Shown in pieces: positions 1 through 64,000 of a stretch of 64,000 nucleotides of DNA (position 1 is the first letter of the stretch; the number at the start of each line of letters is the position of its first letter). Source of the DNA: Austropuccinia psidii. Its lineage: Eukaryota; Basidiomycota; Pucciniomycetes; Pucciniales; Sphaerophragmiaceae. Location of the stretch: positions 33,663,816 through 33,727,815 of the forward strand of contig JALGQZ010000004.1 of assembly GCA_023105745.1 (NCBI GenBank), read 5' to 3'. A program made the position numbers and the translations under genes. The notes under the pieces are model-generated. The model was not told where the DNA came from. It did no database searches and saw nothing but the letters and a program-made list of their open reading frames with translations.

Positions 1-153
1 TTTTAACATAAAAGTGATTTGCCTCAAGAATTTATTTGTTTTATTGATTTATTTTGAAAGATTTTGATTTTGATTGATTTGAAATGTTGTTTTACTGAAT
101 TGAAGAATTCATTTTGACATTTGATTGATTGGTTTACCTCAAGGTTTCATTTT
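1..153 (+). other. G1 leader, left piece
   Basis: AT-rich, low-complexity sequence with recurring TTGATT and CCTCAAG words, in the same style as the leaders in front of gag in G2 and G3. There is no credible reading frame. It is interrupted at 153 by a solo LTR and resumes at 2082, so it is read as the left half of the G1 5' leader; the G1 5' LTR would lie off the left edge. Confidence 0.6.
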
Positions 154-2076
154 TGTGAGCCTTGACGTATATTTTACATACCCAAATAGGCCACAATTAT
201 CTTAAAAAGAAATTTTGAATTATGCACAACTCATAAGTCATGCATATATCCAAAATTCATCATTTTCAATTTCAGAAAAGATGAATAACTTTTTATTGAA
301 TAAGTAAATCCATGGATTTAAGACCAGATTTGGATTCTACACAAAAATTCACCTAGGGTAGCTCCATAGAGTGAATAAGCTCAATTTAAGTATTTGAGGT
401 GGTAAAATGGAAAATACTTCAATACCACATCATTAATACCACATAAAAGATCCGTGAAAATTTTTGTTTTTCTTGATTTTTCGCCAAAATAATGGGAATG
501 TGAGAAATCCCATGTTACATATACACTAAGAATAGTGTTATGCATGTTTTGAACACTTAATATCATGGCATTCTTACATGGACCTTTGGTACACCCATAG
601 TGGATATCTCACTTGAAGCTTAAATTTCTATTTTGATGTGAGATATAAGCAAGGGGGACAAAAGACATCAAACAGAGCCAGGGTACCAAACTTCTTAGGC
701 CTCTGAGACTTGGACAGCTCCAGAGCATGGATCCATGGCTCATCTTGGCCCAATTGGTAAACCCAAACTCTTTGGGAACTTGGTTAACAAGTTACAACTA
801 CTGTAAAACACCAGAAAATAGCAAATAACCTGCTATTTTGACGTGCCAAGGAGGTAATGAGCTACTTACACTCCTGTAACCATGTCAATTACTAATGACT
901 TTCCATGGATAAACCCCAAAAGAGTAATTAAAACCCTTTTGGGACCCATATTCATTGATTTACCTCATAGCAACCAGCAAAACACTGCTATTTGCAAATC
1001 TACCTAGAAATGAGGTAAGAACTTCAAAAATTCATTAAAAATACTATTCTTAATGAATCCTTCTGAAACTTTCAGGACTGAAGGAGAACTGTATGATCTA
1101 TGGTACAACCAAAAAGAATTACAGTTTTACTAGTAAAATTAAAAGTTTTACTTACAGTCCATTTTTGGTTATTCTACGTGAAACACTGAATCTTCAAAAA
1201 TTCACAGTAATTACAACCTGTGATGAAATTGGCAATAACATTGATAACTTTGAGAAATCAATGATTATTTTATAATAAAAGAAGATTTACAAGTGTTACT
1301 CCTTTTATTCTTAACCATATTGGGGTTGGTAGTCACGTAAAAGCATCAATTAAGTAATTATGATAATCTTACGTGACAACTGATGATGCAATCAATAATA
1401 CAAAAAGGTTTATTGTTTTCTCACTCACTGGTTTTTCAGTTTGCTCCATGGCACGCCTCTGTGAGCTGTTGTTGACTTAAAAGAGGCCTCCTCTTGCTGT
1501 TTTTTCCAAGAATCATCTTATCAATTTATTAAATCATTATTACCAACAAGTAAGTATTAGTTACAGCTATTCTTAAGTGTTTTAAATCTTTCAGAATCAA
1601 CCAGAAAGACGTGAAATCATAGAATCCAACTATATATTGTTGTAATACTGTTATAAATCCTTTTGATCCCTTAAATCCACAATTCCACGTCAAATTTCTC
1701 TACTTTTATCTATCAATAAGCTCTTTGGAGTATTAGTGAGTCATTTATCTTTAATTCTTAAAGTTTTTCTCTAGTAATAGTTTTCTTCAAGAATTATCTT
1801 TATAATTATTCTTGTAAAAGATAATTATATATTAAAATAATTTTATTTTTTTAATAAAAGAAGTCTTTATTATTGAATTCTTCTTGTAATTGATTCTTGT
1901 AGACAATTACTGCTCACTGTTATAATCACTAGTAGTGTATAACACGTGAAAGAAATAATTTTATAATTATTTAATTGTGGTTATATCAATTTTTTTATTA
2001 TTATATTTCATAAGAACAGACATAGTACTGTTGATTAATAGTAATATTATCATCAGTTTTATAGTCACATCTTACA
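154..2076 (+). mobile_element. Solo LTR of the E family
   Basis: Begins TGTGAGCCTTGACG and ends CACATCTTACA, i.e. TG..CA ends, 1923 bp. It is flanked by a perfect 5 bp target duplication, ATTTT at 149-153 and 2077-2081. Its first ~540 bp match the E2 3' LTR (49453-50000), and its last ~540 bp match 39856-40392. Its two ends resemble those of the E1 LTRs read on the minus strand. No internal region or second LTR is attached, so it is a solo LTR left by LTR-LTR recombination. It sits in the leader of G1. Short reading frames inside it are not coding. Confidence 0.9.
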
Positions 2077-2081
2077 ATTTT

Positions 2082-2215
2082 CATTGATTGATTTTTCTTC
2101 CAGACATTAATTATGATTTTTGATTTGGACATCAAGTTTGTAGTTGATTTGCCTCAATCTTTTCAAATTCAAATTGTTTATTTTATTGAATTCAATTCAT
2201 TTATTTCCTGGAATC
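2082..2215 (+). other. G1 leader, right piece
   Basis: Continuation of the leader cut by the solo LTR, including TTGATTTGCCTCAA words as in positions 1-153. It leads directly to the gag ATG at 2216. No gene seen. Confidence 0.6.
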
Positions 2216-3516
2216 ATGCCTTTTCAATATCCACCTCCTCGAAGACAGCCCAGATTTCAGCCAAGAGCTCAATCTGTTCTTACTCCAATGCCAAGAGCTC
2301 CTCTTTCCGGAATCCCAGAAGTTCCTCAACTGAGGGCCCAATAAGACAGAGGACCCATTATGGAAGGAGCAGGACCATCCAGGAAGGAAGGAAGTGGTTC
2401 CAGAAGATCAAATTCTTTTTGAGGAGTAGTTGGCCAACTTCCAGGACTTTGAAGGACCACTTTCAAAGGTCCTGGTGAAGATAGTGAAGAGGAAGGGTCT
2501 GATGGGACTGAAGGTGTCCCTGCTCCTTTGGGGGAATCACAAGGTATTGGACGACCAACTCTATCCCAGTCTGATAAGCCTGTTTCTCATCAGTCTGAAC
2601 CATCTTTATTGACCATTATGCAGACAATGACTCAAATTATGGTCAATCTTCAAGAAGCTTCATCCTCCGAAGAATCAAGACCATCAGCCTTCAAGACTCC
2701 ATCTATGAAGGCACCAGAATGCTTTGATGGGACTCAGCCCTTCAAACTTAGAAGCTTTATTCGGTCTTTTCAATCGTTTGTCATGATTATCCAGTGAACC
2801 TCTGTCAAGTCAGAAAAAAGTTCCTTTATGCCACCTCATTTCTCATTGGCAGGGCTGCAAAATGGATTGAGCCTTATCTTTCCAATCTCACCAATCAAGC
2901 CCAAATTATCTTCTCAATTCTTGGCAATTATTCCAATCCCAACTCTTCACCTTATTTGGAGACCCAAATGAAGTTAGAAAAGCTGAAGCAGAGTTGGATG
3001 CCTTCAGAATCACAGAAGGTGTGAATGTATCATTATACATTGCTGATTTCAGAAGTTTGGTCTCAAGAATTGGGGATTGGGGTGAAAGAACTCTCATCCA
3101 TCATTTCAGGAAGGGAGTGCCATTCAGGATTTTGGATCAGTTAGCCTCCCATCCTTCAAGAATTGACTCTCTTCAGGACTTAATGGATATTACCCTGAAA
3201 CCTGATACCAGGTACCATGGGAGGCAAAAAGAGAAGAGTAATCATCAAGAGAAAAGGCCTGAAACCTCAAAGTCAAATTCTTCTCAGCCTCGAAATTCCA
3301 CAAGCTCAAGTGAAAAGAAGAAGAATTTTCAGAAGAGAGACAAGCCCCATTTGTCTTTATTGAATAAAGATTTCAAGTTTATTAATTCTGAAAAAAAAGA
3401 AGAATCAAGGAGGGTTTATGTACCTATTGTGGTGGGAAGCATATTCTTGATTCCTTTTTAAAAATGCCCCAAAACAAGCTTACCCAACAGTCAGGCAAAT
3501 TTCCCACCCAGGGAAA
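2216..3516 (+). pseudogene. gag: G1 gag remnant
   Basis: Decayed Gag of the G family. The start MPFQYPPPRRQPRFQPRAQS aligns with the MPVQHSPPAKNTRSQ start of G2 and G3 Gag, and later blocks (TPSMKAPECFDGTQPFKLR, the FLIGRAAKWIEPYLSN region, YIADFRSLVSRIGDWGER) follow in the same order but in different frames. Several frameshifts and stops break it. A zinc knuckle CTYCGGKH is still visible near 3420, but the last Cys is lost through a frameshift. Gag would form the particle shell and bind element RNA. The 3' end still carries the GGGAAAA heptamer used by the relatives. Not functional. Confidence 0.85.
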
Positions 3517-3517
3517 A
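3511..3517 (+). promoter_or_regulatory. G1 -1 frameshift heptamer
   Basis: GGGAAAA at the gag/pol junction, same position relative to the pol VFNG start as in G2 and G3. See the finding on programmed frameshifting. Confidence 0.55.
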
Positions 3518-4791
3518 GCTTTAGTCAATATAATGTTGTGTTCAATGGTATTCACTGTTTTCCATCCAGAGCACAATTGTGCATTCTGAATACTGGTTTC
3601 AATAATTCTCTTAAATTATTTGTTTTTTCTTCTCTTTGTGATGTTTTTTACAGTATTCTCATTGATTCTGGTGCTCCCAACTGGTTTATTGCAAAGACGT
3701 TTGTTCACAAGTATTCTTTGACTATGTCAGAGCTTCAAGAGAAGATTCCTCTTATCATTTTGGACTCCTCTGAGTCCCCTTTCTCATTTGTGACTCATCA
3801 TACCAAATATATGGATGGGATTTCTTCATTCCCAAGCTTTGAATGGGACCTTTTAGTCATTTATACTCCAAAGGGAGAATACCTCATATTGGGCTTTGAC
3901 TTTCTTAATCATTTTAATCCATCTATTGAATGGAGGCAAGTGCTGATCACCTTTAATTATGATCACAAGGACTATTCTGTTCCTTCAAAATCTTTCAGCA
4001 ATGACTTTTCTTCTGCCAAATCATGTTCATCTCTGGTTTATGATTATAGAACACCATCATTTCCATCTTCTGTAAATATTCCTTCCCTTATTTCCCATCA
4101 GTCATTACTATCTTCTAGAGATGGAGGCTTCAAAGAGACTCAATATGTTGCAGAGGATACTTCTTTATCTTCACTTCATCTCTTCTTTGGGAATATGGAC
4201 CTCCCTCCTTCATCTTATCATGACTCCCTGGAGGAGTTATGGGATAAAGAGGAAGAGCCAGAAGAAATAGAAACCATGATGAAGGTTGTTCCTTCTGTTT
4301 ATCACCACTATTTGGATGTATTCTCCAAGGTGAAAGAAGAGAAACTTCCTCCTCACTGTGCCTGTGATCATCATATCAAGCTGGAGGGGCCTCTACCTCC
4401 AGTTGAGGTGATCTACTCTTTATCAAACCAACAGTCAGATATATTCAGGGCCTACATTTCAGAGAATGTGGACAAAGGTTTCATCTGGCCAAGCAGCTCT
4501 TCAACAGGAGAACCTGTCCTCTTTGTCAAGAAGAAAGATGGTGGCCTCTGTTTGTGTGTTTATTACTGCAAAGTCAATGCTGTTACTAGGAAGAACAAGT
4601 ATCCTGTTCCTGCTATGAATCAGCTTCCCACTGTTTTCAATGGTTCTTCTATCTTCTACAAGATTTATCTTCATGGTGGCTATAACCTTCTCATAGTCAA
4701 GGAGGGTGATGAACAGGTGACATCTTTTAGAACTAAATATGGAAGTTACGAGTATTTGGTTATTCCATTTGGGCTCACCAATTCCCCTTCC
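3517..4791 (+). pseudogene. pol: G1 pol: protease and 5' half of reverse transcriptase
   Basis: Open frame homologous to the N-terminal third of G2 Pol. The retropepsin motif is ILIDSGAPNWF (Asp-Ser-Gly retained). A linker and the RT entry follow (DHHIKLEGPLPPVEVIYSLS, then FVKKKDGGLCLCVYYCKVNA, where relatives read CVDYRKLNA, so the conserved Asp-Tyr-Arg is damaged), to IPFGLTNSP. Homology stops at 4791, where an E-type LTR fragment begins, before the YxDD active site. Codons beyond 4792 in the same frame are LTR sequence. Inactive. Confidence 0.9.
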
Positions 4792-5373
4792 TGTGAGCCT
4801 TGGAGATATGACTACATATCCCAAGCGGTCACAAGAAAGCTTTTTAATAATTATCTTAAAACCAGTGAAGATTCCATAAATAGGTATAAACTTTGAATTA
4901 ATTCTGAATCTAATGGGTAAAAATGTGTAAAAATGACACCATTAGATTCCCATGGTAAAATACACATATATTACTTTTATGGAATATTGGTAAAGTCAAA
5001 TATTACTGAATAATAAGTAAGAATACCCTAAAAAAGACATTAAGTCTTATTTAACTCAGAAACCAATAAAAAGAAAATGTGAAATAAATTTCACCATTGG
5101 ATTCTCCATGAAGAGCTACCCATAAAACAATTTGATGTAATTTCTCTAAAGTCAATACTTAAGGAATTAAGCTGAATACATGCACTTTTTTGGCCAGTGC
5201 ATATATTCATGGTTTTTAGCTAATATCTCTTGAAATATACATGATAGAGAGCCAAACCAAAAGTAAAGTTAATACTTCATTAATGTACAAACACAGATGT
5301 GAATTCAATTTGACAAGCTCTAAAAATGTTTATAGCTTGTAAAGTTTTATTGAACAAAATTGCTAGAGTTGCT
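4792..5373 (+). mobile_element. Truncated E-type LTR fragment
   Basis: Begins TGTGAGCCTTGGAGATATGAC, almost the start of the E1 LTR read on the minus strand (TGTGAGCCTTTGAGATATGAC). It follows that LTR for about 0.5 kb, including the TTCACCATTGGATTC and ACTTAAGGAATTAA blocks, then breaks off. The far end of the ~2 kb LTR is missing and pol sequence resumes at about 5374. No target duplication is recognisable. Confidence 0.75.
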
Positions 5374-6528
5374 GGCCTCAGTTTGTGTGTTGATTACCGC
5401 AAACTCAATGCTGTGACTAGAAAGAACAAGTATCCTGTTCCTCCTATGAACCAACTTCTTAATTTCTTTAATGGTTTTTCTATCTTCTCCAATATTGATC
5501 TGTGTGGTGAATTTAACCTTCTCAGAATCAAGGAGGGTGATGAAAATTTGACACCTTTTAGAGCAAAATATGGCAGTTATGAGTACTTGGTTATGCCATT
5601 TGGGATCATCAATGCTCCTGCCTTGTTTCACAATATTTTCAATTATAATTTCCATGATCTGCTTGATGGTTTTGTTGTGGCTTATTTTGATGACATTTTA
5701 GTCTTTCTCAAGTCTGAGGAAGAACATGCCCCTTATGTGTCCACTTTTCCTTGTAGACTCAGACCCAATGACCTTTTTGCTAAGGCCTCCAAGTGCCTAT
5801 TTAATGTTACTAGTGTTGAGTATCTAGGTTATGTTGTTTTTCCTGAATGCCTCAAGATAGACCAAGCAAAATTCCAGCAAATTCTTAATTGGCCACCTCC
5901 AAGAAACCTCAAGGCTCTTCAATCATTCCTTTGCTTTGTCAATTTCTACTTCTTTTAATCAAGAATTATTCAAAGAAGATTAGTTCAATCCACCAGTTTC
6001 CTCAGGAAAGATTCCTGTTTGCCCCTCAATGAGCAATCTATTAGTCAGTTTCATCAACTCAAAGAAGCCTTCACTACTTCTCCAATCATTCTCTACCCAT
6101 CATTGTGGAGACTGATGCATCCAATTATGCCTTGGGTGCTGTAATGAGTCAGGTTTCTGACTCATGGAAACATCCCATTGCGTTTGATAGCCACAAGCTT
6201 ATTCCAGAAGAGCTCAATTTTGAGATTAATGACAACAAACTCCTTTTTATAGTCTGGGCTCTCAAGAACTGGAGGGAATTTCTTCTTTCACACTCTTTCC
6301 CTTTTGAAGTTCTCACCAATCACTCTGCCTTGAAATACTGCATGTCTTCAAAAGTCCTTACTTTCTGTCAGGCCCACTGGGCTTAATTCCTTTCTGAATT
6401 TTATTTCTGTATCACTTGCCACCCTGGCCGCCTAGCTACTCCTCTGGATGCTTTATCATGTCAGGACAACATTTATCTGGAGGGGGGGAGGATTTCATCA
6501 TCAAGAATGCCATCAATTTTCAACAACT
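5374..6528 (+). pseudogene. pol: G1 pol: RT (second copy of middle part) and RNase H
   Basis: Restarts at LCVDYRKLNAVTRKN, so about 240 bp of RT (4552-4791) is present twice and the downstream block may derive from another G copy. RT contains VMPFGIINAPALF and the active site YFDD (in VVAYFDDILVF). The frame is lost after YLGYVVF..LQSFLCFVNFYFF at 5958 and RNase H follows from about 6100 (ETDASNYALGAVMSQ). The RNase H catalytic Glu (relatives: HDKELL) reads NDNKLL, and Asp of LTDH reads LTNH, so it is dead. Sequence continues to 6528 (CATTT duplication of E1 next) and resumes at 27474. Confidence 0.85.
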
Positions 6529-6533
6529 CATTT
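6529..6533. repeat. E1 target site duplication, left
   Basis: CATTT directly before the TGTAAGG end of the E1 LTR; the same five bases follow the other LTR at 27474-27478. Confidence 0.9.
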
Positions 6534-8557
6534 TGTAAGGTTTGACTATGAAACAATAAGTAAAAATTACTAATATTTTACTTATTGTACTATGAATGTC
6601 CTTTTAAATGAAATAAATAAGATAAAAATAATTATAATAATAAAGAATTATTATAATTATGGCGTAAAATGATTATATTATTAAATAAATATAATAATAT
6701 AATTTATATTATAAAATATAATATAATAAAATAAATATATTAATATAAAATAATTAATATATTTAAAAGCACTTTATTATTGTTACAAACAAATAATAAA
6801 GGCGTAAAAAATTGTTTTTTATTAATCAAAAACAATTAATAACAATAATATTACCAATATTAAAGTTATAAATTAATATAAATACTATTTATATTAATTA
6901 AGAAATTATTAAAATAATAATAAAGAGAAAATTATTGTAATAAGAGAAAATAACCTACTTTTAACACTCAATATAATCACTTTGTAATATTTTACACCAA
7001 AAAATATAAATACAACCTTTTCAAATTGTATTTACAATAAAAATAAAGAAAATTACTAATATTCTTGATTTTTACGTGGAAATGAGTTTTTAGAGAGATT
7101 TTTAGCAAAAACAATTAAATAAATGATTTAATCATGTCAAAATGGATGATTATAACAAGGTGGTCTTTGGTCTTTAATAATATAATAGTTTTATATATAA
7201 AGAATAAAGAAATTACCTTTGATTTAATTGATTTAATGTTTTTGATGTGTCTGAGGGGAAAACAGAGTAAAAAGAGCTCTATTTATAGTAAATAACCCCC
7301 TCCTAGAGACCAACAGGCTTCTAGTAGACGTGTACTGATCATATCCACTGGAATTGATCAATATCTTAAGGTTTGAGGATGATTAAATCATGATCAAACC
7401 ATATTACATCATTATTACACCATTATTTAGAGTTATCACTATAACTCTAAGTTTGATGACATCAGAGGCTTGGCAGAACCCCAAATTTCGTGGATTTTAT
7501 TAGTTTTAATCATAAACTAATAGTATTCACCAATTTTATCACTCATATGACTGTTAAACTTAATTTAAGGTTACAGTAGGTTATCATAACTGCTCAATTT
7601 AAGCTCAAACTTTGATCTTTAATAACTTTCAAGTTTTACACGCTACAGCAATTCAGAGAGTGAATTCTGATAGCCTGACATAACCTTATTATTCTGCCAA
7701 GAGCGTTTCATTACATCATCAAAACTCTAATTATGATGATTTTTCTTGTAACTCATCTTTTCTGTCGAAATTTAATATTTTAAACTTCAAGCCATGATTT
7801 CAGGGGGTTGTACCCTGAATTTAATAATACAAATTACATCATTCTTCACGAATGAACTAGTAGAATACAACTGTGTACTTTTTTTTAAGTTTGGACCACT
7901 TTCACAACAAAGTGGTCAACAGCTCTGTTGATTTTTGTCAATATTTCATCATAGGTTTTGACCTTGATTATAATTTGTAAAATAAACTTATATCTGTGTT
8001 CTTACAGTAATTACGTGGTAACTTTATTTTTGGTTCATCACTCTATCTTGTATAGTTTAAGAGATATTAGCTATGATCCTTGAATATATGCGTTGACCAA
8101 AAAAGTGCATATATTCAGGTTAATTCCTTAAGTATTAACTTTGGAAATTAGATCATTAATTGTTTTATGTGTGAATTTGCATGGGGAATCCAATGGTCCA
8201 ATTTATTTCACATGTTGTTTCATTGGTTCTTGAAATAAATAAGGATTTATGGTTTTTATAAGGTATTATTCCTTATAACTCATTAAATATTGACTTTACA
8301 GATATGCCATAAAAATGGTATATGTGTATTTTACCATGGGGAATCCAATGGTATACCTTATTTCACATGATGATTCTTTGGTTTTTAAGTTAAACCAATA
8401 TTTTGTACCAATTTATGGTATTTTTGTATGTTTAAAGTAATTATTTTTAATGTATAATTATTCTAAGTAATTTTAGAATAATTATCTTAAAGGTATAATT
8501 ATTCTGATTCGGTCTTGTGAACTGATTGGGTATGTGGTCATATCTCAAAGGCTCACA
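6534..8557 (-). repeat. E1 3' LTR
   Basis: Read on the minus strand it begins TGTGAGCCTTTGAG and ends ACCTTACA; 2,024 bp, matching 25450-27473. It contains a TATA box on the minus strand (CTATAAATAG, complement of 7279-7288). It also holds two copies of a CATGGGGAATCCAATGG..TTATTTCACATG module about 150 bp apart (near 8197 and 8336). Extremely AT-rich between 6600 and 7000. Confidence 0.95.
7279..7288 (-). promoter_or_regulatory. TATA box in E1 3' LTR
   Basis: CTATAAATAG on the minus strand, in the element's transcription sense and identical in the 5' LTR (26195-26204), where it would drive the genomic RNA. The U3/R boundary is expected a few tens of bases downstream. Confidence 0.6.
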
Positions 8558-8569
8558 TTCCCTACCACC
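8558..8569 (-). promoter_or_regulatory. E1 polypurine tract
   Basis: GGTGGTAGGGAA on the minus strand immediately before the 3' LTR TGTGAG end, preceded by a T run. E2 has the matching GGTGGGAGGGAA directly before its 3' LTR (49441-49452). It is the expected plus-strand primer site for reverse transcription. Confidence 0.8.
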
Positions 8570-8675
8570 AAAAAAGATTGTACCACAATCTGATATGTGT
8601 AATTAGGGTATCATCCACTGTCCTACCTCTTCAATAGACTTTGTTAGTCTTGAAGCTCAATAATGCTTAACTTTT
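8570..8675. other. E1 sequence between pol stop and PPT
   Basis: About 100 bp of untranslated sequence after the chromodomain-like end of pol. The corresponding E2 segment is 49308-49440. Nothing else seen. Confidence 0.5.
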
Positions 8676-11600
8676 CTATTTTTCAGGCTTTCTTTCATGT
8701 CTGAACCTTCTGAGTAGTTTATCAGCATTTGTTATATCTTTCTCAAGTAGCCATTCATCTTCTTGAGTTGAATTTCTATACCTTACAAGGTATTCCCTTT
8801 CTTTTTTGTTTCTTGTCCTTCTTTCTTTAAGGACTTTTACTATTTTCTTTTCCTCTCCTTCTTCCAAGGGGGAATCTCAAGTGGGGGTTTATTTCTTAGT
8901 GGAAATAACTCCTTGTCACTTGAACTGTAAGGTTTTATCAGACTTACAGGGAAAGTTGGGTGTTTGTTCATTAGTTCACCTGTGAGTTCCAATTGCACAG
9001 CATTGGGTCCATGAAGTGCTTTTATCATAAATGGTCCTGTAAAGGAATCTTTCAGTTTCTTTGGGCCTTTTATGTTATTGAAATTAAGGGTTGATACTAG
9101 GACCAAGTCTCCTATTTTGAAATCAGGTGGCTTATGACTTTTGTCCCATCTTTCTTTTGCATATTTGAAAGAATCTTGCATACATCTGTTTGCATGGTGT
9201 CTTGCCTTGTCAAGAATTATCTTAAAGCTGCTTGCTGTTGGATGTATATCCATTAAGTCCTTTTTGAGGGTGTCATAAGGAAGTCTTGGATTCCAACCCT
9301 TTTCTAGCATTGCTGGTGCTTTGCCAGTAGAAGAATGGATTGATGTCTTATATGCTAATTCAAGAGCTGGTATTAGTGTACACCAATCATGGGTAAAACC
9401 ATCAGAATCTTTGAATTCTGGCCCATAAGCACAGAATCTTCTGATCATGTCCTCTAAGGTCTGTATCATTCTCTCTGCTAAACCATCAGTTTGGGGATGG
9501 TAAGATGTTGAGAATGATAGCTTTGTCCCAAATAAGTTATGGAGATTTGTCCATAATGCTGAAGTGAACTTTGGGTCTCTGTCACTTATAATATTCTGGA
9601 ATAAGCCTGTATGGCTAATAACTTTATTCCATATCATTATGGCTGTGTCCATAGGTGTGCCATCTTTATGACATGGTAAGAACATGGGAGTTTTACTGTA
9701 TCTGTCAAATAACACTAGGCATGCATTATAACTCCTGTCTCCTCCTGGAGGTAAAGCTGTTACCCAGTCTATATTAACTATTTCCCATGGGGATTTTGGT
9801 TCTTGGATTTGGATCATCATTCCAAATTTCTTTCCTGTGGCTCTGTTGGCTTTTTGACATCTGTCACAGGTTTGGCAGTATTCTGTAACATCTTTCTTCC
9901 AATTTGGCCACCAAGAGCAGGTTTTCACCCTCTCTAGTGTTCTATCTTCTGAAAGGTGTCCAGCTGCAACACTGTCATGACATTCATGTAAAATAGTGCT
10001 TATCAGGGTTCTATCTGTTACGGCCATAACACAGGTGTGTTTTGTTCTATGGTAAAGGATTCCATCAAGTAGGTGGAATCTTCCTTCATCATATGCCTTT
10101 TTCCATGTTTCATCTAGTTTTGATGAAAGTGATGGGTCTTTGCAGTCTTTCATTAAAAGTTGGCTTAAGATATGGCAATTTTTGTCTATCTTATAGCTTT
10201 CTTCAACTTGTTTAAAGAACTCTGTGCCAATATCTGTAACACATATTCCTTCTATATGGTGTTCTTCTTGTGGCACCCATGCTGGATTGTCAGGGGTATT
10301 TGCTAGAGCTCATCTGCTAAGACCATCTGCATTCTTATGGATATTACCAGATTTATGAACAAGAGTCATATTTCCTCTGTATTCTTGGATAGCAATTTGC
10401 CATCTCAGCATATGTCTATTTGGAGTCTTCATATTTAATAGTGATTTCACAGCATTACAGTCTGATATTACATCAAATACTGTGCCATCTAAATAATAAT
10501 GCAGTTTTTCTAAAGCCCACACTAAGCATAAGCATTCCATTTGGCTGGCTCCATACCTTGCTTCTGTTGGCTTTATCTGCCTTGAAATGAAACAAATTGG
10601 TCCTGCCACTGGTTTATCATTGATAATTTGTGTTTGGTGAATTGCAGCACCTAGTCCTTCTCCACAAGCATCAATGTATAGCTTGAAGGGTAGTTTCCAA
10701 TCTGGCATTAGAAGAAATGGGGCATTTGTTAGTGAATTTTTCAATTCTTCATATGCCTTGACCCTTTCTTTAGTCATTTCATAAACTGTTTGTTGGTCAC
10801 ATAATTTATATAAGGATTTGGCAATTTTTGCAAAGTCCTTTATATGCTGTCTATAGTAACCAGCAAATCCTAAAAATGATTGCATTTCTTTTTTGGTTTG
10901 AGGCATTGGTTTAAGTAGTACTGCTGCTACTTTATTTTTTTCTATGCCTAGACTAAGTCCAGATACAACATGTCCTAGTGCTTTTAATTTACTATATGCA
11001 AAATGACACTTTTTCAAGGAAATTTTCATATTCACTTGGACTATTTTCTGTAGTACCCTTTCTAGTCTTGTAAGGTGATTTTCCCAAGTTTCTGAGAAAA
11101 CTATGATATCATCAATATAGATAATTAACCATCCTTCTGATAATTCTTCAGGAAATATGGTATTCATCATTCTTCGGTAATGGGAAGGTGCATTTTTTAT
11201 CCCAAATGGCATTCTTAAGTATTCAAAAATTCCACAGTGGACTATTATCCTCAGTATTTTTTTGGCATTGTCTGTCAAGACATTTTGATGAAAACCCTTT
11301 AAGGCATCCATAGCTGTAATGAACTTAGCTTGTGACAATTGTGTCAATGTCTCATGGATTCTAGGTATTGGATATCTATCTGGAATGGTATAGGTTTTCA
11401 GGGCTCTGAAGTCTCCTACCATCCTTGATTTTCCATTATGCCAAGTTATAATGACAGGAGTAGTAACTTCTACCTGTTCATTATGTCCAACTTTTCTTAA
11501 TACTCCAAGGTCCATTAATTCTTTAATGTGTACCTCTAAGGATTCTCTAGCCCTTGGACTAGCTGGGTAAGCTGGTCTTCTTAGTAAGGGTGGGTAAGGC

Positions 11601-12658
11601 TTTTCCACATTAAGAATTATGTCTACTTCATGCCCAATTATAGCCTCTAGTGGCTCTTTGTCAGTTGCAAAGGCATCTTTATACTTAAATAAGAGGTTAA
11701 TCAATTTTTCTTTCATTTTTTCTGTTAATTCTTGATTGAATTCTGCCTCTTTAAGTTGTTCAGATATAAAAAGTTCCTTTTCTGGAATCTTTTCTTCCTT
11801 CTTAATAACTGTGATTTGTTTTTTGTTATTTAAGAAGCCAAACTTTTGTCTCTTATTATCTCCTATAGTAAAATATCTATCCTTTTGGTTAGAGATATCT
11901 ATACCATAGATTGATAAGTAGTCATTTCCCAGGATAAAGTGATTACTGGTACAGTTGTCCATTACCACAAATTCCACTTTAATTCTAACACATTGTGAAG
12001 GGTGGGGGAAAATAAGTGTTAAGTCAATTATTCCAAGGGGCATCATGCTTTCACTTGCACTACTAAATTTGACACCTTGGATTGGTATAAGTTTTTCTTG
12101 CCAGTCTGGAACAATTGTACTTAAATAACTTTTACCAACACAGGTGCAATATGCTCCTGTATCCAAGTTCACCTTTGCTTCTTGGTTATCAACCATGACA
12201 ATACTTATACTTGATTTTCCAGCTGTATACCCCATTCCTCTTGCAGGTTTGGTTTTATACAGTTTGGCATCTTGCACATTTGTCAGGTTTGTGTCAGATT
12301 TTCCAACTTGTGGTAAGTTTGAGTTGACATCTAATACTTCATAAATTATATCAATATTGTTGATTTCTGCATTAATTATATTGATTTCATCACGTTCAGA
12401 AGTTTCTGATTCTTCTGTCTCTTTTTCAGAGTCAGATTCCTCCTCTTTGTCATTGTGGTTTTCTGTTTCCACAATTTCATTGATTTTTGCCTTTTTTAGG
12501 CAATTATTGGCTAAGTGTCCAATACCTCCACATTTATGGCATTTTCTTTGCTCATTATCATTGGATGTACTGGGCTTGAAGGATTCTTTTAATTTATCTT
12601 TTTTGACAAATGGTTTATTTGGGCTTTGAATGTCCAATTTCTTCCAAGTCCTGCCAAT
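8676..12658 (-). pseudogene. pol: E1 pol (gag C-terminus, protease, RT, RNase H, integrase, chromodomain-like end)
   Basis: Polyprotein of the E family, continuing the gag frame interrupted by G2 at the CCAAT site. Order on the minus strand: zinc knuckle [14 protein letters not shown] (canonical CX2CX4HX4C); acidic linker; retropepsin [14 protein letters not shown] with [27 protein letters not shown] and active site YIDD ([11 protein letters not shown]); RNase H ([25 protein letters not shown]); integrase HHCC (HECHDSVAAGHLS .. CQTCDRC), catalytic Asp in NIDWVTALP (9767-9769), second Asp in IISDRDPKF, Glu in GLAERMIQ; basic chromodomain-like C-terminus (REYLVRYRN .. EDEWLLEKDI). Breaks: an in-frame TGA at 10310-10312 where E2 has Trp (LSRWALA), and a frameshift near 8840-8870 before the C-terminal domain. 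Apart from these it is open throughout, so loss of function is recent. Confidence 0.93.
12654..12658. repeat. G2 target site duplication, left
   Basis: CCAAT directly before the G2 LTR; repeated at 22928-22932. The target lies inside E1 gag-pol, in codons for TKIGRTW. Confidence 0.92.
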
Positions 12659-13016
12659 TGTCACAGGGGCTCTTCTAAATGAAGAGGGCCTGGCACTCAG
12701 TGAACAGACTTACTTATGGAGGGCTCAAAAGGAAAATACTCAAAAGATGAGAGTAATGGAGTAAGAGGATAAATTCCTAGTCATAAAATAATAAGTATAA
12801 AAGATAAAAGAGACAAAGCAAAAGCAATAATAAAGAGCCAACCACAAATAATCCTGAGTCACTGTTTCAACCTGTTCAGAAAAGAGAAAAGGGATTAATA
12901 AGGATATGGCCACCAGGACTCTACTGAACAGGTGAGGGAAGGCTAAGACTAACTTAGTAAATAATAAAATAATATTCCAAAGTGAGAATAAAATAATATT
13001 AAATAATAAATCAACT

Positions 13017-13029
13017 ATTTTAATTAACT
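13017..13029 (-). promoter_or_regulatory. Proposed R start / self-primer sequence in G2 3' LTR
   Basis: AGTTAATTAAAAT on the minus strand, perfectly complementary over 13 nt to the sequence 2 nt inside the 5' LTR (22151-22163). The equivalent copy in the 5' LTR is 22524-22536. Confidence 0.6.
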
Positions 13030-13046
13030 GGGGGAAAAACCCCCAG
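13028..13046. other. Hairpin next to the proposed transcription start (3' LTR)
   Basis: CTGGGGGAAAAACCCCCAG, a perfect 7 bp stem with 5 nt loop. The same element occurs in all five G-family LTRs, with a compensated base pair in G1 and G3 (see finding). Confidence 0.7.
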
Positions 13047-13099
13047 GTGGGTGAAGAGGGGCTGGTATATGTGAGAAATACCAGCCTTGGAGTTTGAGT

Positions 13100-13320
13100 G
13101 TTGAGATACTTGTCTGTATGCTGGAAGAAGTTGGATGTGGGATTGAATCCTGTATTGGTGAATCCAATACAGGTTATACAGTCAATACAGGTATTTGCAC
13201 CTGTATTGATTACAGGCCTGTATTTGGTGAATCCTGTATTTGGGTCTTGCCTGTATGAACTGTATTGAGGTCTGAAACTGTATTTGGATCTTGACTATAT
13301 GAAAACTGTATTTGGATAAT
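13100..13320. repeat. Cluster of CTGTATT / AATACAG sites in U3
   Basis: At least ten copies of CTGTAT(T) or its complement in about 220 bp, including two perfect inverted repeats (CCTGTATTGG-5 nt-CCAATACAGG near 13147-13171 and AATACAGGT-6 nt-ACCTGTATT near 13185-13208). Present in G2 5' LTR, G3 and G4 too. Confidence 0.75.
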
Positions 13321-13420
13321 CTTGAATGAAACCCCCTTGCTGATTGGGTTTTGAGGGGTATCAATGAAGTAATGATTGTGGAATATGATTGGTAATGCCC
13401 CTGCCTCCTTGGCTGTGACA

Positions 13421-13433
13421 TTATCCCCCTCTT
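13421..13433 (-). promoter_or_regulatory. G2 polypurine tract
   Basis: AAGAGGGGGATAA on the minus strand immediately before the 3' LTR. G4 has AAGAGGGGGAAAA and G1 has CAAGGTGGGGGTAC in the same place. Confidence 0.8.
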
Positions 13434-14429
13434 GAAAGTGGTGAGCTCTGAGCACCATAAGTACAGTGAGTCTTGATGAGCTTGAAATTAATCCATACAG
13501 TTCTTTTTCCCCAACTCCTTAATTTTATTCATTAAAATTTCTTCTTCAACCAATACTCAACAAAAATCCTCATTTGATCACCTGTAGGTATTTTCCCCTT
13601 GATCTTGAATTTGAATTCCCTCTTTCACTTCAAAATTCTTTCACTCTTCTTAAAATGTCTTCATTCTTGTCTTGAGTGTCTTCACCAAACTTTTCTTGAG
13701 TCCTCATGGCTTTTTGAAAAGTGGGTGATCTGGGTTTATGTCCCAAGAACACCAGATTTCATCATAATTTTCATCTTGAGGGTGTTGGCATAAAGTGGCC
13801 AACACTTGAGGTTTTGGACCATTTCAGAAGTCCTGGCCAAAATCCTTGATTTTGTGATTAGAGGGGATTTTGGCCAATTTGCGCAAAAATGCGCAAAATT
13901 TGCGCAAAGTGCGCAAATGCGCATATATGCCAAAATGGCATATATTGGTGGAAAACTGAAAAAAAATTGATAATGCTGAAAAAATGGCCTTATAAGGTGT
14001 TTTGGCCATTTTGCGCATTTTTGCGCAAAGTGCGCAAATGCGCAATTATGATGAAATTGGCCTAAAAGGCCTTTTGAAGCCTTTTGACAAGATAAAAGGG
14101 CCTTTTGCGCAAAAATGCGCAAAAGTGCGCAAATGCGCAAAATGCGCAAATTTGCCAATATGCATAATTAAGCATATTTTGATGAAAAATGATAAAATAG
14201 AGTAATTTTGAAGTTTTGAGGTCTGATGTGGCCATTTGTGCCAAAGTGCATAAAATCATGAAATTGGCCAATTGGGCCATTTGAAGCAGTTTTTTTTCCT
14301 TGATCTTGATTTCTTCTTGAATTTCTTTCCTCTTATCCCCTTCTTGACTGGTCAATTGCCATAAATGCCTTGCTGACTTGCAATTGTCCATAAATCTCTT
14401 GGTCTTGAATTTAAAATTTTGACTTGAAG
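13434..14429. other. G2 3' region: upstream region of the antisense gene
   Basis: No coding sequence. It contains, on the + strand, a dense array of TGCGCA palindromes (13873-14155) and then a TATA-like GATAAAATAG near 14190, followed by the ATG of the antisense gene. Cys/Ala/Phe-rich minus-strand frames here are translations of the repeats and are not genes. Confidence 0.7.
13873..14155. repeat. Array of 14 TGCGCA palindromes
   Basis: Three clusters (about 13878-13928, 14010-14044, 14103-14150) with five, four and five TGCGCA, mostly as TTTGCGCAAA or ATGCGCAAA, set among GGCCAA and TGCCAA words. In the related fragment G4 the corresponding motifs read TGCACA. Confidence 0.85.
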
Positions 14430-15599
14430 ATGAGTTCAAGGCTGACTTCCCTCTGTGATTCCAATCACTCTGATTCCCCACCCTCTGTACTTTATGGTCC
14501 TGGTGTTTTTGATAACTTGAGGGAGCTTTCTGAAGAGAGTATGGCCCCTACAGAGATTTGGGACATCAATAAAACCTATAATGGTTTTAAATCTGTCAGA
14601 GTTATTGAACCACCCTGCACCAATTGTAAGAGGAAAGGGATTCCTTGTGTGGAATCTGCTACTGCTAGGTCCACCAGGTGTCAGTTTTGCAATCTTGGAA
14701 AAAGAAATTGTTCCCAAGCCCACTATAGCTTTCCTGAAAATGCCAGAAGATTATGGAGCAGCATCAAGAAGGGTGGAAGATTTGGATTGGAAGCTCCTGT
14801 TGATGAACCTCCCACCTCTGATGCCACCTCTGGTCACTCCAATTGTGAGTTGATTGGCCATAAAATTGATGGGTTACTGACTTCTGTGTTTTCTTTTTAT
14901 TCTTCTTCAGTGACTGGATCTAGAATGAGGGGTGTCCAACAATGGAATAATACCAGTGGTTCCTGGGCAGCCATTGGAGGATCAATTCACCCCCAAGGAA
15001 ATCCCATTGGAGTGGCCCCAGAGGTTCCCATTTTGGTCATCAGAAAAGATGGAAGACTTGGAAAATTGAAGAGAAATTTGGTGGTTCAAGATGAAAATGA
15101 TACTGATGCTGAAGGAAGTGATGAGATTGATGGAGAAGAGCTTGAAATGACTACCCCAATCCAGAAAAGAAGAATCCAATCCACCTCACAATCCCCAGTC
15201 CAAGCCAGTACCACCAATAATGAAGTGATCAGGTCCCCCCAACCACCTCAACTTCCAATTAGATCCCCAACCAGGCCCTCCACACTTGCCTCCACCTCTA
15301 CCAATATCCAACCACCAGTGGCCAGCACTTCTAGAGACCCAATGTCTCCAGAACCTGAATCAATCTTTGAAACCCGTTGCCGCTGGAATATTACTGGCAA
15401 CTTCACTGATCAAAAAAGGGTGAACAAGAAGGTGGTCACCTCTCTATTTGCTGAAGTTGATGCTTTAACTGAGGTGTTTGTTGATAAGGCCATGAAGAGT
15501 GCTATTCCAGGGGAGCCCACTGCTGCTTTGGCCAGGGAGGCAGTTGCTTATGAAGATGCCATGGTTGTTAAGTTTAGAGAAGCCTTGAAGAAATTTTGA
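14430..15599 (+). CDS. Antisense Zn2Cys6-type protein carried by G2
   Basis: 389 codons unspliced, 367 if the intron at 14845-14910 is removed. It lies opposite to the element's own transcript, between pol and the 3' LTR. Start: first ATG of the frame at 14430 (MSSRLTSLCD). Residues 63-94 form C-X2-C-X6-C-X10-C-X2-C-X6-C (CTNCKRKGIPC .. RCQFCNLGKRNC), which meets the consensus of fungal GAL4-type binuclear zinc DNA-binding domains, with basic residues between Cys 2 and 3 and Pro before Cys 3. The tail is acidic (DENDTDAEGSDEIDGEELE), then Ser/Pro/Thr-rich, and ends in a helical block (VTSLFAEVDALTEVFVDKA). Family knowledge suggests a nuclear DNA-binding regulator; the target is unknown. TGCGCA palindromes lie upstream and AATAAA lies 55 nt after the stop. 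It could instead be a zinc-binding protein without DNA specificity. Confidence 0.85.
   Translation: MSSRLTSLCDSNHSDSPPSVLYGPGVFDNLRELSEESMAPTEIWDINKTYNGFKSVRVIEPPCTNCKRKGIPCVESATARSTRCQFCNLGKRNCSQAHYSFPENARRLWSSIKKGGRFGLEAPVDEPPTSDATSGHSNCELIGHKIDGLLTSVFSFYSSSVTGSRMRGVQQWNNTSGSWAAIGGSIHPQGNPIGVAPEVPILVIRKDGRLGKLKRNLVVQDENDTDAEGSDEIDGEELEMTTPIQKRRIQSTSQSPVQASTTNNEVIRSPQPPQLPIRSPTRPSTLASTSTNIQPPVASTSRDPMSPEPESIFETRCRWNITGNFTDQKRVNKKVVTSLFAEVDALTEVFVDKAMKSAIPGEPTAALAREAVAYEDAMVVKFREALKKF
14845..14910 (+). other. Intron in the antisense gene
   Basis: 66 nt: donor GTGAGT, branch-like TTACTGAC, pyrimidine-rich TTTTCTTTTTATTCTTCTTCAG-type acceptor. It is a multiple of three and free of in-frame stops, so either form is open. 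Splicing changes ..TSGHSN-CELIG.. to ..TSGHSN-LTGSR... The signals exist only on the + strand, i.e. antisense to the retrotransposon RNA. Confidence 0.8.
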
Positions 15600-15653
15600 T
15601 GAGGATTATCTGTAGCTGGTCTTTACCATTACTAGTGTTTGCTCTTGATTATT

Positions 15654-15659
15654 AAATAA
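15654..15659 (+). terminator. Polyadenylation signal of the antisense gene
   Basis: AATAAA in TTAAATAAATTC, about 55 nt downstream of the TGA at 15597-15599, on the strand of the antisense gene. Confidence 0.5.
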
Positions 15660-15896
15660 ATTCACTCCCCAAACAAGATATGGGAGTTATGATTGCTGCT
15701 TTTGAAACAAGAAATGAAAAATAAATCATACAAGTAAAAGAAAATGAAATAGAAAATAAAAAATAAAAATGAAAAAGAATTGAGAGAAAAAGAGAGTAAA
15801 GAAAGAAAAAAGAAATGCCTGAGGGTTGTCCTTCTTGTGGTGAGTTGCTTGATTTTTGGCCAAAAGATTCTGAAAGATGAAATCAAGCATTTGATG

Positions 15897-15972
15897 CTCA
15901 CAGCGTGGCCAAGGTAATGTTTTTACAAGAATTAGACCCCTCAGGGATGCATACCAGGAGATGGAACTTACT
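15897..15972 (-). repeat. 3' module, second copy
   Basis: Minus-strand GTAAGTTCCATCTCCTGG .. TACCTTGGCCACGCTGTGAG. It matches 16191-16272 and two positions in G1 (about 29054-29130 and 29321-29400). Confidence 0.7.
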
Positions 15973-16190
15973 TTCATAACTTCCACTCCCCACCAAGCAC
16001 CATAAATGAAAATTGAAATATGCCATAAGATGAATTTGATAATGAATGTCTTGAAAGATGATTTATGGCATGATTAAAGAAAAAAGAGAAAATAAAAGAA
16101 AAGATTGGGCCATATCTTGATGAAAAGGTCCACATCTTGAGGGTATGATGTTGCAAGGCCTTCTGAACCTGTCCAAAGAATTGACAAGTT

Positions 16191-16272
16191 CTCACAAAGT
16201 GGCCAAGGTGATGTTTACAACAAATTTGGGTAGAATACCCCCTTAAAGGTGCATGACAGGAGAGGAACTTAC
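16191..16272 (-). repeat. 3' module, first copy
   Basis: Minus-strand GTAAGTTCCTCTCCTGTC .. CACCTTGGCCACTTTGTGAG; about 300 bp from the second copy. Confidence 0.7.
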
Positions 16273-16307
16273 TTTAATAAACTCCAATCCCCACCAAGCA
16301 CCATAAA

Positions 16308-19300
16308 TCAAACTCTTGAGGCATTTGGGCCAGGCTTGTCTGGATACAAAGTGTGAAAATCCTTGACAAGGTCTGGGGAGTTGGTAAGGTTGGAAGCTGG
16401 TTCCCAAGTTGTTCTTTCTGGGTCTTCATTGAATCCTTTCCACTCCACTAAATACCATAATGAACCTCTCTTGAGTTTTGAGTCCAGAACCTGAGCCACT
16501 TCCCACTCTTCTTGCTCTTCCACTATTACTGGAGGTGGTGGCAATTGGTGTCGATTTGGGATAGTTGTTTGCTTGACTGGTTCTAATAAGGACACATGGA
16601 AAACAGGGTGAACTGACTTCCATTGTTGAGGCAACTTGAGGTGATATGCATGGCTGCCAATCTTCTTGAGAACTTCAAAGGGTCCCAGCCATCTTTCTGA
16701 AAGCTTTTTGGTGGGTCTTGTTGTCTTGATGTTCTTGGAAGCTAGCCATACTTTGTCCCCAGGTTGGAAATCAGGTGGAATTGCTCTATTTTTATCTGCA
16801 TACTTCTTAAAACGCTTTATTGCTGACTCTAATTCTTCTTTGACAACTTGCTGTACTGATTGGAGTTTTGATGATAACTTTCCAGCAGGTGTATCTTGAG
16901 AAATGTGGATTGAATCAAAGCTGGGATTTCTTCCATAAATAGTGAAAAATGGAGACTGCTTTGTTGATGAATGTTCTGCATTATTATAGGCAAATTCAGC
17001 CAGAGGGAGCCAGGTGTGCCAGTCATCTTGATGGTAACTGACATACATCCGAAGATACTGTTCTAGAATCTGATTTACCCTCTCTGTCTGTCCATCTGTT
17101 TCAGGGTGAAAGGCAGTTGAAAGATCTCTTGATATCTTGAGCTGCTGACACAATTGAGTCCAAAATGATGAAACAAATAATGAACCTCTATCACTAACAA
17201 TACTGATTGGAAGACCATGTTTGGAAAAGACATGATTAATGAATATTTGAGCTAAATCCAAAGCAGTGATTGTTGAATAAGTTGGAATAAATATTGCCAT
17301 TTTTGAAAATCTGTCTACAACTACTAAAATTGAATCAAAGTTGCTTGACAAGGGCAATTGGGTGATAAAGTCCATTGATAAGGAATTCCAAGGACCAGAT
17401 GGAATTTGAAGAGGCTTGAGTAATCCAAACTTCTTATGGTTGATGTTCTTGTTTCTTGAACATTGCTGACATGAGGACACATAGTCCTTGATGATTTGAT
17501 TCATGCCAGCCCAATAAAAATCCCTCTTGATGAGCTTGAGGGTCTTCTCCTGGCCAGGATGGCCAGCCAATGGTGAATCATGACGCCTTTGAAGAATATC
17601 CAATTGAACTTCATGATTGCTTGGAATAACTACTCTATCTTTGAACAATAATAATTTTGCTTGAGGTTCAAGAGAATAGTCTGGGACTGATTCTCCTCTT
17701 GCTAATCTCTTGAGGATCTCCTTATAGTCTTTGTCTTGCCATACTTGTCTTTGAATCTGATCAACTAAATCTGAAAACATTTCAACTTTTATGGAAAAGA
17801 ATCTTGACTCTTGAATTTCATTTTGCTTGAGAACTTGATGAAAGTTTTGAGGATTCTTGCTGATGAAATACACCCCCCTCTCTGGGTACACGTCGTCCCG
17901 ACGTGACAAGGCATCTGGTAAAGTGGCCAGCCTGCCTGGGCGGTAAGTGATAACAAAGTGAAATTCAGACAAACATTCGGCCCAACGGGCTTGACGACGA
18001 GTAAGGACTTTAGAGGACATAAAATATTGGAGAGAACAATGGTCTGTCAAGACCTCAAAGGAATCAGAAAGAGAAAGGAGAAAGGCTCTCCAGCGCTTGA
18101 GAGCCCAAACTATGCCAAGGAGTTCCTTGTCATGAATTTCATAGTTGAGTTCAGCTGGTAAGAGCTTGCGACTATCAAATGCAATGGGATGCTTTCCTGA
18201 GTCATTCACCTGACTCAGTACAGCACCCAAGGCATAATCAGAGGCATCAGTCTCTACAATAGTTGGAAGAGAAGGATTAAAGTGAGAGAGGATAGGAGCA
18301 GTGGTGAAAGCTTCTTTGAGTATCTGAAACTGACTAAGAGCTTCCTCATTGAAGATAAAGGGAGAATCTTTTTTAAGGAGGGAAGTGAGAGCAGAGATTT
18401 TTTTGGAATAATTTTTAATGAAACGACGATAAAAGTTGGCAAAGCCAAGAAAGGATTGAAGAGCCTTGATGTTCTTGGGCTGAGGCCAATTGAGGATTTG
18501 TTGAACCTTTGAAGAATCCATCTTGAGGCCATCACTTGAAACAACATAGCCCAAGTATTCCACACTTGAGGCATGGAATACACACTTTGAGGCTTTAGAA
18601 AACAAATTATTGTCTCTCAGTCTTTGGAGAACAGAGGCCACATGTTTAACATGTTCATCCAAAGAGCTAGAGAAGACCATAATATCATCTAAGTACACTA
18701 CAACAAAAACATCCAAATAATCTGCAAAGATATCATTCACAAGATTTTGGAATGAAGCTGGAGCATTGGTTAAGCCAAATGGCATAACCAAATATTCATA
18801 ACTGCCATATTTGGTTCTAAAAGCAGTTAAGTGCTCATCCCCCTCTTTGATTCTCAAGAGATTATAAGCACCACGCAGATCTATCTTGGAGAAGATAGTA
18901 GCACCGTTGAATACGGTAAGAAGCTGATTCATTGGAGGAACAGGATACCTGTTCTTCCTAGTGACAGCATTAAGTTTGCGGTAGTCAACACACAAACGAA
19001 GACCACCATCCTTTTTCTTAACAAAAAGGACAGGTGCTCCTGTTGAGGAGGAGCTTGGTCTAATGAAACCTTTCTCTACATTCTCTGAAATGTAGGCCCG
19101 CAGTGTTTCTGACTCATTCCTTGATAAAGAGTAGATAACACCAACTGGAGGTAGAAGACCCTCCAGTTCGATATGATGATCACAGGCACGGTGTGGAGGA
19201 AGTTTCTCTGCTTTCACTTTGGAAAATACATCCAAATATTTGTGATAAACAGGAGGGACTACCTTCAGCACAGTTTCAATCTCTTCTGGCTCTTCCTCCT

Positions 19301-20030
19301 CATCCCACTGCTCCTCCAGGGAGGCATGAAAAGATAAAGGAGGAAGGTCCATATCCCCTTGAAAGAGATGAAGTGAAGATATAGCAACATCTTCTCCAAC
19401 ATCTTTTATCTCTTTGAAGACTCCATCTCTTAATGGAAGTAATGACTGAGAGGGAAAAATGGAGGGGTTATGGACAGAAGGAGGAAAGGAAGGTATCTTA
19501 AGTTCACCAACCAGAGCAACACTGTTGACAGCAGTGGAAAAGTCATTACTAGTAGAAGAAATAATACCACTAGAATCCTTATGATTAGAATCATAGGTGA
19601 TCAATCCATTTTTCCAATCAATAATGGGATTGAAATGGTAAAGAAAATCATAGCCCAATATTAGGTCTTCTCCCTTGGGTGAATCTATGATAAAGAAATC
19701 CCATTCAAAGCTTGGGAAGGAAGGTAAATCAACAACCCACTTGGTATAATGGGTGATGAACAAGGAAGTGGATTCACTGGAATCCAGAATGAAAAGAGGA
19801 ATCTTTTCAGGGAGCTCTGACATGGTCAATGAGTACTTGAGAACAAAATTCTTTGCAATAAAGGAGTTTGTAGCACCAGAATCAATGAGAATACTATAAA
19901 AAATATCAGAGATTGAAGAAAAAATAAGAAATTTTAAAGATTTCTTGACACTAGTATTCAGAGTGCACAAATGTGCTCTTGAAGGAAATAAGTGAGAACC
20001 ATTGAACACATCATGATTCCCACTCAGGCT
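16308..20030 (-). CDS. pol: G2 Pol polyprotein (protease, RT, RNase H, integrase, chromodomain)
   Basis: Uninterrupted frame of about 1,240 codons. It has no ATG at its start: the first in-frame codon after the GGGAAAA heptamer is AGC at 20030, so expression by -1 frameshifting from gag is expected (numbering below is from GTG at 20009). Retropepsin ILIDSGATNSF (Asp 43); RT with CVDYRKLNAVTRKNRYPVPP, VMPFGLTNAP and active site YLDD at 439-442; RNase H (ETDASDYALGAV, HDKELLGIVWAL, LTDHCSLQYF); integrase with HHCC (HDSPLAGHPGQE .. CQQC), Asp 880 (SMDFITQLP), Asp 940 (VSDRGSLF) and Glu 976 (TERVNQIL), a D-35-E spacing; GPF motif; C-terminal chromodomain (YLVEWKGFNEDPERTTWEP). Chromodomain plus GPY/F-type integrase places it among chromoviruses. 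All catalytic residues are intact, so it could still act in trans. Confidence 0.96.
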   Translation of the reverse strand, partial: SLSGNHDVFNGSHLFPSRAHLCTLNTSVKKSLKFLIFSSISDIFYSILIDSGATNSFIAKNFVLKYSLTMSELPEKIPLFILDSSESTSLFITHYTKWVVDLPSFPSFEWDFFIIDSPKGEDLILGYDFLYHFNPIIDWKNGLITYDSNHKDSSGIISSTSNDFSTAVNSVALVGELKIPSFPPSVHNPSIFPSQSLLPLRDGVFKEIKDVGEDVAISSLHLFQGDMDLPPLSFHASLEEQWDEEEEPEEIETVLKVVPPVYHKYLDVFSKVKAEKLPPHRACDHHIELEGLLPPVGVIYSLSRNESETLRAYISENVEKGFIRPSSSSTGAPVLFVKKKDGGLRLCVDYRKLNAVTRKNRYPVPPMNQLLTVFNGATIFSKIDLRGAYNLLRIKEGDEHLTAFRTKYGSYEYLVMPFGLTNAPASFQNLVNDIFADYLDVFVVVYLDDIMVFSSSLDEHVKHVASVLQRLRDNNLFSKASKCVFHASSVEYLGYVVSSDGLKMDSSKVQQILNWPQPKNIKALQSFLGFANFYRRFIKNYSKKISALTSLLKKDSPFIFNEEALSQFQILKEAFTTAPILSHFNPSLPTIVETDASDYALGAVLSQVNDSGKHPIAFDSRKLLPAELNYEIHDKELLGIVWALKRWRAFLLSLSDSFEVLTDHCSLQYFMSSKVLTRRQARWAECLSEFHFVITYRPGRLATLPDALSRRDDVYPERGVYFISKNPQNFHQVLKQNEIQESRFFSIKVEMFSDLVDQIQRQVWQDKDYKEILKRLARGESVPDYSLEPQAKLLLFKDRVVIPSNHEVQLDILQRRHDSPLAGHPGQEKTLKLIKRDFYWAGMNQIIKDYVSSCQQCSRNKNINHKKFGLLKPLQIPSGPWNSLSMDFITQLPLSSNFDSILVVVDRFSKMAIFIPTYSTITALDLAQIFINHVFSKHGLPISIVSDRGSLFVSSFWTQLCQQLKISRDLSTAFHPETDGQTERVNQILEQYLRMYVSYHQDDWHTWLPLAEFAYNNAEHSSTKQSPFFTIYGRNPSFDSIHISQDTPAGKLSSKLQSVQQVVKEELESAIKRFKKYADKNRAIPPDFQPGDKVWLASKNIKTTRPTKKLSERWLGPFEVLKKIGSHAYHLKLPQQWKSVHPVFHVSLLEPVKQTTIPNRHQLPPPPVIVEEQEEWEVAQVLDSKLKRGSLWYLVEWKGFNEDPERTTWEPASNLTNSPDLVKDFHTLYPDKPGPNASRV

Positions 20031-21382
20031 TTTCCCTGCTTGCTAGGGAAGCCTTTTGATGACCCTTGCCTATTCTCAGGCCTCTTGAAGCATTTTTCAA
20101 ATGGGTGTTTACCACCACAATAATTGCACAAGCCTTCTTTAATCCTCCTCTCCTTTTCAGAACCGATTAATTTATTGTCCTTATTGAGGAGAGCAGCATG
20201 AGGCTTGTCTTTGGACACTTGAAAATTCTTCCCCTTCTTATTCTTCTTGTGATAAGGCTTCTTTGATGATGAACTTTGAGGGGGCTTGGAGGAGTTGGAT
20301 CCACTGATTGGAGGCTTCTTCTCTTGATGACTGCCCTTTTCCTTTTGCCTCTCATGATATCTTGTGTCTAATTCTAAAGTGACATCCATAAGTTCTTGAA
20401 GAGTGTCAAAAGTTCCAGGGTGAGAAGCCAATTGGTCCAACAATCTTGATGCCAAGCCTCTTCTATACACATGAATGTAAGCTCTTTCCCCCCAATCTCC
20501 AATTCTTGACATTAAGCTTCTGAAATCTGCTATGTACAAGGAAACATGACCACTTTCCTTCATCCTCAAATTGTCCAACTCTTGTTCAGCTTTCCTGACT
20601 TCATTGGGGTCACCAAACAGAGTGAATAATTGAGATTCAAATAATGGCCAGTTATTGAGGAGGTAGGAAGGGTCTTCATTGGAAATATTTTAGAGGTAAG
20701 GTTCAATCCACTTGCCAGCTCTACCAGTAAGAAAAGAAGTTGAGTACAAAACCTTCTTCCTGTCAGAGAAGACGTTTGCTGGATCATTATGGAAAATTAG
20801 TTGACAGGATTGGACAAATCCTCTCAACTTATGAGCTTGAGTACCATCAAAAGAATCAGGTGCCTTCATGGATGGAGTCTTGAAAGCAGGGGCTTTGGAA
20901 TTGTCCCTGGGGGCAACTGCTTGAGTGAGTTGTCCCATGAACTGAGTCATTTGCTCCATCATCTTGAAGAGAATTGGATCAGTTTAAGAGACAGGAGGTT
21001 GACTAGAAAGGGCTAGATTAGAACCCTGAGGCACCTCTGGAGCATTTGCCAAGGCATCTGCCACTTCAGTCTCCCCAGAATCATCCTCTTCCACAGACTC
21101 TTCCCCCTCCTCATCTTCAACTTCCCCTAATCTTGCTCTTGCACCTTCAGACATGCCAGGGTAGCCACCCAAAAGTCCAGAAAAGGATCTTGATCTTCTA
21201 GATTTCATTCCACCTCTTCTTGAGGGTGCTGCTCCTTCCATTGGTGGTCCTCTGTCCAAATTTGCACTCAGTTGATGAACTGATGGTGTGCGGTCAAGAG
21301 GAGCCCTTGCTGTAGGAGTGAGAACAGCTGGAATCTTCTGGGATCTAGTATTCTTGGCTGGAGGGCTATGCTGAACTGGCAT
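20024..21382 (-). pseudogene. gag: G2 gag (two nonsense codons)
   Basis: One continuous 453-codon frame from ATG at 21382 (MPVQHSPPAKNTRSQ) to TGA at 20024-20026, broken only by TAA at 20984-20986 (CAA in G3) and TAA at 20690-20692 (TCA in G3). N-terminal region basic/Pro-rich, then acidic (EVEDEEGEESVEEDDSGE), then the capsid-like region (FKTPSMKAPDSFDGTQAHKL, FLTGRAGKWIEP, ADFRSLMSRIGDWGERAY), a Lys/Ser-rich linker and a zinc knuckle CNYCGGKHPFEKC. The knuckle spacing is CX2CX3HX4C, one residue shorter than the usual CX2CX4HX4C, and is the same in G3. The frame ends three codons after the slippery heptamer begins. Full-length Gag is not made unless stops are read through or Gag is supplied by another copy. 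Confidence 0.92.
20030..20036 (-). promoter_or_regulatory. G2 gag-pol -1 frameshift heptamer
   Basis: G GGA AAA in gag phase on the minus strand, then GCC and the gag stop TGA; the pol frame is -1. It fits X XXY YYZ. Confidence 0.75.
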
Positions 21383-22165
21383 TATAAAAGAAGAATGAAT
21401 AAAACTTGATGATACTTTGAATAAAATAAGGCTTGACCAAAACAATCAAATGAAAATCTTGATGAACTTGAGAAATCAATCAATAATCTTGAAGTGAATC
21501 AATATGAATAAATCTTGAAGAGTGAATATGACAAAGTCAAATTCTTATGAATAATCAATTTCAATCAATAAGTCAAATCAAGTCAATCAAAATCAAATCA
21601 ATTAAGTCTTGAGGAATTAAATCAATATCTTCAAAAGTCAATTCAATTTTCTTGAGGAATCAAATTCAAATCAATCAATTAAATCAAATCTTGAGGATAA
21701 ATCAGTTATCTTGAGTAGTCAAATCAAGTCAATCAAATCAATTCAATCAAAGTCAATTCAAAATCTTGAGGTGAAATCAATGTCTTGAGGAATCAATCAA
21801 TAAATCAATAATCTTGAGAAATTTCCAAAATCCAAAATCACTAAATACCCCAAATCAATAAAATCCCTGAATGATTATTCAATTAACCCAAATAATTCAA
21901 CTCAAATAACCTGATAAACCTGAATTCAGACAAAAAAGAGAAATGAGAATGATAATGATAAAGTGAAATGGTCAGCAGAATTTTGAAATGAGAAAGAGAA
22001 TCAATTTTCATTTGAATGAAAAGAATGAGATGAAAATTGATGAGAGAGAAAAAATCATAAAAATCATAAAAATCATAAAATCATGAAAAGATCATAATTG
22101 AAGAATGAGAGAAATGAATAAAATGAATGAAAGAAAAAGAAGCAATTATGAGTTAATTAAAATAA
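21383..22165 (-). other. G2 leader
   Basis: Low-complexity leader of about 780 bp built on TTGATT, TCAAGA and CCTCAAG words in element sense. No gene. The primer-binding region lies at its LTR-proximal end. The matching G3 leader is 60604-61300. Confidence 0.75.
22151..22163 (-). promoter_or_regulatory. G2 primer-binding site, self-priming type
   Basis: ATTTTAATTAACT, 2 nt inside the 5' LTR. It does not begin with the TGG of a tRNA-primed PBS, but is perfectly complementary to AGTTAATTAAAAT in the LTR (22524-22536). Confidence 0.6.
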
Positions 22166-22927
22166 TGTCACAGGGGCTCTTCTAAATGAAGAGGGCCTGG
22201 CACTCAGTGAACAGACTTACTTATGGAGGGCTCAAAATGAAAATACTCAAAAGATGAGAGTAATGGAGTAAGAGGATAAATTCCTAGTCATAAAATAATA
22301 AGTATAAAAGATAAAAGAGACAAAGCAAAAGCAATAATAAAGAGCCAACCACAAATAATCCTGAGTCACTGTTTCAACCTGTTCAGAAAAGAGAAAAGGG
22401 ATTAATAAGGATATGGCCACCAGGACTCTACTGAACAGGTGAGGGAAGGCTAAGACTAACTTAGTAAATAATAAAATAATATTCCAAAGTGAGAATAAAT
22501 CAATATTAAATAATAAATCAACTATTTTAATTAACTGGGGGAAAAACCCCCAGGTGGGTGAAGAGGGGCTGGTATATGTGAGAAATACCAGCCTTGGAGT
22601 TTGAGTGTTGAGATACTTGTCTGTATGCTGGAAGAAGTTGGATGTGGGATTGAATCCTGTATTGGTGAATCCAATACAGGTTATACAGTCAATACAGGTA
22701 TTTGCACCTGTATTGATTACAGGCCTGTATTTGGTGAATCCTGTATTTGGGTCTTGCCTGTATGAACTGTATTGAGGTCTGAAACTGTATTTGGATCTTG
22801 CCTGTATGAAAACTGTATTTGGATAATCTTGAATGAAACCCCCTTGCTGATTGGGTTTTGAGGGGTATCAATGAAGTAATGATTGTGGAATATGATTGGT
22901 AATGCCCCTGCCTCCTTGGCCGTGACA
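22166..22927 (-). repeat. G2 5' LTR
   Basis: 762 bp, same ends as the 3' LTR. Hairpin at 22535-22553 and proposed RNA start at 22536. U3 carries the CTGTATT/AATACAG cluster (about 22607-22828) and a CATATACC TATA-like site upstream of the hairpin. Confidence 0.95.
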
Positions 22928-22932
22928 CCAAT
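22928..22932. repeat. G2 target site duplication, right
   Basis: CCAAT directly after the G2 5' LTR, matching 12654-12658. Confidence 0.92.
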
Positions 22933-24720
22933 TTTTGTTCTTGTCACTATGTCTTCCAGTGCATTAATGTACTCTTCTGTGGAGCATGGTTCTATACACC
23001 TGCTTCTTAGGGCTTGTTCTAGCTCTCCTACACATTTCTTGAGTATTTTCATATGCACCATTTTTTGTGACATTTCTGGGTATAATGGATTAAGTCTTTC
23101 AACTTGTTTTAGGAACCAGGTTAAAGGTTTATCTTTGTCGGGGTCAAAGAAAGAATTTTCAAATTCATTTTCTATTTTGTACCTCCAGGCATCATTTGCC
23201 CACTTGGTGATTATTTCTTGTTTCCACCAAGACCAGGTATTTTTACCATTTGTTTGTCGTATGCCATAATACCATCTTTTTGCAGATTTCTCAAACAATG
23301 AATGTAATCTTGCAGTGATTAATTCATCTGGTATTGCATAGTCTTCTTGTAACATGTCAATTGTTTTAATAAATGACATGTGGTCATATTCACCTTCTCC
23401 TGTGAATGTTGGCCATTCTTTCAGCTGAGGTGCTTCTTTCATTAAGACTTGGTTATTATTTTGGTGACTCAAGTCTGTTATGAAAGGATTTGTCAATTCC
23501 TCTTTTGTTTTAACAGGGCTTCTTATATGGGAAAATGGAGTTGATAACTTTGGCATATTTAAATTAGCCTCATTCATTTTATCCATTTTTTCAGTAATAA
23601 GCCTTATTTCACTTTGAATATCATCTTTTAGATGCATTCTTGCTTCATCACTTTTTTCCACATGGTCCAAAAGTAATTTTTGGTGTTATAAAGTCTTTTC
23701 TTCAAATCTTTCTACAGAAATACTTAATTTGTTTAATTTTTCTGTAAGATTGTCAATACTCACATCATAATTGATTGTCAAAGTTTTTTCTTTGATATCA
23801 CTTATATATTTGTATAATTCTTGTTGTCCTTGTATCAATTTCTGAGTATTGTCAATTAATATTCTTGGTTTATTGTTTTCAATCATAAATTTTATGTTAT
23901 CAATTTCTTTCTTATTTTGTACAACAAGTTTGGTTAAAGATGATAAGCTATTATTTATTTCTTGGAAAGATAATAAACTATTTTTAATGTCTTTAAGAGG
24001 TAAAATACTATTTTTAAGCTCTGTTAAAGTATTTACAACATCAGGAGACAAGGTTATTTCTTTGGGAAATGGGGTTGTCTCATTCTTTGTTCCTCTTTGT
24101 CTTTGAATTCCATCAAAGTTCTGGCCATGTTGAAAACATTGTCCATGGCATCTTTTTGGATTTTTGGGATCCTGTAGCTTGGGGAATATGGTTTCCTCCA
24201 ATTCTTTTTCTTGTTCTTCTTCCCTTCTTGGGGAAGTGGGTTGGCTTGGGGCTTCTTCCTTGGCTGACTCCCTCTTTTTGGTGTGGTAATCCTTGATTTT
24301 TTTGATTTGAGGTTTGGATGACAGTGGATTCCATCCATTGGAGTATTTCACTATCTCCTCCTCTTTGAGGAACGTTTTCAGGATGTGCCAGGAGTTCATC
24401 ACTCCTTGGTGTATTTGAGGCAGCATTTCCCAATCTTTGTCCTTGTACACTGTGTAATACTGCTTGTACTGGCTCATGTAGATGTCTTTTTGAGCCCTCT
24501 GAATGTGATTTGTACCTATTTGAGTTACTCATACTTAGTTCCAATTCAGGGTCAGATATCATGGGCATTTCTGTTGCCTTTGGGATAAGGCACTTCCTTG
24601 TGTGGATTCTGTTCCACTGGGGATATTGCCCTTTCTTTTCCCTTTTGAGGGATCAGTTCTACCTCTGAGTCCAGCTCCATCTGATTGGATGGAGTATTGG
24701 GAACCTCTTCTGGTAGTCAT
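22928..24720 (-). pseudogene. gag: E1 gag
   Basis: Gag of the E family, read from ATG at 24720 (MTTRRGSQYS) toward the G2 insertion; the frame then continues into 12658. Contents: Gln/Ser-rich N-terminus; a Lys/Glu-rich segment (RREEEQEKELEE); a long predicted coiled-coil region with repeated LTELKNS / LKDIKNS / FQEINNS heptads (about 24050-23700); a capsid-like domain (EGEYDHMSFIKTIDML, KRWYYGIRQTNGKNTWSWW). Breaks: the plausible frame switches twice between about 24570 and 24280, and TAA at 23686-23688 interrupts the same frame (KTL-stop-HQKLL). It forms the capsid; the zinc knuckle lies beyond the G2 insertion, near 12545. Confidence 0.88.
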
Positions 24721-25449
24721 AGTTTAAGGAATAAGAAAAATAAAAGTATTTTTAGAATAAAATTCTTTTTATGGCAATTATAAAAGAGGTGCTCACCTTC
24801 AGAGTCTTGAATGGTGGGTCCTGGAAAGTCTAATTTCTTAGCTTTCTTTCTTTTAGTGATAACTGGTGTTGGAGAACTTTGACAAGTTTCTTCCACCAAT
24901 CTCTCAACAGTAGCTTGGTTGTCTTCTGTTGGGTTATCTTCAAACACTAAAAAAGACAAATAAATATAAGTCTTTTTATAAGAAGTGTTATTTTTTGGTA
25001 AGATATGGCAATTTTCCACGTAGAAATTGCTTTTATATCTTTAAAAAATTAAAATAAATAAAGAAATGAATAAAAATGAATAAAAATAACTTTTTTTATT
25101 GGTTTTTAATATTTTTTAATATTTTTTTTTTATTTTTTTTTAAAGAATAAAATAAAAAATGAATATGATTCTTTATAAAATTAAATTATAAAAAATTATT
25201 TTTAATTTATAAAATATCTTTTTTAATCACTAGAGTCACTCAAAGAAAGTTCTTGCAAGTCTAAGGATGTGAAAAACCACGTGTAAGACAGTACAATTGC
25301 TTTAAAAATGCCTCAATAGCTTTTAAAATCAACAAAATATAAAATTATTATATAATTTTATGATTATAAATATAATTTATTATTGGATAAGCACAATTAG
25401 AATTATTTTAAAAGGTCTTTGAAGTAAATATCACGGCCAGTCCCCCAAA
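24721..25449 (-). other. E1 leader with exon-like segment
   Basis: AT-rich leader of about 730 bp. The 24796-24947 part is less AT-rich and open (FEDNPTEDNQATVERLVEE .. TIQDSEG). In element sense it is preceded by a TTTGTCTTTTTTAG acceptor-like site and followed by a GTGAGC donor-like site. Next to the 5' LTR the sequence TTTGGGGGACTGGCC contains a weak candidate tRNA-type PBS. Function not established. Confidence 0.5.
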
Positions 25450-27473
25450 TGTAAGGTTTGACTATGAAACAATAAGTAAAAATTACTAATATTTTACTTA
25501 TTGTACTATGAATGTCCTTATAAATGAAATAAATAAGATAAAAATAATTATAATAATAAAGAATTATTATAATTATGGCGTAAAATGATTATATTATTAA
25601 ATAAATATAATAATATAATTTATATTATAAAATATAATATAATAAAATAAATATATTAATATAAAATAATTAATATATTTAAAAGCACTTTATTATTGTT
25701 ACAAAAAAATAATGAAGGCGTAAAAAATTGTTTTTTATTAATAAAAAACAATTAATAACAATAATATTACCAATATTAAAGTTATAAGTTAATATAAATA
25801 CTATTTATATTAATTAAGAAATTATTAAAATAATAATAAAGAGAAAATTATTGTAATAAGAGAAAATAACCTACTTTTAACACTCAATATAATCATTTTG
25901 TAATATTTTACACCAAAAAATATAAATACAACCTTTTCAAATTGTATTTACAATAAAAATAAAGAAAATTACTAATATTCTTGATTTTTATGTGGAAATG
26001 AGTTTTTAGAGAGATTTTTAGCAAAAACAATTAAATAAATGATTTAATCATGTCAAAATGGATGATTATAACAAGGTGGTCTTTGGTCTTTAATAATATA
26101 ATAGTTTTATATATAAAGAATAAAGAAATTACCTTTGATTTAATTGATTTAATGTTTTTGATGTGTCTGAGGGGAAAACAGAGTAAAAAGAGCTCTATTT
26201 ATAGTAAATACCTCCCTCCTAGAGACCAACAGGCTTCTAGTAGACGTGTACAGATCATATCCACTGGAATTGATCAATATCTTAAGGTTTGAGGATGATT
26301 ACATCATGATCAAACCATATTACATCATTATTACACCATTATTTAGAGTTATCACTATAACTCTAAGTTTGATGACATCAGAGGCTTGGCAGAACCCCAA
26401 ATTTCGTGGATTTTATTAGTTTTAATCATAAACTAATAGTATTCACCAATTTTATCACTCATATGACTGTTAAACTTAATTTAAGGTTACAGTAGGTTAT
26501 CATAACTGCTCAATTTAAGCTCAAACTTTGATCTTTAATAACTTTCAAGTTTTACACGCTACAGCAATTCAGAGAGTGAATTCTGATAGCCTGACATAAC
26601 CTTATTATTCTGCCAAGAGCGTTTCATTACATCATCAAAACTCTAATTATGATGATTTTTCTTGTAACTCATCTTTTCTGTTGAAATTTAATATTTTAAA
26701 TTTCAAACCATCATTTCAGGGGGTTGTACCCTGAATTTAATAATACAAATTACATCATTCTTCACGAATGAACTAGTAGAATCCAACTGTGTCCTTTTTT
26801 TTAAGTTTGGACCACTTTCACAACAAAGTGGTCAACAGCTCTGTTGATTTTTGTCAATATTTCATCATAGGTTTTAACCTTGATTATAATTTGTAAAATA
26901 AAGCTTATATCTGTGTTCTTACAGTAATTACGTGGTAACTTTATTTTTGGTTCATCACTCTATCTTGTATAGTTTAAGAGATATTAGCTATGATCCTTGA
27001 ATATATGCGTTGACCAAAAAAGTGCATATATTCAGGTTAATTCCTTAAGTATTAACTTTGGAAATTAGATCATTAATTGTTTTATGTGTGAATATTCATG
27101 GGGAATCCAATGGTACAATTTATTTCACATGTTGTTTCATTGGTTCTTGAAATAAATAAGGATTTATGGTTTTTATAAGGTATTATTCCTTATAACTCAT
27201 TAAATATTGACTTTACAGATATGCCATAAAAATGGTATATGTGTATTTTACCATGGGGAATCCAATGGTATAACTTATTTCACATGTTGATTCATTGGTT
27301 TTTAAGTTCAAACAATTTTTGTACCAATTTATGGTATTTTTGTATTTTTAAAGTAAATATTTTTAATGTATAATTATTCTAAGTAATTTTAGTATAATGA
27401 TCTTAAAGGTATAATTATTCTGAGTCTTTCTTGTGAACTTATTGGGTATGTGGTCATATCTCAAAGGCTCACA
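25450..27473 (-). repeat. E1 5' LTR
   Basis: 2,024 bp copy of 6534-8557, ending (element sense) ACCTTACA at 25450 and beginning TGTGAGCC at 27473. TATA box CTATAAATAG is the complement of 26195-26204. Confidence 0.95.
26195..26204 (-). promoter_or_regulatory. TATA box in E1 5' LTR
   Basis: CTATAAATAG on the minus strand, the likely promoter of the E1 genomic RNA. Confidence 0.65.
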
Positions 27474-29050
27474 CATTTAGCAAGATGAAGTTCAAACCTC
27501 AAGATTTTATGAAGTCAAGGTGGAATGCTTTTCAAATTTGATCAAATCAGTTTAGAGGAAATTATGGCAAGACTCTTAGTACAGAAATATCCTTCAAGAA
27601 TTGGGTAAAGGTAGATCCTTTCAAGATTATTCTCTTGATTCCTCTTCCCAACTTCTGTTATTCAAAGATTGGATGGTGGTCCCAAATGAACCCACAATTC
27701 AACTCAGAATTCTTCAAAAGCACCATTTCTCTCCTCTATCTGGATGCCCTGGCCAAGAGAAGACCCTCAAACTTGTCAAGTGGTATTTCTACTGGTCCAG
27801 AATGACTGAATTTATCAAGGATTATGTATCATCTTGTCAACAGTCCTCAAGAAACAAAAATATTCATCACAAGAAGTTTGGACTCATCAAACCTCTTCAC
27901 AAGAATTTTGGACTCCTCAAACCTCTTTGAATTCAAAATGGTCCTTGGATTTTACTGTCAATGGACTTTATCACTCAACTTTCACTGTCCAATTCCTTTG
28001 ACACAATCCTTGTCATAGTGGACAGATTCTCAAAAATAGAAGTTTTTATTCCAACAATTTCTTCAATAACTTCAATGGATTTTGCCCATTTATTCATCAA
28101 CAATATCTTTTCAAAGAATGGCCTTCCTTCAAGCATTGTTGGTTATAGAGGTTCACTTTTTGTTTCTTGCTTTTGGACCAATCTGTGGCAGCAGCTCAAG
28201 ATTACAAGAGACCTGCAAACTGCTTACCATCCAGGAACTGATGGACAGACAGAGAGGTTAAATTGGATACTAGGATAGTACCTTTGAATGTATGTCAGTT
28301 ATCATCAAGATGATTGGAACACTTAGCTCCCTCTGGCTTAATTTTCCCACAAAATTTCTGATCACTTTTCAACAAAACAATCACCATTTTTTACTGTCTA
28401 TGGAAGAGATCCACAATTTGGCTCAGTTCACATCACTCAAGATACTCCTGCTGGAAAGTTATCAAGAGAAGTCCAATCAGTACAGCAAGATTCAAAGAGG
28501 AAACTTGAAGTTTCCATAAACAGGTTTAAGAGGTATGCAGATGAAAGTAGAGGAAGTATACACATTTTTTCAATCTGGGTGAAATGGTATGGCTTTCTTC
28601 CAAGAATATCAAATCAACTAGACCCACCAAAAAACTGTGTGAAAGATGGTTGGGTCCTTTTCCAATATTCAATAAGGTCAGCACTCATGCCTACCATCTC
28701 AATAGAAGTCCATACACCCAGTTTTCCATATTTCCCTCCTTGAAGCAGTCAAGACATCAACAATCCCAAATCGGCATCAAGAGCCTCCTCCACTAATCAT
28801 CATTGAAGAAAAATAGGAATGGGAATTATCTCAAATTCTGGACTCTAAGATCAAGAGAGAAAAATTATGGTACTTGGCGGAATGAAAAGGTTTCAGTCAA
28901 GACTCACAAAGATGCACTTGGAAACCAACCAAAAACCTCAAGAATTTCCTGGAACTTATCAAGAATTCTCATTCTTTATATCCTGATAAGCCAGGACTCA
29001 TTTATTCAAGAGCTTGATAATTTATGGTCCTTTGTGAGTAGAGGAATTAC
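27474..29050 (+). pseudogene. pol: G1 pol: integrase and chromodomain end
   Basis: Resumes the G1 sequence cut at 6533; the CATTT duplication is 27474-27478. Integrase HHCC region (SPLSGCPGQEKTLKLVKWYFYW .. SCQQSSRN; the last zinc-binding Cys reads Ser). Catalytic core from 27961 (MDFITQLSLS, VGYRGSLFVS where G2 has VSDRGS, so the second Asp is lost, and TDGQTERLN with Glu kept). GPF region (WLGPFPIF) and decayed chromodomain text to about 29000. Several frameshifts and stops. Nonfunctional. Confidence 0.9.
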
Positions 29051-29776
29051 CAAAGGTAAGTCCTACTCCTGGTAAGCACATTTAGAGGTATTCTACTGTT
29101 TTGTTGTAAGCACTACCTTGGCCACTCTGTGAGCACTGTGCAATTTTTGGACACAGATATTTGGCCTGGCTTTCAACATCAATTCCAAAGTTTATGGCCA
29201 TTTTTACTTGGGCAAATGGACCATTCATTATTCTTATAACTTTACACTTTTCTTCTTTTGAAATCCATTCCTTCAGACAATGTTTAATTTTTAGGCCACT
29301 TGACTGAGTTTTAACTACCATTAGTAAGTTCCTCTCCTGTTGTGCACTTCCCTGAGGGTTCTACAGTCATTCAAAAAATCACCTTGGCCACTCTGTGAGC
29401 ACCTGGCATCAAATGTTGTTTTCCAGGTCCTTAGTCAATTCAAATAAGCTGTCCACTTCTATGTTCAAGATTTTATTTCCTTTTTCATATTTTCTTCCAT
29501 GTTTCTTTATCTTTCTTTTGTTACATTTTTTCAAAATTTCCTTTCTTATAATCTTAATGCCAAAATCTTTATGTCAACTCAATTCTTCAAAACTTCCAAA
29601 GCCAAATGTCAAAAGAAGACCAAATGATCCTCACATCATATGCCAACCTTGTACCGGTCATAAAATGTTTTTTAAGATTAAATAGCTTTGGAATACCTAT
29701 GTCCAATCCTTCTCAAAAGCCCAATAGGCTTTTAAATGTTTGGTGTGCAGGAGCTCACCATTCAAGGTGGGGGTAC
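29051..29776 (+). other. G1 3' untranslated region with PPT
   Basis: Two copies of the G-family 3' module (about 29054-29130 and 29321-29400), as in G2. The segment ends in the polypurine tract CAAGGTGGGGGTAC (29763-29776) next to the LTR. It is only ~0.7 kb long versus 2.9 kb in G2, and no trace of the antisense Zn2Cys6 gene is seen, so that gene is not universal in the family. Confidence 0.75.
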
Positions 29777-31410
29777 TGTCACAACCATGTGTAATCACCC
29801 CCCCAATGGGTGTTTATGGGAAATCTTGCCTGACTGCATTTTATGGCCAATTTGGCATGTCATTGGTTCTATGGCCAAGTGGACCTTTCTCATGGTTTAT
29901 GGAATTTGGGCCGTATCACCTTTTAGTGGCCACTTATGGCCTCAGGCCATACCCTGCAACCATCGGCCCTTTTGGCCAACACTCCACCTCACCCACCCCA
30001 GGCCAATACCTTTTTTTGGGCCTGGGGGTACATCTGATGTTCCAAGAGATTCTGTGAGCTTTAGCCATCCCCAGGGCCTTTGGCCCAACCCCTTAGATTA
30101 TGCCATCCAAGGCCTAAATAGCCTTCTTTGGCCATTTAGGCACCCTATGGCCTCTATGCCTGCAGGCCGTAATCCATGGTCCCAGTCCATGTGACCTTTA
30201 GGCCCCTTTTAGCCTAACTCAAATGAGACCAAGAGGGGCCAAGGGGGCCAGCCCCAAACCTAAAGGCCATGTGGACCCCAAACCACAAGTGGGCTGACCT
30301 GAGCCAATTTTGGCCCCCAATCTCAGCTTTCCCAAAAATGGCCAAAAGTACCTCAGAACCCAAATTGGCCATTTTCAACCCCTGGCCTCTGGAAACCACC
30401 AGAGCCACCATCTCAAGTGCAGAAAGCCTTGCCCTACCCTCAGGGAAAGGACACCCCTTCACCAAGGATTCAGGCATGGTGCATAAATGGTATAATATAC
30501 CACTATGCACCAATATTTTTCAGCAATCCAATGGTGATGTTTTCAGGAAAAAATTGTGCCATTCCAATGGGAGTCCCCAAATTCATCAACAATATCGAAG
30601 GAAGTCTTTTCATTTTTTCAGTCTTGCAATCCTTGGCGGCTACCAGAAGACCATTTGAAGACCCCAACCACCTGGCCCTGCAGGAGTTGGGTTGTATTTT
30701 CTTTCCAGGATTATTAAAAGGGTAATTTCAAGAGGTTATCAATAACTAAATCAGTTGTCAAGGCATCAAGTACTTCAGTATTCCTTTGACAGCTCAATTG
30801 GTCCATACAGGCAGTATTCAAGCAAACTGTATGGCCTTGGCCCTTTTGGGCCAATTAATATTCCACTGTAGGAATTCAATCACACAGTTGAATTCTCAAG
30901 ATGGCCAGATCTGTATTGACCCAAAACAGTCAATACAGCTGGGGATCAACCCTCCAGGATCAGTCTTCAGCTTTTCACATATACTGGCCACCCCTTCTTC
31001 CCTGGGGACTTTTTCCCCAGTTCGTTAATATATTGGATTTTTTTTATCCTTATTTTATTTTCATTTTTTAAATTGAATAGTGATAATCTTAATTCAAACA
31101 TTTGCACATTTTCTCCTTTGCCTGTCAGGGGATATTGGTGGTCACATCCTATACTAATTCCATTGTTCTTTCTGACAGGTTGAGACAGTGAATTGAGGAT
31201 TAATTTGGTTGGCTCTTTGGCTTTTGGCTTTCTTATTAGCTTAGCCATTGGTTTCCTTTTCTTTTATCTTTGGCAAACTTTTCTTTACTCTTATTCTTCC
31301 TTAAAGAAATTCATTCCTTTTTATTTCTTTATTCTTTTGAAGCCCTTCAAGTGAGTTCATTATTCCTGACTGCCAGGCCACACTTGCTTTCCACAAGAGC
31401 CCCTGTGACA
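29777..31410 (+). repeat. G1 3' LTR
   Basis: 1,634 bp from TGTCACAACC to AGCCCCTGTGACA, more than twice the length of the G2 and G3 LTRs. Its first ~950 bp are GC-rich and crowded with GGCC/TGGCCA words, unlike anything else in the window. The last ~550 bp resemble the other G LTRs, including the hairpin (31002-31020) next to AGTTCGTTAATA and the CCCTGTGACA end. ORFs in it (29736-30725) are compositional artefacts. Confidence 0.8.
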
Positions 31411-31544
31411 CATGGCCAGTTCTTTCTGCCACATATTTCTTTCATTTCAGTGTAAAATGGGCTAAACTGACCTCTCAATGCTGTTATCCAGTATTCTGAT
31501 GTACTTTCTACATCAATGAAAGGACCATAAATATCATGGATTAG
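31411..31544 (-). pseudogene. Possible copia-type integrase fragment
   Basis: Between the G1 LTR end and the D-type LTR. The minus strand reads LIHDIYGPFIDVESTSEYWI.., resembling the start of a Ty1/copia integrase core (H-x-D-x-x-G-P-F type). About 45 residues only and partly degenerate. It would be the host sequence that G1 inserted into. Confidence 0.35.
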
Positions 31545-32958
31545 TATCACCCTGTGACTCAAAACCAGAGCACAAGTGTGACAGCCAAAATACAATAAAC
31601 CAATTGTAGAGTAAAATACCACCAAAACATTGAACTGGAACAAAAAAAGCTCAAAAGATATCATATTAAACAGAAAAGCCACCCATTCCCAAATAGAAAA
31701 CTCTCATAGCCATAGGACAAAGAATTACAAATTTATTCCTCCTTAAAATAAGAGCTTATCATGAACTTTAAATTTCACCTTTCTTCTAAAATCAAGACAA
31801 AGACACCAGCCACATCAAATGGGTTTTCCAATTGAAGCTCCAAACCAGCTCTATCCAATGGTACTAGCCAAACTGAGCTAGCATAAAAACTACAAATGTT
31901 ATGTGCAAAACTAATCCAAGCAAGGGTGAATAAAATATTCACATGTCATCTAACTTCTACAGTTTTATTATGAGATTAATAAAGTGGGGTCATTTAGGAA
32001 AGATAGAAATAAGGAATATATGATGGCTCTCTCCATCTACTCATAGCCCATTACAAACCAAAGGTATTGAGGAAAGAAGCTCCATAGAGGATTTAAGAAA
32101 AATCCACTTGTGAATAATGGATATTAAAAATGACATAACTCCGCTATATTGAATGTTATCCATACCAAATGAGCTGCCTTTTTTCTACCTCATCCAGGGC
32201 TTGATAATTGACAAAACCTGAGCTCATTGTTTTGGAAAATGAACAGTTTATAGCAGTTTGAAGGCTCAAATCCCACAGTCAGGCCAATACACCTTTATTG
32301 TGGGGTACCTTTCCATATCTTTGAATATGAGGTGTCAATTCTACAAATGAGTTTCCTTATCCTTCAATAACTCATAGTTTGGTCAATATGTGGGACCCAT
32401 ACAGGTGCTGTACCGCCTTATATGCATCATACATGTCAGAAGAAGACTATTTTGTCCCCACATGAAATTTGTTTCCTTGTATTGGTGAAAAATGCCCAGA
32501 TGTGGTTTAAAAACCACATCTGAGCCAAAAGCGAGTTATACCAGCATGGTAAGAAGCACAAGCCAGTCCTTGGAAGTGAAAATCTTCCTCTTCCTATGTG
32601 CAAAGGTAAAGTGTACATCTGAATGCAGTTTCAGGATAAAATGGGACCTTTCTCTTTGCAAAAGAGGAATCCCCATTCCTGTCTTAAACTTCTATGTGGT
32701 AAAAATGTTTATCAACAGCTATACTCTTGGAAAATAATCAGTAATAGCCACAATATCAGTTGTTGTAGACTTCTATAATAATAAATGAATTATCAAAGCT
32801 GAATCCAGGGATTTCAATAGTGCTCACCACCATTATTCTTCAATATTAAATCCCTGAATATTAATATTGAACTATTTTTACTATTATTGTCCATGTCACA
32901 GTCATAGTTAAATCTTCATACACTTTTATTATCACCTTATCATCCACTCAGCCTGACA
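31545..32958 (+). repeat. Decayed D-family LTR
   Basis: Aligns along its whole length with the solo D LTR at 37601-39032: AACCAGAGCACAAG start region, CATAGTTTGGTCAATA middle, GTGCTCACCACCA and CAGCCTGACA end. First base pair of the TG end reads TA. No matching target duplication seen. No ORF. Confidence 0.75.
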
Positions 32959-33950
32959 TTTTGGTCGCATGGCTGTGTTTTTAACCTCATTTTTGGACTT
33001 TTTGGCACAAAAAGTGAGTAATATCTCTTATTCTTATATTAAAATTACCTCATTATTTTTTTTGGTGGGAAAATCATATTAATATAAAATATTTATATAA
33101 AAAAATCATGTATTATTATTTTTTTAGTGGTTTAAAATCATATAACATTGTGTTTTTATTGATCTTTTGATGTGGTAAGTTATAATTTCACCATTACAGT
33201 CTTATTTGGTCATGTTTTTTCATAAAAAGACACCAATCACCTGTATTATTCTTTATCTCAAATGATACTTCTTTACTGTAGATTATAGTTTCAAAGGCGT
33301 GGTTGGTCACATTGATAATTTTAATGGTCCATTACAGAACCACTTTTAAGATTATTCTTGTTCATTAAAGGACAATCTGTGAGATATTTGGGATAAAACA
33401 GTAGACCAAAAATCCACAAAACAGTATTTTTGGGTTATTATTGATGATTTCAATGACATGTAATGATTCAGGGGTACATTAAACATACATATTGTATCAG
33501 AGGCCATTCTTAGCTGTGAAAAAAGCATATTAAAAGTTCTTAGCTGACATAAGTCCTAATCCTTTTTTTGGTAGAAATAAACTTTATACCTTGAGAAACT
33601 AAGTCACAGGGCAATACACTAGTGGCACCCTCAGACACAGAGATAAATAAGGGCAAAGGGAAGAGGCACAGCTAAATCCTCACATTCAACAAAAGATGGG
33701 CACCAATTGGCTCCAGAGGACTAGAGAACCATAAACCCTTGCATCCATACATGGTAAACCAAGCTTGATAACCTTTACAGGGAAGATTACTAAAATTAAC
33801 CCAGTTGTAACCTCTAAAGGAAGATTTCCTAAAGAAGCTGAAAACAAATTCAAAAATGGCACATTCAAAGATGAATACACTAATAAAATAATGTTTTTGA
33901 CTTCCTCAAAATACTAATATCTCCCCTATAAAACTCAGGAACCTTGGAAT
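32959..33950. other. AT-rich stretch without recognisable gene
   Basis: Short homopolymer-rich segments and no open frame longer than about 65 codons. It may be decayed LTR or leader of E3, but I could not align it with confidence. Confidence 0.4.
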
Positions 33951-35960
33951 CCCAAAGAAGGAGCCAGAAGACAGATCAGGGGATGGACAACATGCTTTCA
34001 TTTACCTTCCAATTCAACAGGAACCTCAAACCAGATTAGTGGAATCATATGTATAAATTTCCTCAGCTCCACAAACTGCTCAAAGATGTATTCCAATGGA
34101 GCATCGACAACAAGAGGTTCAACCTAGATTCACACTAGGAAAGCTTCCAGGAGATATTACACAAAGATATTTCCTTCAAAGACCTTATGGGAAGAACCAA
34201 AGGCTGGAATCCCAACAGGAATTTCAAAATACCAGAAGAAAGGGAAGCCAGGATAAAGGGGAATCAAGCCACTATCCAAGCCATCAAAGAAAAATTTAAC
34301 CAGAAAGAGCATACTCTGACTCCTTAAGGCTAACATGGAGTAAACCAACCAGACGCCCCAGTTGCTCTACACCACTCAAGCACCAACAGATCCATGGCCA
34401 TGATTCACCATTATTCACAATCCCAGGTAGTTTGCCAAGAAGAAAAGGATCAAAGGGAAAGACCAAGACTTCCTTCAACAAAAGGCAGAGAGAGTCAGAC
34501 CCAATGATCCAGAACCTTCTGGACTTAGTAAGAGAAGTACATAAGAGCTAGAAATAAATGTAAATACACCTGATAGAATCAGTAAAGCTACCATTACGAA
34601 TGATATTTCCCCGTAGAATGAAAACAATGTTGTTAGACCTGAGATTAAAATTAACAGAAATAAACTGTGGTTAAAAATGTCCCAATTTTCTGAACAAATT
34701 CAAAAATAGTTTGAAAGGCTTCATTTAAGCAATCTAAGCTTACAATAGTTAATAAATGTACAAAAAAGAATTTTTATACTCTTCTAGAAGGCTATACTAA
34801 ACAAAGTATAAGCTCAGAAGAAACCAGAAAAAGACTACACAAAGTCTTAGAGGAGCAATACCACTGCAAGAGGGACAGGGAATACCTGCATCAATATATA
34901 AAGAGCATTTTTTAATGCCTTCCAAATATACAACCCTAAATACAGGGCCATGTCTTTAGCACTGCTGCACACCTTTGATAAGACATGAAACCAGATTCCC
35001 CAATGGAGAGTAAGTACAGATCCCCATCACAATACCAGGATGAATACAATACGGCTTATTCACAGAAAGAATCCATGAAAAACATTCCAGAAGCTATAAG
35101 TTGGCCAAAATTCTCTGGTTCAGCAGAATATGATCATATTGATCTCATTGATTATATTTATGGACTCTTCATTGATTTACCAAACATACCAGACTACTAA
35201 ATACATCTATACTGAAAAAATAATTCAAAGGAAATGCTGTTATATGGTACACAAAAATGAAAGAAATCAATGGAAGGAGAAAATGGCCATTGTTGAAGAG
35301 TCAAATTATTTGGAAGTAAAGAAATGCAACTTGGATATGGCAAAAGACTATATCATTTGGAAATGACAAATACTCGGGGGACTAAGATCTTCATCAGTGC
35401 TGTTGTAAGAAGTATAAAAGACTTAAAGAAATTTATCCCAATATGAACATTCAAATGGGGAATGAAAAACTCCAAAAAAACTTGCCAGGGGAGCTACTTC
35501 ATGCAGTGTAATACAGGGGAAACCAGAACTTCACCCTAGATGATATTGCCAATACCTTAGAAGTAAGAAAAAGGAAAAATATAGATAAGTATTCCCTGTA
35601 TAAAGGAAACAGTTTTAGAGAGAAACAGCCTTTCAGGGTTGACAAAAGAGAAAAACCCACAGAAAAAGTGGAAGAAGTGACTAAAAAGAAGAACTATTGT
35701 CACAATTTTGGGTCAAAGAATCAAGATTCTGACAAATTTTCAAAGGAAAAAAAACAAATTCATGCCATTGAAAAAGTCCCAGAGGAAGAAAACCAAGGAG
35801 GGGATTGTGAATCTGACTCTATGGGTGATGCCATCAGGGAAATCCCTGAGAGGGTAAATATCTAATATAGGAATTCCTGGTGGAGTACCAAGAGGAAACC
35901 CAGTTAGAAATTCAGGACATAAAGTTGGAATAAAGATTACCACAACACAGTAAAAAAAAG
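33951..35960 (+). pseudogene. gag: E3 gag remnant
   Basis: Heavily decayed gag of the E family on the + strand. Gln/Pro-rich N-terminal text near 34000-34300. Near 34985-35200 the block IPEAISWPKFSGSAEYDHID matches the E1 block APQLKEWPTFTGEGEYDHMS. A Lys/Glu-rich stretch with CHNFGSKNQDSDKF (35668 on) sits where E1 has its zinc knuckle. Many stops and frameshifts. Confidence 0.7.
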
Positions 35961-37600
35961 CTTGTGGAAGCAAACACAAAATTCACACAAATTCCTAGTA
36001 ACACCAACTAAAGGAATGAAAGACATTAATGGGACAGCCAATAAGATGAGTGTTCATGTTGACAATTCTCAAAAACCACCAATCATTGACAGTAGAGAAC
36101 ACAGCTCAATAGTGGCAACCGAATATCTGGACAAGCACTTTTGAAATTAGGAAAACCAATTCTTACCAGCTAGAGAAAACAATTTCATAATTGCATAATG
36201 TAATATGAAATGAATTGAGACTGTTATCAAGGAAATAATAATAGTCCCCAGGAAAGGTCATATCAGACTAAACTCAGATTTTATAGTGCTCCAATATTGC
36301 CACATCCAAGGGTTCCTACTAGGAAAAAATTACAAGATAATCTATGGGATTGACATTTACAATAGCAAGAATAGGATTTTTACCGTAGGTACCCACTAGG
36401 CATAGGAAATTTCAGTTGATATATACCAGTTGTCTAACAAAGACCCCTTTCAAAAACTACTAAATGAATTCAAAAAGGAAAAATTCAGTTCCAACCTCAC
36501 TAGTAAAAAAATTAGTTTTCTAGAAACTTTGAGGAAGAATAGAGCAGACTTTTCCGTAGGGGAAGATCCCTTAGGCAAAATCAGAGGCCATGATTTAGAG
36601 CTCTATCTATTTGTGGAAAGTCCCTACCCACAAATGTTCAGAAGAGATCCATACCCAGGAAGCCTGGAAACTAGTAAATAAATTTAAAAAAATTAGATGA
36701 ACTACTAAATGTGGATGTCATCAGAAAGGTTGGACATAATGAAATAGTGGAAGTAGCAACCCTGTCCTGATCACCTGGAATGATATAAAATCTAGATTGT
36801 GTGGACATTTCAGATTACTGAACAACTACACAAAGGCTGAAAGGTAACCTATACGACAGATAAAACATGCCTTAAATAAAATGGCAAAAGCTAAATACAT
36901 TACGGAGGTGGATTTTATGTAAGTAATTCACCAAAATGAAGGAAAAGAAAGCTCTATGAAGTTACTAGGAATCATATTCTCTAAGGGTATATATGAGTAA
37001 ACCAGGATGCCATTTGACTTCAAAAATGCACCAGGCCACTCTTAAAGAATGATGGACACAATATTTCAAGAAGGAATATTGGAATGCCTGATGGTAGTAT
37101 ATAGTTATGACATCATTATATACTCAGGAAGCTTTGAAGACTATGTGGAATACATATACAGAGTCCTGAGCAAAGGCACACCCATAAATCTGAAAAGTTC
37201 CCTTGAGAAGTTTTTTTTAGCCCAAGAATTATTAGCACTGAGAAATAAGGTTTCAGGCCTTTTCCTGGGAATAGATCAGAACAAATGAGGAGCAGTGCTG
37301 CAAATTCCAGTACCAAAGAATGTCAAAGTGATACAATTTTTACTTTTTTTTGATAGCTACTAAGTTGACAAGATTGGATATTTTGCCCACATAACTAGCA
37401 GCTTATACAAGTTTGTTTAGTATAAGCAAACTACACTTCACTCAAGACTTTTCTCAATGTGAAGACTGCCAATAGACACATTTTGGGACAGAAAATAGAT
37501 ATCCAAAAGCATAGAGGCAGTGTGATCAGCATATACAAGTAGGGAAAAAGGCCCACTCATGCAGATGGCCTCAGTAGATGCCCACTGGACAATGACAAAA
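35961..37600 (+). pseudogene. pol: E3 protease, RT and RNase H remnant
   Basis: E-family pol text in several frames: linker and retropepsin region 35962-36400; [13 protein letters not shown] ADFSVGEDPLGKIRGHDLEL at about 36540; RT fragments to about 37300, where the active-site region reads YSYDIIIYS instead of YIDDIIVFS; and an end of RNase H at ADGLSR (about 37560). It is interrupted at 37601 by the D solo LTR and continues at 39033. Confidence 0.75.
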
Positions 37601-39032
37601 TGTCAGCCTGCAACTCAAAGCCAGAGCACAAGCATGAAAGCCACATATCATAAACCAATTGTAAAGCCACAATACCACCAAAACATGGAGCTGAGCCAAA
37701 TCAGCTCAAATGGTATTAAAAGAAATAGAAAGCCAGCCCTTTCCAAATGCACAAGAGCCATTATCATAGGAAAAGGAATAACAAATTTATTCCTGCTCAA
37801 AGTTGTTGCTGAGCATAAACCTTATTTGCACCTCTCATCTGAAATTTGGAGGAGGAGGCTTAACCCCATCAAATGGGTATTCAAATTGAAGCGCTACGTC
37901 AGGGCTATCCAATTGTACTAGCTAAATTGAGCTTGCATGGGAACTAGAGGAGTCATGGCCAAAATAGGGTCAAATAAGGGTGAAAAAATTATTCACCTCC
38001 CACCTAACTTCTACAGTTTTAGTGAGAGATACCTAAAGTGGGGTATTTTTGGAAAGCGTACAATCAGGGCTATCTGACGGTGCAATCAATCTCCCCATAT
38101 CTCATCTAGAAGAAAAGCTATGGGGCAAACAAGCTCCATACAGATTTCAAGCAAATAATTCATATGTACAAAAGTCTTGTACATGGCATAACTTTGCCAT
38201 ATTTAATGATAGCCATATCAAATGAGGTACCATTGTGTAGAACACATCAAGAGTTACAAAATGCACCAACTGTGATCTTGATATCTCAAAAAATGACAAA
38301 TTTATGGCAGTTGTAAGGTCAAAATCCCACAGTTAGACCCATACAGCCGTACTGTGGGGTAATCTCCCATATTTATGGTGATGAGGTGTCAAAAAGACAA
38401 ATAATCCTGTTTATACTTCAATACCTCATAGTTTGGTCAATACTGGGGTCCTTTAAAGGTTTTCTACAGCATTCTATGCGTCAAACACATCAGAAGAGGT
38501 CTATGTGGTCCCAAAATGAACTTTTTCACCCCTTATTAGTGAAAACTCCCCAGATGTGGTTTTAAAACCACATCCTGGTCCAATACAGCTTGTACAGGCC
38601 TTGTGAAAACCACAACCCAGTCCTTGGAAGTGAAAAATATTCTTTTCCCCTATGGGAAAAGGTCTAGAAGACTTTTTCACCCTGTTTAGGATAAAAACGG
38701 GCCTTTTCTCCACCAGAAAAGGTTTCCTCATCCTTCTCTTGAGTTTATACATAGAGCAACTGTCAAAAAAAGCTATACTATTGGTAAATAGTGGGGTTAT
38801 ATTCAAATTTGAGTATTTTAGTTCTATGATAGTAACCCAACTGGTAAGACTGCAACCAGGGCTTTCAACAGTGCTCACCACCACTATTTTATAATATTAA
38901 AGCCCTTATTACTCCATTTCAAACTTTTATTATCTATAAATCGACCACTTTTCAATCGATTTTACTGTGTCACAGTCATAGTTAAAGTTGTAAATGGCCT
39001 TATTACACCTTCATCATAGACTCAGCCTGACA
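37601..39032 (+). mobile_element. Solo LTR of family D
   Basis: 1,432 bp, from TGTCAGCCTGCAACTC to CTCAGCCTGACA (6 bp inverted ends TGTCAG/CTGACA), with a perfect 5 bp duplication CAAAA at 37596-37600 and 39033-39037. Inserted in E3 pol just after the RNase H ADGLSR block. Non-coding; rich in CCACAGT/ACTGTGG-type inverted words. The element type that made it is unknown. Confidence 0.88.
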
Positions 39033-39855
39033 CAAAAGAAATCAAGGTTACTAATCAGAAGTGGCTGCCAAATTTACTATCCATTTTATAGAAATAGATT
39101 GGGAGAATAACTCCAGATTCTCTGTTTGGAAACCCGGAGTGGTATCACAGATACTTATCAAATTGGATCAGACAAGACAGAAACCACTATATTGGGGATA
39201 ATCTCCTCTTATCTCCATCACAAATTTTCAAAATTAGCTAACAAATATTATTCCAAACACAAACAGTGTAGCAGATCTTTGCAGCTCCTCCAAAAAACAG
39301 CTGCCAGAAACTGGAATGTCAGTTAGAGGAGGCCTGGTTGAGGTATTTCAAGGACAATAAATATTTCCTTACACATGGACTCCTTTATCACAGAGAAAAG
39401 TGAACCAGATCCCTCACAGGGATATGCAGAGACAACATCTCATAATCCTTAAAGAATGCCATGACTGCCCCTACATGGGCCACTTGAGCAAATATAGGAC
39501 CCAACAGAGGGTATCAAGCACATCTGTTTGGCCACAGTGGAAAGTAGAGCTGCGTGAATACATCAATGCTTGTGAAAGATTCCAGAAGAAAACCAGGGAA
39601 CATGTGAATAATTATGGGATGTTCCAGCACATAGAGGAACCTAAACACCCATGGGAAACCAAAAACATAGACTAGGTAACAAGAGTTGTCCCAGGAGGAA
39701 ATAAAAACCTCAATTCTTCCCTTGTCTTTTTAGAAAGGTATAGGAAAATCTTTTTCTTTCTACCCTCCCAAAAATAGGATACAATTATGGATACAGAATC
39801 ATTATTCTGAAAGAACATCATACCTACATGTAAATTCCTTCAAATAATCAATTGT
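39033..39855 (+). pseudogene. pol: E3 integrase remnant
   Basis: Continuation of E3 pol after the solo LTR. Zinc-binding region LKECHDCPYMGHLSKYRTQQ .. VWPQWKVELREY (39400-39590) followed by MFQHIEEPKHPWE (E1: MIQIQEPKSPWE). It ends shortly after the first part of the core domain and is joined to an LTR end at about 39856, so the rest of pol and most of the 3' LTR are deleted. Confidence 0.75.
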
Positions 39856-40392
39856 CACCAACAAGTAAGTATTAGTTAAAAGCTATTCTTAAGTGTTTTA
39901 AATCTTTCAGAATCAATTAGAAAGACGTGAAATCCTAGAATCCAACTATATATTGTTGTAATACTGTTATAAATACATTTTGATCCATTAAATCCACAAT
40001 TCTACATCAAATCTCTCTATCTAATCTTTCAATAAGCTCTTTGGAATATTAGTGAGTGATTTATCGTTAATTCTTAAAGTTTTTCTCCAAAAAATTAGTT
40101 TTCTTTAAGAATTATATTTAAAATTATTCTTGCAAAAGATAATTATATATTAAAATAATTTTATTATTTTAATAAAAGAAGTTTTATTATTAAAATCTTC
40201 TTGTAATTGATTCTTGTGGACAATTACTGCTCACTGTTAAAATCACTAGTAGTGTTTGACACGTGAAAGAAATAATTCTTTAATTATTTAATTGTGGTTA
40301 TAATAATATTTTATTATTATATTTCATAAGAACAGACATAGTACTGTTGATTCATAGTAATATTATCACCAGTTTCATAGTCAAATATTACA
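39856..40392 (+). repeat. E-type LTR, 3' end fragment
   Basis: About 540 bp matching the right end of the solo LTR (about 1544-2076), ending CATAGTCAAATATTACA. Probably the remaining end of the E3 3' LTR after deletion. Confidence 0.8.
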
Positions 40393-40964
40393 AGATAAAA
40401 CATCTGTAGTTGATAAAAGGCTTGAGGGAAGAAACCATGATTAGTGGAAAGGCATAAGATGGGAGGTAGTGAATAAATTTTCTTTAAAAAAGGAGCGAGT
40501 CAAATGAAGACTAATAAATAAGACCAAAGCTTCCATAAAAACAACAAAGGCACAAACACTTGATACATTTCTTAAGTGAGAAACCCACCAACAAAGGTAT
40601 TTTTTGTTGAAAAATCTCAAAATTAGCTGATCAATGTGTAAACGTATCCTATGCTCTTCTGTGGTTTTGACTGAAAATGTTTGAAACACACAGTAAAGAG
40701 TCCTTTTATGGCTCTACAATCCATTAGAAATCTTCATGAAGTTTTCAAAACCAAACAAACCTTTTACATTTTTTTATTAGTCAAAGAAATACTCAAATGA
40801 AAGGACAGTGTCCCCTTTGTGTAATACTCATGTGCATGCACTGTTTGTAGCAGATTTTAGACACTGATGTATTTCACAAAAGTGTGCACACCCCCATGTT
40901 AATGTCCAGGTGACGTATGCAGCCGTACATCACCTGATTTCCGGGGGTGGGGTTTTCATTTGTG
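40393..40964. other. Unassigned sequence
   Basis: No retroelement match recognised. One minus-strand open segment (40441-40689, about 80 codons, hydrophobic, with a possible TTTTCAG acceptor just upstream in its own sense) could be a relic exon; I do not recognise it. Confidence 0.35.
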
Positions 40965-41274
40965 CTTTGGAAAATCATTATTACTATAATACACCAATTT
41001 ATTTTCCTTTTCTCCTGGTTAAAAAGCACCAGCATTCATGGCAAAGTGCTTTTTTTTTGAACTGGCTAGCCATATTAGCTCTTGAATGCATACACACGTG
41101 CAGAGTGTGGAAATACCTATTTAGCTCTGACTTATGGGGGGATTCTTGCCATGTTTTTACCCCAAGAAACGGAGAAAACAGGGTTTCTTTTCTTTTGGCG
41201 GTTTCTTCAACTGTGTTCCTGTAAAAAGTTTCTTTTCCGCCTAGAAATAGGATTTTGGAGGGTATTGAGCCATC

Positions 41275-41353
41275 ATACAATGGAAGGAATCAAACCCCTG
41301 ACCTCATGATTATATACTAACATTCAAGTGCTCTTCCACGAGGCTACAGTGCC
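41275..41353 (-). pseudogene. tRNA-Asn-like pseudogene
   Basis: 79 nt copy of the tRNA at 43633-43711 with many substitutions: D-arm CCTCGTGGAAGAGC, anticodon region ATGTTAG, T-loop GTTTGATT, acceptor 3' strand CATTGTA no longer pairing fully. Minus strand, in the left arm of unit 1. Confidence 0.6.
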
Positions 41354-42375
41354 TTGGATTAAAATCAACAGCATATTTTGGACACATAAGTTGAAGCTTT
41401 ATTAAAGTACAAATTTTGGTTAGAAAACTAAATTTTGCAGTACGGCCTTACTTTTCAGTATTTTACCCACATTCAGTATCATGAATAAGTTGATATTCCA
41501 TAATTAGCACTGAAAAGTGTGAAACTCAAAGGTGTACTATGTTCCCCAAGAACCTTTTCCCCTTAATCATATTCCTCTTTCTTCCAGAATGTTGGGATTA
41601 TATATGTTCTGAAATCAAATAAAAGGCAGCTTTGTTTCTTATAGCTGGTGAAAATATCCCTTTTTTTATCTTCCGTTCACTATCATTGTGATAGAAAGAA
41701 ATGTATAAGATTGCAAGAGCTTCAGAGTGATCTCGTGTCACCGGTGTTACCTGTTGGTTATGTATGAGATAGTATTTTGAAAAGCTCACACATGTAGGGG
41801 TATTTAATAATTCAGATCATTGAAACATTTTGAAGGATGGTTGAATCTTTGGAGTACAGATTTAATTTTGACCACACAGAAATAAAATTCTTCACCAAGG
41901 TATGAAGTACAAGGGAAACAAGGCTTGATCCTATTTTTTCGTTCTATTCCAGAAATATGAGACAGCCTTTTTGGACTTTTATTTAAAGAGAATTAATATT
42001 TAATATATCTACAAGGATTATTTGATTCAAATTTTGCTAACAAACCAGTTCATACGTGATAAAGCAAATATAAAAAAAAGGAAAGAATATTCCAGTTATA
42101 AGACAAAACCTTTCCTTTAATTTGATTGAAGAGAATATATTTCATTCCAAAATTCATGAAAAACAGGCATATAATGAAGCAGCAAAGATTCATGGGGAAC
42201 ATAGTAGACTTCAAATTTCCACGTTTTTTCAGTGAAAATTACGGATTCTCAATGTATTCATGATCCTCAATGGGGGCAAAATACAGGAAAAGGAGTTGAG
42301 CTTTGATAACCAAAATACATCCTTTCATAAAATTCCGACTTATGTTTCCAAAAACTGTTATCTATTTTAATCCAA

Positions 42376-42454
42376 GGCACTGTAGCCTAGTGGTAGAGCG
42401 CGTGACTGTTAATATGCAATCATGAGGTCGGGGGTTCGATTCCTTCCTGTGTCT
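42376..42454 (+). tRNA. tRNA-Asn(GTT)-like gene, with 7-nt intron
   Basis: 79 nt. Acceptor GGCACTG, D-arm AGCCTAGTGGTAGAGC, anticodon stem CGTGA/TCATG around CTGTTAATATGCAA (anticodon GTT with a 7-nt insertion after position 37), T-arm GGGGGTTCGATTCCTTC. One mismatch in the acceptor 3' strand (CTGTGTC), so its activity is doubtful. Pol III box B GGTTCGATTCC is intact. Confidence 0.55.
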
Positions 42455-43008
42455 GATAGCTCAAAACCGTCCAAAACTCCTATTTATAGGTGGGAAACCA
42501 CCTTTTTCCAGGAAAACAGTTGTAGAAACCCCAGAAACGGTTTTCTTCGTTTCTAGGGGTAAGAAAATGTCAATAATCCCCCACATACGTAACAGATAAA
42601 TAGTTATTTGCATACTCTGGGCGCGGGTCTCCATTCAAGACCTGATGTGGCTAAGAATTTCAGCAAAAAAGGTATTTAGTAATAAACGCTGAAGCCTACT
42701 GACCAGGAGGAAAAAAAACCAATTGGTGTATTACACTAATCATCATTTTCCAATAAAACATACATAAAAATAAAATTTCTCATTTTCTTGAGTCTTCTTC
42801 CCCAAACATTCAGCTTAAAGATGACATATATATTTATAATATTCGTCTCAGAGTATTAAGGACATTAGTACCTTGCAGAATGTCATTTGATTTCTTGAAA
42901 TATCTCTGCAAAACAATGGTCAATACCTCATTCAACCTTTCCTTTCATACCCTTTGCACACCCAAAATAACGCTGAATTTTCTTATTTGTTTTACCCGCC
43001 GAGAATTA

Positions 43009-43272
43009 CACGTTAATATATGAGATATTGATATTTAATATTTTCAGAAGATGAAAGTAATGCCTTTCTAATTATACTTCATATTGAATTACTTGGCTAA
43101 AGATATCTTTTTGAATTTTAGTGCATATTCTAAACTTCTACACGTTAATATATGAGATATTGATATTTAATATTTTCAGAAGATGAAAGTAATGCCTTTC
43201 TAATTATACTTCATATTGAATTACTTGGCTAAAGATATCTTTTTGAATTTTAGTGCATATTCTAAACTTCTT
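43009..43272. repeat. Perfect 132-bp tandem duplication
   Basis: 43009-43140 and 43141-43272 read the same from CACGTTAATATATGAG to TCTAAACTTCT, no mismatch seen except at the last base. In the spacer between the two inverted-repeat units. Non-coding. Confidence 0.9.
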
Positions 43273-43314
43273 CTGTATTTGTTTCAGTAGATGAGAAATG
43301 TTGTTTGGATGTAT

Positions 43315-44760
43315 GTTTTTTTTCAAAATCATTATTAGTATAATAGAACAATTGGTTTCCCCTTTCTCATGGTTAATAAGCTCCAGAATTAATGGCTAAG
43401 TGCCATTTTCTATCAACTGGGTGGCCATATCGGGTCTTGAATGGATACCCGCGTCCAGAGTATTCAAAGACGTACTTAGTTTTTAGTTATGTGAAGAGTT
43501 CTTTACATTTTGTTTTTCTCCGAGAAGGGAAAGTAAATTTAATTTTTTCTTTCGTGAGTTTCTAAAGCTCTGTGATGGGAAAAAGTGGGTTTTCCGCGTA
43601 TAAAAGGGATTTTTGGAGGCTTTGAAGCCATCAGACACTGGAAGGAATCGAACCCCCGACCTCATGATTGCATATTAACAGTCACGCGCTCTACCACTAG
43701 GCTACAGTGCCTTTTATTAAAATGGATGACAGATTTTAGACACATGAGTTGGAATATTATGAAAGTATTAAGTTTCATTGTCAAAACTGAATTTTGAAGT
43801 ACACACTTAAGTTTCTATATTTTCCTCCATTCAGTCTCATGATTGCCCTAATAATCCATAATTTGAACTTGAAAAGCGTGGAATTTTAAGACAACCATGT
43901 TTTGCCAGAATGTTTGCCTTTTCATTATATTCCTCTTTTTATTGAATTTTGGGACGATATATTTTCTTCAATCGAATGAAATGCAAGTTTTATCTTATTA
44001 TTGAAACAAACTCCCTTTTGTTTTTATTCAATTTATTACTTATGAGCTCGTTTGTTAGCAAAAATTGAATGGAAATATCTTTTTGTATATATTAAATAGT
44101 AAGACTCCTTTAATCAAAGCTCAAAAAGGCTATCTCTTCGAAAGCCCTGTTTCCCATGTATTTCATACCTGGGTAAAACATGTTCTTTATCTTTGGTTAA
44201 GCTTTACTCTAAACTCTCAAGGCTCAATTATCCTTTGAAACGATTGCAATAATATTAGTTGTTAAATAATTTCACATGTTTGAGCTTTTAATAATAACAT
44301 GTCATACATAATCATCAGGTGACACCTGAAACAAGATATCACTATGAAGGTCTTGTAATCTTATATATTTCTTTCAGCTACAGTAATTTTAATCTGGATA
44401 TAAAAAAAGTAAAATTTATCTCAATTATTATTTAAAAGCTTGCCTCTTATTTGATTGAAGAAAATACTCAAGAAAAAGTGGAATATAATGAAGCGGAAAG
44501 TATTTTGGGGGAATATAGTAGGCCTTTGTATTTCACATTTTTTCGGTGAAACTTATGGATTATTAGTGTATTCATGATACTGAATGGGGGTAAAATATCG
44601 AAAAAGTAAGACCTTACTGCAAAATTCAGTTTTGATAAAGAGAATTCATGCTTTCATGAAATTACAATTTATGTGTTCAAAATCTGTTATCCATTTCAAT
44701 AAAAGGCACTATGGCCACCCCCGGAGAACATCTGATGCAGGGGGTAACACATTGCACTGT
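43315..44760. repeat. Inverted-repeat unit 2 with tRNA-Asn-like genes
   Basis: Left arm (about 43315-44030) matches the unit 1 left arm, right arm (about 44400-44760) matches the unit 1 right arm but is truncated and decayed, and the central spacer (about 44040-44200, for example TTTGTTAGCAAAAATTGAA and GTATTTCATACCTGG) is the reverse complement of the unit 1 spacer. So unit 2 is best described as an inverted copy of unit 1. Confidence 0.65.
43633..43711 (-). tRNA. tRNA-Asn(GTT) gene with 7-nt intron
   Basis: 79 nt on the minus strand. Acceptor GGCACTG pairs completely with CAGTGTC (one G-T); D-arm GCCTAGTGGTAGAGC; anticodon stem CGTGA/TCATG enclosing CTGTTA-ATATGCA-A, i.e. anticodon GTT with an intron at the canonical place; T-arm GGGGG TTCGATT CCTTC. 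Best-folding of the four copies and the likeliest functional tRNA. GU pairs in the T-stem and the unusual acceptor leave some doubt. Confidence 0.65.
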
Positions 44761-44775
44761 TGTGATTGCATAGAT
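44705..44775 (+). pseudogene. Degenerate tRNA-Asn-like fragment
   Basis: GGCACTATGGCC start followed by unrelated GGGG-rich text and a GTGATTGCATA trace of the anticodon/intron region. It lies at the position of the tRNA in the right arm of unit 2. Confidence 0.35.
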
Positions 44776-45435
44776 ATTTCATCAACAGGTTTTTCACATG
44801 AAATACACTTACTACATCTTATATCAAATCATTTATATTCTTTCATTGAACTTCCCCCTTCAAATTTAAACAATGACACAACTAAATTCATGCCTTTCAT
44901 GTCAAAATCTCTTGTGGTTCTCCTTTCATCCTTATCTCTCAAAATTGACTGTTAAGATTCTATATGGAGGCTTTTATCAAATAAATCCTCAATTTGACAC
45001 CTCTTCCGTGTTTTAATTCCTGATGATATTGATTGGTATCACAAACCATGAGAAAATATAACTTTGTTTTTATCCCTATTAGCTGAGTGAAAAAACTTCT
45101 CTGATGAATTTTAATAAATCTTCCAGATTTAACTACATAAAATCCAGATGACCCTCTAGCAGAACCATATTCTAGTCACTTAATTGAACAGCAATATCAG
45201 GAAATTTATCTCCTAGGGCAGCAAATCCAACAATCTTAGAATGCTTTTTCAAGTTATTTCAGTAAAGGTCAACCACCTGTAACTTTAGCATCATTAACAA
45301 GAAAAAGGTAATAATAAGAAAAATTCACAAAAAAATTTCATTCAAGTTGGAGGAAGTTGCAAGCCATCAAAAAGCAATCCAAAGCTCAACCATTGTTTGA
45401 AATCATTCAACAAAGGTAATACCAAGAAATATAGG
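44776..45435. other. Unassigned sequence
   Basis: No open frame, repeat or RNA gene that I could support. It ends at the G4 LTR. Confidence 0.4.
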
Positions 45436-46149
45436 TGTCACAGGGGCTCCTCTAAGTAAAGAGGGCCTGGCACTTGGTGAGCAGACTTACTTATGGAGGG
45501 CTCAGAATAAATACCCAATTGATAAGAGTAATTAGATAAAAGAAATAAATTCCTAGTCATAAAATAATAAGCGTTAAAGATATGATAGAAAGAAAAAAGC
45601 AACAATAAAGAGCCAACCACGAATAATCCTGTAACACTGTTTCAACCTGTTCAGAAAAGAGAGAAGGATTAATAAAGGATATGGGCACCAGGACTCTACT
45701 GAACAGGTGAGGGAAGGCAAAGACTAACTTAATAATTAATAAAATAATATTTCTTAATGAGAATTAAAATAATATTAAATAATAAATCTAACATTTTAAT
45801 TAACTGGGGGAAAAACCCCCAGGTGGAGGAAAGGGGGCTGGTATATGTGAAAAAGTGCCAGCCTGGAGTTTGAGTGTTGAGAAACCATGATTGTATGATT
45901 GAAGAACCTGTATTTGAGATGTGAAACTGTATTGGTGAATCAAATACAGTTATTTGAATCAATACAGGTGTTTGCACCTGTATTGAGGGCAGGCCTGTAT
46001 TTGGTGAATCCTGTATTTAGGTTCTGCCTGTATTGAGGTTTGAAGCTGTATTTGGTGAATCTTCCATTAAACCTGTTGCTGATTAGGTGTTGGAAGATTT
46101 TTGATTAGTAATGAATGGTAATGCCCTCTCTGTCTCCATGGCTGTGACA
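45436..46149 (-). repeat. G4 3' LTR
   Basis: 714 bp G-family LTR on the minus strand (TGTCACAGGGGCTCC .. GGCTGTGACA on plus), with hairpin 45804-45822 and CTGTATT sites at about 45895-46050. Followed by the PPT complement TTTTCCCCCTCTTGAAAG. No second LTR or target duplication; the other end of the element is lost at about 46777. Confidence 0.85.
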
Positions 46150-46777
46150 TTTTCCCCCTCTTGAAAGTGGTGAGCTCTGAGCACCATAAGAGCAAGTGAA
46201 TCTTGATGAGGTCAAATGAAACTTTCTTCCCCCCCCATTACCCAATTTTCATCCCCTCATAATTCTTCTTCATCAATCATAATTTCAAACTCCTTCATCT
46301 TCACAACTTGTAGGTCCTTCTTCCTTGACTTGATTCTGATTCCTCCTCCCTTCTTTGAAATTTTTTTCTGCATTTCTTCTGTTCTTCTATTTTTTTGATC
46401 TTCTTTCTTATTGCAGTGTTCTTTACCCAATTTTTCTTGAGTCCTCATGGCTCATTATAAATTGTGATTCAGTTTTATGTCCTAAGAAGTTACTGACATG
46501 GTATCAAATTGTCTTCATTTTTTGAGATTGGGCCAAATTGGGTTTTTCTTGCTTTTGGGTCCTTGCAGGATTAATTGAAATTTTTACCCAATTGTTGTTT
46601 TCTGGGCGTTTTTTGGCTGATTTGGCCAAAATGCACAAAATGCACAAAATTCAAGATATTGAAGTATTTGATGATTTCTTGGCTGAAATGAATGTTTTGG
46701 AAGTTTTTCATGATTTGAAGAAGTAATAGCCAGAAATGCACAAATATGCCAATATGACTGAAATGGCATATTTTGAT
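46150..46777 (-). pseudogene. G4 3' region fragment
   Basis: Corresponds to G2 13421 to about 14050: PPT, GTGGTGAGCTCTGAGCACCATAAG segment, then TGGCCAAAATGCACAAAATGCACA text where G2 has TGCGCA arrays. It is cut before the antisense gene would begin and joins E2 pol at about 46778. Confidence 0.7.
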
Positions 46778-49309
46778 GAATTCTCCATCCCATTATCAAA
46801 GAATGATGAATACCATCTTTCACACAGAATTGTCTGAAGGATGGCTTATCATGTATATTGATGATATCATCATATGTTCTGATTCATGGTCTTTGAACTT
46901 TGAAAGACTTGCAAGAGTACTTAACAAAGCTGCAGAGGTGAATATGAAAATTTCACTCAAGAAATGCAATTTTGGTTTTGCAGAACTCAAAGCATTAGGA
47001 TATGTTGTTTTGGGTTTAAGCTTGGGTATTGACAAAAACAAAGTAGAAACAGTGTTACTTAAGCCAATACCCCAGAATAAAAAAGAAATGCTGTCTTTTC
47101 TTGGATTTGCCAGCTATTATAGGCAACACTTGAAATACTTTTCAATTCCAGCCAAGTCACTATATAGAATCTGTGATCAACAGCCTGTATTTGAGATGAC
47201 ACAGGAGACAAACCAAGTTTATGAGAAGATAAAGAAACCTCTTACAGAAGCACCTTTACTTCTCATGCCTGACTGGAATATTCCTTTTAAATTGTACATT
47301 GATGCATGTGGAGATGGATTAGGGGAAGCCCTACATCAATTCCAAATTATTGATGACAAACCTGCAGAGGGACCAGGTTGTTATATATCAAGACAAATTG
47401 AATCAACAGAGGCCAGATATGGTGCAAGTCAAATGGAGTGCTTATGTTTGGTATGGGCACTTGGGAAAGTACACTAGTATCTTGGTGGAAGTGTTTTTGA
47501 AGTGATAACTGCCTGTAATGCAGTAAAATCACTTCTTAAGATGAAAACTCCCAAAAGACATATGTTGAGATGGCAAATAGCCATTCAAGAATATAGAGGA
47601 AACATGACTATAGTTCACAAAGCAGGAAACATTCACAAGAATGATGATGGACTTAGCAGGTGGGCATTAGCAAAAACTCCTTATAACCCAGCTTATGTAC
47701 CTTTGGAAGCTGAACCACATATTCCAATTAAAGGAATTAACATAACTGATATTGGGACTGAACTTATTGAAGAGGTCAGAGAATCTTATAAGCAAGACAA
47801 GAATTGCCATATCTTGACTTCTTTGTTAGACAAAGACTGCAAAGATACATCTTGAATGAATGCACTGGATGAAGTTTGGAAAAATTGCTATTCTGAAGGA
47901 GGATTTCAGTTGTTTGATGGAATTATTTACCACAGAACCAAACATTCTTGTGTAATGAAATTATGCAGAAGATTGCTTATCAATACCATTCTTCATGAAT
48001 GCCATGATATCATCTACTCTGGACACCTGTCAGAGGACAGAACACTTGAGAAAGTGAAAAACTGTGCATGGTGGCCATCTTGGAGAAAAGAAACCATTGA
48101 ATATTGCTATACCTGTGACAGATGTCAAAAAGCAAACAGGAGTACAGGCAAGAAATTTGGACTTATGATCCATATTCAAGAACCAAAATCCCCTTGGGAA
48201 GTTGTTCACATGGATTGGGTCACAGCACTTCCTCCAAGTGATGACAAAGGTTATAATGCTTGTTTAGTCATTGTAGACAGATATAGCAAGACTCCTATAT
48301 TCTTGCCATGTCATAAATCTGACACTGCTATGGATACAGCTCTTCTTCTATGGAGTAGAGTTATATCTCATACAGGATTATTTAAGAATATCATAAGTGA
48401 CAAAGATCCCAAGATCACATCTACACTTTGGACCAATCTTCATAGATTTTTTGGGACTAAGTTATCATTCTCTACAGCATATCACCCTCAAAAAGCTGGG
48501 CTAGCAGACAGGATGATTCAAGCTTTAGAAGACATGATCAGGAGATTTTGTGCTTATGGGTTAGAATTCAAAGACTGGGATGGTTTTACCCATGACTGGT
48601 GCACTCTTATACCTGCATTAGAATTGGCATATAAGACATCAGTTCATTCTTCCACAGGACAAAATCCTGCTATGTTAGAAAAAGGATGGAATCCAAGACT
48701 CCCAGCAGACACACTGAGGAAAGACTTGATTGACAGTCATCCTACAGCTTCCAGATTCAAGATAATGCTTGATAAAGTAAAACATCATGCAAAACAAAGT
48801 ATGACTGATACTTTTGATTATGCAAAAGAGAAGTGGGACAAGAGTCACAAAGTACCAGACTTCAAAGTAGGGGACTTAGTTCTAGTTTTAAGCTTGAATT
48901 TTAATAGTATCAAAGGCCCAAAGAAACTTAAAGATTCCTATGTAGGACCTTTTGTTATTGTTGCCTTACATGGAACCAATGCATTTCAAGTGGAATTGAG
49001 TGGTGAATTGGAAAATAAACACCCCACGTTTCCAGTCAGCTTTATAAAACCTTATCAACTAGCTGACAAAGAATTGTTTCCTTTAAGGAACCCAACTCCT
49101 TTAACTATACCACTAGTGGAACAGAATGGAGACAGAAAGATAAGGAAAGTCATTCAAGAAAGGAGACTTAGGGGTAAAAATCAAAGAGAATATCTTGTCA
49201 TATATAGAAATCCAGTACATGAAGATGAATGGCTGGCAGAATCAGAAATACCTTACTCAGAAAAACTCTTAAGAAGATTTAGACATGAAAGAAGGCCACA
49301 AGCCTGAAT
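46778..49309 (+). pseudogene. pol: E2 pol (RT C-terminal half to chromodomain-like end)
   Basis: A single frame homologous to E1 pol from [14 protein letters not shown] onward, interrupted only by TAG at 47475-47477 (E1 has Tyr in LHYYLDG) and TGA at 47853-47855. RT active site YIDD ([11 protein letters not shown]); RNase H ([22 protein letters not shown]); integrase HHCC (HECHDIIYSGHLSEDRT .. CYTCDRC), Asp in HMDWVTALP, Asp in IISDKDPKI, Glu replaced by Asp in GLADRMIQA (E1: GLAERMIQT), which would abolish catalysis. C-terminal EYLVIYRNPVHEDEWLAE as in E1. The 5' half of the element is missing. Confidence 0.92.
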
Positions 49310-49452
49310 ATGTCTATAAAATGTGCTTTAAATTACTTGATCTGAGTAGTTTAAATAGGTTGGACAGTGGACATTAACCCCCTTTGGGGCCTTTTATTCT
49401 TGTTACCATTGATACAATTGTAGTAAAATTTTATTTTTTTGGTGGGAGGGAA
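49310..49452 (+). other. E2 3' end with polypurine tract
   Basis: 143 bp between the pol stop and the 3' LTR. PPT GGTGGGAGGGAA (49441-49452) preceded by a T run, matching E1. Confidence 0.75.
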
Positions 49453-50000
49453 TGTGAGACTTGAGGTATATTTTACATACCCAAATAGGCCAAAATTATC
49501 TTAAAAATAAATTCTGAATTATGCATAACTCATAAGTCATGCATATATCCAAAATTCATCAGTTTTGATTTCAGAAAAGATGAATAACTTTTAATGAGTA
49601 AGTAAATCCATGGATTTAAGGCCAGATTTGGTTTCTACACAGAAATTTACCTAGGGTAGCTCCATAGAGTGAATAAGCTCAAATTAACTCTTTGAGGTGG
49701 TAATATGGAAAATACTTCAATACCACATCATCAATACCACATAAAAGATCTGTGAAAAGCTTTGTTTTTCTTAATTTCAAGCCAAAATAATGGGAATGTG
49801 AGAAATCCAATGTTACATATACACTAAGAATAGTGTTATTCATGTTTTGGGAACTTAATATCATGGTAGTCTGACATGGAATTTTGGTACACCCATAGTG
49901 GATATCTCACTTGAAGCTTAAATTTCTATTTTGATGTCAAAAATAAGCAAGGGGGACAAAAGACATCAAAGAGAGCCAGGGTACCCACCTTCTGAGGCGT
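49453..50000 (+). repeat. E2 3' LTR, left part
   Basis: From TGTGAGACTTGAGGTATATTT, follows the solo LTR 154-697 closely, then stops at 50000 where C1 begins. The rest of the LTR should lie on the far side of C1, outside the window. Confidence 0.85.
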
Positions 50001-50189
50001 TGTGGTATTCCATACCATTAGTACCAGTTTCAAGCTTACCAATATAACAAAAGAAAAAAATGATGATAAAAAGAATTACGCAAAACAGATTTACACATTA
50101 CAATTACAAATTTCAAAAAGAAATATACAATACACAGCCTCAAGAGCTTATCAAAACAGTATAGTATCAAAGAATTTATCCACCTTATT

Positions 50190-51345
50190 GCATCATCAAT
50201 AACAAATTACGTCATTAAAGGCAGTTAATTTAAATAAAGGTATATGAAGATGGACCAAAGCATCAGAAGATGTATTTTCCCCACCTTGATTCAATTTAAA
50301 GAAGAAATACCTCAAGGCTATGCATAAAATTACAATATATTTTCCAAGAACAAATGCTTCTTTAGTAATAACAACACGCATCAAAATTGATAGAAATGAT
50401 GCAATCTCCATATGAAATGATACAATACTAAAATAAAGCACCAGCATAATTCTCTCATAACATACATAAAATAGAAACAAAAAAAATACTTTCCCCACCT
50501 TCAAGAAAATCTCACCAGCCAAATTATCTCAAATACATCACATGACTTTGATAAGAAAAAGCACCACCAGCATAATTCTTTCAGAAAATACGTAACAAAG
50601 TCACCAAAAAAGAAAACATCACCAGCCAAATTATCCCAAAGACATCACATGATTTTTATAAGAAACAGAAACACCAGCATAATTTTCTCATATATATCAT
50701 ATGACTAGAAGACAGTTCAATTGTCAGGAGCTGTATTTTCTCCACTTTCTTGGAAAAAAGAAAATCTCACCAGCCAAATTCTCTCAAACACATCACATGA
50801 TTTTGATAAGAAAAAGCACCACCAGCATAATTCTCTCAGAAAATACATAACAAAGTCACCAAAAATGAAAGTGTCACCAGCAAAATTATCTCAAAGACAT
50901 CACATAATTTTGATAAGGAACAGAAACACCAGCATAATTTTCTCATATATATCATATGACTAGAAGAAAGTTCAATCGTCAGGAGCTGTATTTTCTCCAC
51001 TTTCTTGGCAAAAAGAAAAACTCACCAGCCAAATTATCTCAAATACATCACATGATTTTGATAAGGAAAAGAACCACCAGCATAATTCTCTCATAACATA
51101 CATAAAATAGAAACAAAAAAAATACTTTCCCCACCTTCAAGAAAATCTCACCAGCCAAATTATCTCAAATACATCACATGACTTTGATAAGAAAAAGCAC
51201 CACCAGCATAATTCTTTCAGAAAATACATAACAAAGTCACCAAAAAAGAAAACATCACCAGCCAAATTATCTCAAACACATCACATGATTTTGATAAGGA
51301 AAAGAACCACCAGCATAATTCTCTCAGAAAACACGTTGCTACACC
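50190..51345. repeat. Higher-order tandem repeats in C1 LTR
   Basis: Units of about 100 bp built from ACACATCACATGATTTTGATAAG, CACCAGCATAATTCTCTCA and TCACCAGCCAAATTATCTCAAA blocks, repeated about ten times with variants and with longer-period copies (for example 50440-50560 against 51080-51200). No spacers of CRISPR type; imperfect and AT-rich. Confidence 0.85.
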
Positions 51346-51432
51346 AAAACTACACGTCTTACTAGCTAAAACCTCTCAACTATGATTTTTTCCAAGTACC
51401 CTGTTTTGAGAAGCTCTATGGAGGCCTAAAAG

Positions 51433-51442
51433 CTATAAATAG
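51433..51442 (+). promoter_or_regulatory. C1 TATA box
   Basis: CTATAAATAG, followed by AGGTCCCCTCTCCCTC. RNA start expected near 51465. Same core as the E1 LTR TATA box. Confidence 0.65.
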
Positions 51443-51557
51443 AGGTCCCCTCTCCCTCATTTTTCCCATCATCATGGAACGAGTTCCCACTGTCCAGGAT
51501 CACCACCATCCCTGAACTAGCAGGATATCTAGAATAGTAGTAGTGTTTTTAGTAGTG

Positions 51558-51790
51558 AAAAGCTCAGTAGCCTTGCTCAGTAGCTTAGTATTAGTGAAGA
51601 ATAGTAGTATAACCATAGTAAAAGCTCAGTAGCCTTGCTCAGTAGCTTAGTATTAGTGAAGAATAGTAGTATAACCGTAGTAAAAGCTCATTAGCCTTGC
51701 TCAGTAGCTTAGTATTAGTGAAGAATAGTAGTATAGCCATAGTAAAAGCTTAGTAGCCTTTCTTAAAAGCTTGGTGTTATTAACAAAGAG
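51558..51790 (+). repeat. 62-bp tandem repeat in C1 R/U5
   Basis: Copies start at 51558, 51620, 51682 and 51744 (AAAAGCTCAGTAGCCTTGC..), exact 62-bp spacing, last copy partial and diverged. Downstream of the TATA box, so part of the transcribed leader. Confidence 0.9.
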
Positions 51791-52335
51791 AAGTAGTAGT
51801 GATATAAACTCAGTATTAAAAAAAATCCTAAAAGAATCAAATCCAGTAGTCTAATTATTAGTACTCATATCAAAAAAAAAAATCATTATAATCAACCTAA
51901 AACCATAAAAAATATATATATTCTTATCATTCTTATTTAAAAAAAACAAAAAAAATATTCTTATTAGTTTCATTAAAGTAACAGAAACCCAAAACATATA
52001 TATATATATATTATCATCACTTTTATTAAAATAAAATAAAAAAAATCTAGTGTTTATTTTATCAGAAATTTTTGATCAGAATTTTTACTGTAGTGTTATT
52101 GATAGGTCTGATTTAGAGACTGCTGATAAGTCTTCTCTATCTGTTAAAGCCACAAATCTTATTTTATTTTGTGATTCTCTGTAGGCTGACTATTCAGTAT
52201 TATTTAGAGGGGCAGCTAATACACCTTAGCACCCATGGTTATTGGACAATTCTGAAATTCAAAACAGACTTACCAATAATTTCCCCCTCAAGGTACTGCC
52301 TTATTTCATCCCACACCAAAAGGAGTTCCCACATC

Positions 52336-52352
52336 TGGTGTCCCAACAGTGG
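52336..52352 (+). promoter_or_regulatory. C1 primer-binding site candidate
   Basis: TGGTGTCCCAACAGTGG two bases after the proposed LTR end; starts with TGG as expected for pairing with a tRNA 3' CCA end. I cannot name the tRNA. Confidence 0.45.
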
Positions 52353-52735
52353 CTTGAACAACTTCAATCATCAATAATCCATCAATTATCAAAGAAAAAA
52401 AAATCAAATTTAGTCCATAAAAAGAAAAAGCCTTTTATAAATAAACAATTTCAAGCACCTATCAAGTCAATCTGGAATCAGAAAAACCACAAAATTCTAA
52501 ATCATCATCACCATCAAGTTCTTCAACAAAATCATTTCACTATTATTATCCAAAAAGAGGAGAAACACCACCTGGAGAAGAATCACCTATAGATTATAGT
52601 ATACCAGTTAGTACACCAAGAACTAAGAAGAAAGATCAAAAGATAGTTACAGATTATTTTCAGAAATTACTCAAGGAACTATTTGAAATTAAAAAGAAAA
52701 GTGAAAAAGAGAAAATAAATAAAGAATATATCAAT
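52353..52735 (+). other. C1 leader, partly open in the gag frame
   Basis: The gag frame is open from about 52441 to the ATG at 52736 but has no ATG upstream, reading Ser/Lys-rich text (GEESPIDYSIPVSTP..). Either the N-terminus was longer and its start is damaged, or it is a chance open leader. Confidence 0.45.
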
Positions 52736-55700
52736 ATGGATTCAGCATCATCATCAAAGATACCACACAATCCAGATGAATCCAAAGAAGAAATTATAAA
52801 TGAAGAGACCATGCAAGGACAAGAAGATATTTCTGATGTAGAAAGACTTCATCAAAGAATGTTGGAAATGCAACAAGAATTAATTGAACTCCTTAAAAAA
52901 GAAGGGAAAAGGAAAGAGTCAAGTTTTACCGCAGAAAACAGCCCAATGGAAGAAACTACGAGCATGCCAAGAATCGTTAGACAAGAAGGGTCACCATCAC
53001 CATTTTCAAGGCCTATGGCCTCATCAACTCCATTCACTTCACAAAGACCAAATACTCTCCCAAAGCGGGTTAATATTCATGCACAGGCTTCAAGCCCATT
53101 GCAACAAGAAATCCCACGAAACAATACACCCATTGTCAAGATCAGACCAAAGGATTATAATTTATGGTTTGATGGAAAGGAAGTGGAAAGATTTATTAAA
53201 AGAGTAGAGAATATAGCAGAAATTGAAGGAGCAAGTGGAAGGGATATAGCAAGACAGATATCCTTTTGGACTAAAGATCAAGAAATTAGCTACCATATTG
53301 AAGGAATGCCTGGATATGAAACTGGCAATTGGGAGCAATTAAAATTGGATATGAAGAGGAGATGGGGAACAGTGTCACCTGAAAGAAGATACAAGCTGTC
53401 CTCAATTACTCAATTATTCAAAAAGATTCAACAAGAAGGAGGAATTAGAAATATGACCCAATATAAAAAGTTCATTGGTGAATATGAATCCATTATGAAT
53501 TATCTCAGAAGGTATCAATATATACAAGGAGATATCAATCACAATCAAGAAATTTTGGCCAGTCTTTCCTCAAGTGTTCAAGAATCTATTTACAAAGAAA
53601 TGATTAAAGATAAGGCCATGGTGCAAGCTTTGGATGGTGGTTATATCATTCCAAGATTGGAAATCTTAAAGTTATATATTGAACAAGATTTAGAAGCCAA
53701 AGTCTTAATTCAACAGAAGGAATTTTCACAACCAAAGTCACAAGAGAAGAAAGCCAGGTTTGAAGAGGAAAGCTGGGAAGAAGTCTTAAAGCAAATGAAA
53801 GATCTTACCCAAAAAATTCAAAATCCTCAGCCGCAAGGACATCAATCAAAGGATACTGGGAAGGAATCAGTTAAGCAAGTATTGAATCAGCTCAAACACC
53901 TTTCAGAAGTAGTTGAATCTCCAAATAAAATACAAGCAGGTAATAATCAAAATCAGAAAGCTACACAAAACTCACAGCCACTCAGGCCAAGATATCCTTT
54001 ACTACCCATATCTTCTGGTTATCAACCATATGTTCCAGCACAAATGGCTCCAAGACAGCTACTGAAGTGTTATTACTGCTTAGAAGAAGGAAATTCCGCA
54101 ATAAGATATAATCACCTCACAGAAGACTTGGAGAAAAGAATTGTCTTGAAGCGTGGAGGAACATATCTTTTTCCAAATTTTCAAAGAGTACCCACAGAAG
54201 GCCCCAAATCTGCAAAAGAATTAGTTAGACATTTTGCCAAAGAGCAGGAGGATTTTACAAAGAAAATGATGGAACAATCAAATCCACCCCAAAAGAAGCA
54301 AGAGACAATAGTAATTGAGGAAAGGAAAGGTGAGAAGGCAGCAGCTATAGCTCAAATAGAAGAATGGGGAAACTGGAAACCTCCTCAAATATCACCAGCA
54401 AATGAAAATATTCAAATAAATGTTGGGCTTAGACAGACAAGGCAAAGAGCTGCAAGACAGGAAACTCAAAGTCAAACCCATCAAGAGGATAAAAATGAAA
54501 CACACAAACCCTTTAAAAAGAAGATACCAGGTGCCTACCACGAGGAAGATGAGGCAGAAGAAGAAATAAGAGTTCTAATTCCAACAAAATACAAGAAAAC
54601 ACAAGAAGGAAACAAAGTAGATAATGATATTGAAATCATTTCCAAGGAAAAGAATAAGGAGGTACTTAGACAGGATTCACAAAAGATGGAATTAAAAAAC
54701 AAGGTAAAATCTACACCCAATAACCCAAAGATAATAATTGAACATGTGATGAAGAGAATACTTGAACAAAAGATAAATCTTACTCTTGAAGAAATATTAT
54801 TAATGTCACCAAGCTTTATTGATAAACTACAAAATTTAACTACCCAGGAAAAAGAAGTAATAAAATCAGTCAATACGTCAAATATTCAAGAAAGACTACT
54901 TTCAGTAAAGCTACGGGACTATGATACCCGAAGATTACATTATGCATGCCCACTTGGATTTATGGAAGTATTTATTGGAAGAGAAGAATATCCTACAATG
55001 GCATTGGTGGATACTGGATCAGAAATTAATATAATACCAGAGGAAATTGCAATTCAAGCCTCACTTACAAGTAGAAAGCTCAATATGAATCTCAGAGGAA
55101 TTGGTGGACATACCACATCCTTGGTTGGACTCTCAGAATTTACACCAATTACTATGATAACAGGAGAAGAAAAAGAAATTCATTTATTCATAGCAAAAGG
55201 AGCTGTACACACCATACTTGGAAGACCATTTTTAGCAGATAATAATGTTAAATTGGAATTTTCACACAAGCAAGGGGAAATATTTAGTTATCCAGAGCAA
55301 GATGGACGTCGATTATGCTTACCAATATGTAACCCTCAAGCTATGGGCTGGCAAATTTCTCCACCAATAGGTATGGAGCTTTGTGCATCTTCAGAGATTG
55401 GAAAATGGTCAATACATGGAGCAGAATCATCCAAAAGAAAAGAAACAGAGGAAACAGAAAGTCAATCTTCAACAAGATTGAAGACAATATTTCTTGGAAT
55501 AAACAAAATACCCTTCTCAGCCATTTTTGATGCAAAAAATGACTTGAATGTTATAACTGAGGAAATGGCCCTAAAAGCAGAATTTAAAATCAGCCCTTAC
55601 ACATCAAAATCATCAGATAACTTTTTGAAGCCAATTGGTCAAATTAAAAATCTTGAAGTCACTTTGGAAAGTGAAGAGAAAACCTACCTGGACTTCTTAG

Positions 55701-56230
55701 TATTGGAAAATTTCAACCAGATAATAGATGAAGAAAAGTTAAGCATATTATCTTCATCTAAAGAAAGTATTCCACCTCAAACTGAAAGAAAATCTAAAGG
55801 GAAGGATCCAGAAGAGGATGAATTAAAGGTAGAAGATAGTGAAGCAATAGAAAAAATAAAAATGGAACTGAAAAAGATGAGAAGAAATTTGGACATGGCC
55901 ATAGAAGATCCAGAGAAATGGCTAGCACTTGAGTTAAGTGGTATGAACAAAGAAGATCAAGTAGAAAGCCCACAGAAGAAATTCAAAAGGGATCTGAAGC
56001 CACCTGAAGCAAATTCCTCAAGAATTTCAGAAGACTATTTCAATTTATTTCAAGAGGAAATTGGGTACATTGGTGACACTGAAAAAGATTTACTAAGTGA
56101 AGAACCAAAAGATAGCATAATCAAGCCATTGGCAAAAAGAAAATTTGAAGAATTGAAAAAGGATAGTGCCATAATTACTGAAGACAAAATGGATCAAGTT
56201 TGGGATAGAAATATTCAAAAGAGGAATTAG
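52736..56230 (+). CDS. gag: C1 Gag-protease polyprotein
   Basis: 1,164 residues, intact frame from MDSASSSKIPHNP. Gag domain around residues 135-330 (DYNLWFDGKEVERFIKRVEN, GNWEQLKLDMKRRWG, YKKFIGEYESI). At about residue 444 a zinc-knuckle relic CYYCLEEGNSAIRYNHL: canonical CX2CX4HX4C with His replaced by Asn and the last Cys by Tyr. Charged low-complexity linker. Retropepsin near residue 757 (ALVDTGSEINIIPEE, then ILGRPFLADN). A second similar segment follows about 175 residues later (AIFDAKNDLNVITEEMALKA), in which the catalytic DTG reads DAK. Lys/Glu-rich C-terminus. It would package element RNA and cleave the polyprotein. The stop TAG is followed within six bases by the ATG of the next ORF. 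Confidence 0.88.
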   Translation: MDSASSSKIPHNPDESKEEIINEETMQGQEDISDVERLHQRMLEMQQELIELLKKEGKRKESSFTAENSPMEETTSMPRIVRQEGSPSPFSRPMASSTPFTSQRPNTLPKRVNIHAQASSPLQQEIPRNNTPIVKIRPKDYNLWFDGKEVERFIKRVENIAEIEGASGRDIARQISFWTKDQEISYHIEGMPGYETGNWEQLKLDMKRRWGTVSPERRYKLSSITQLFKKIQQEGGIRNMTQYKKFIGEYESIMNYLRRYQYIQGDINHNQEILASLSSSVQESIYKEMIKDKAMVQALDGGYIIPRLEILKLYIEQDLEAKVLIQQKEFSQPKSQEKKARFEEESWEEVLKQMKDLTQKIQNPQPQGHQSKDTGKESVKQVLNQLKHLSEVVESPNKIQAGNNQNQKATQNSQPLRPRYPLLPISSGYQPYVPAQMAPRQLLKCYYCLEEGNSAIRYNHLTEDLEKRIVLKRGGTYLFPNFQRVPTEGPKSAKELVRHFAKEQEDFTKKMMEQSNPPQKKQETIVIEERKGEKAAAIAQIEEWGNWKPPQISPANENIQINVGLRQTRQRAARQETQSQTHQEDKNETHKPFKKKIPGAYHEEDEAEEEIRVLIPTKYKKTQEGNKVDNDIEIISKEKNKEVLRQDSQKMELKNKVKSTPNNPKIIIEHVMKRILEQKINLTLEEILLMSPSFIDKLQNLTTQEKEVIKSVNTSNIQERLLSVKLRDYDTRRLHYACPLGFMEVFIGREEYPTMALVDTGSEINIIPEEIAIQASLTSRKLNMNLRGIGGHTTSLVGLSEFTPITMITGEEKEIHLFIAKGAVHTILGRPFLADNNVKLEFSHKQGEIFSYPEQDGRRLCLPICNPQAMGWQISPPIGMELCASSEIGKWSIHGAESSKRKETEETESQSSTRLKTIFLGINKIPFSAIFDAKNDLNVITEEMALKAEFKISPYTSKSSDNFLKPIGQIKNLEVTLESEEKTYLDFLVLENFNQIIDEEKLSILSSSKESIPPQTERKSKGKDPEEDELKVEDSEAIEKIKMELKKMRRNLDMAIEDPEKWLALELSGMNKEDQVESPQKKFKRDLKPPEANSSRISEDYFNLFQEEIGYIGDTEKDLLSEEPKDSIIKPLAKRKFEELKKDSAIITEDKMDQVWDRNIQKRN

Positions 56231-56236
56231 AAAAAA

Positions 56237-56995
56237 ATGGAAACAGCAGAATCAGAAGATGACTTGAAGTTATACCAACAAAATAATGGATATTTGGAAG
56301 ATAAATATAAGCAAGGAAGAATATTTGAAGATCTAGAAGAAGGAGAGTTATCAGAAAATACACAAGGGCTAGCTGGACTTAGCATTCTAGAAGAATTTAA
56401 TCATGCCTATGATCAAATATTCTGCCTTACAAGCTCAACTGATTTATTTAATCGAAATCAAGGAGCTAAATTTGGATTACCAAATGACTCCCAGAATCAA
56501 AATGGCATACAAAAAGACATACCAGAATATGAAGGACTGGAAGATTATGTAATACTTCCAATAATACCCTTTAAGGAACTGTATGATTATGAGCTAGATT
56601 CACCAATAATTCAAACCAAATATATTTCAGAACTACCTGGATCAAATCTTACAAATGTTGATTTTCTGGAATTACTAACCACTATTGGAATCAGAGGAAA
56701 TTTAAGGAATCCTTACTGGAAGAAGCCTTATGGATATTATCAAATGACAATAGAAGGACTGTATCACAAAATGTTATGGGCTCAAGAAGACTTGAATCTA
56801 GATGGTTTGGAAATCTTGGGGGGAACTCTTTGCTGGTGTGATTTTGGGTACATGTTTATTCATGAAGTCAAAGGTTTTGTTTCAGAATGGAAAGGAAATA
56901 CACAAAGAAAACAATGCAACAAGATATTTGGAGAAATATTGAAGGACATATGTCTTTCAGTAATTCACAACAGAAGGTTGAATATTTCTCAATAA
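56237..56995 (+). CDS. C1 ORF2, protein of unknown function
   Basis: 252 codons, starting 6 nt after the gag-protease stop (TAG-AAAAAA-ATG) and in a different frame. I recognise no domain. The N-terminal third is acidic and polar (METAESEDDLKLYQQ, DLEEGELSEN). The C-terminal part is more globular with aromatic residues (NPYWKKPYGYYQMTIEGLYHKM, LGGTLCWCDFGYMFIHEVKGF). No signal peptide or membrane segment. Its position between gag-protease and pol, intact frame and tight spacing suggest an element gene, possibly reached by reinitiation or frameshifting. It could also be a diverged piece of the polyprotein separated by a recent stop. Confidence 0.65.
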   Translation: METAESEDDLKLYQQNNGYLEDKYKQGRIFEDLEEGELSENTQGLAGLSILEEFNHAYDQIFCLTSSTDLFNRNQGAKFGLPNDSQNQNGIQKDIPEYEGLEDYVILPIIPFKELYDYELDSPIIQTKYISELPGSNLTNVDFLELLTTIGIRGNLRNPYWKKPYGYYQMTIEGLYHKMLWAQEDLNLDGLEILGGTLCWCDFGYMFIHEVKGFVSEWKGNTQRKQCNKIFGEILKDICLSVIHNRRLNISQ

Positions 56996-57539
56996 CAGCT
57001 GAAGTAATCCAATTTCAATCACCAAGTAAAAAAATAAAAAACCATATAAAAAATAGCAAAATACAATAAAAAAATCACCAAAAAAAAGAGAATTCTGTAT
57101 ATATCTGTATTAGTATCAAGGGCAGTGACCTCCTGCCTTATCAAAGAGGAATTTCAAATCATTCAAAAACAAAAAAAAGATCTTTTTTCAACATTCCCAT
57201 AATTCAGGGCAGTGACCTCCTGCCTTATCAAAGAGGAATTTCAATTTTTTCAATGTTTTTTCAAGTATCTTATCACTCAAGGCTATAAATCAGTATTCAA
57301 TAAAGGACTTCAAACTCAACATTTTCCATGATATTTTTTTTCAATGTATAAGTATTATGATTTCATTTTTTTTTAAAAAAAACAGGGGTGGTTATCTGTT
57401 CTTATGCCACCTCATATTAAAAAATGGCACAAGTTTGGGGAAGTGTGGGCCCATAGGCCTTTATTAATGTTATTTCTCTTTTTTGAAAAAAAAAACAATT
57501 AAAAGATGGTGTGAAGAAACAGCAAAAGAAGATATAGAT

Positions 57540-57960
57540 AGCTCAAAATATAAAAATTATGACTGCTTGTCATAATTTGGTTTTTTGAGACAGGAAGAGA
57601 TAAAATATGGAAACAAAAACAAGAAAAAACAAAAGCCAACCAAAAAAAAAGCTAGGCCATTCAGATACAGAAAAAGAAGATAGAAGAAGTTAGAAATGTC
57701 AAAATTAAGACCGCCGGTCATAATTTGCCATAAAAGCAAGAAAACTATATCAAGACAGGGAAGAAAAACCGGCCAAACAAGATGGGCCATTCAGATACAG
57801 AAAAGGAAGATCAAAGAATTTAAAATGTCAAAATTATGACCGCCAGTCATAATTGGGTCAGTGACTTCAGAAAAAGCAAGCAAATAGTATCTGGATAGGA
57901 AAAAGAAGTAACCAAACAACAAAAGGTGCTCAGATACAGTAAAAGAAGACCTTGGAATAT
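57540..57960. repeat. 130-bp repeat with AATTATGAC..GTCATAATT palindromes
   Basis: GGCCATTCAGATACAG at 57655 and 57785 (period 130) and a third partial copy near 57930. Each is linked to an inverted repeat AATTATGAC-NNNNN-GTCATAATT or variant at 57555-57577, about 57703-57725 and 57832-57854. Confidence 0.8.
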
Positions 57961-58278
57961 AAACCAGAAAAGTAATTCAAATTTATGGCACAATTAACAA
58001 AAAAACATTACACACAGAGGTATACTGGATAACGCTAGCCCAATATTATTGGTTTAGCCACTCTTCGACGTACTCCCATACATCCACCTCAGAAATTCAA
58101 ATTGAACACAGTAATCATAGATATGAAAGGGGGTGTGGGCTCCCCAAACATAGCCAGAATATCATTCAATTAGTCCTAACAGATCACCATAACTCAACAG
58201 ATACTAGGCCATCAGTACAGAGCACCCCCCACAGAGTGATGAACATAACGCCAGCATGATTGTAGTTTGACGACACTG

Positions 58279-58357
58279 CTGCCAGAGGCAGGAATTGAAC
58301 CCAGGACCTTGGTGAAAGTTGAAAGCAACGCGGAATCACTAACCACTACACCATTTC
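58279..58357 (-). other. tRNA-like sequence with box A and box B
   Basis: On the minus strand TGGTGTAGTGGTTAG (box A-like; 58343-58353 complement) and GGTTCAATTCC (box B; 58291-58301 complement) at tRNA-like spacing, with a CTTTCAC Glu-like anticodon segment. The acceptor strands do not pair, so it is a tRNA relic or the head of a tRNA-derived SINE. Confidence 0.45.
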
Positions 58358-58418
58358 AAAATATAACATCACTCCTCAAATTGAAAACTCATTCAAGATC
58401 ACTCATCAATTTAATCAC

Positions 58419-58419
<1 letters not shown>

Positions 58420-58453
<34 letters not shown>

Positions 58454-58491
58454 TCAACAAAAAAAAAAATCAAAAATAAAAAAATTTTTTC

Positions 58492-58530
<39 letters not shown>

Positions 58531-58640
58531 TCAACATAAAAAAGAAAAATTTTTTTCAACATAAAAAAAAAAAAAAATTTTTTTTCAACAAAAAATAATT
58601 TTAAAAAAAAAAAAATCTTTTTTCAACATAAAAGAAATTT
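58420..58640. repeat. Poly-A tracts with TTTTTCAAC interruptions
   Basis: Runs of A up to about 30 bases separated by AATTTTTCAACA words. Low complexity; possible retroposon tail or collapsed microsatellite. Confidence 0.8.
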
Positions 58641-58722
58641 ATAATAACAAAAATAAATAAAATAAACTGTTGTGATTAAAATTAAGGATAAAAGATCAGA
58701 TCAAATAAAAAAGGTAAAAAAT

Positions 58723-58920
58723 TAGTCCTTGTATGACTTTAAACTACAGGGTAGCAACCTGAAGGCTAAAATTTAGTCCTTGTATGACTTTAAACTACAG
58801 GGTAGCAACCTGAAGGCTAAAATTAGTCCTTGTATGACTTTAAACTACAGGGTAGCAACCTGAAGGCTAAAATTTAGTCTTTGTATGACTCAAACTACAG
58901 GGGTAGCACACCAGAGGGCT
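58723..58920. repeat. 51-bp tandem repeat
   Basis: TAGTCCTTGTATGACTTTAAAC.. units at 58723, 58774, 58824 and 58875 (spacings 51, 50, 51), with single diverged copies near 59050 and 59122, running up to the pol start of C1. Confidence 0.85.
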
Positions 58921-59252
58921 GAAGATGCAAGTAAAATCAAGGAATCAAGAAAATAAAAAAAAATAGAAGATATCAAGAGTAAAACAAAAATGAATAATAG
59001 AATAATGAGGGCCTCAAGTAAAACAGTAAACTCAGGACTAGGGCTCACAAATGTCCTTGTATGACATTAAACTGTAGGATTTGGTATACCTAATATACTG
59101 GGTTTTATCCACCTAGAGGTAAAGTCCTTGCATGACTTAAAACTACAACTCAAATACAATTATGAATAAAAAGAAAAGAAAGAACTGAAAAGACTGTTTT
59201 TATTTCAACTAAAAAAATTATCAATTTATGCTTTAAAACCAGACTAATAATC

Positions 59253-59827
59253 ATGGAAGCTCAAGCCAATGCTGCAAAATATAAGTCAGTACTCAAGAAG
59301 GTTAGACCAGTCAATGAAGCTATGCCTCAAGATCTGAATCCGCCTTTGGGAAGACCTGAATGATCAAGAGATCCATATGAAACACCCCTATCACCTAACC
59401 CACCTCCATTTTTTGAAACATCAAAAGTTACAGAAGAAAGAATTTCAATGATAAACTTTGGACCATCTGGATGGTTATCAGAAGAAGAGATTAATTTATT
59501 AAAGAATGTTATATTACTAAGGCAAAAGGCTATAGCATTTTGTGAAGAAGAAAGAGGTGTACTAAAGCATTCTTATGGAAAACCTTATAAAATACCAGTT
59601 ATACCACATGAACCATGGCAAAAGAAACCAATACCAATACCAAAATCAATTTTACCTCAATTTATTGAACTAGTCAGAGAAAGAATACGTACAGGACTCT
59701 ATGAACAATCAACATCAAGCTATAACAGCCCAGTATTTTGTGTGGCAAAGCCCAATGGAAAACTTAGAATATTTCATGATCTTCAAGACCTCAATAAAGT
59801 GACAATAAAAGATGCAGGATTGCCACC
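59253..59827 (+). pseudogene. pol: C1 pol, 5' part of reverse transcriptase
   Basis: Separate frame starting with ATG at 59253 (MEAQANAAKYKSVLKKV), with in-frame TGA at 59361-59363, then open to 59827. RT fingers region: SILPQFIELVRERIRTGLYE, SSYNSPVFCVAKPNGKLRIF, HDLQDLNKVTIKDAGLPP. The family has RIVHDLQPLN-like text here. G3 inserted directly after GLPP(V), so the active site and everything downstream are expected beyond the window, behind G3. Confidence 0.85.
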
Positions 59828-60588
59828 TGTAACAACCACTCATCAGGGGTAAGGGTATTCATTCATACACCCACTCAAAACACCCCAAATCAGCAGATAC
59901 AGCATTTGTATCAGCATTCAATGTCAGCAATCTTCATTCTGAACATGAATACAGCTTGGTACCTCAATACAGCCTGTCAATACCTGTACAGGCTGGATTC
60001 ACCCAATACAGTTTCAATACACCAATATGGAACTGTATGATCACTCAAATACACCACACCTCTTGTACAGGTTCTGTACAGCCTTACAGGACCTGTATTG
60101 GCCAGACTCAATTCAATCATCAAATATTCTCATGAAAATTCTTCCTCTGGATCAGGGCTGGTGATTCTCACATATACCAGCCCCTCTTTCTTCAGGCTGG
60201 GGACTTTTCCCCAGTTAATTAACTTAGTTTATTTATTATTTTATGAATATTCTTATCCTTATTTTGGGTATTATATTTATTTAATATTAAGTTAGTCTTT
60301 GCCTTTTCTCTCTTCGCCTGTAAAGTATGAGTTGGGTGGCCATATCCTTATTAACCCTTCTCTTTCCATTCTGACAGGTTGAAACAGTGGACTTGGACTT
60401 GTTTGTGGTTGGCTCTTCTATTCTTTATTCTTATTCTTTTTGTTGCTGCTTCTTATATTCATTCTTTTAGTAATTCATCTTTAACACTCTTAAGTGTATC
60501 CTTTCTTACCATATCTCTGAGCCCTCCATAAGTGAGTCCCAGTTTACTGAGTGCCAGGCCCTCTTCACTTCAAAGAGCCCCTGTGACA
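59828..60588 (+). repeat. G3 5' LTR
   Basis: TGTAACAACC .. AGCCCCTGTGACA, 761 bp; the 5' end has C to A at the fourth base (TGTAACA rather than TGTCACA). AATACAG cluster at about 59935-60100, hairpin 60197-60214, AGTTAATTAA at 60213-60222. Confidence 0.92.
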
Positions 60589-60593
60589 TTAAA

Positions 60594-60603
60594 TTAATTA
60601 ACT
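60594..60603 (+). promoter_or_regulatory. G3 primer-binding site, self-priming type
   Basis: TTAATTAACT five bases inside the LTR, complementary over 10 nt to AGTTAATTAA in the LTR (60213-60222). Confidence 0.5.
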
Positions 60604-61300
60604 CATATTTGATTCTTCTTTTCATTCATTTATGTTCATTTCTCTCATTCATCAATTATGATCTTTTTTATGATTTAATGATCTTAATGATTATGATTTT
60701 CTCTTTCATCAATTTTCATCTCATTCATTTCATTCTTATGAAAATTGATTCCTTTTTCTTTCTTAATCATTGCTGACCATTTCATCACTTCATTTTATTT
60801 TTATCAATCAAATTTTTTCTGTGTTCTTATTCAGGTTTTATCTAGGAATTATTGATTGGTTTAATTGATTGGATTATTAATTGGGATTCATTTGGGTTAT
60901 TGATTCAGGATTTATTGGATTTATTGACTTTGAACTCTCAAGATATTGATTGATCCTCAAGAATTGATTTTGATTATTGATTTGATTTGACTCATCAAGA
61001 TATTGAATTGATTTCTGAAGATTTTGAACTGATTGATTGATTCCTCAAGACCTGATTTCATATTGAAGACATTTATTGATTGATTATTGATTGAATATTG
61101 ATTGATTATTGATTTCCTCAAGATTATTAATATTTGATTTGAATTGATTTTGACTGATTGAATTGATTTGACTGTTGATTGAATTTGATTCCTCAAGATT
61201 TGAATTGATTCCTCAAGATTCATCAAGATTTATTGTGATTGATTTGGCCAAATTTGATTATTCTTCTTAATACCATCAAGTTATTTTAATTCCTTTCATA
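60604..61300 (+). other. G3 leader
   Basis: Low-complexity TTGATTGA / CCTCAAGA leader as in G2; no gene. Confidence 0.75.
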
Positions 61301-62659
61301 ATGCCAGTTCAGCATAGTCCCCCAGCCAAGAATACTAGATCCCAAAGAATTCAAGCTGTTCTCACTCCTACAGCAAGGGCTCCTCTTGACCGCACACCAT
61401 CAGTTCATCAACTGAGTGTAAATTTAGACAGAGGACCACCAATGGAAGGAGCAGCACCCTCAAGAAGAGGTGGAATGAAATCTAGAAGATCAGGATCTTT
61501 CTCTGGGCTTTTGGGTGGCTACCCTGGAATGTCTGAAGGTGCAAGAGCAAGACAAGGGGAAGTTGAAGATGAAGAGGGGGAAGAGTCTGTGGAAGAGGAA
61601 GATTCTGGGGAAACTGAAGTGGCAGATGCCTTGGCAAATGCTCCAGAGGTGCCTCAGGGTTCTAATCTAGCCCTTTCTAGTCAACCTCTTGTCTCTCAAA
61701 CTGATCCAAGTCTCCTCAAGATGATGGAGCAGATGACTCAATTCATGGGGCAACTCACTCAAGCAGTTGCTCCCAGGGACAATTCCAAAGCCCCTGCTTT
61801 CAAGACTCCATCCATGAAGGCACCTGATTCTTTTGATGGTACTCAAGCTCATAAGTTGAGAGGGTTTATCCAATCCTGTCAACTAATTTTCCATAATGAT
61901 CCAGCAAACTTCTTCTCTGACAGGAAGAAGGTTTTGTACTCAACTTCTTTTCTTACTGGTAGAGCTGGCAAGTGGATTGAACCTTACCTCTCAAATATTT
62001 CCAATGAAGACCCTTCCGACCTCCTCAATAATTGACCATTGTTTGAATCTCAATTATTCACTCTGTTTGGTGACCCCAATGAAGTCAGGAAAGCTGAACA
62101 GGAGTTGGACAATTTGAGGATGAAGAAAAGTGGTCATGTTTCCATGTACATAGCAGATTTCAGAAGCTTAATGTCAAGAATTGGAGATTGGGGGGAAAGA
62201 GCTTACATGCATGTGTATAGAAGAGGATTGGCATCAAGATTGTTGGACCAATTGGCTTCTCATCCTGGAACTTTTGACACTCTTCAAGAACTTATGGATG
62301 TCACTTTAGAATTAGACACAAGATATCATGAGAGGCAAAAGGAAAAGGGCAGTCATCAAGAGAAGAAGCCTCCAATCATTGGATCCAATTTCCCCAAGCC
62401 TCCTCAAAGTTCATCATCCAAGAAGCCTCATCACAATAAGAATAAGGAGGGGAAGAATTTTCAAATGTCCAAAGACAAGCCTCATGCTGCTCTCCTCAAT
62501 AAGGAAAACAAATTAATTGGTTCTGAAAAGGAGAGAAGGATTAAAGAAGGCTTGTGCAATTATTGTGGTGGAAAGCACCCATTTGAAAAATGCTTCAAGA
62601 GGCCTGAGAATAGGCAAGGATCATCAGAAGGCTTCCCTAGCAAGCAGGGAAAAGCCTGA
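61301..62659 (+). pseudogene. gag: G3 gag (one nonsense codon)
   Basis: 453-codon frame from ATG at 61301 (MPVQHSPPAKNTRSQ) to TGA at 62657-62659, interrupted only by TGA at 62033-62035 (LLNN-stop-PLFES; G2 has TGG, Trp). Same domain order as G2: acidic segment, capsid-like block, Lys/Ser linker, zinc knuckle CNYCGGKHPFEKC with the short CX2CX3HX4C spacing. Ends with the GGGAAAA heptamer at 62647-62653. One G to A change from a full-length Gag. Confidence 0.92.
62647..62653 (+). promoter_or_regulatory. G3 gag-pol -1 frameshift heptamer
   Basis: G GGA AAA in gag phase followed by GCC TGA; the pol frame is -1, as in G2. Confidence 0.75.
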
Positions 62660-64000
62660 GTGGGAATCATGATGTGTTCAATGGTTCTCACTTATTTCCT
62701 TCAAGAGCACAATTGTGCACTCTGAATACTAGTGTCAAGAAATCTTTAAAGTCTCTTATTTTCTCTTCTGTCTCTGATATTTTTTATAGTATTCTCATTG
62801 ATTCTGGTGCTACAAACTCTTTTATTGCAAAGAATTTTGTTCTCAAGTACTCATTGACTCTGTCAAAGCTCCCTGAAAAGATTCCTCTTTTCATTTTGGA
62901 TTCTAATGAATCCCCTGCCTTGTTCATCACCCATTATACCAAGTGGGTAGTTGACTTGCCTTCCTTCCCAAGCTTTGAATGGGACTTCTTTATCATAGAT
63001 TCACCCAAGGGAGAAGACCTGATATTGGGCTATGATTTCCTTTACCATTTTAATGCCATTATTGATTGGAAAAATGGATTGATCACCTATGATTCTAGTC
63101 ATAAGGATTCTAGTGGTATTACTCCTTCTACTAGTAATGACTTTGCCACTGCTGTCAACAGTGTTGCTCTGGTTGGTGAACTTAAGACACCTCCCATTCC
63201 TTCTTCTGTCCATATCCCTTCCATTATTCCCTCTCAGTCATTACTTCCATTAAGAGATGAAGTCTTCAAAGAGATAAAGGATGTTGGAGAAGATGTTGCC
63301 ATATCTTCACTACATCTCTTTCAAGGGGATGTGGACCTTCCTCCCTTATCTTTTAATGCATCCCTGGAGGAGCAGTGGGATGAGGAGGAAGAGCCAGAAG
63401 AAATTGAAACTGTGTTGAAGGTTGTTCCTCCTGCTTATCACCAATATTTGGATGTATTCTCCAAGGTGAGAGCAGAGAAACTTCCTCCACACCGCGCCTG
63501 TGATCACCATATTGAATTGGAGGGTCTTCTACCTCCAATTGGTGTTATCTACTCATTATCAAATCAAGAGTCAGAAACACTGCGGGCCTACATTTCAGAG
63601 AATGTAGAGAAAGGTTTCATTAGACCAAGCTCCTCTTCAACAGGAGCACCTGTCCTTTTTGTCAAGAAAAAGGATGGAGGTCTTTGTTTGTGTGTGCACT
63701 ACCGCAAACTCAATGCTGTCACTAGGAAGAACAGATACCCTGTTCCTCCTATGAACCAGCTTCTTACCGTATTCAACGGTTCCACTATCTTCTCCAAGAT
63801 AGATTTGCATGGTGCATATAACCTTCTGAGAATCAAAGAGGGGGATGAGCACTTAACTGCCTTTAGAACTAAATATGGCAGTTATAAATATTTGGTTATG
63901 CCATTTGGCTTAACCAATGCTCCAGCTTCATTCCAGAATCTTGTGAATGATATCTTTGCAGATTATTTGGATGTTTTTGTTGTAGTGTACTTAGATGATA
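62653..64000 (+). CDS. pol: G3 Pol, N-terminal part (protease and RT), runs off the window
   Basis: Open in the -1 frame from the heptamer to the window end with no stop seen. Protease ILIDSGATNSFIAKNF; RT with FVKKKDGGLCLCVHYRKLNA (relatives have CVDYRKLNA, so the Asp reads His), VMPFGLTNAPASF and the beginning of the active site VVYLDD at the last bases. The Asp to His change may impair RT; otherwise the same as G2. Confidence 0.9.

What the first reader, a model, noticed from the sequence alone, without database searches (positions are those of the whole stretch)
14430..15599. A spliced antisense gene for a Zn2Cys6-type protein inside a retrotransposon
G2, a young gypsy element, carries between pol and its 3' LTR a gene on the opposite strand. 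Seen: an intact frame, C-X2-C-X6-C-X10-C-X2-C-X6-C at residues 63-94, a 66 nt intron with GTGAGT, TACTGAC and TTCTTCAG signals, and AATAAA after the stop. The intron survives retrotransposition only because the element RNA is the other strand, so intron plus intact frame argue for an expressed, maintained gene rather than a captured cDNA. Known: antisense extra genes occur in some plant Ty3/gypsy lineages. A GAL4-type zinc cluster in that position in a fungal element would be a notable counterpart.
Basis: partly seen in the sequence, partly recalled or inferred. Interest (0 to 1): 0.9.

Follow-up and report, generated by a model that had tools for sequence, protein, structure and literature searches.

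The report
Conserved backwards gene in fungal retrotransposon
A jumping gene of the myrtle rust fungus carries an extra gene written backwards relative to its own genes, with an intron, and natural selection has kept its protein working while the jumping gene multiplied, so the element seems to bring its own accessory protein, possibly one that controls it.

Summary
G2 (12659-22927, minus strand) is a Ty3/gypsy chromovirus with near-identical LTRs and a CCAAT target duplication. A plus-strand gene (exons 14430-14844, 14911-15599) lies between pol and the 3' LTR. The host is, by its protein matches, Austropuccinia psidii. In 38 of 38 sampled copies the gene is antisense to pol. Between an old and a young subfamily, fixed exon changes are 28 nonsynonymous to 48 synonymous (omega-like 0.17), against 448 to 168 within subfamilies (Fisher p 1.7e-9); pol behaves alike. 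Splice sites are kept (GT 37/38, AG 37/38) while the intron drifts. So it is a maintained element gene. The six-cysteine pattern is exact, but Pfam Zn_clus stays weak: the GAL4-type label is unproven. A relative 93-95% identical in gag-pol lacks the gene. New: a CpG-rich TGCGCA array of variable length just upstream, in an element otherwise poor in CpG. Antisense extra genes are known in plants and in fungal Boty. Best reading: a nuclear, DNA-binding accessory factor. Transcription, splicing and binding are untested.

The parts
12659..22927 (-). G2: Ty3/gypsy chromovirus, 10,269 bp, nested in another element
   Evidence: LTR pair 756/762 identical; protease, RT, RNase H, INT, CHROMO; CCAAT on both sides
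12659..13420 (-). 3' LTR; U3 holds 12 ATACAG/CTGTAT motifs (13114-13311)
22166..22927 (-). 5' LTR
12654..12658 (.). target-site duplication CCAAT (other copy 22928-22932)
13421..13432 (-). polypurine tract next to the 3' LTR
   Evidence: read by eye
22151..22164 (-). likely primer-binding site; its 14-nt exact complement lies in the LTR at 22523-22536 (self-priming type)
20024..21382 (-). gag, interrupted by two in-frame stops in this copy
16308..20009 (-). pol, 1233 aa open frame
13880..14148 (+). array of 14 TGCGCA sites, 8-11 bp apart within clusters, upstream of the antisense gene; 13860-14160 has CpG o/e 1.2
14430..15599 (+). antisense gene; 367 aa if spliced, 389 aa if not
14430..14844 (+). 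exon 1 (415 nt in 33 of 38 copies)
14616..14711 (+). six-cysteine cluster, residues 63-94
14845..14910 (+). intron, 66 nt here; 66 nt in 32 of 38 copies, 65 (four), 48 or 42 in the rest
14911..15599 (+). exon 2 (689 nt in 34 of 38 copies)
15655..15660 (+). AATAAA, candidate polyadenylation signal
60153..64000 (+). 5' part of a gene-less relative; continues in L069 to about 4877

Best explanation
G2 belongs to an A. psidii chromovirus family that carries its own accessory gene on the opposite strand between pol and the 3' LTR. Shown here: the gene sits in the same orientation beside pol in 38 of 38 sampled copies, its splice signals are kept, and its protein was under purifying selection while the element multiplied. 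[quoted passage not shown] Most likely it acts in trans on element copies, through short motif arrays (TGCGCA upstream of the gene, perhaps ATACAG in U3), to keep the element transcribed or to counter its silencing. Because the element RNA is the other strand, the intron is not lost at retrotransposition.
For: Fixed differences between subfamilies A (18 copies) and B (15 copies): 28 N / 48 S in exons (omega-like 0.17) against 448 N / 168 S within groups, Fisher p 1.7e-9; pol C-terminus of the same copies 3 N / 9 S fixed; with a transition bias of 2-6 the exon ratio is 0.20-0.24. The five other frames of the same DNA give 1.33, 1.21, 1.5, 0.27 and 1.27; all five hold stops (12, 41, 7, 11, 22). 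Net A-B divergence: codon positions 1+2 0.039, position 3 0.139, intron 0.184, non-array flank 0.28-0.36. Donor GT 37/38, acceptor AG 37/38, exact TACTGAC 31/38; intron 42-66 nt. Cys codons show silent TGT/TGC changes between groups. TGCGCA array: 14 here, shuffle mean 0.23, none elsewhere in the window; 6-36 in 22 of the 23 non-B copies; CpG o/e 1.2 against 0.12 for the element. [quoted passage not shown]
Against: No transcript was seen; no DNA or zinc binding tested. Zn_clus absent or weak; the best PDB matches (LEU3 E 0.3 and 0.4, LAC9 0.48) are not significant, and venom peptides score the same; the full alignment gave no PDB match. Structure models are of low confidence (mean pLDDT 47 and 57) and show no clear binuclear cluster. 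ATACAG motifs also occur in the gene-less relative (4-5 per LTR); the TGCGCA array is short in subfamily B (1-5 sites) and absent in L011, so neither array is tightly tied to the gene, and its genome-wide distribution could not be counted. The gene-less relative carries a different 3' module that is itself found at about 40 places among the 40 scored candidates, so the gene seems not to be required for spread of such elements. The four copies with a frame-breaking 65-nt intron are damaged elsewhere too.
Confidence: 0.55

Rival explanations
1. The accessory protein acts outside transcription: in the particle, in RNA packaging or in nuclear import of the pre-integration complex, with the cysteines binding RNA or structuring the protein.
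For: The same selection pattern would result. The review PMC7264820 (section 7) proposes roles of this kind for plant antisense ORFs. The C-terminal part is predicted as two long helices (pLDDT about 64-76), which would fit an assembly or dimer domain.
Against: A relative without the gene has spread; the cysteine spacing is that of DNA-binding clusters rather than a CCHC knuckle.
Confidence: 0.25
2. A self-limiting factor: the protein represses its own element, lowering damage to the host.
For: A DNA-binding protein could repress as well as activate; motif arrays would serve either.
Against: Selection during propagation more readily favours a factor that helps spread; all 40 scored copies of the gene's DNA are 99-100% identical, so the gene-bearing subfamily spread recently.
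Confidence: 0.08
3. A captured host gene riding along without function for the element.
For: The gene is missing from G0 and from the gene-less relative, and no relative outside A. psidii was listed.
Against: Fixed N/S 28/48 against within-group 448/168; intact spliced frame in 13 of 18 young copies but 2 of 15 old ones: constraint before, decay after insertion.
Confidence: 0.04
4. The function lies in antisense RNA (for example interference with element RNA) and the protein is incidental.
For: Antisense transcripts are discussed as regulators of retroelements (PMC7264820, passages).
Against: Constraint follows codon positions of one stop-free frame and the cysteines; RNA-level selection would not.
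Confidence: 0.03

Closest known systems
Boty-like elements with brtn (Botrytis cinerea, Ty3/gypsy)
   Same: [quoted passage not shown] one Boty-like element with brtn is said to carry a CHROMO domain (PMC7264820, PMC8365987 and PMC4227169, passages).
   Different: Zhao et al. 2011 was seen only as a citation. No sequence comparison with brtn was made; the passages seen mention neither an intron nor a six-cysteine cluster.
Plant Retand, Grande, RIRE2 antisense ORFs
   Same: Antisense ORF between pol and 3' LTR, kept in most copies (PMC7264820, section 5); Retand adds a predicted DNA-binding domain (TRP28) and, in about half of the elements studied, tandem repeats in the same region (PMC11963269, passages).
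   Different: Non-chromovirus lineage (Retand), different protein domain, plants.
VANDAL/VANC anti-silencing system (Arabidopsis)
   Same: Element-encoded protein with short motif arrays in non-coding parts of the element that expand by tandem repetition and differ among copies (PMC5735166, passages).
   Different: VANDAL is not an LTR retrotransposon (recalled); VANC binding and loss of methylation are shown by experiment there, nothing of the kind here; homology was not tested.
GAL4-type Zn2Cys6 transcription factors (LEU3, LAC9)
   Same: C-x2-C-x6-C-x10-C-x2-C-x6-C spacing fits the family (recalled); LEU3 and LAC9 make up three of the five PDB matches.
   Different: Matches not significant (E 0.3-0.48); Pfam cut-off not reached in the match shown.

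Membership tests
Chromovirus (Ty3/gypsy with chromodomain) | protease-RT-RNaseH-INT order with a C-terminal chromodomain | tested here: met
   RVP_2, RVT_1, RT_RNaseH, Integrase_H2C2, rve, SH3_Tf2-1, Chromo in that order, each above its cut-off
Chromovirus (Ty3/gypsy with chromodomain) | LTR pair, 5-bp target duplication, polypurine tract | tested here: met
Tf1/sushi-type self-priming elements | primer-binding site complementary to a stretch inside the element's own LTR | tested here: met
   14-nt exact complement; the type itself is recalled (one search gave a search listing only); use as a primer not testable here
Antisense additional ORF between pol and 3' LTR (aORF-3R) | position and orientation, in most copies of a family | tested here: met
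   38 of 38 sampled copies antisense to pol; LTR seen in expected orientation in 34 of 38, no match in the flank held for 4. The sample was picked by similarity to the gene, so it does not say how many elements of the wider family lack it
Antisense additional ORF between pol and 3' LTR (aORF-3R) | sequence conservation like other element proteins | tested here: met
   omega-like 0.17 against 0.09 for the pol C-terminus
Antisense additional ORF between pol and 3' LTR (aORF-3R) | own transcript | not testable with these tools
   no RNA data held
Zn2Cys6 (Pfam PF00172 Zn_clus) | six cysteines in the family spacing | tested here: met
   window residues 63-94; strict pattern in 29 of 120 annotated relatives, 23-29 of which have gaps at a given cysteine; 16 of 18 young and 5 of 15 old genomic copies
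Zn2Cys6 (Pfam PF00172 Zn_clus) | profile score above the curated cut-off | tested here: not met
   not listed for the window protein; 11 of 31 relatives at best E 0.028, 25 of 34 at best E 0.051; P0007 13.7 bits against 21, half the profile, out of register
Zn2Cys6 (Pfam PF00172 Zn_clus) | binuclear cluster fold | tested here: inconclusive
   models of low confidence
VANC-type anti-silencing system | element-coded protein with motif arrays that expand in non-coding parts | tested here: inconclusive
   array present and variable in number; link to the protein untested
VANC-type anti-silencing system | sequence-specific binding and loss of methylation | not testable with these tools
   none
Boty brtn | protein homology | not tested
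   brtn sequence not at hand; the 120 and 105 proteins listed are all from A. psidii

The most novel reading that the evidence does not exclude
A fungal retrotransposon with its own sequence-specific anti-silencing or activating factor: the antisense-encoded cysteine-cluster protein recognises the CpG-bearing TGCGCA array, which the element keeps re-expanding in a genome that methylates and erodes CpG, and so protects or activates the element. This would be a fungal, convergent counterpart of plant VANC and a model for Retand-type antisense genes.
Probability: 0.17. Interest if true: 0.9.

Novelty: new variant of a known kind. Interest (0 to 1): 0.62.

Why it matters
Antisense extra genes of LTR retrotransposons are described as genes of unknown function (PMC7264820, section 5). 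Here one is shown to have been under purifying selection approaching that on pol (omega-like 0.17 against 0.09), with two internal yardsticks (its own intron and post-insertion variation) and a gene-less near twin in the same genome. Published work on this genome reports 5mCpG profiles and a transcriptome (PMC12774611, passages), so the transcript and the array's methylation could perhaps be checked without new experiments.

Tried and rejected
Zn_clus by Pfam on the window protein and on two alignments: nothing or weak. PDB with the full alignment: 0 matches up to E 10. Bacterial promoter scan of the upstream region: uninformative for a fungus. ATACAG in U3 as the protein's exclusive target: weakened because the gene-less relative also has it. 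Relatives outside A. psidii: none among the 120 listed of 149 hits, none among 105; 29 hits were not shown. Fold search was not run because both models are of low confidence. Bias: the copies are the best-scoring matches only; L039-L068 were brought in by a read-through protein query, so in-frame introns and well-kept proteins are over-represented; this should lower rather than raise the within-group N/S and so weaken, not create, the contrast.

Full report
What is there. The window lies in a 1.015-Gb, 84-contig assembly (G000, C4:33663816-33727815). The relatives of the antisense protein that were listed all come from Austropuccinia psidii MF-1 (120, 105), so I take the host to be the myrtle rust fungus. 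G2 runs from 12659 to 22927 on the minus strand. Its LTRs (762 bp) differ at 6 sites without gaps and it is flanked by CCAAT on both sides. The pol frame (1233 aa) holds protease, RT, RNase H, integrase and a chromodomain, each above its Pfam cut-off. A polypurine tract precedes the 3' LTR, and 14 nt just inside the 5' LTR are exactly complementary to a stretch within the LTR, the arrangement of self-priming Tf1/sushi elements (type recalled). gag has two in-frame stops, so this copy is young but not intact.

The antisense gene. Between pol and the 3' LTR, on the plus strand, lies a 389-codon open frame. The intron is a multiple of three and stop-free in this copy, so retention would not break the frame. 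Of 120 listed protein annotations 37 fit a spliced-junction pattern, 17 read through and 66 were not classified. In the 17 read-through proteins the 22 intron-coded residues are 50% identical to the window's (188 of 374 positions), the exons 82% (3939 of 4829).

Copies in the genome. The gene's DNA gave 1012 first-look candidates, of which 40 were scored, full length or one base short and 99-100% identical. Protein queries gave 229 and 111 matches from 115 and 106 scored candidates (the list of 36 was cut). From the 68 loci fetched I kept 38 distinct copies; they are the best-scoring ones, not a random sample. In 38 of 38 the gene is antisense to pol; the LTR is seen in the expected orientation in 34 of 38. 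The donor GT is present in 37, the acceptor AG in 37 and the exact TACTGAC in 31 of 38. The intron is 66 nt in 32 and 65 (four copies), 48 or 42 nt in 6; exon 1 is 415 nt in 33 and exon 2 689 nt in 34. The four 65-nt introns (L011, L012, L017, L027) share the same end tract, which suggests a lineage with a frame-breaking intron, but these copies are damaged in their exons too, so they are only weak evidence that splicing is needed.

Selection. Young group A (18 copies, at least 98.4% identical to the window) and old group B (15 copies, under 90%) were compared; five copies were left out. Counting sites where each group's main base reaches 75%, exons have 28 nonsynonymous and 48 synonymous fixed differences (omega-like 0.17), but 49/24 within A and 399/144 within B (0.60 and 0.81). 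Fixed against within: Fisher p 1.7e-9; at an 85% threshold 22/44 fixed, p 1e-10; at 95% 12/22 fixed, omega-like 0.16, with no within-group count possible. With a transition bias of 2-6 (about 1.8 estimated) the fixed ratio is 0.20-0.24, within A 0.69-0.85 and within B 0.94-1.15. The C-terminal part of pol in the same copies behaves the same way: fixed 3/9 (0.09), within A 39/27, within B 217/70, Fisher p 0.001. In the five other frames the same fixed changes give 1.33, 1.21, 1.5, 0.27 and 1.27, all with stops; the 0.27 frame (11 stops) is the reverse frame whose third positions face those of the gene. Net divergence between the groups is 0.039 at positions 1+2, 0.139 at position 3, 0.184 in the intron and 0.28-0.36 in the upstream flank outside the array. 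The spliced frame is intact in 13 of 18 young and 2 of 15 old copies. The gene was therefore constrained in the lineages that propagate, and decays once inserted. This is the main result and it speaks against a passively carried cDNA or pseudogene.

A gene-less relative. At 60153-64000, continuing into L069, lies an element that matches G2 at 95% over 2.7 kb of gag and early pol and 93% over about 3 kb from mid-pol onward; its LTR matches at about 74-75%. The match stops at the position equal to window 15737, 138 bp beyond the antisense stop codon, and resumes at 13410-13460 next to the LTR. Between these points it has 1.1 kb of other sequence, longest frame wholly inside it 129 aa, in which I see no convincing gene. 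That module is found at about 40 further or identical places (42 matches, 40 candidates scored of 3679); I did not check each of those elements for the gene. The older relative G0 (about 71-74% identical) also shows no trace of the gene and little room for it before its LTR. Silent divergence between A and B is larger in the gene (0.139) than in pol (0.041), so 3' modules and pol may have been exchanged between elements. The gene thus looks like an optional module, kept by selection where present.

Motif arrays. Upstream of the gene (13880-14148) are 14 TGCGCA palindromes, 8-11 bp apart within clusters; shuffles average 0.23, and none occurs elsewhere in the 64-kb window. The stretch 13860-14160 has CpG observed/expected 1.2, against 0.12 for G2, 0.13 for the window and 0.03 for the antisense gene; a scan in 50-bp steps puts the window's most CpG-rich 300 bp here. 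Among the 23 non-B copies 22 have 6-36 TGCGCA (11-29 in those at least 99% identical to the window) and L011 has none; the 15 B copies have 1-5, with further TGTGCA or TGCACA variants. A. psidii methylates young elements at CpG and is thought to lose CpG by deamination (PMC8063080 and PMC12774611, passages). An array that stays CpG-rich, apparently by repeated expansion, stands out there. Whether the antisense protein binds it is not known. U3 carries 12 ATACAG/CTGTAT motifs, but the gene-less relative has 4-5 per LTR as well.

What the protein is. Pfam Zn_clus is not listed for the window protein. It matches 11 of 31 members of A1 (best E 0.028) and 25 of 34 members of A2, a set of which 29 were chosen for intact cysteines (best E 0.051). 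The one match shown in detail, P0007, lies under the cut-off and aligns one half-motif. Among 5 PDB matches up to E 10, three are LEU3 or LAC9 and two are venom peptides, E 0.3-0.48. Two AlphaFold models have mean pLDDT 47 and 57; the C-terminal part is predicted as two long helices at about 64-76. So a six-cysteine, probably zinc-binding protein is likely; membership of the GAL4-type family is not established.

Mechanism. My preferred reading is a nuclear accessory factor that acts on the element's own copies through their DNA. The steps shown are placement, splice-signal maintenance and protein-level selection. Transcription, splicing, zinc binding, target and direction of effect are inferred. 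Rivals are an assembly or nuclear-import factor and a self-limiting repressor.

Known background. [quoted passage not shown]). Zhao et al. 2011 on brtn was seen only as a citation. Retand elements combine antisense DNA-binding ORFs with tandem repeats in the same region (PMC11963269, passages). VANC of Arabidopsis binds short motif arrays that expand by tandem repetition (PMC5735166, passages). My searches for a rust or Zn2Cys6 case showed none among the titles listed (20 of 600, 20 of 50, 20 of 259, 12 of 307), and the word antisense does not occur in the three rust papers that I searched (PMC8063080, PMC12210899, PMC12774611). This covers only the held library and the listed part of it.

Noticed in passing
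13880-14148: CpG-rich TGCGCA array whose site number differs (11-29) among copies at least 99% identical in the gene; most CpG-rich 300 bp of the window.
   Followed up: partly
60153-64000 and L069:1-4877: Gene-less relative, 93-95% identical to G2 in gag-pol, with a different 1.1-kb 3' module found at about 40 genomic places.
   Followed up: partly
22151-22164 with 22523-22536: 14-nt complementarity between the likely primer-binding site and the LTR, beside a G/C hairpin seen by eye: self-priming type element.
   Followed up: partly
14430-16890 in 33 copies: Silent divergence between subfamilies is 0.139 in the antisense gene but 0.041 in pol: mosaic histories, perhaps recombination between elements.
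   Followed up: partly
15897-16012 and 16191-16312: About 120-bp repeat downstream of pol, one copy overlapping the pol stop; also in G0 (29020-29153, 29323-29401). Fixed differences in 15600-16307 (0.097) are fewer than at third codon positions (0.134).
   Followed up: no
2687-31408: Three elements apparently nested in each other: G0 holds G1 (probable LTRs about 6534-8557 and 25450-27473), and G1 holds G2.
   Followed up: partly
45436-46780: Relative of G2 cut off just before the antisense gene, joined to another Ty3-like element on the other strand.
   Followed up: partly
52736-56230: 1164-aa open frame that by eye looks like an element's gag or protease region; not searched. Direct repeats nearby (50431-51334, 58667-58908).
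   Followed up: no
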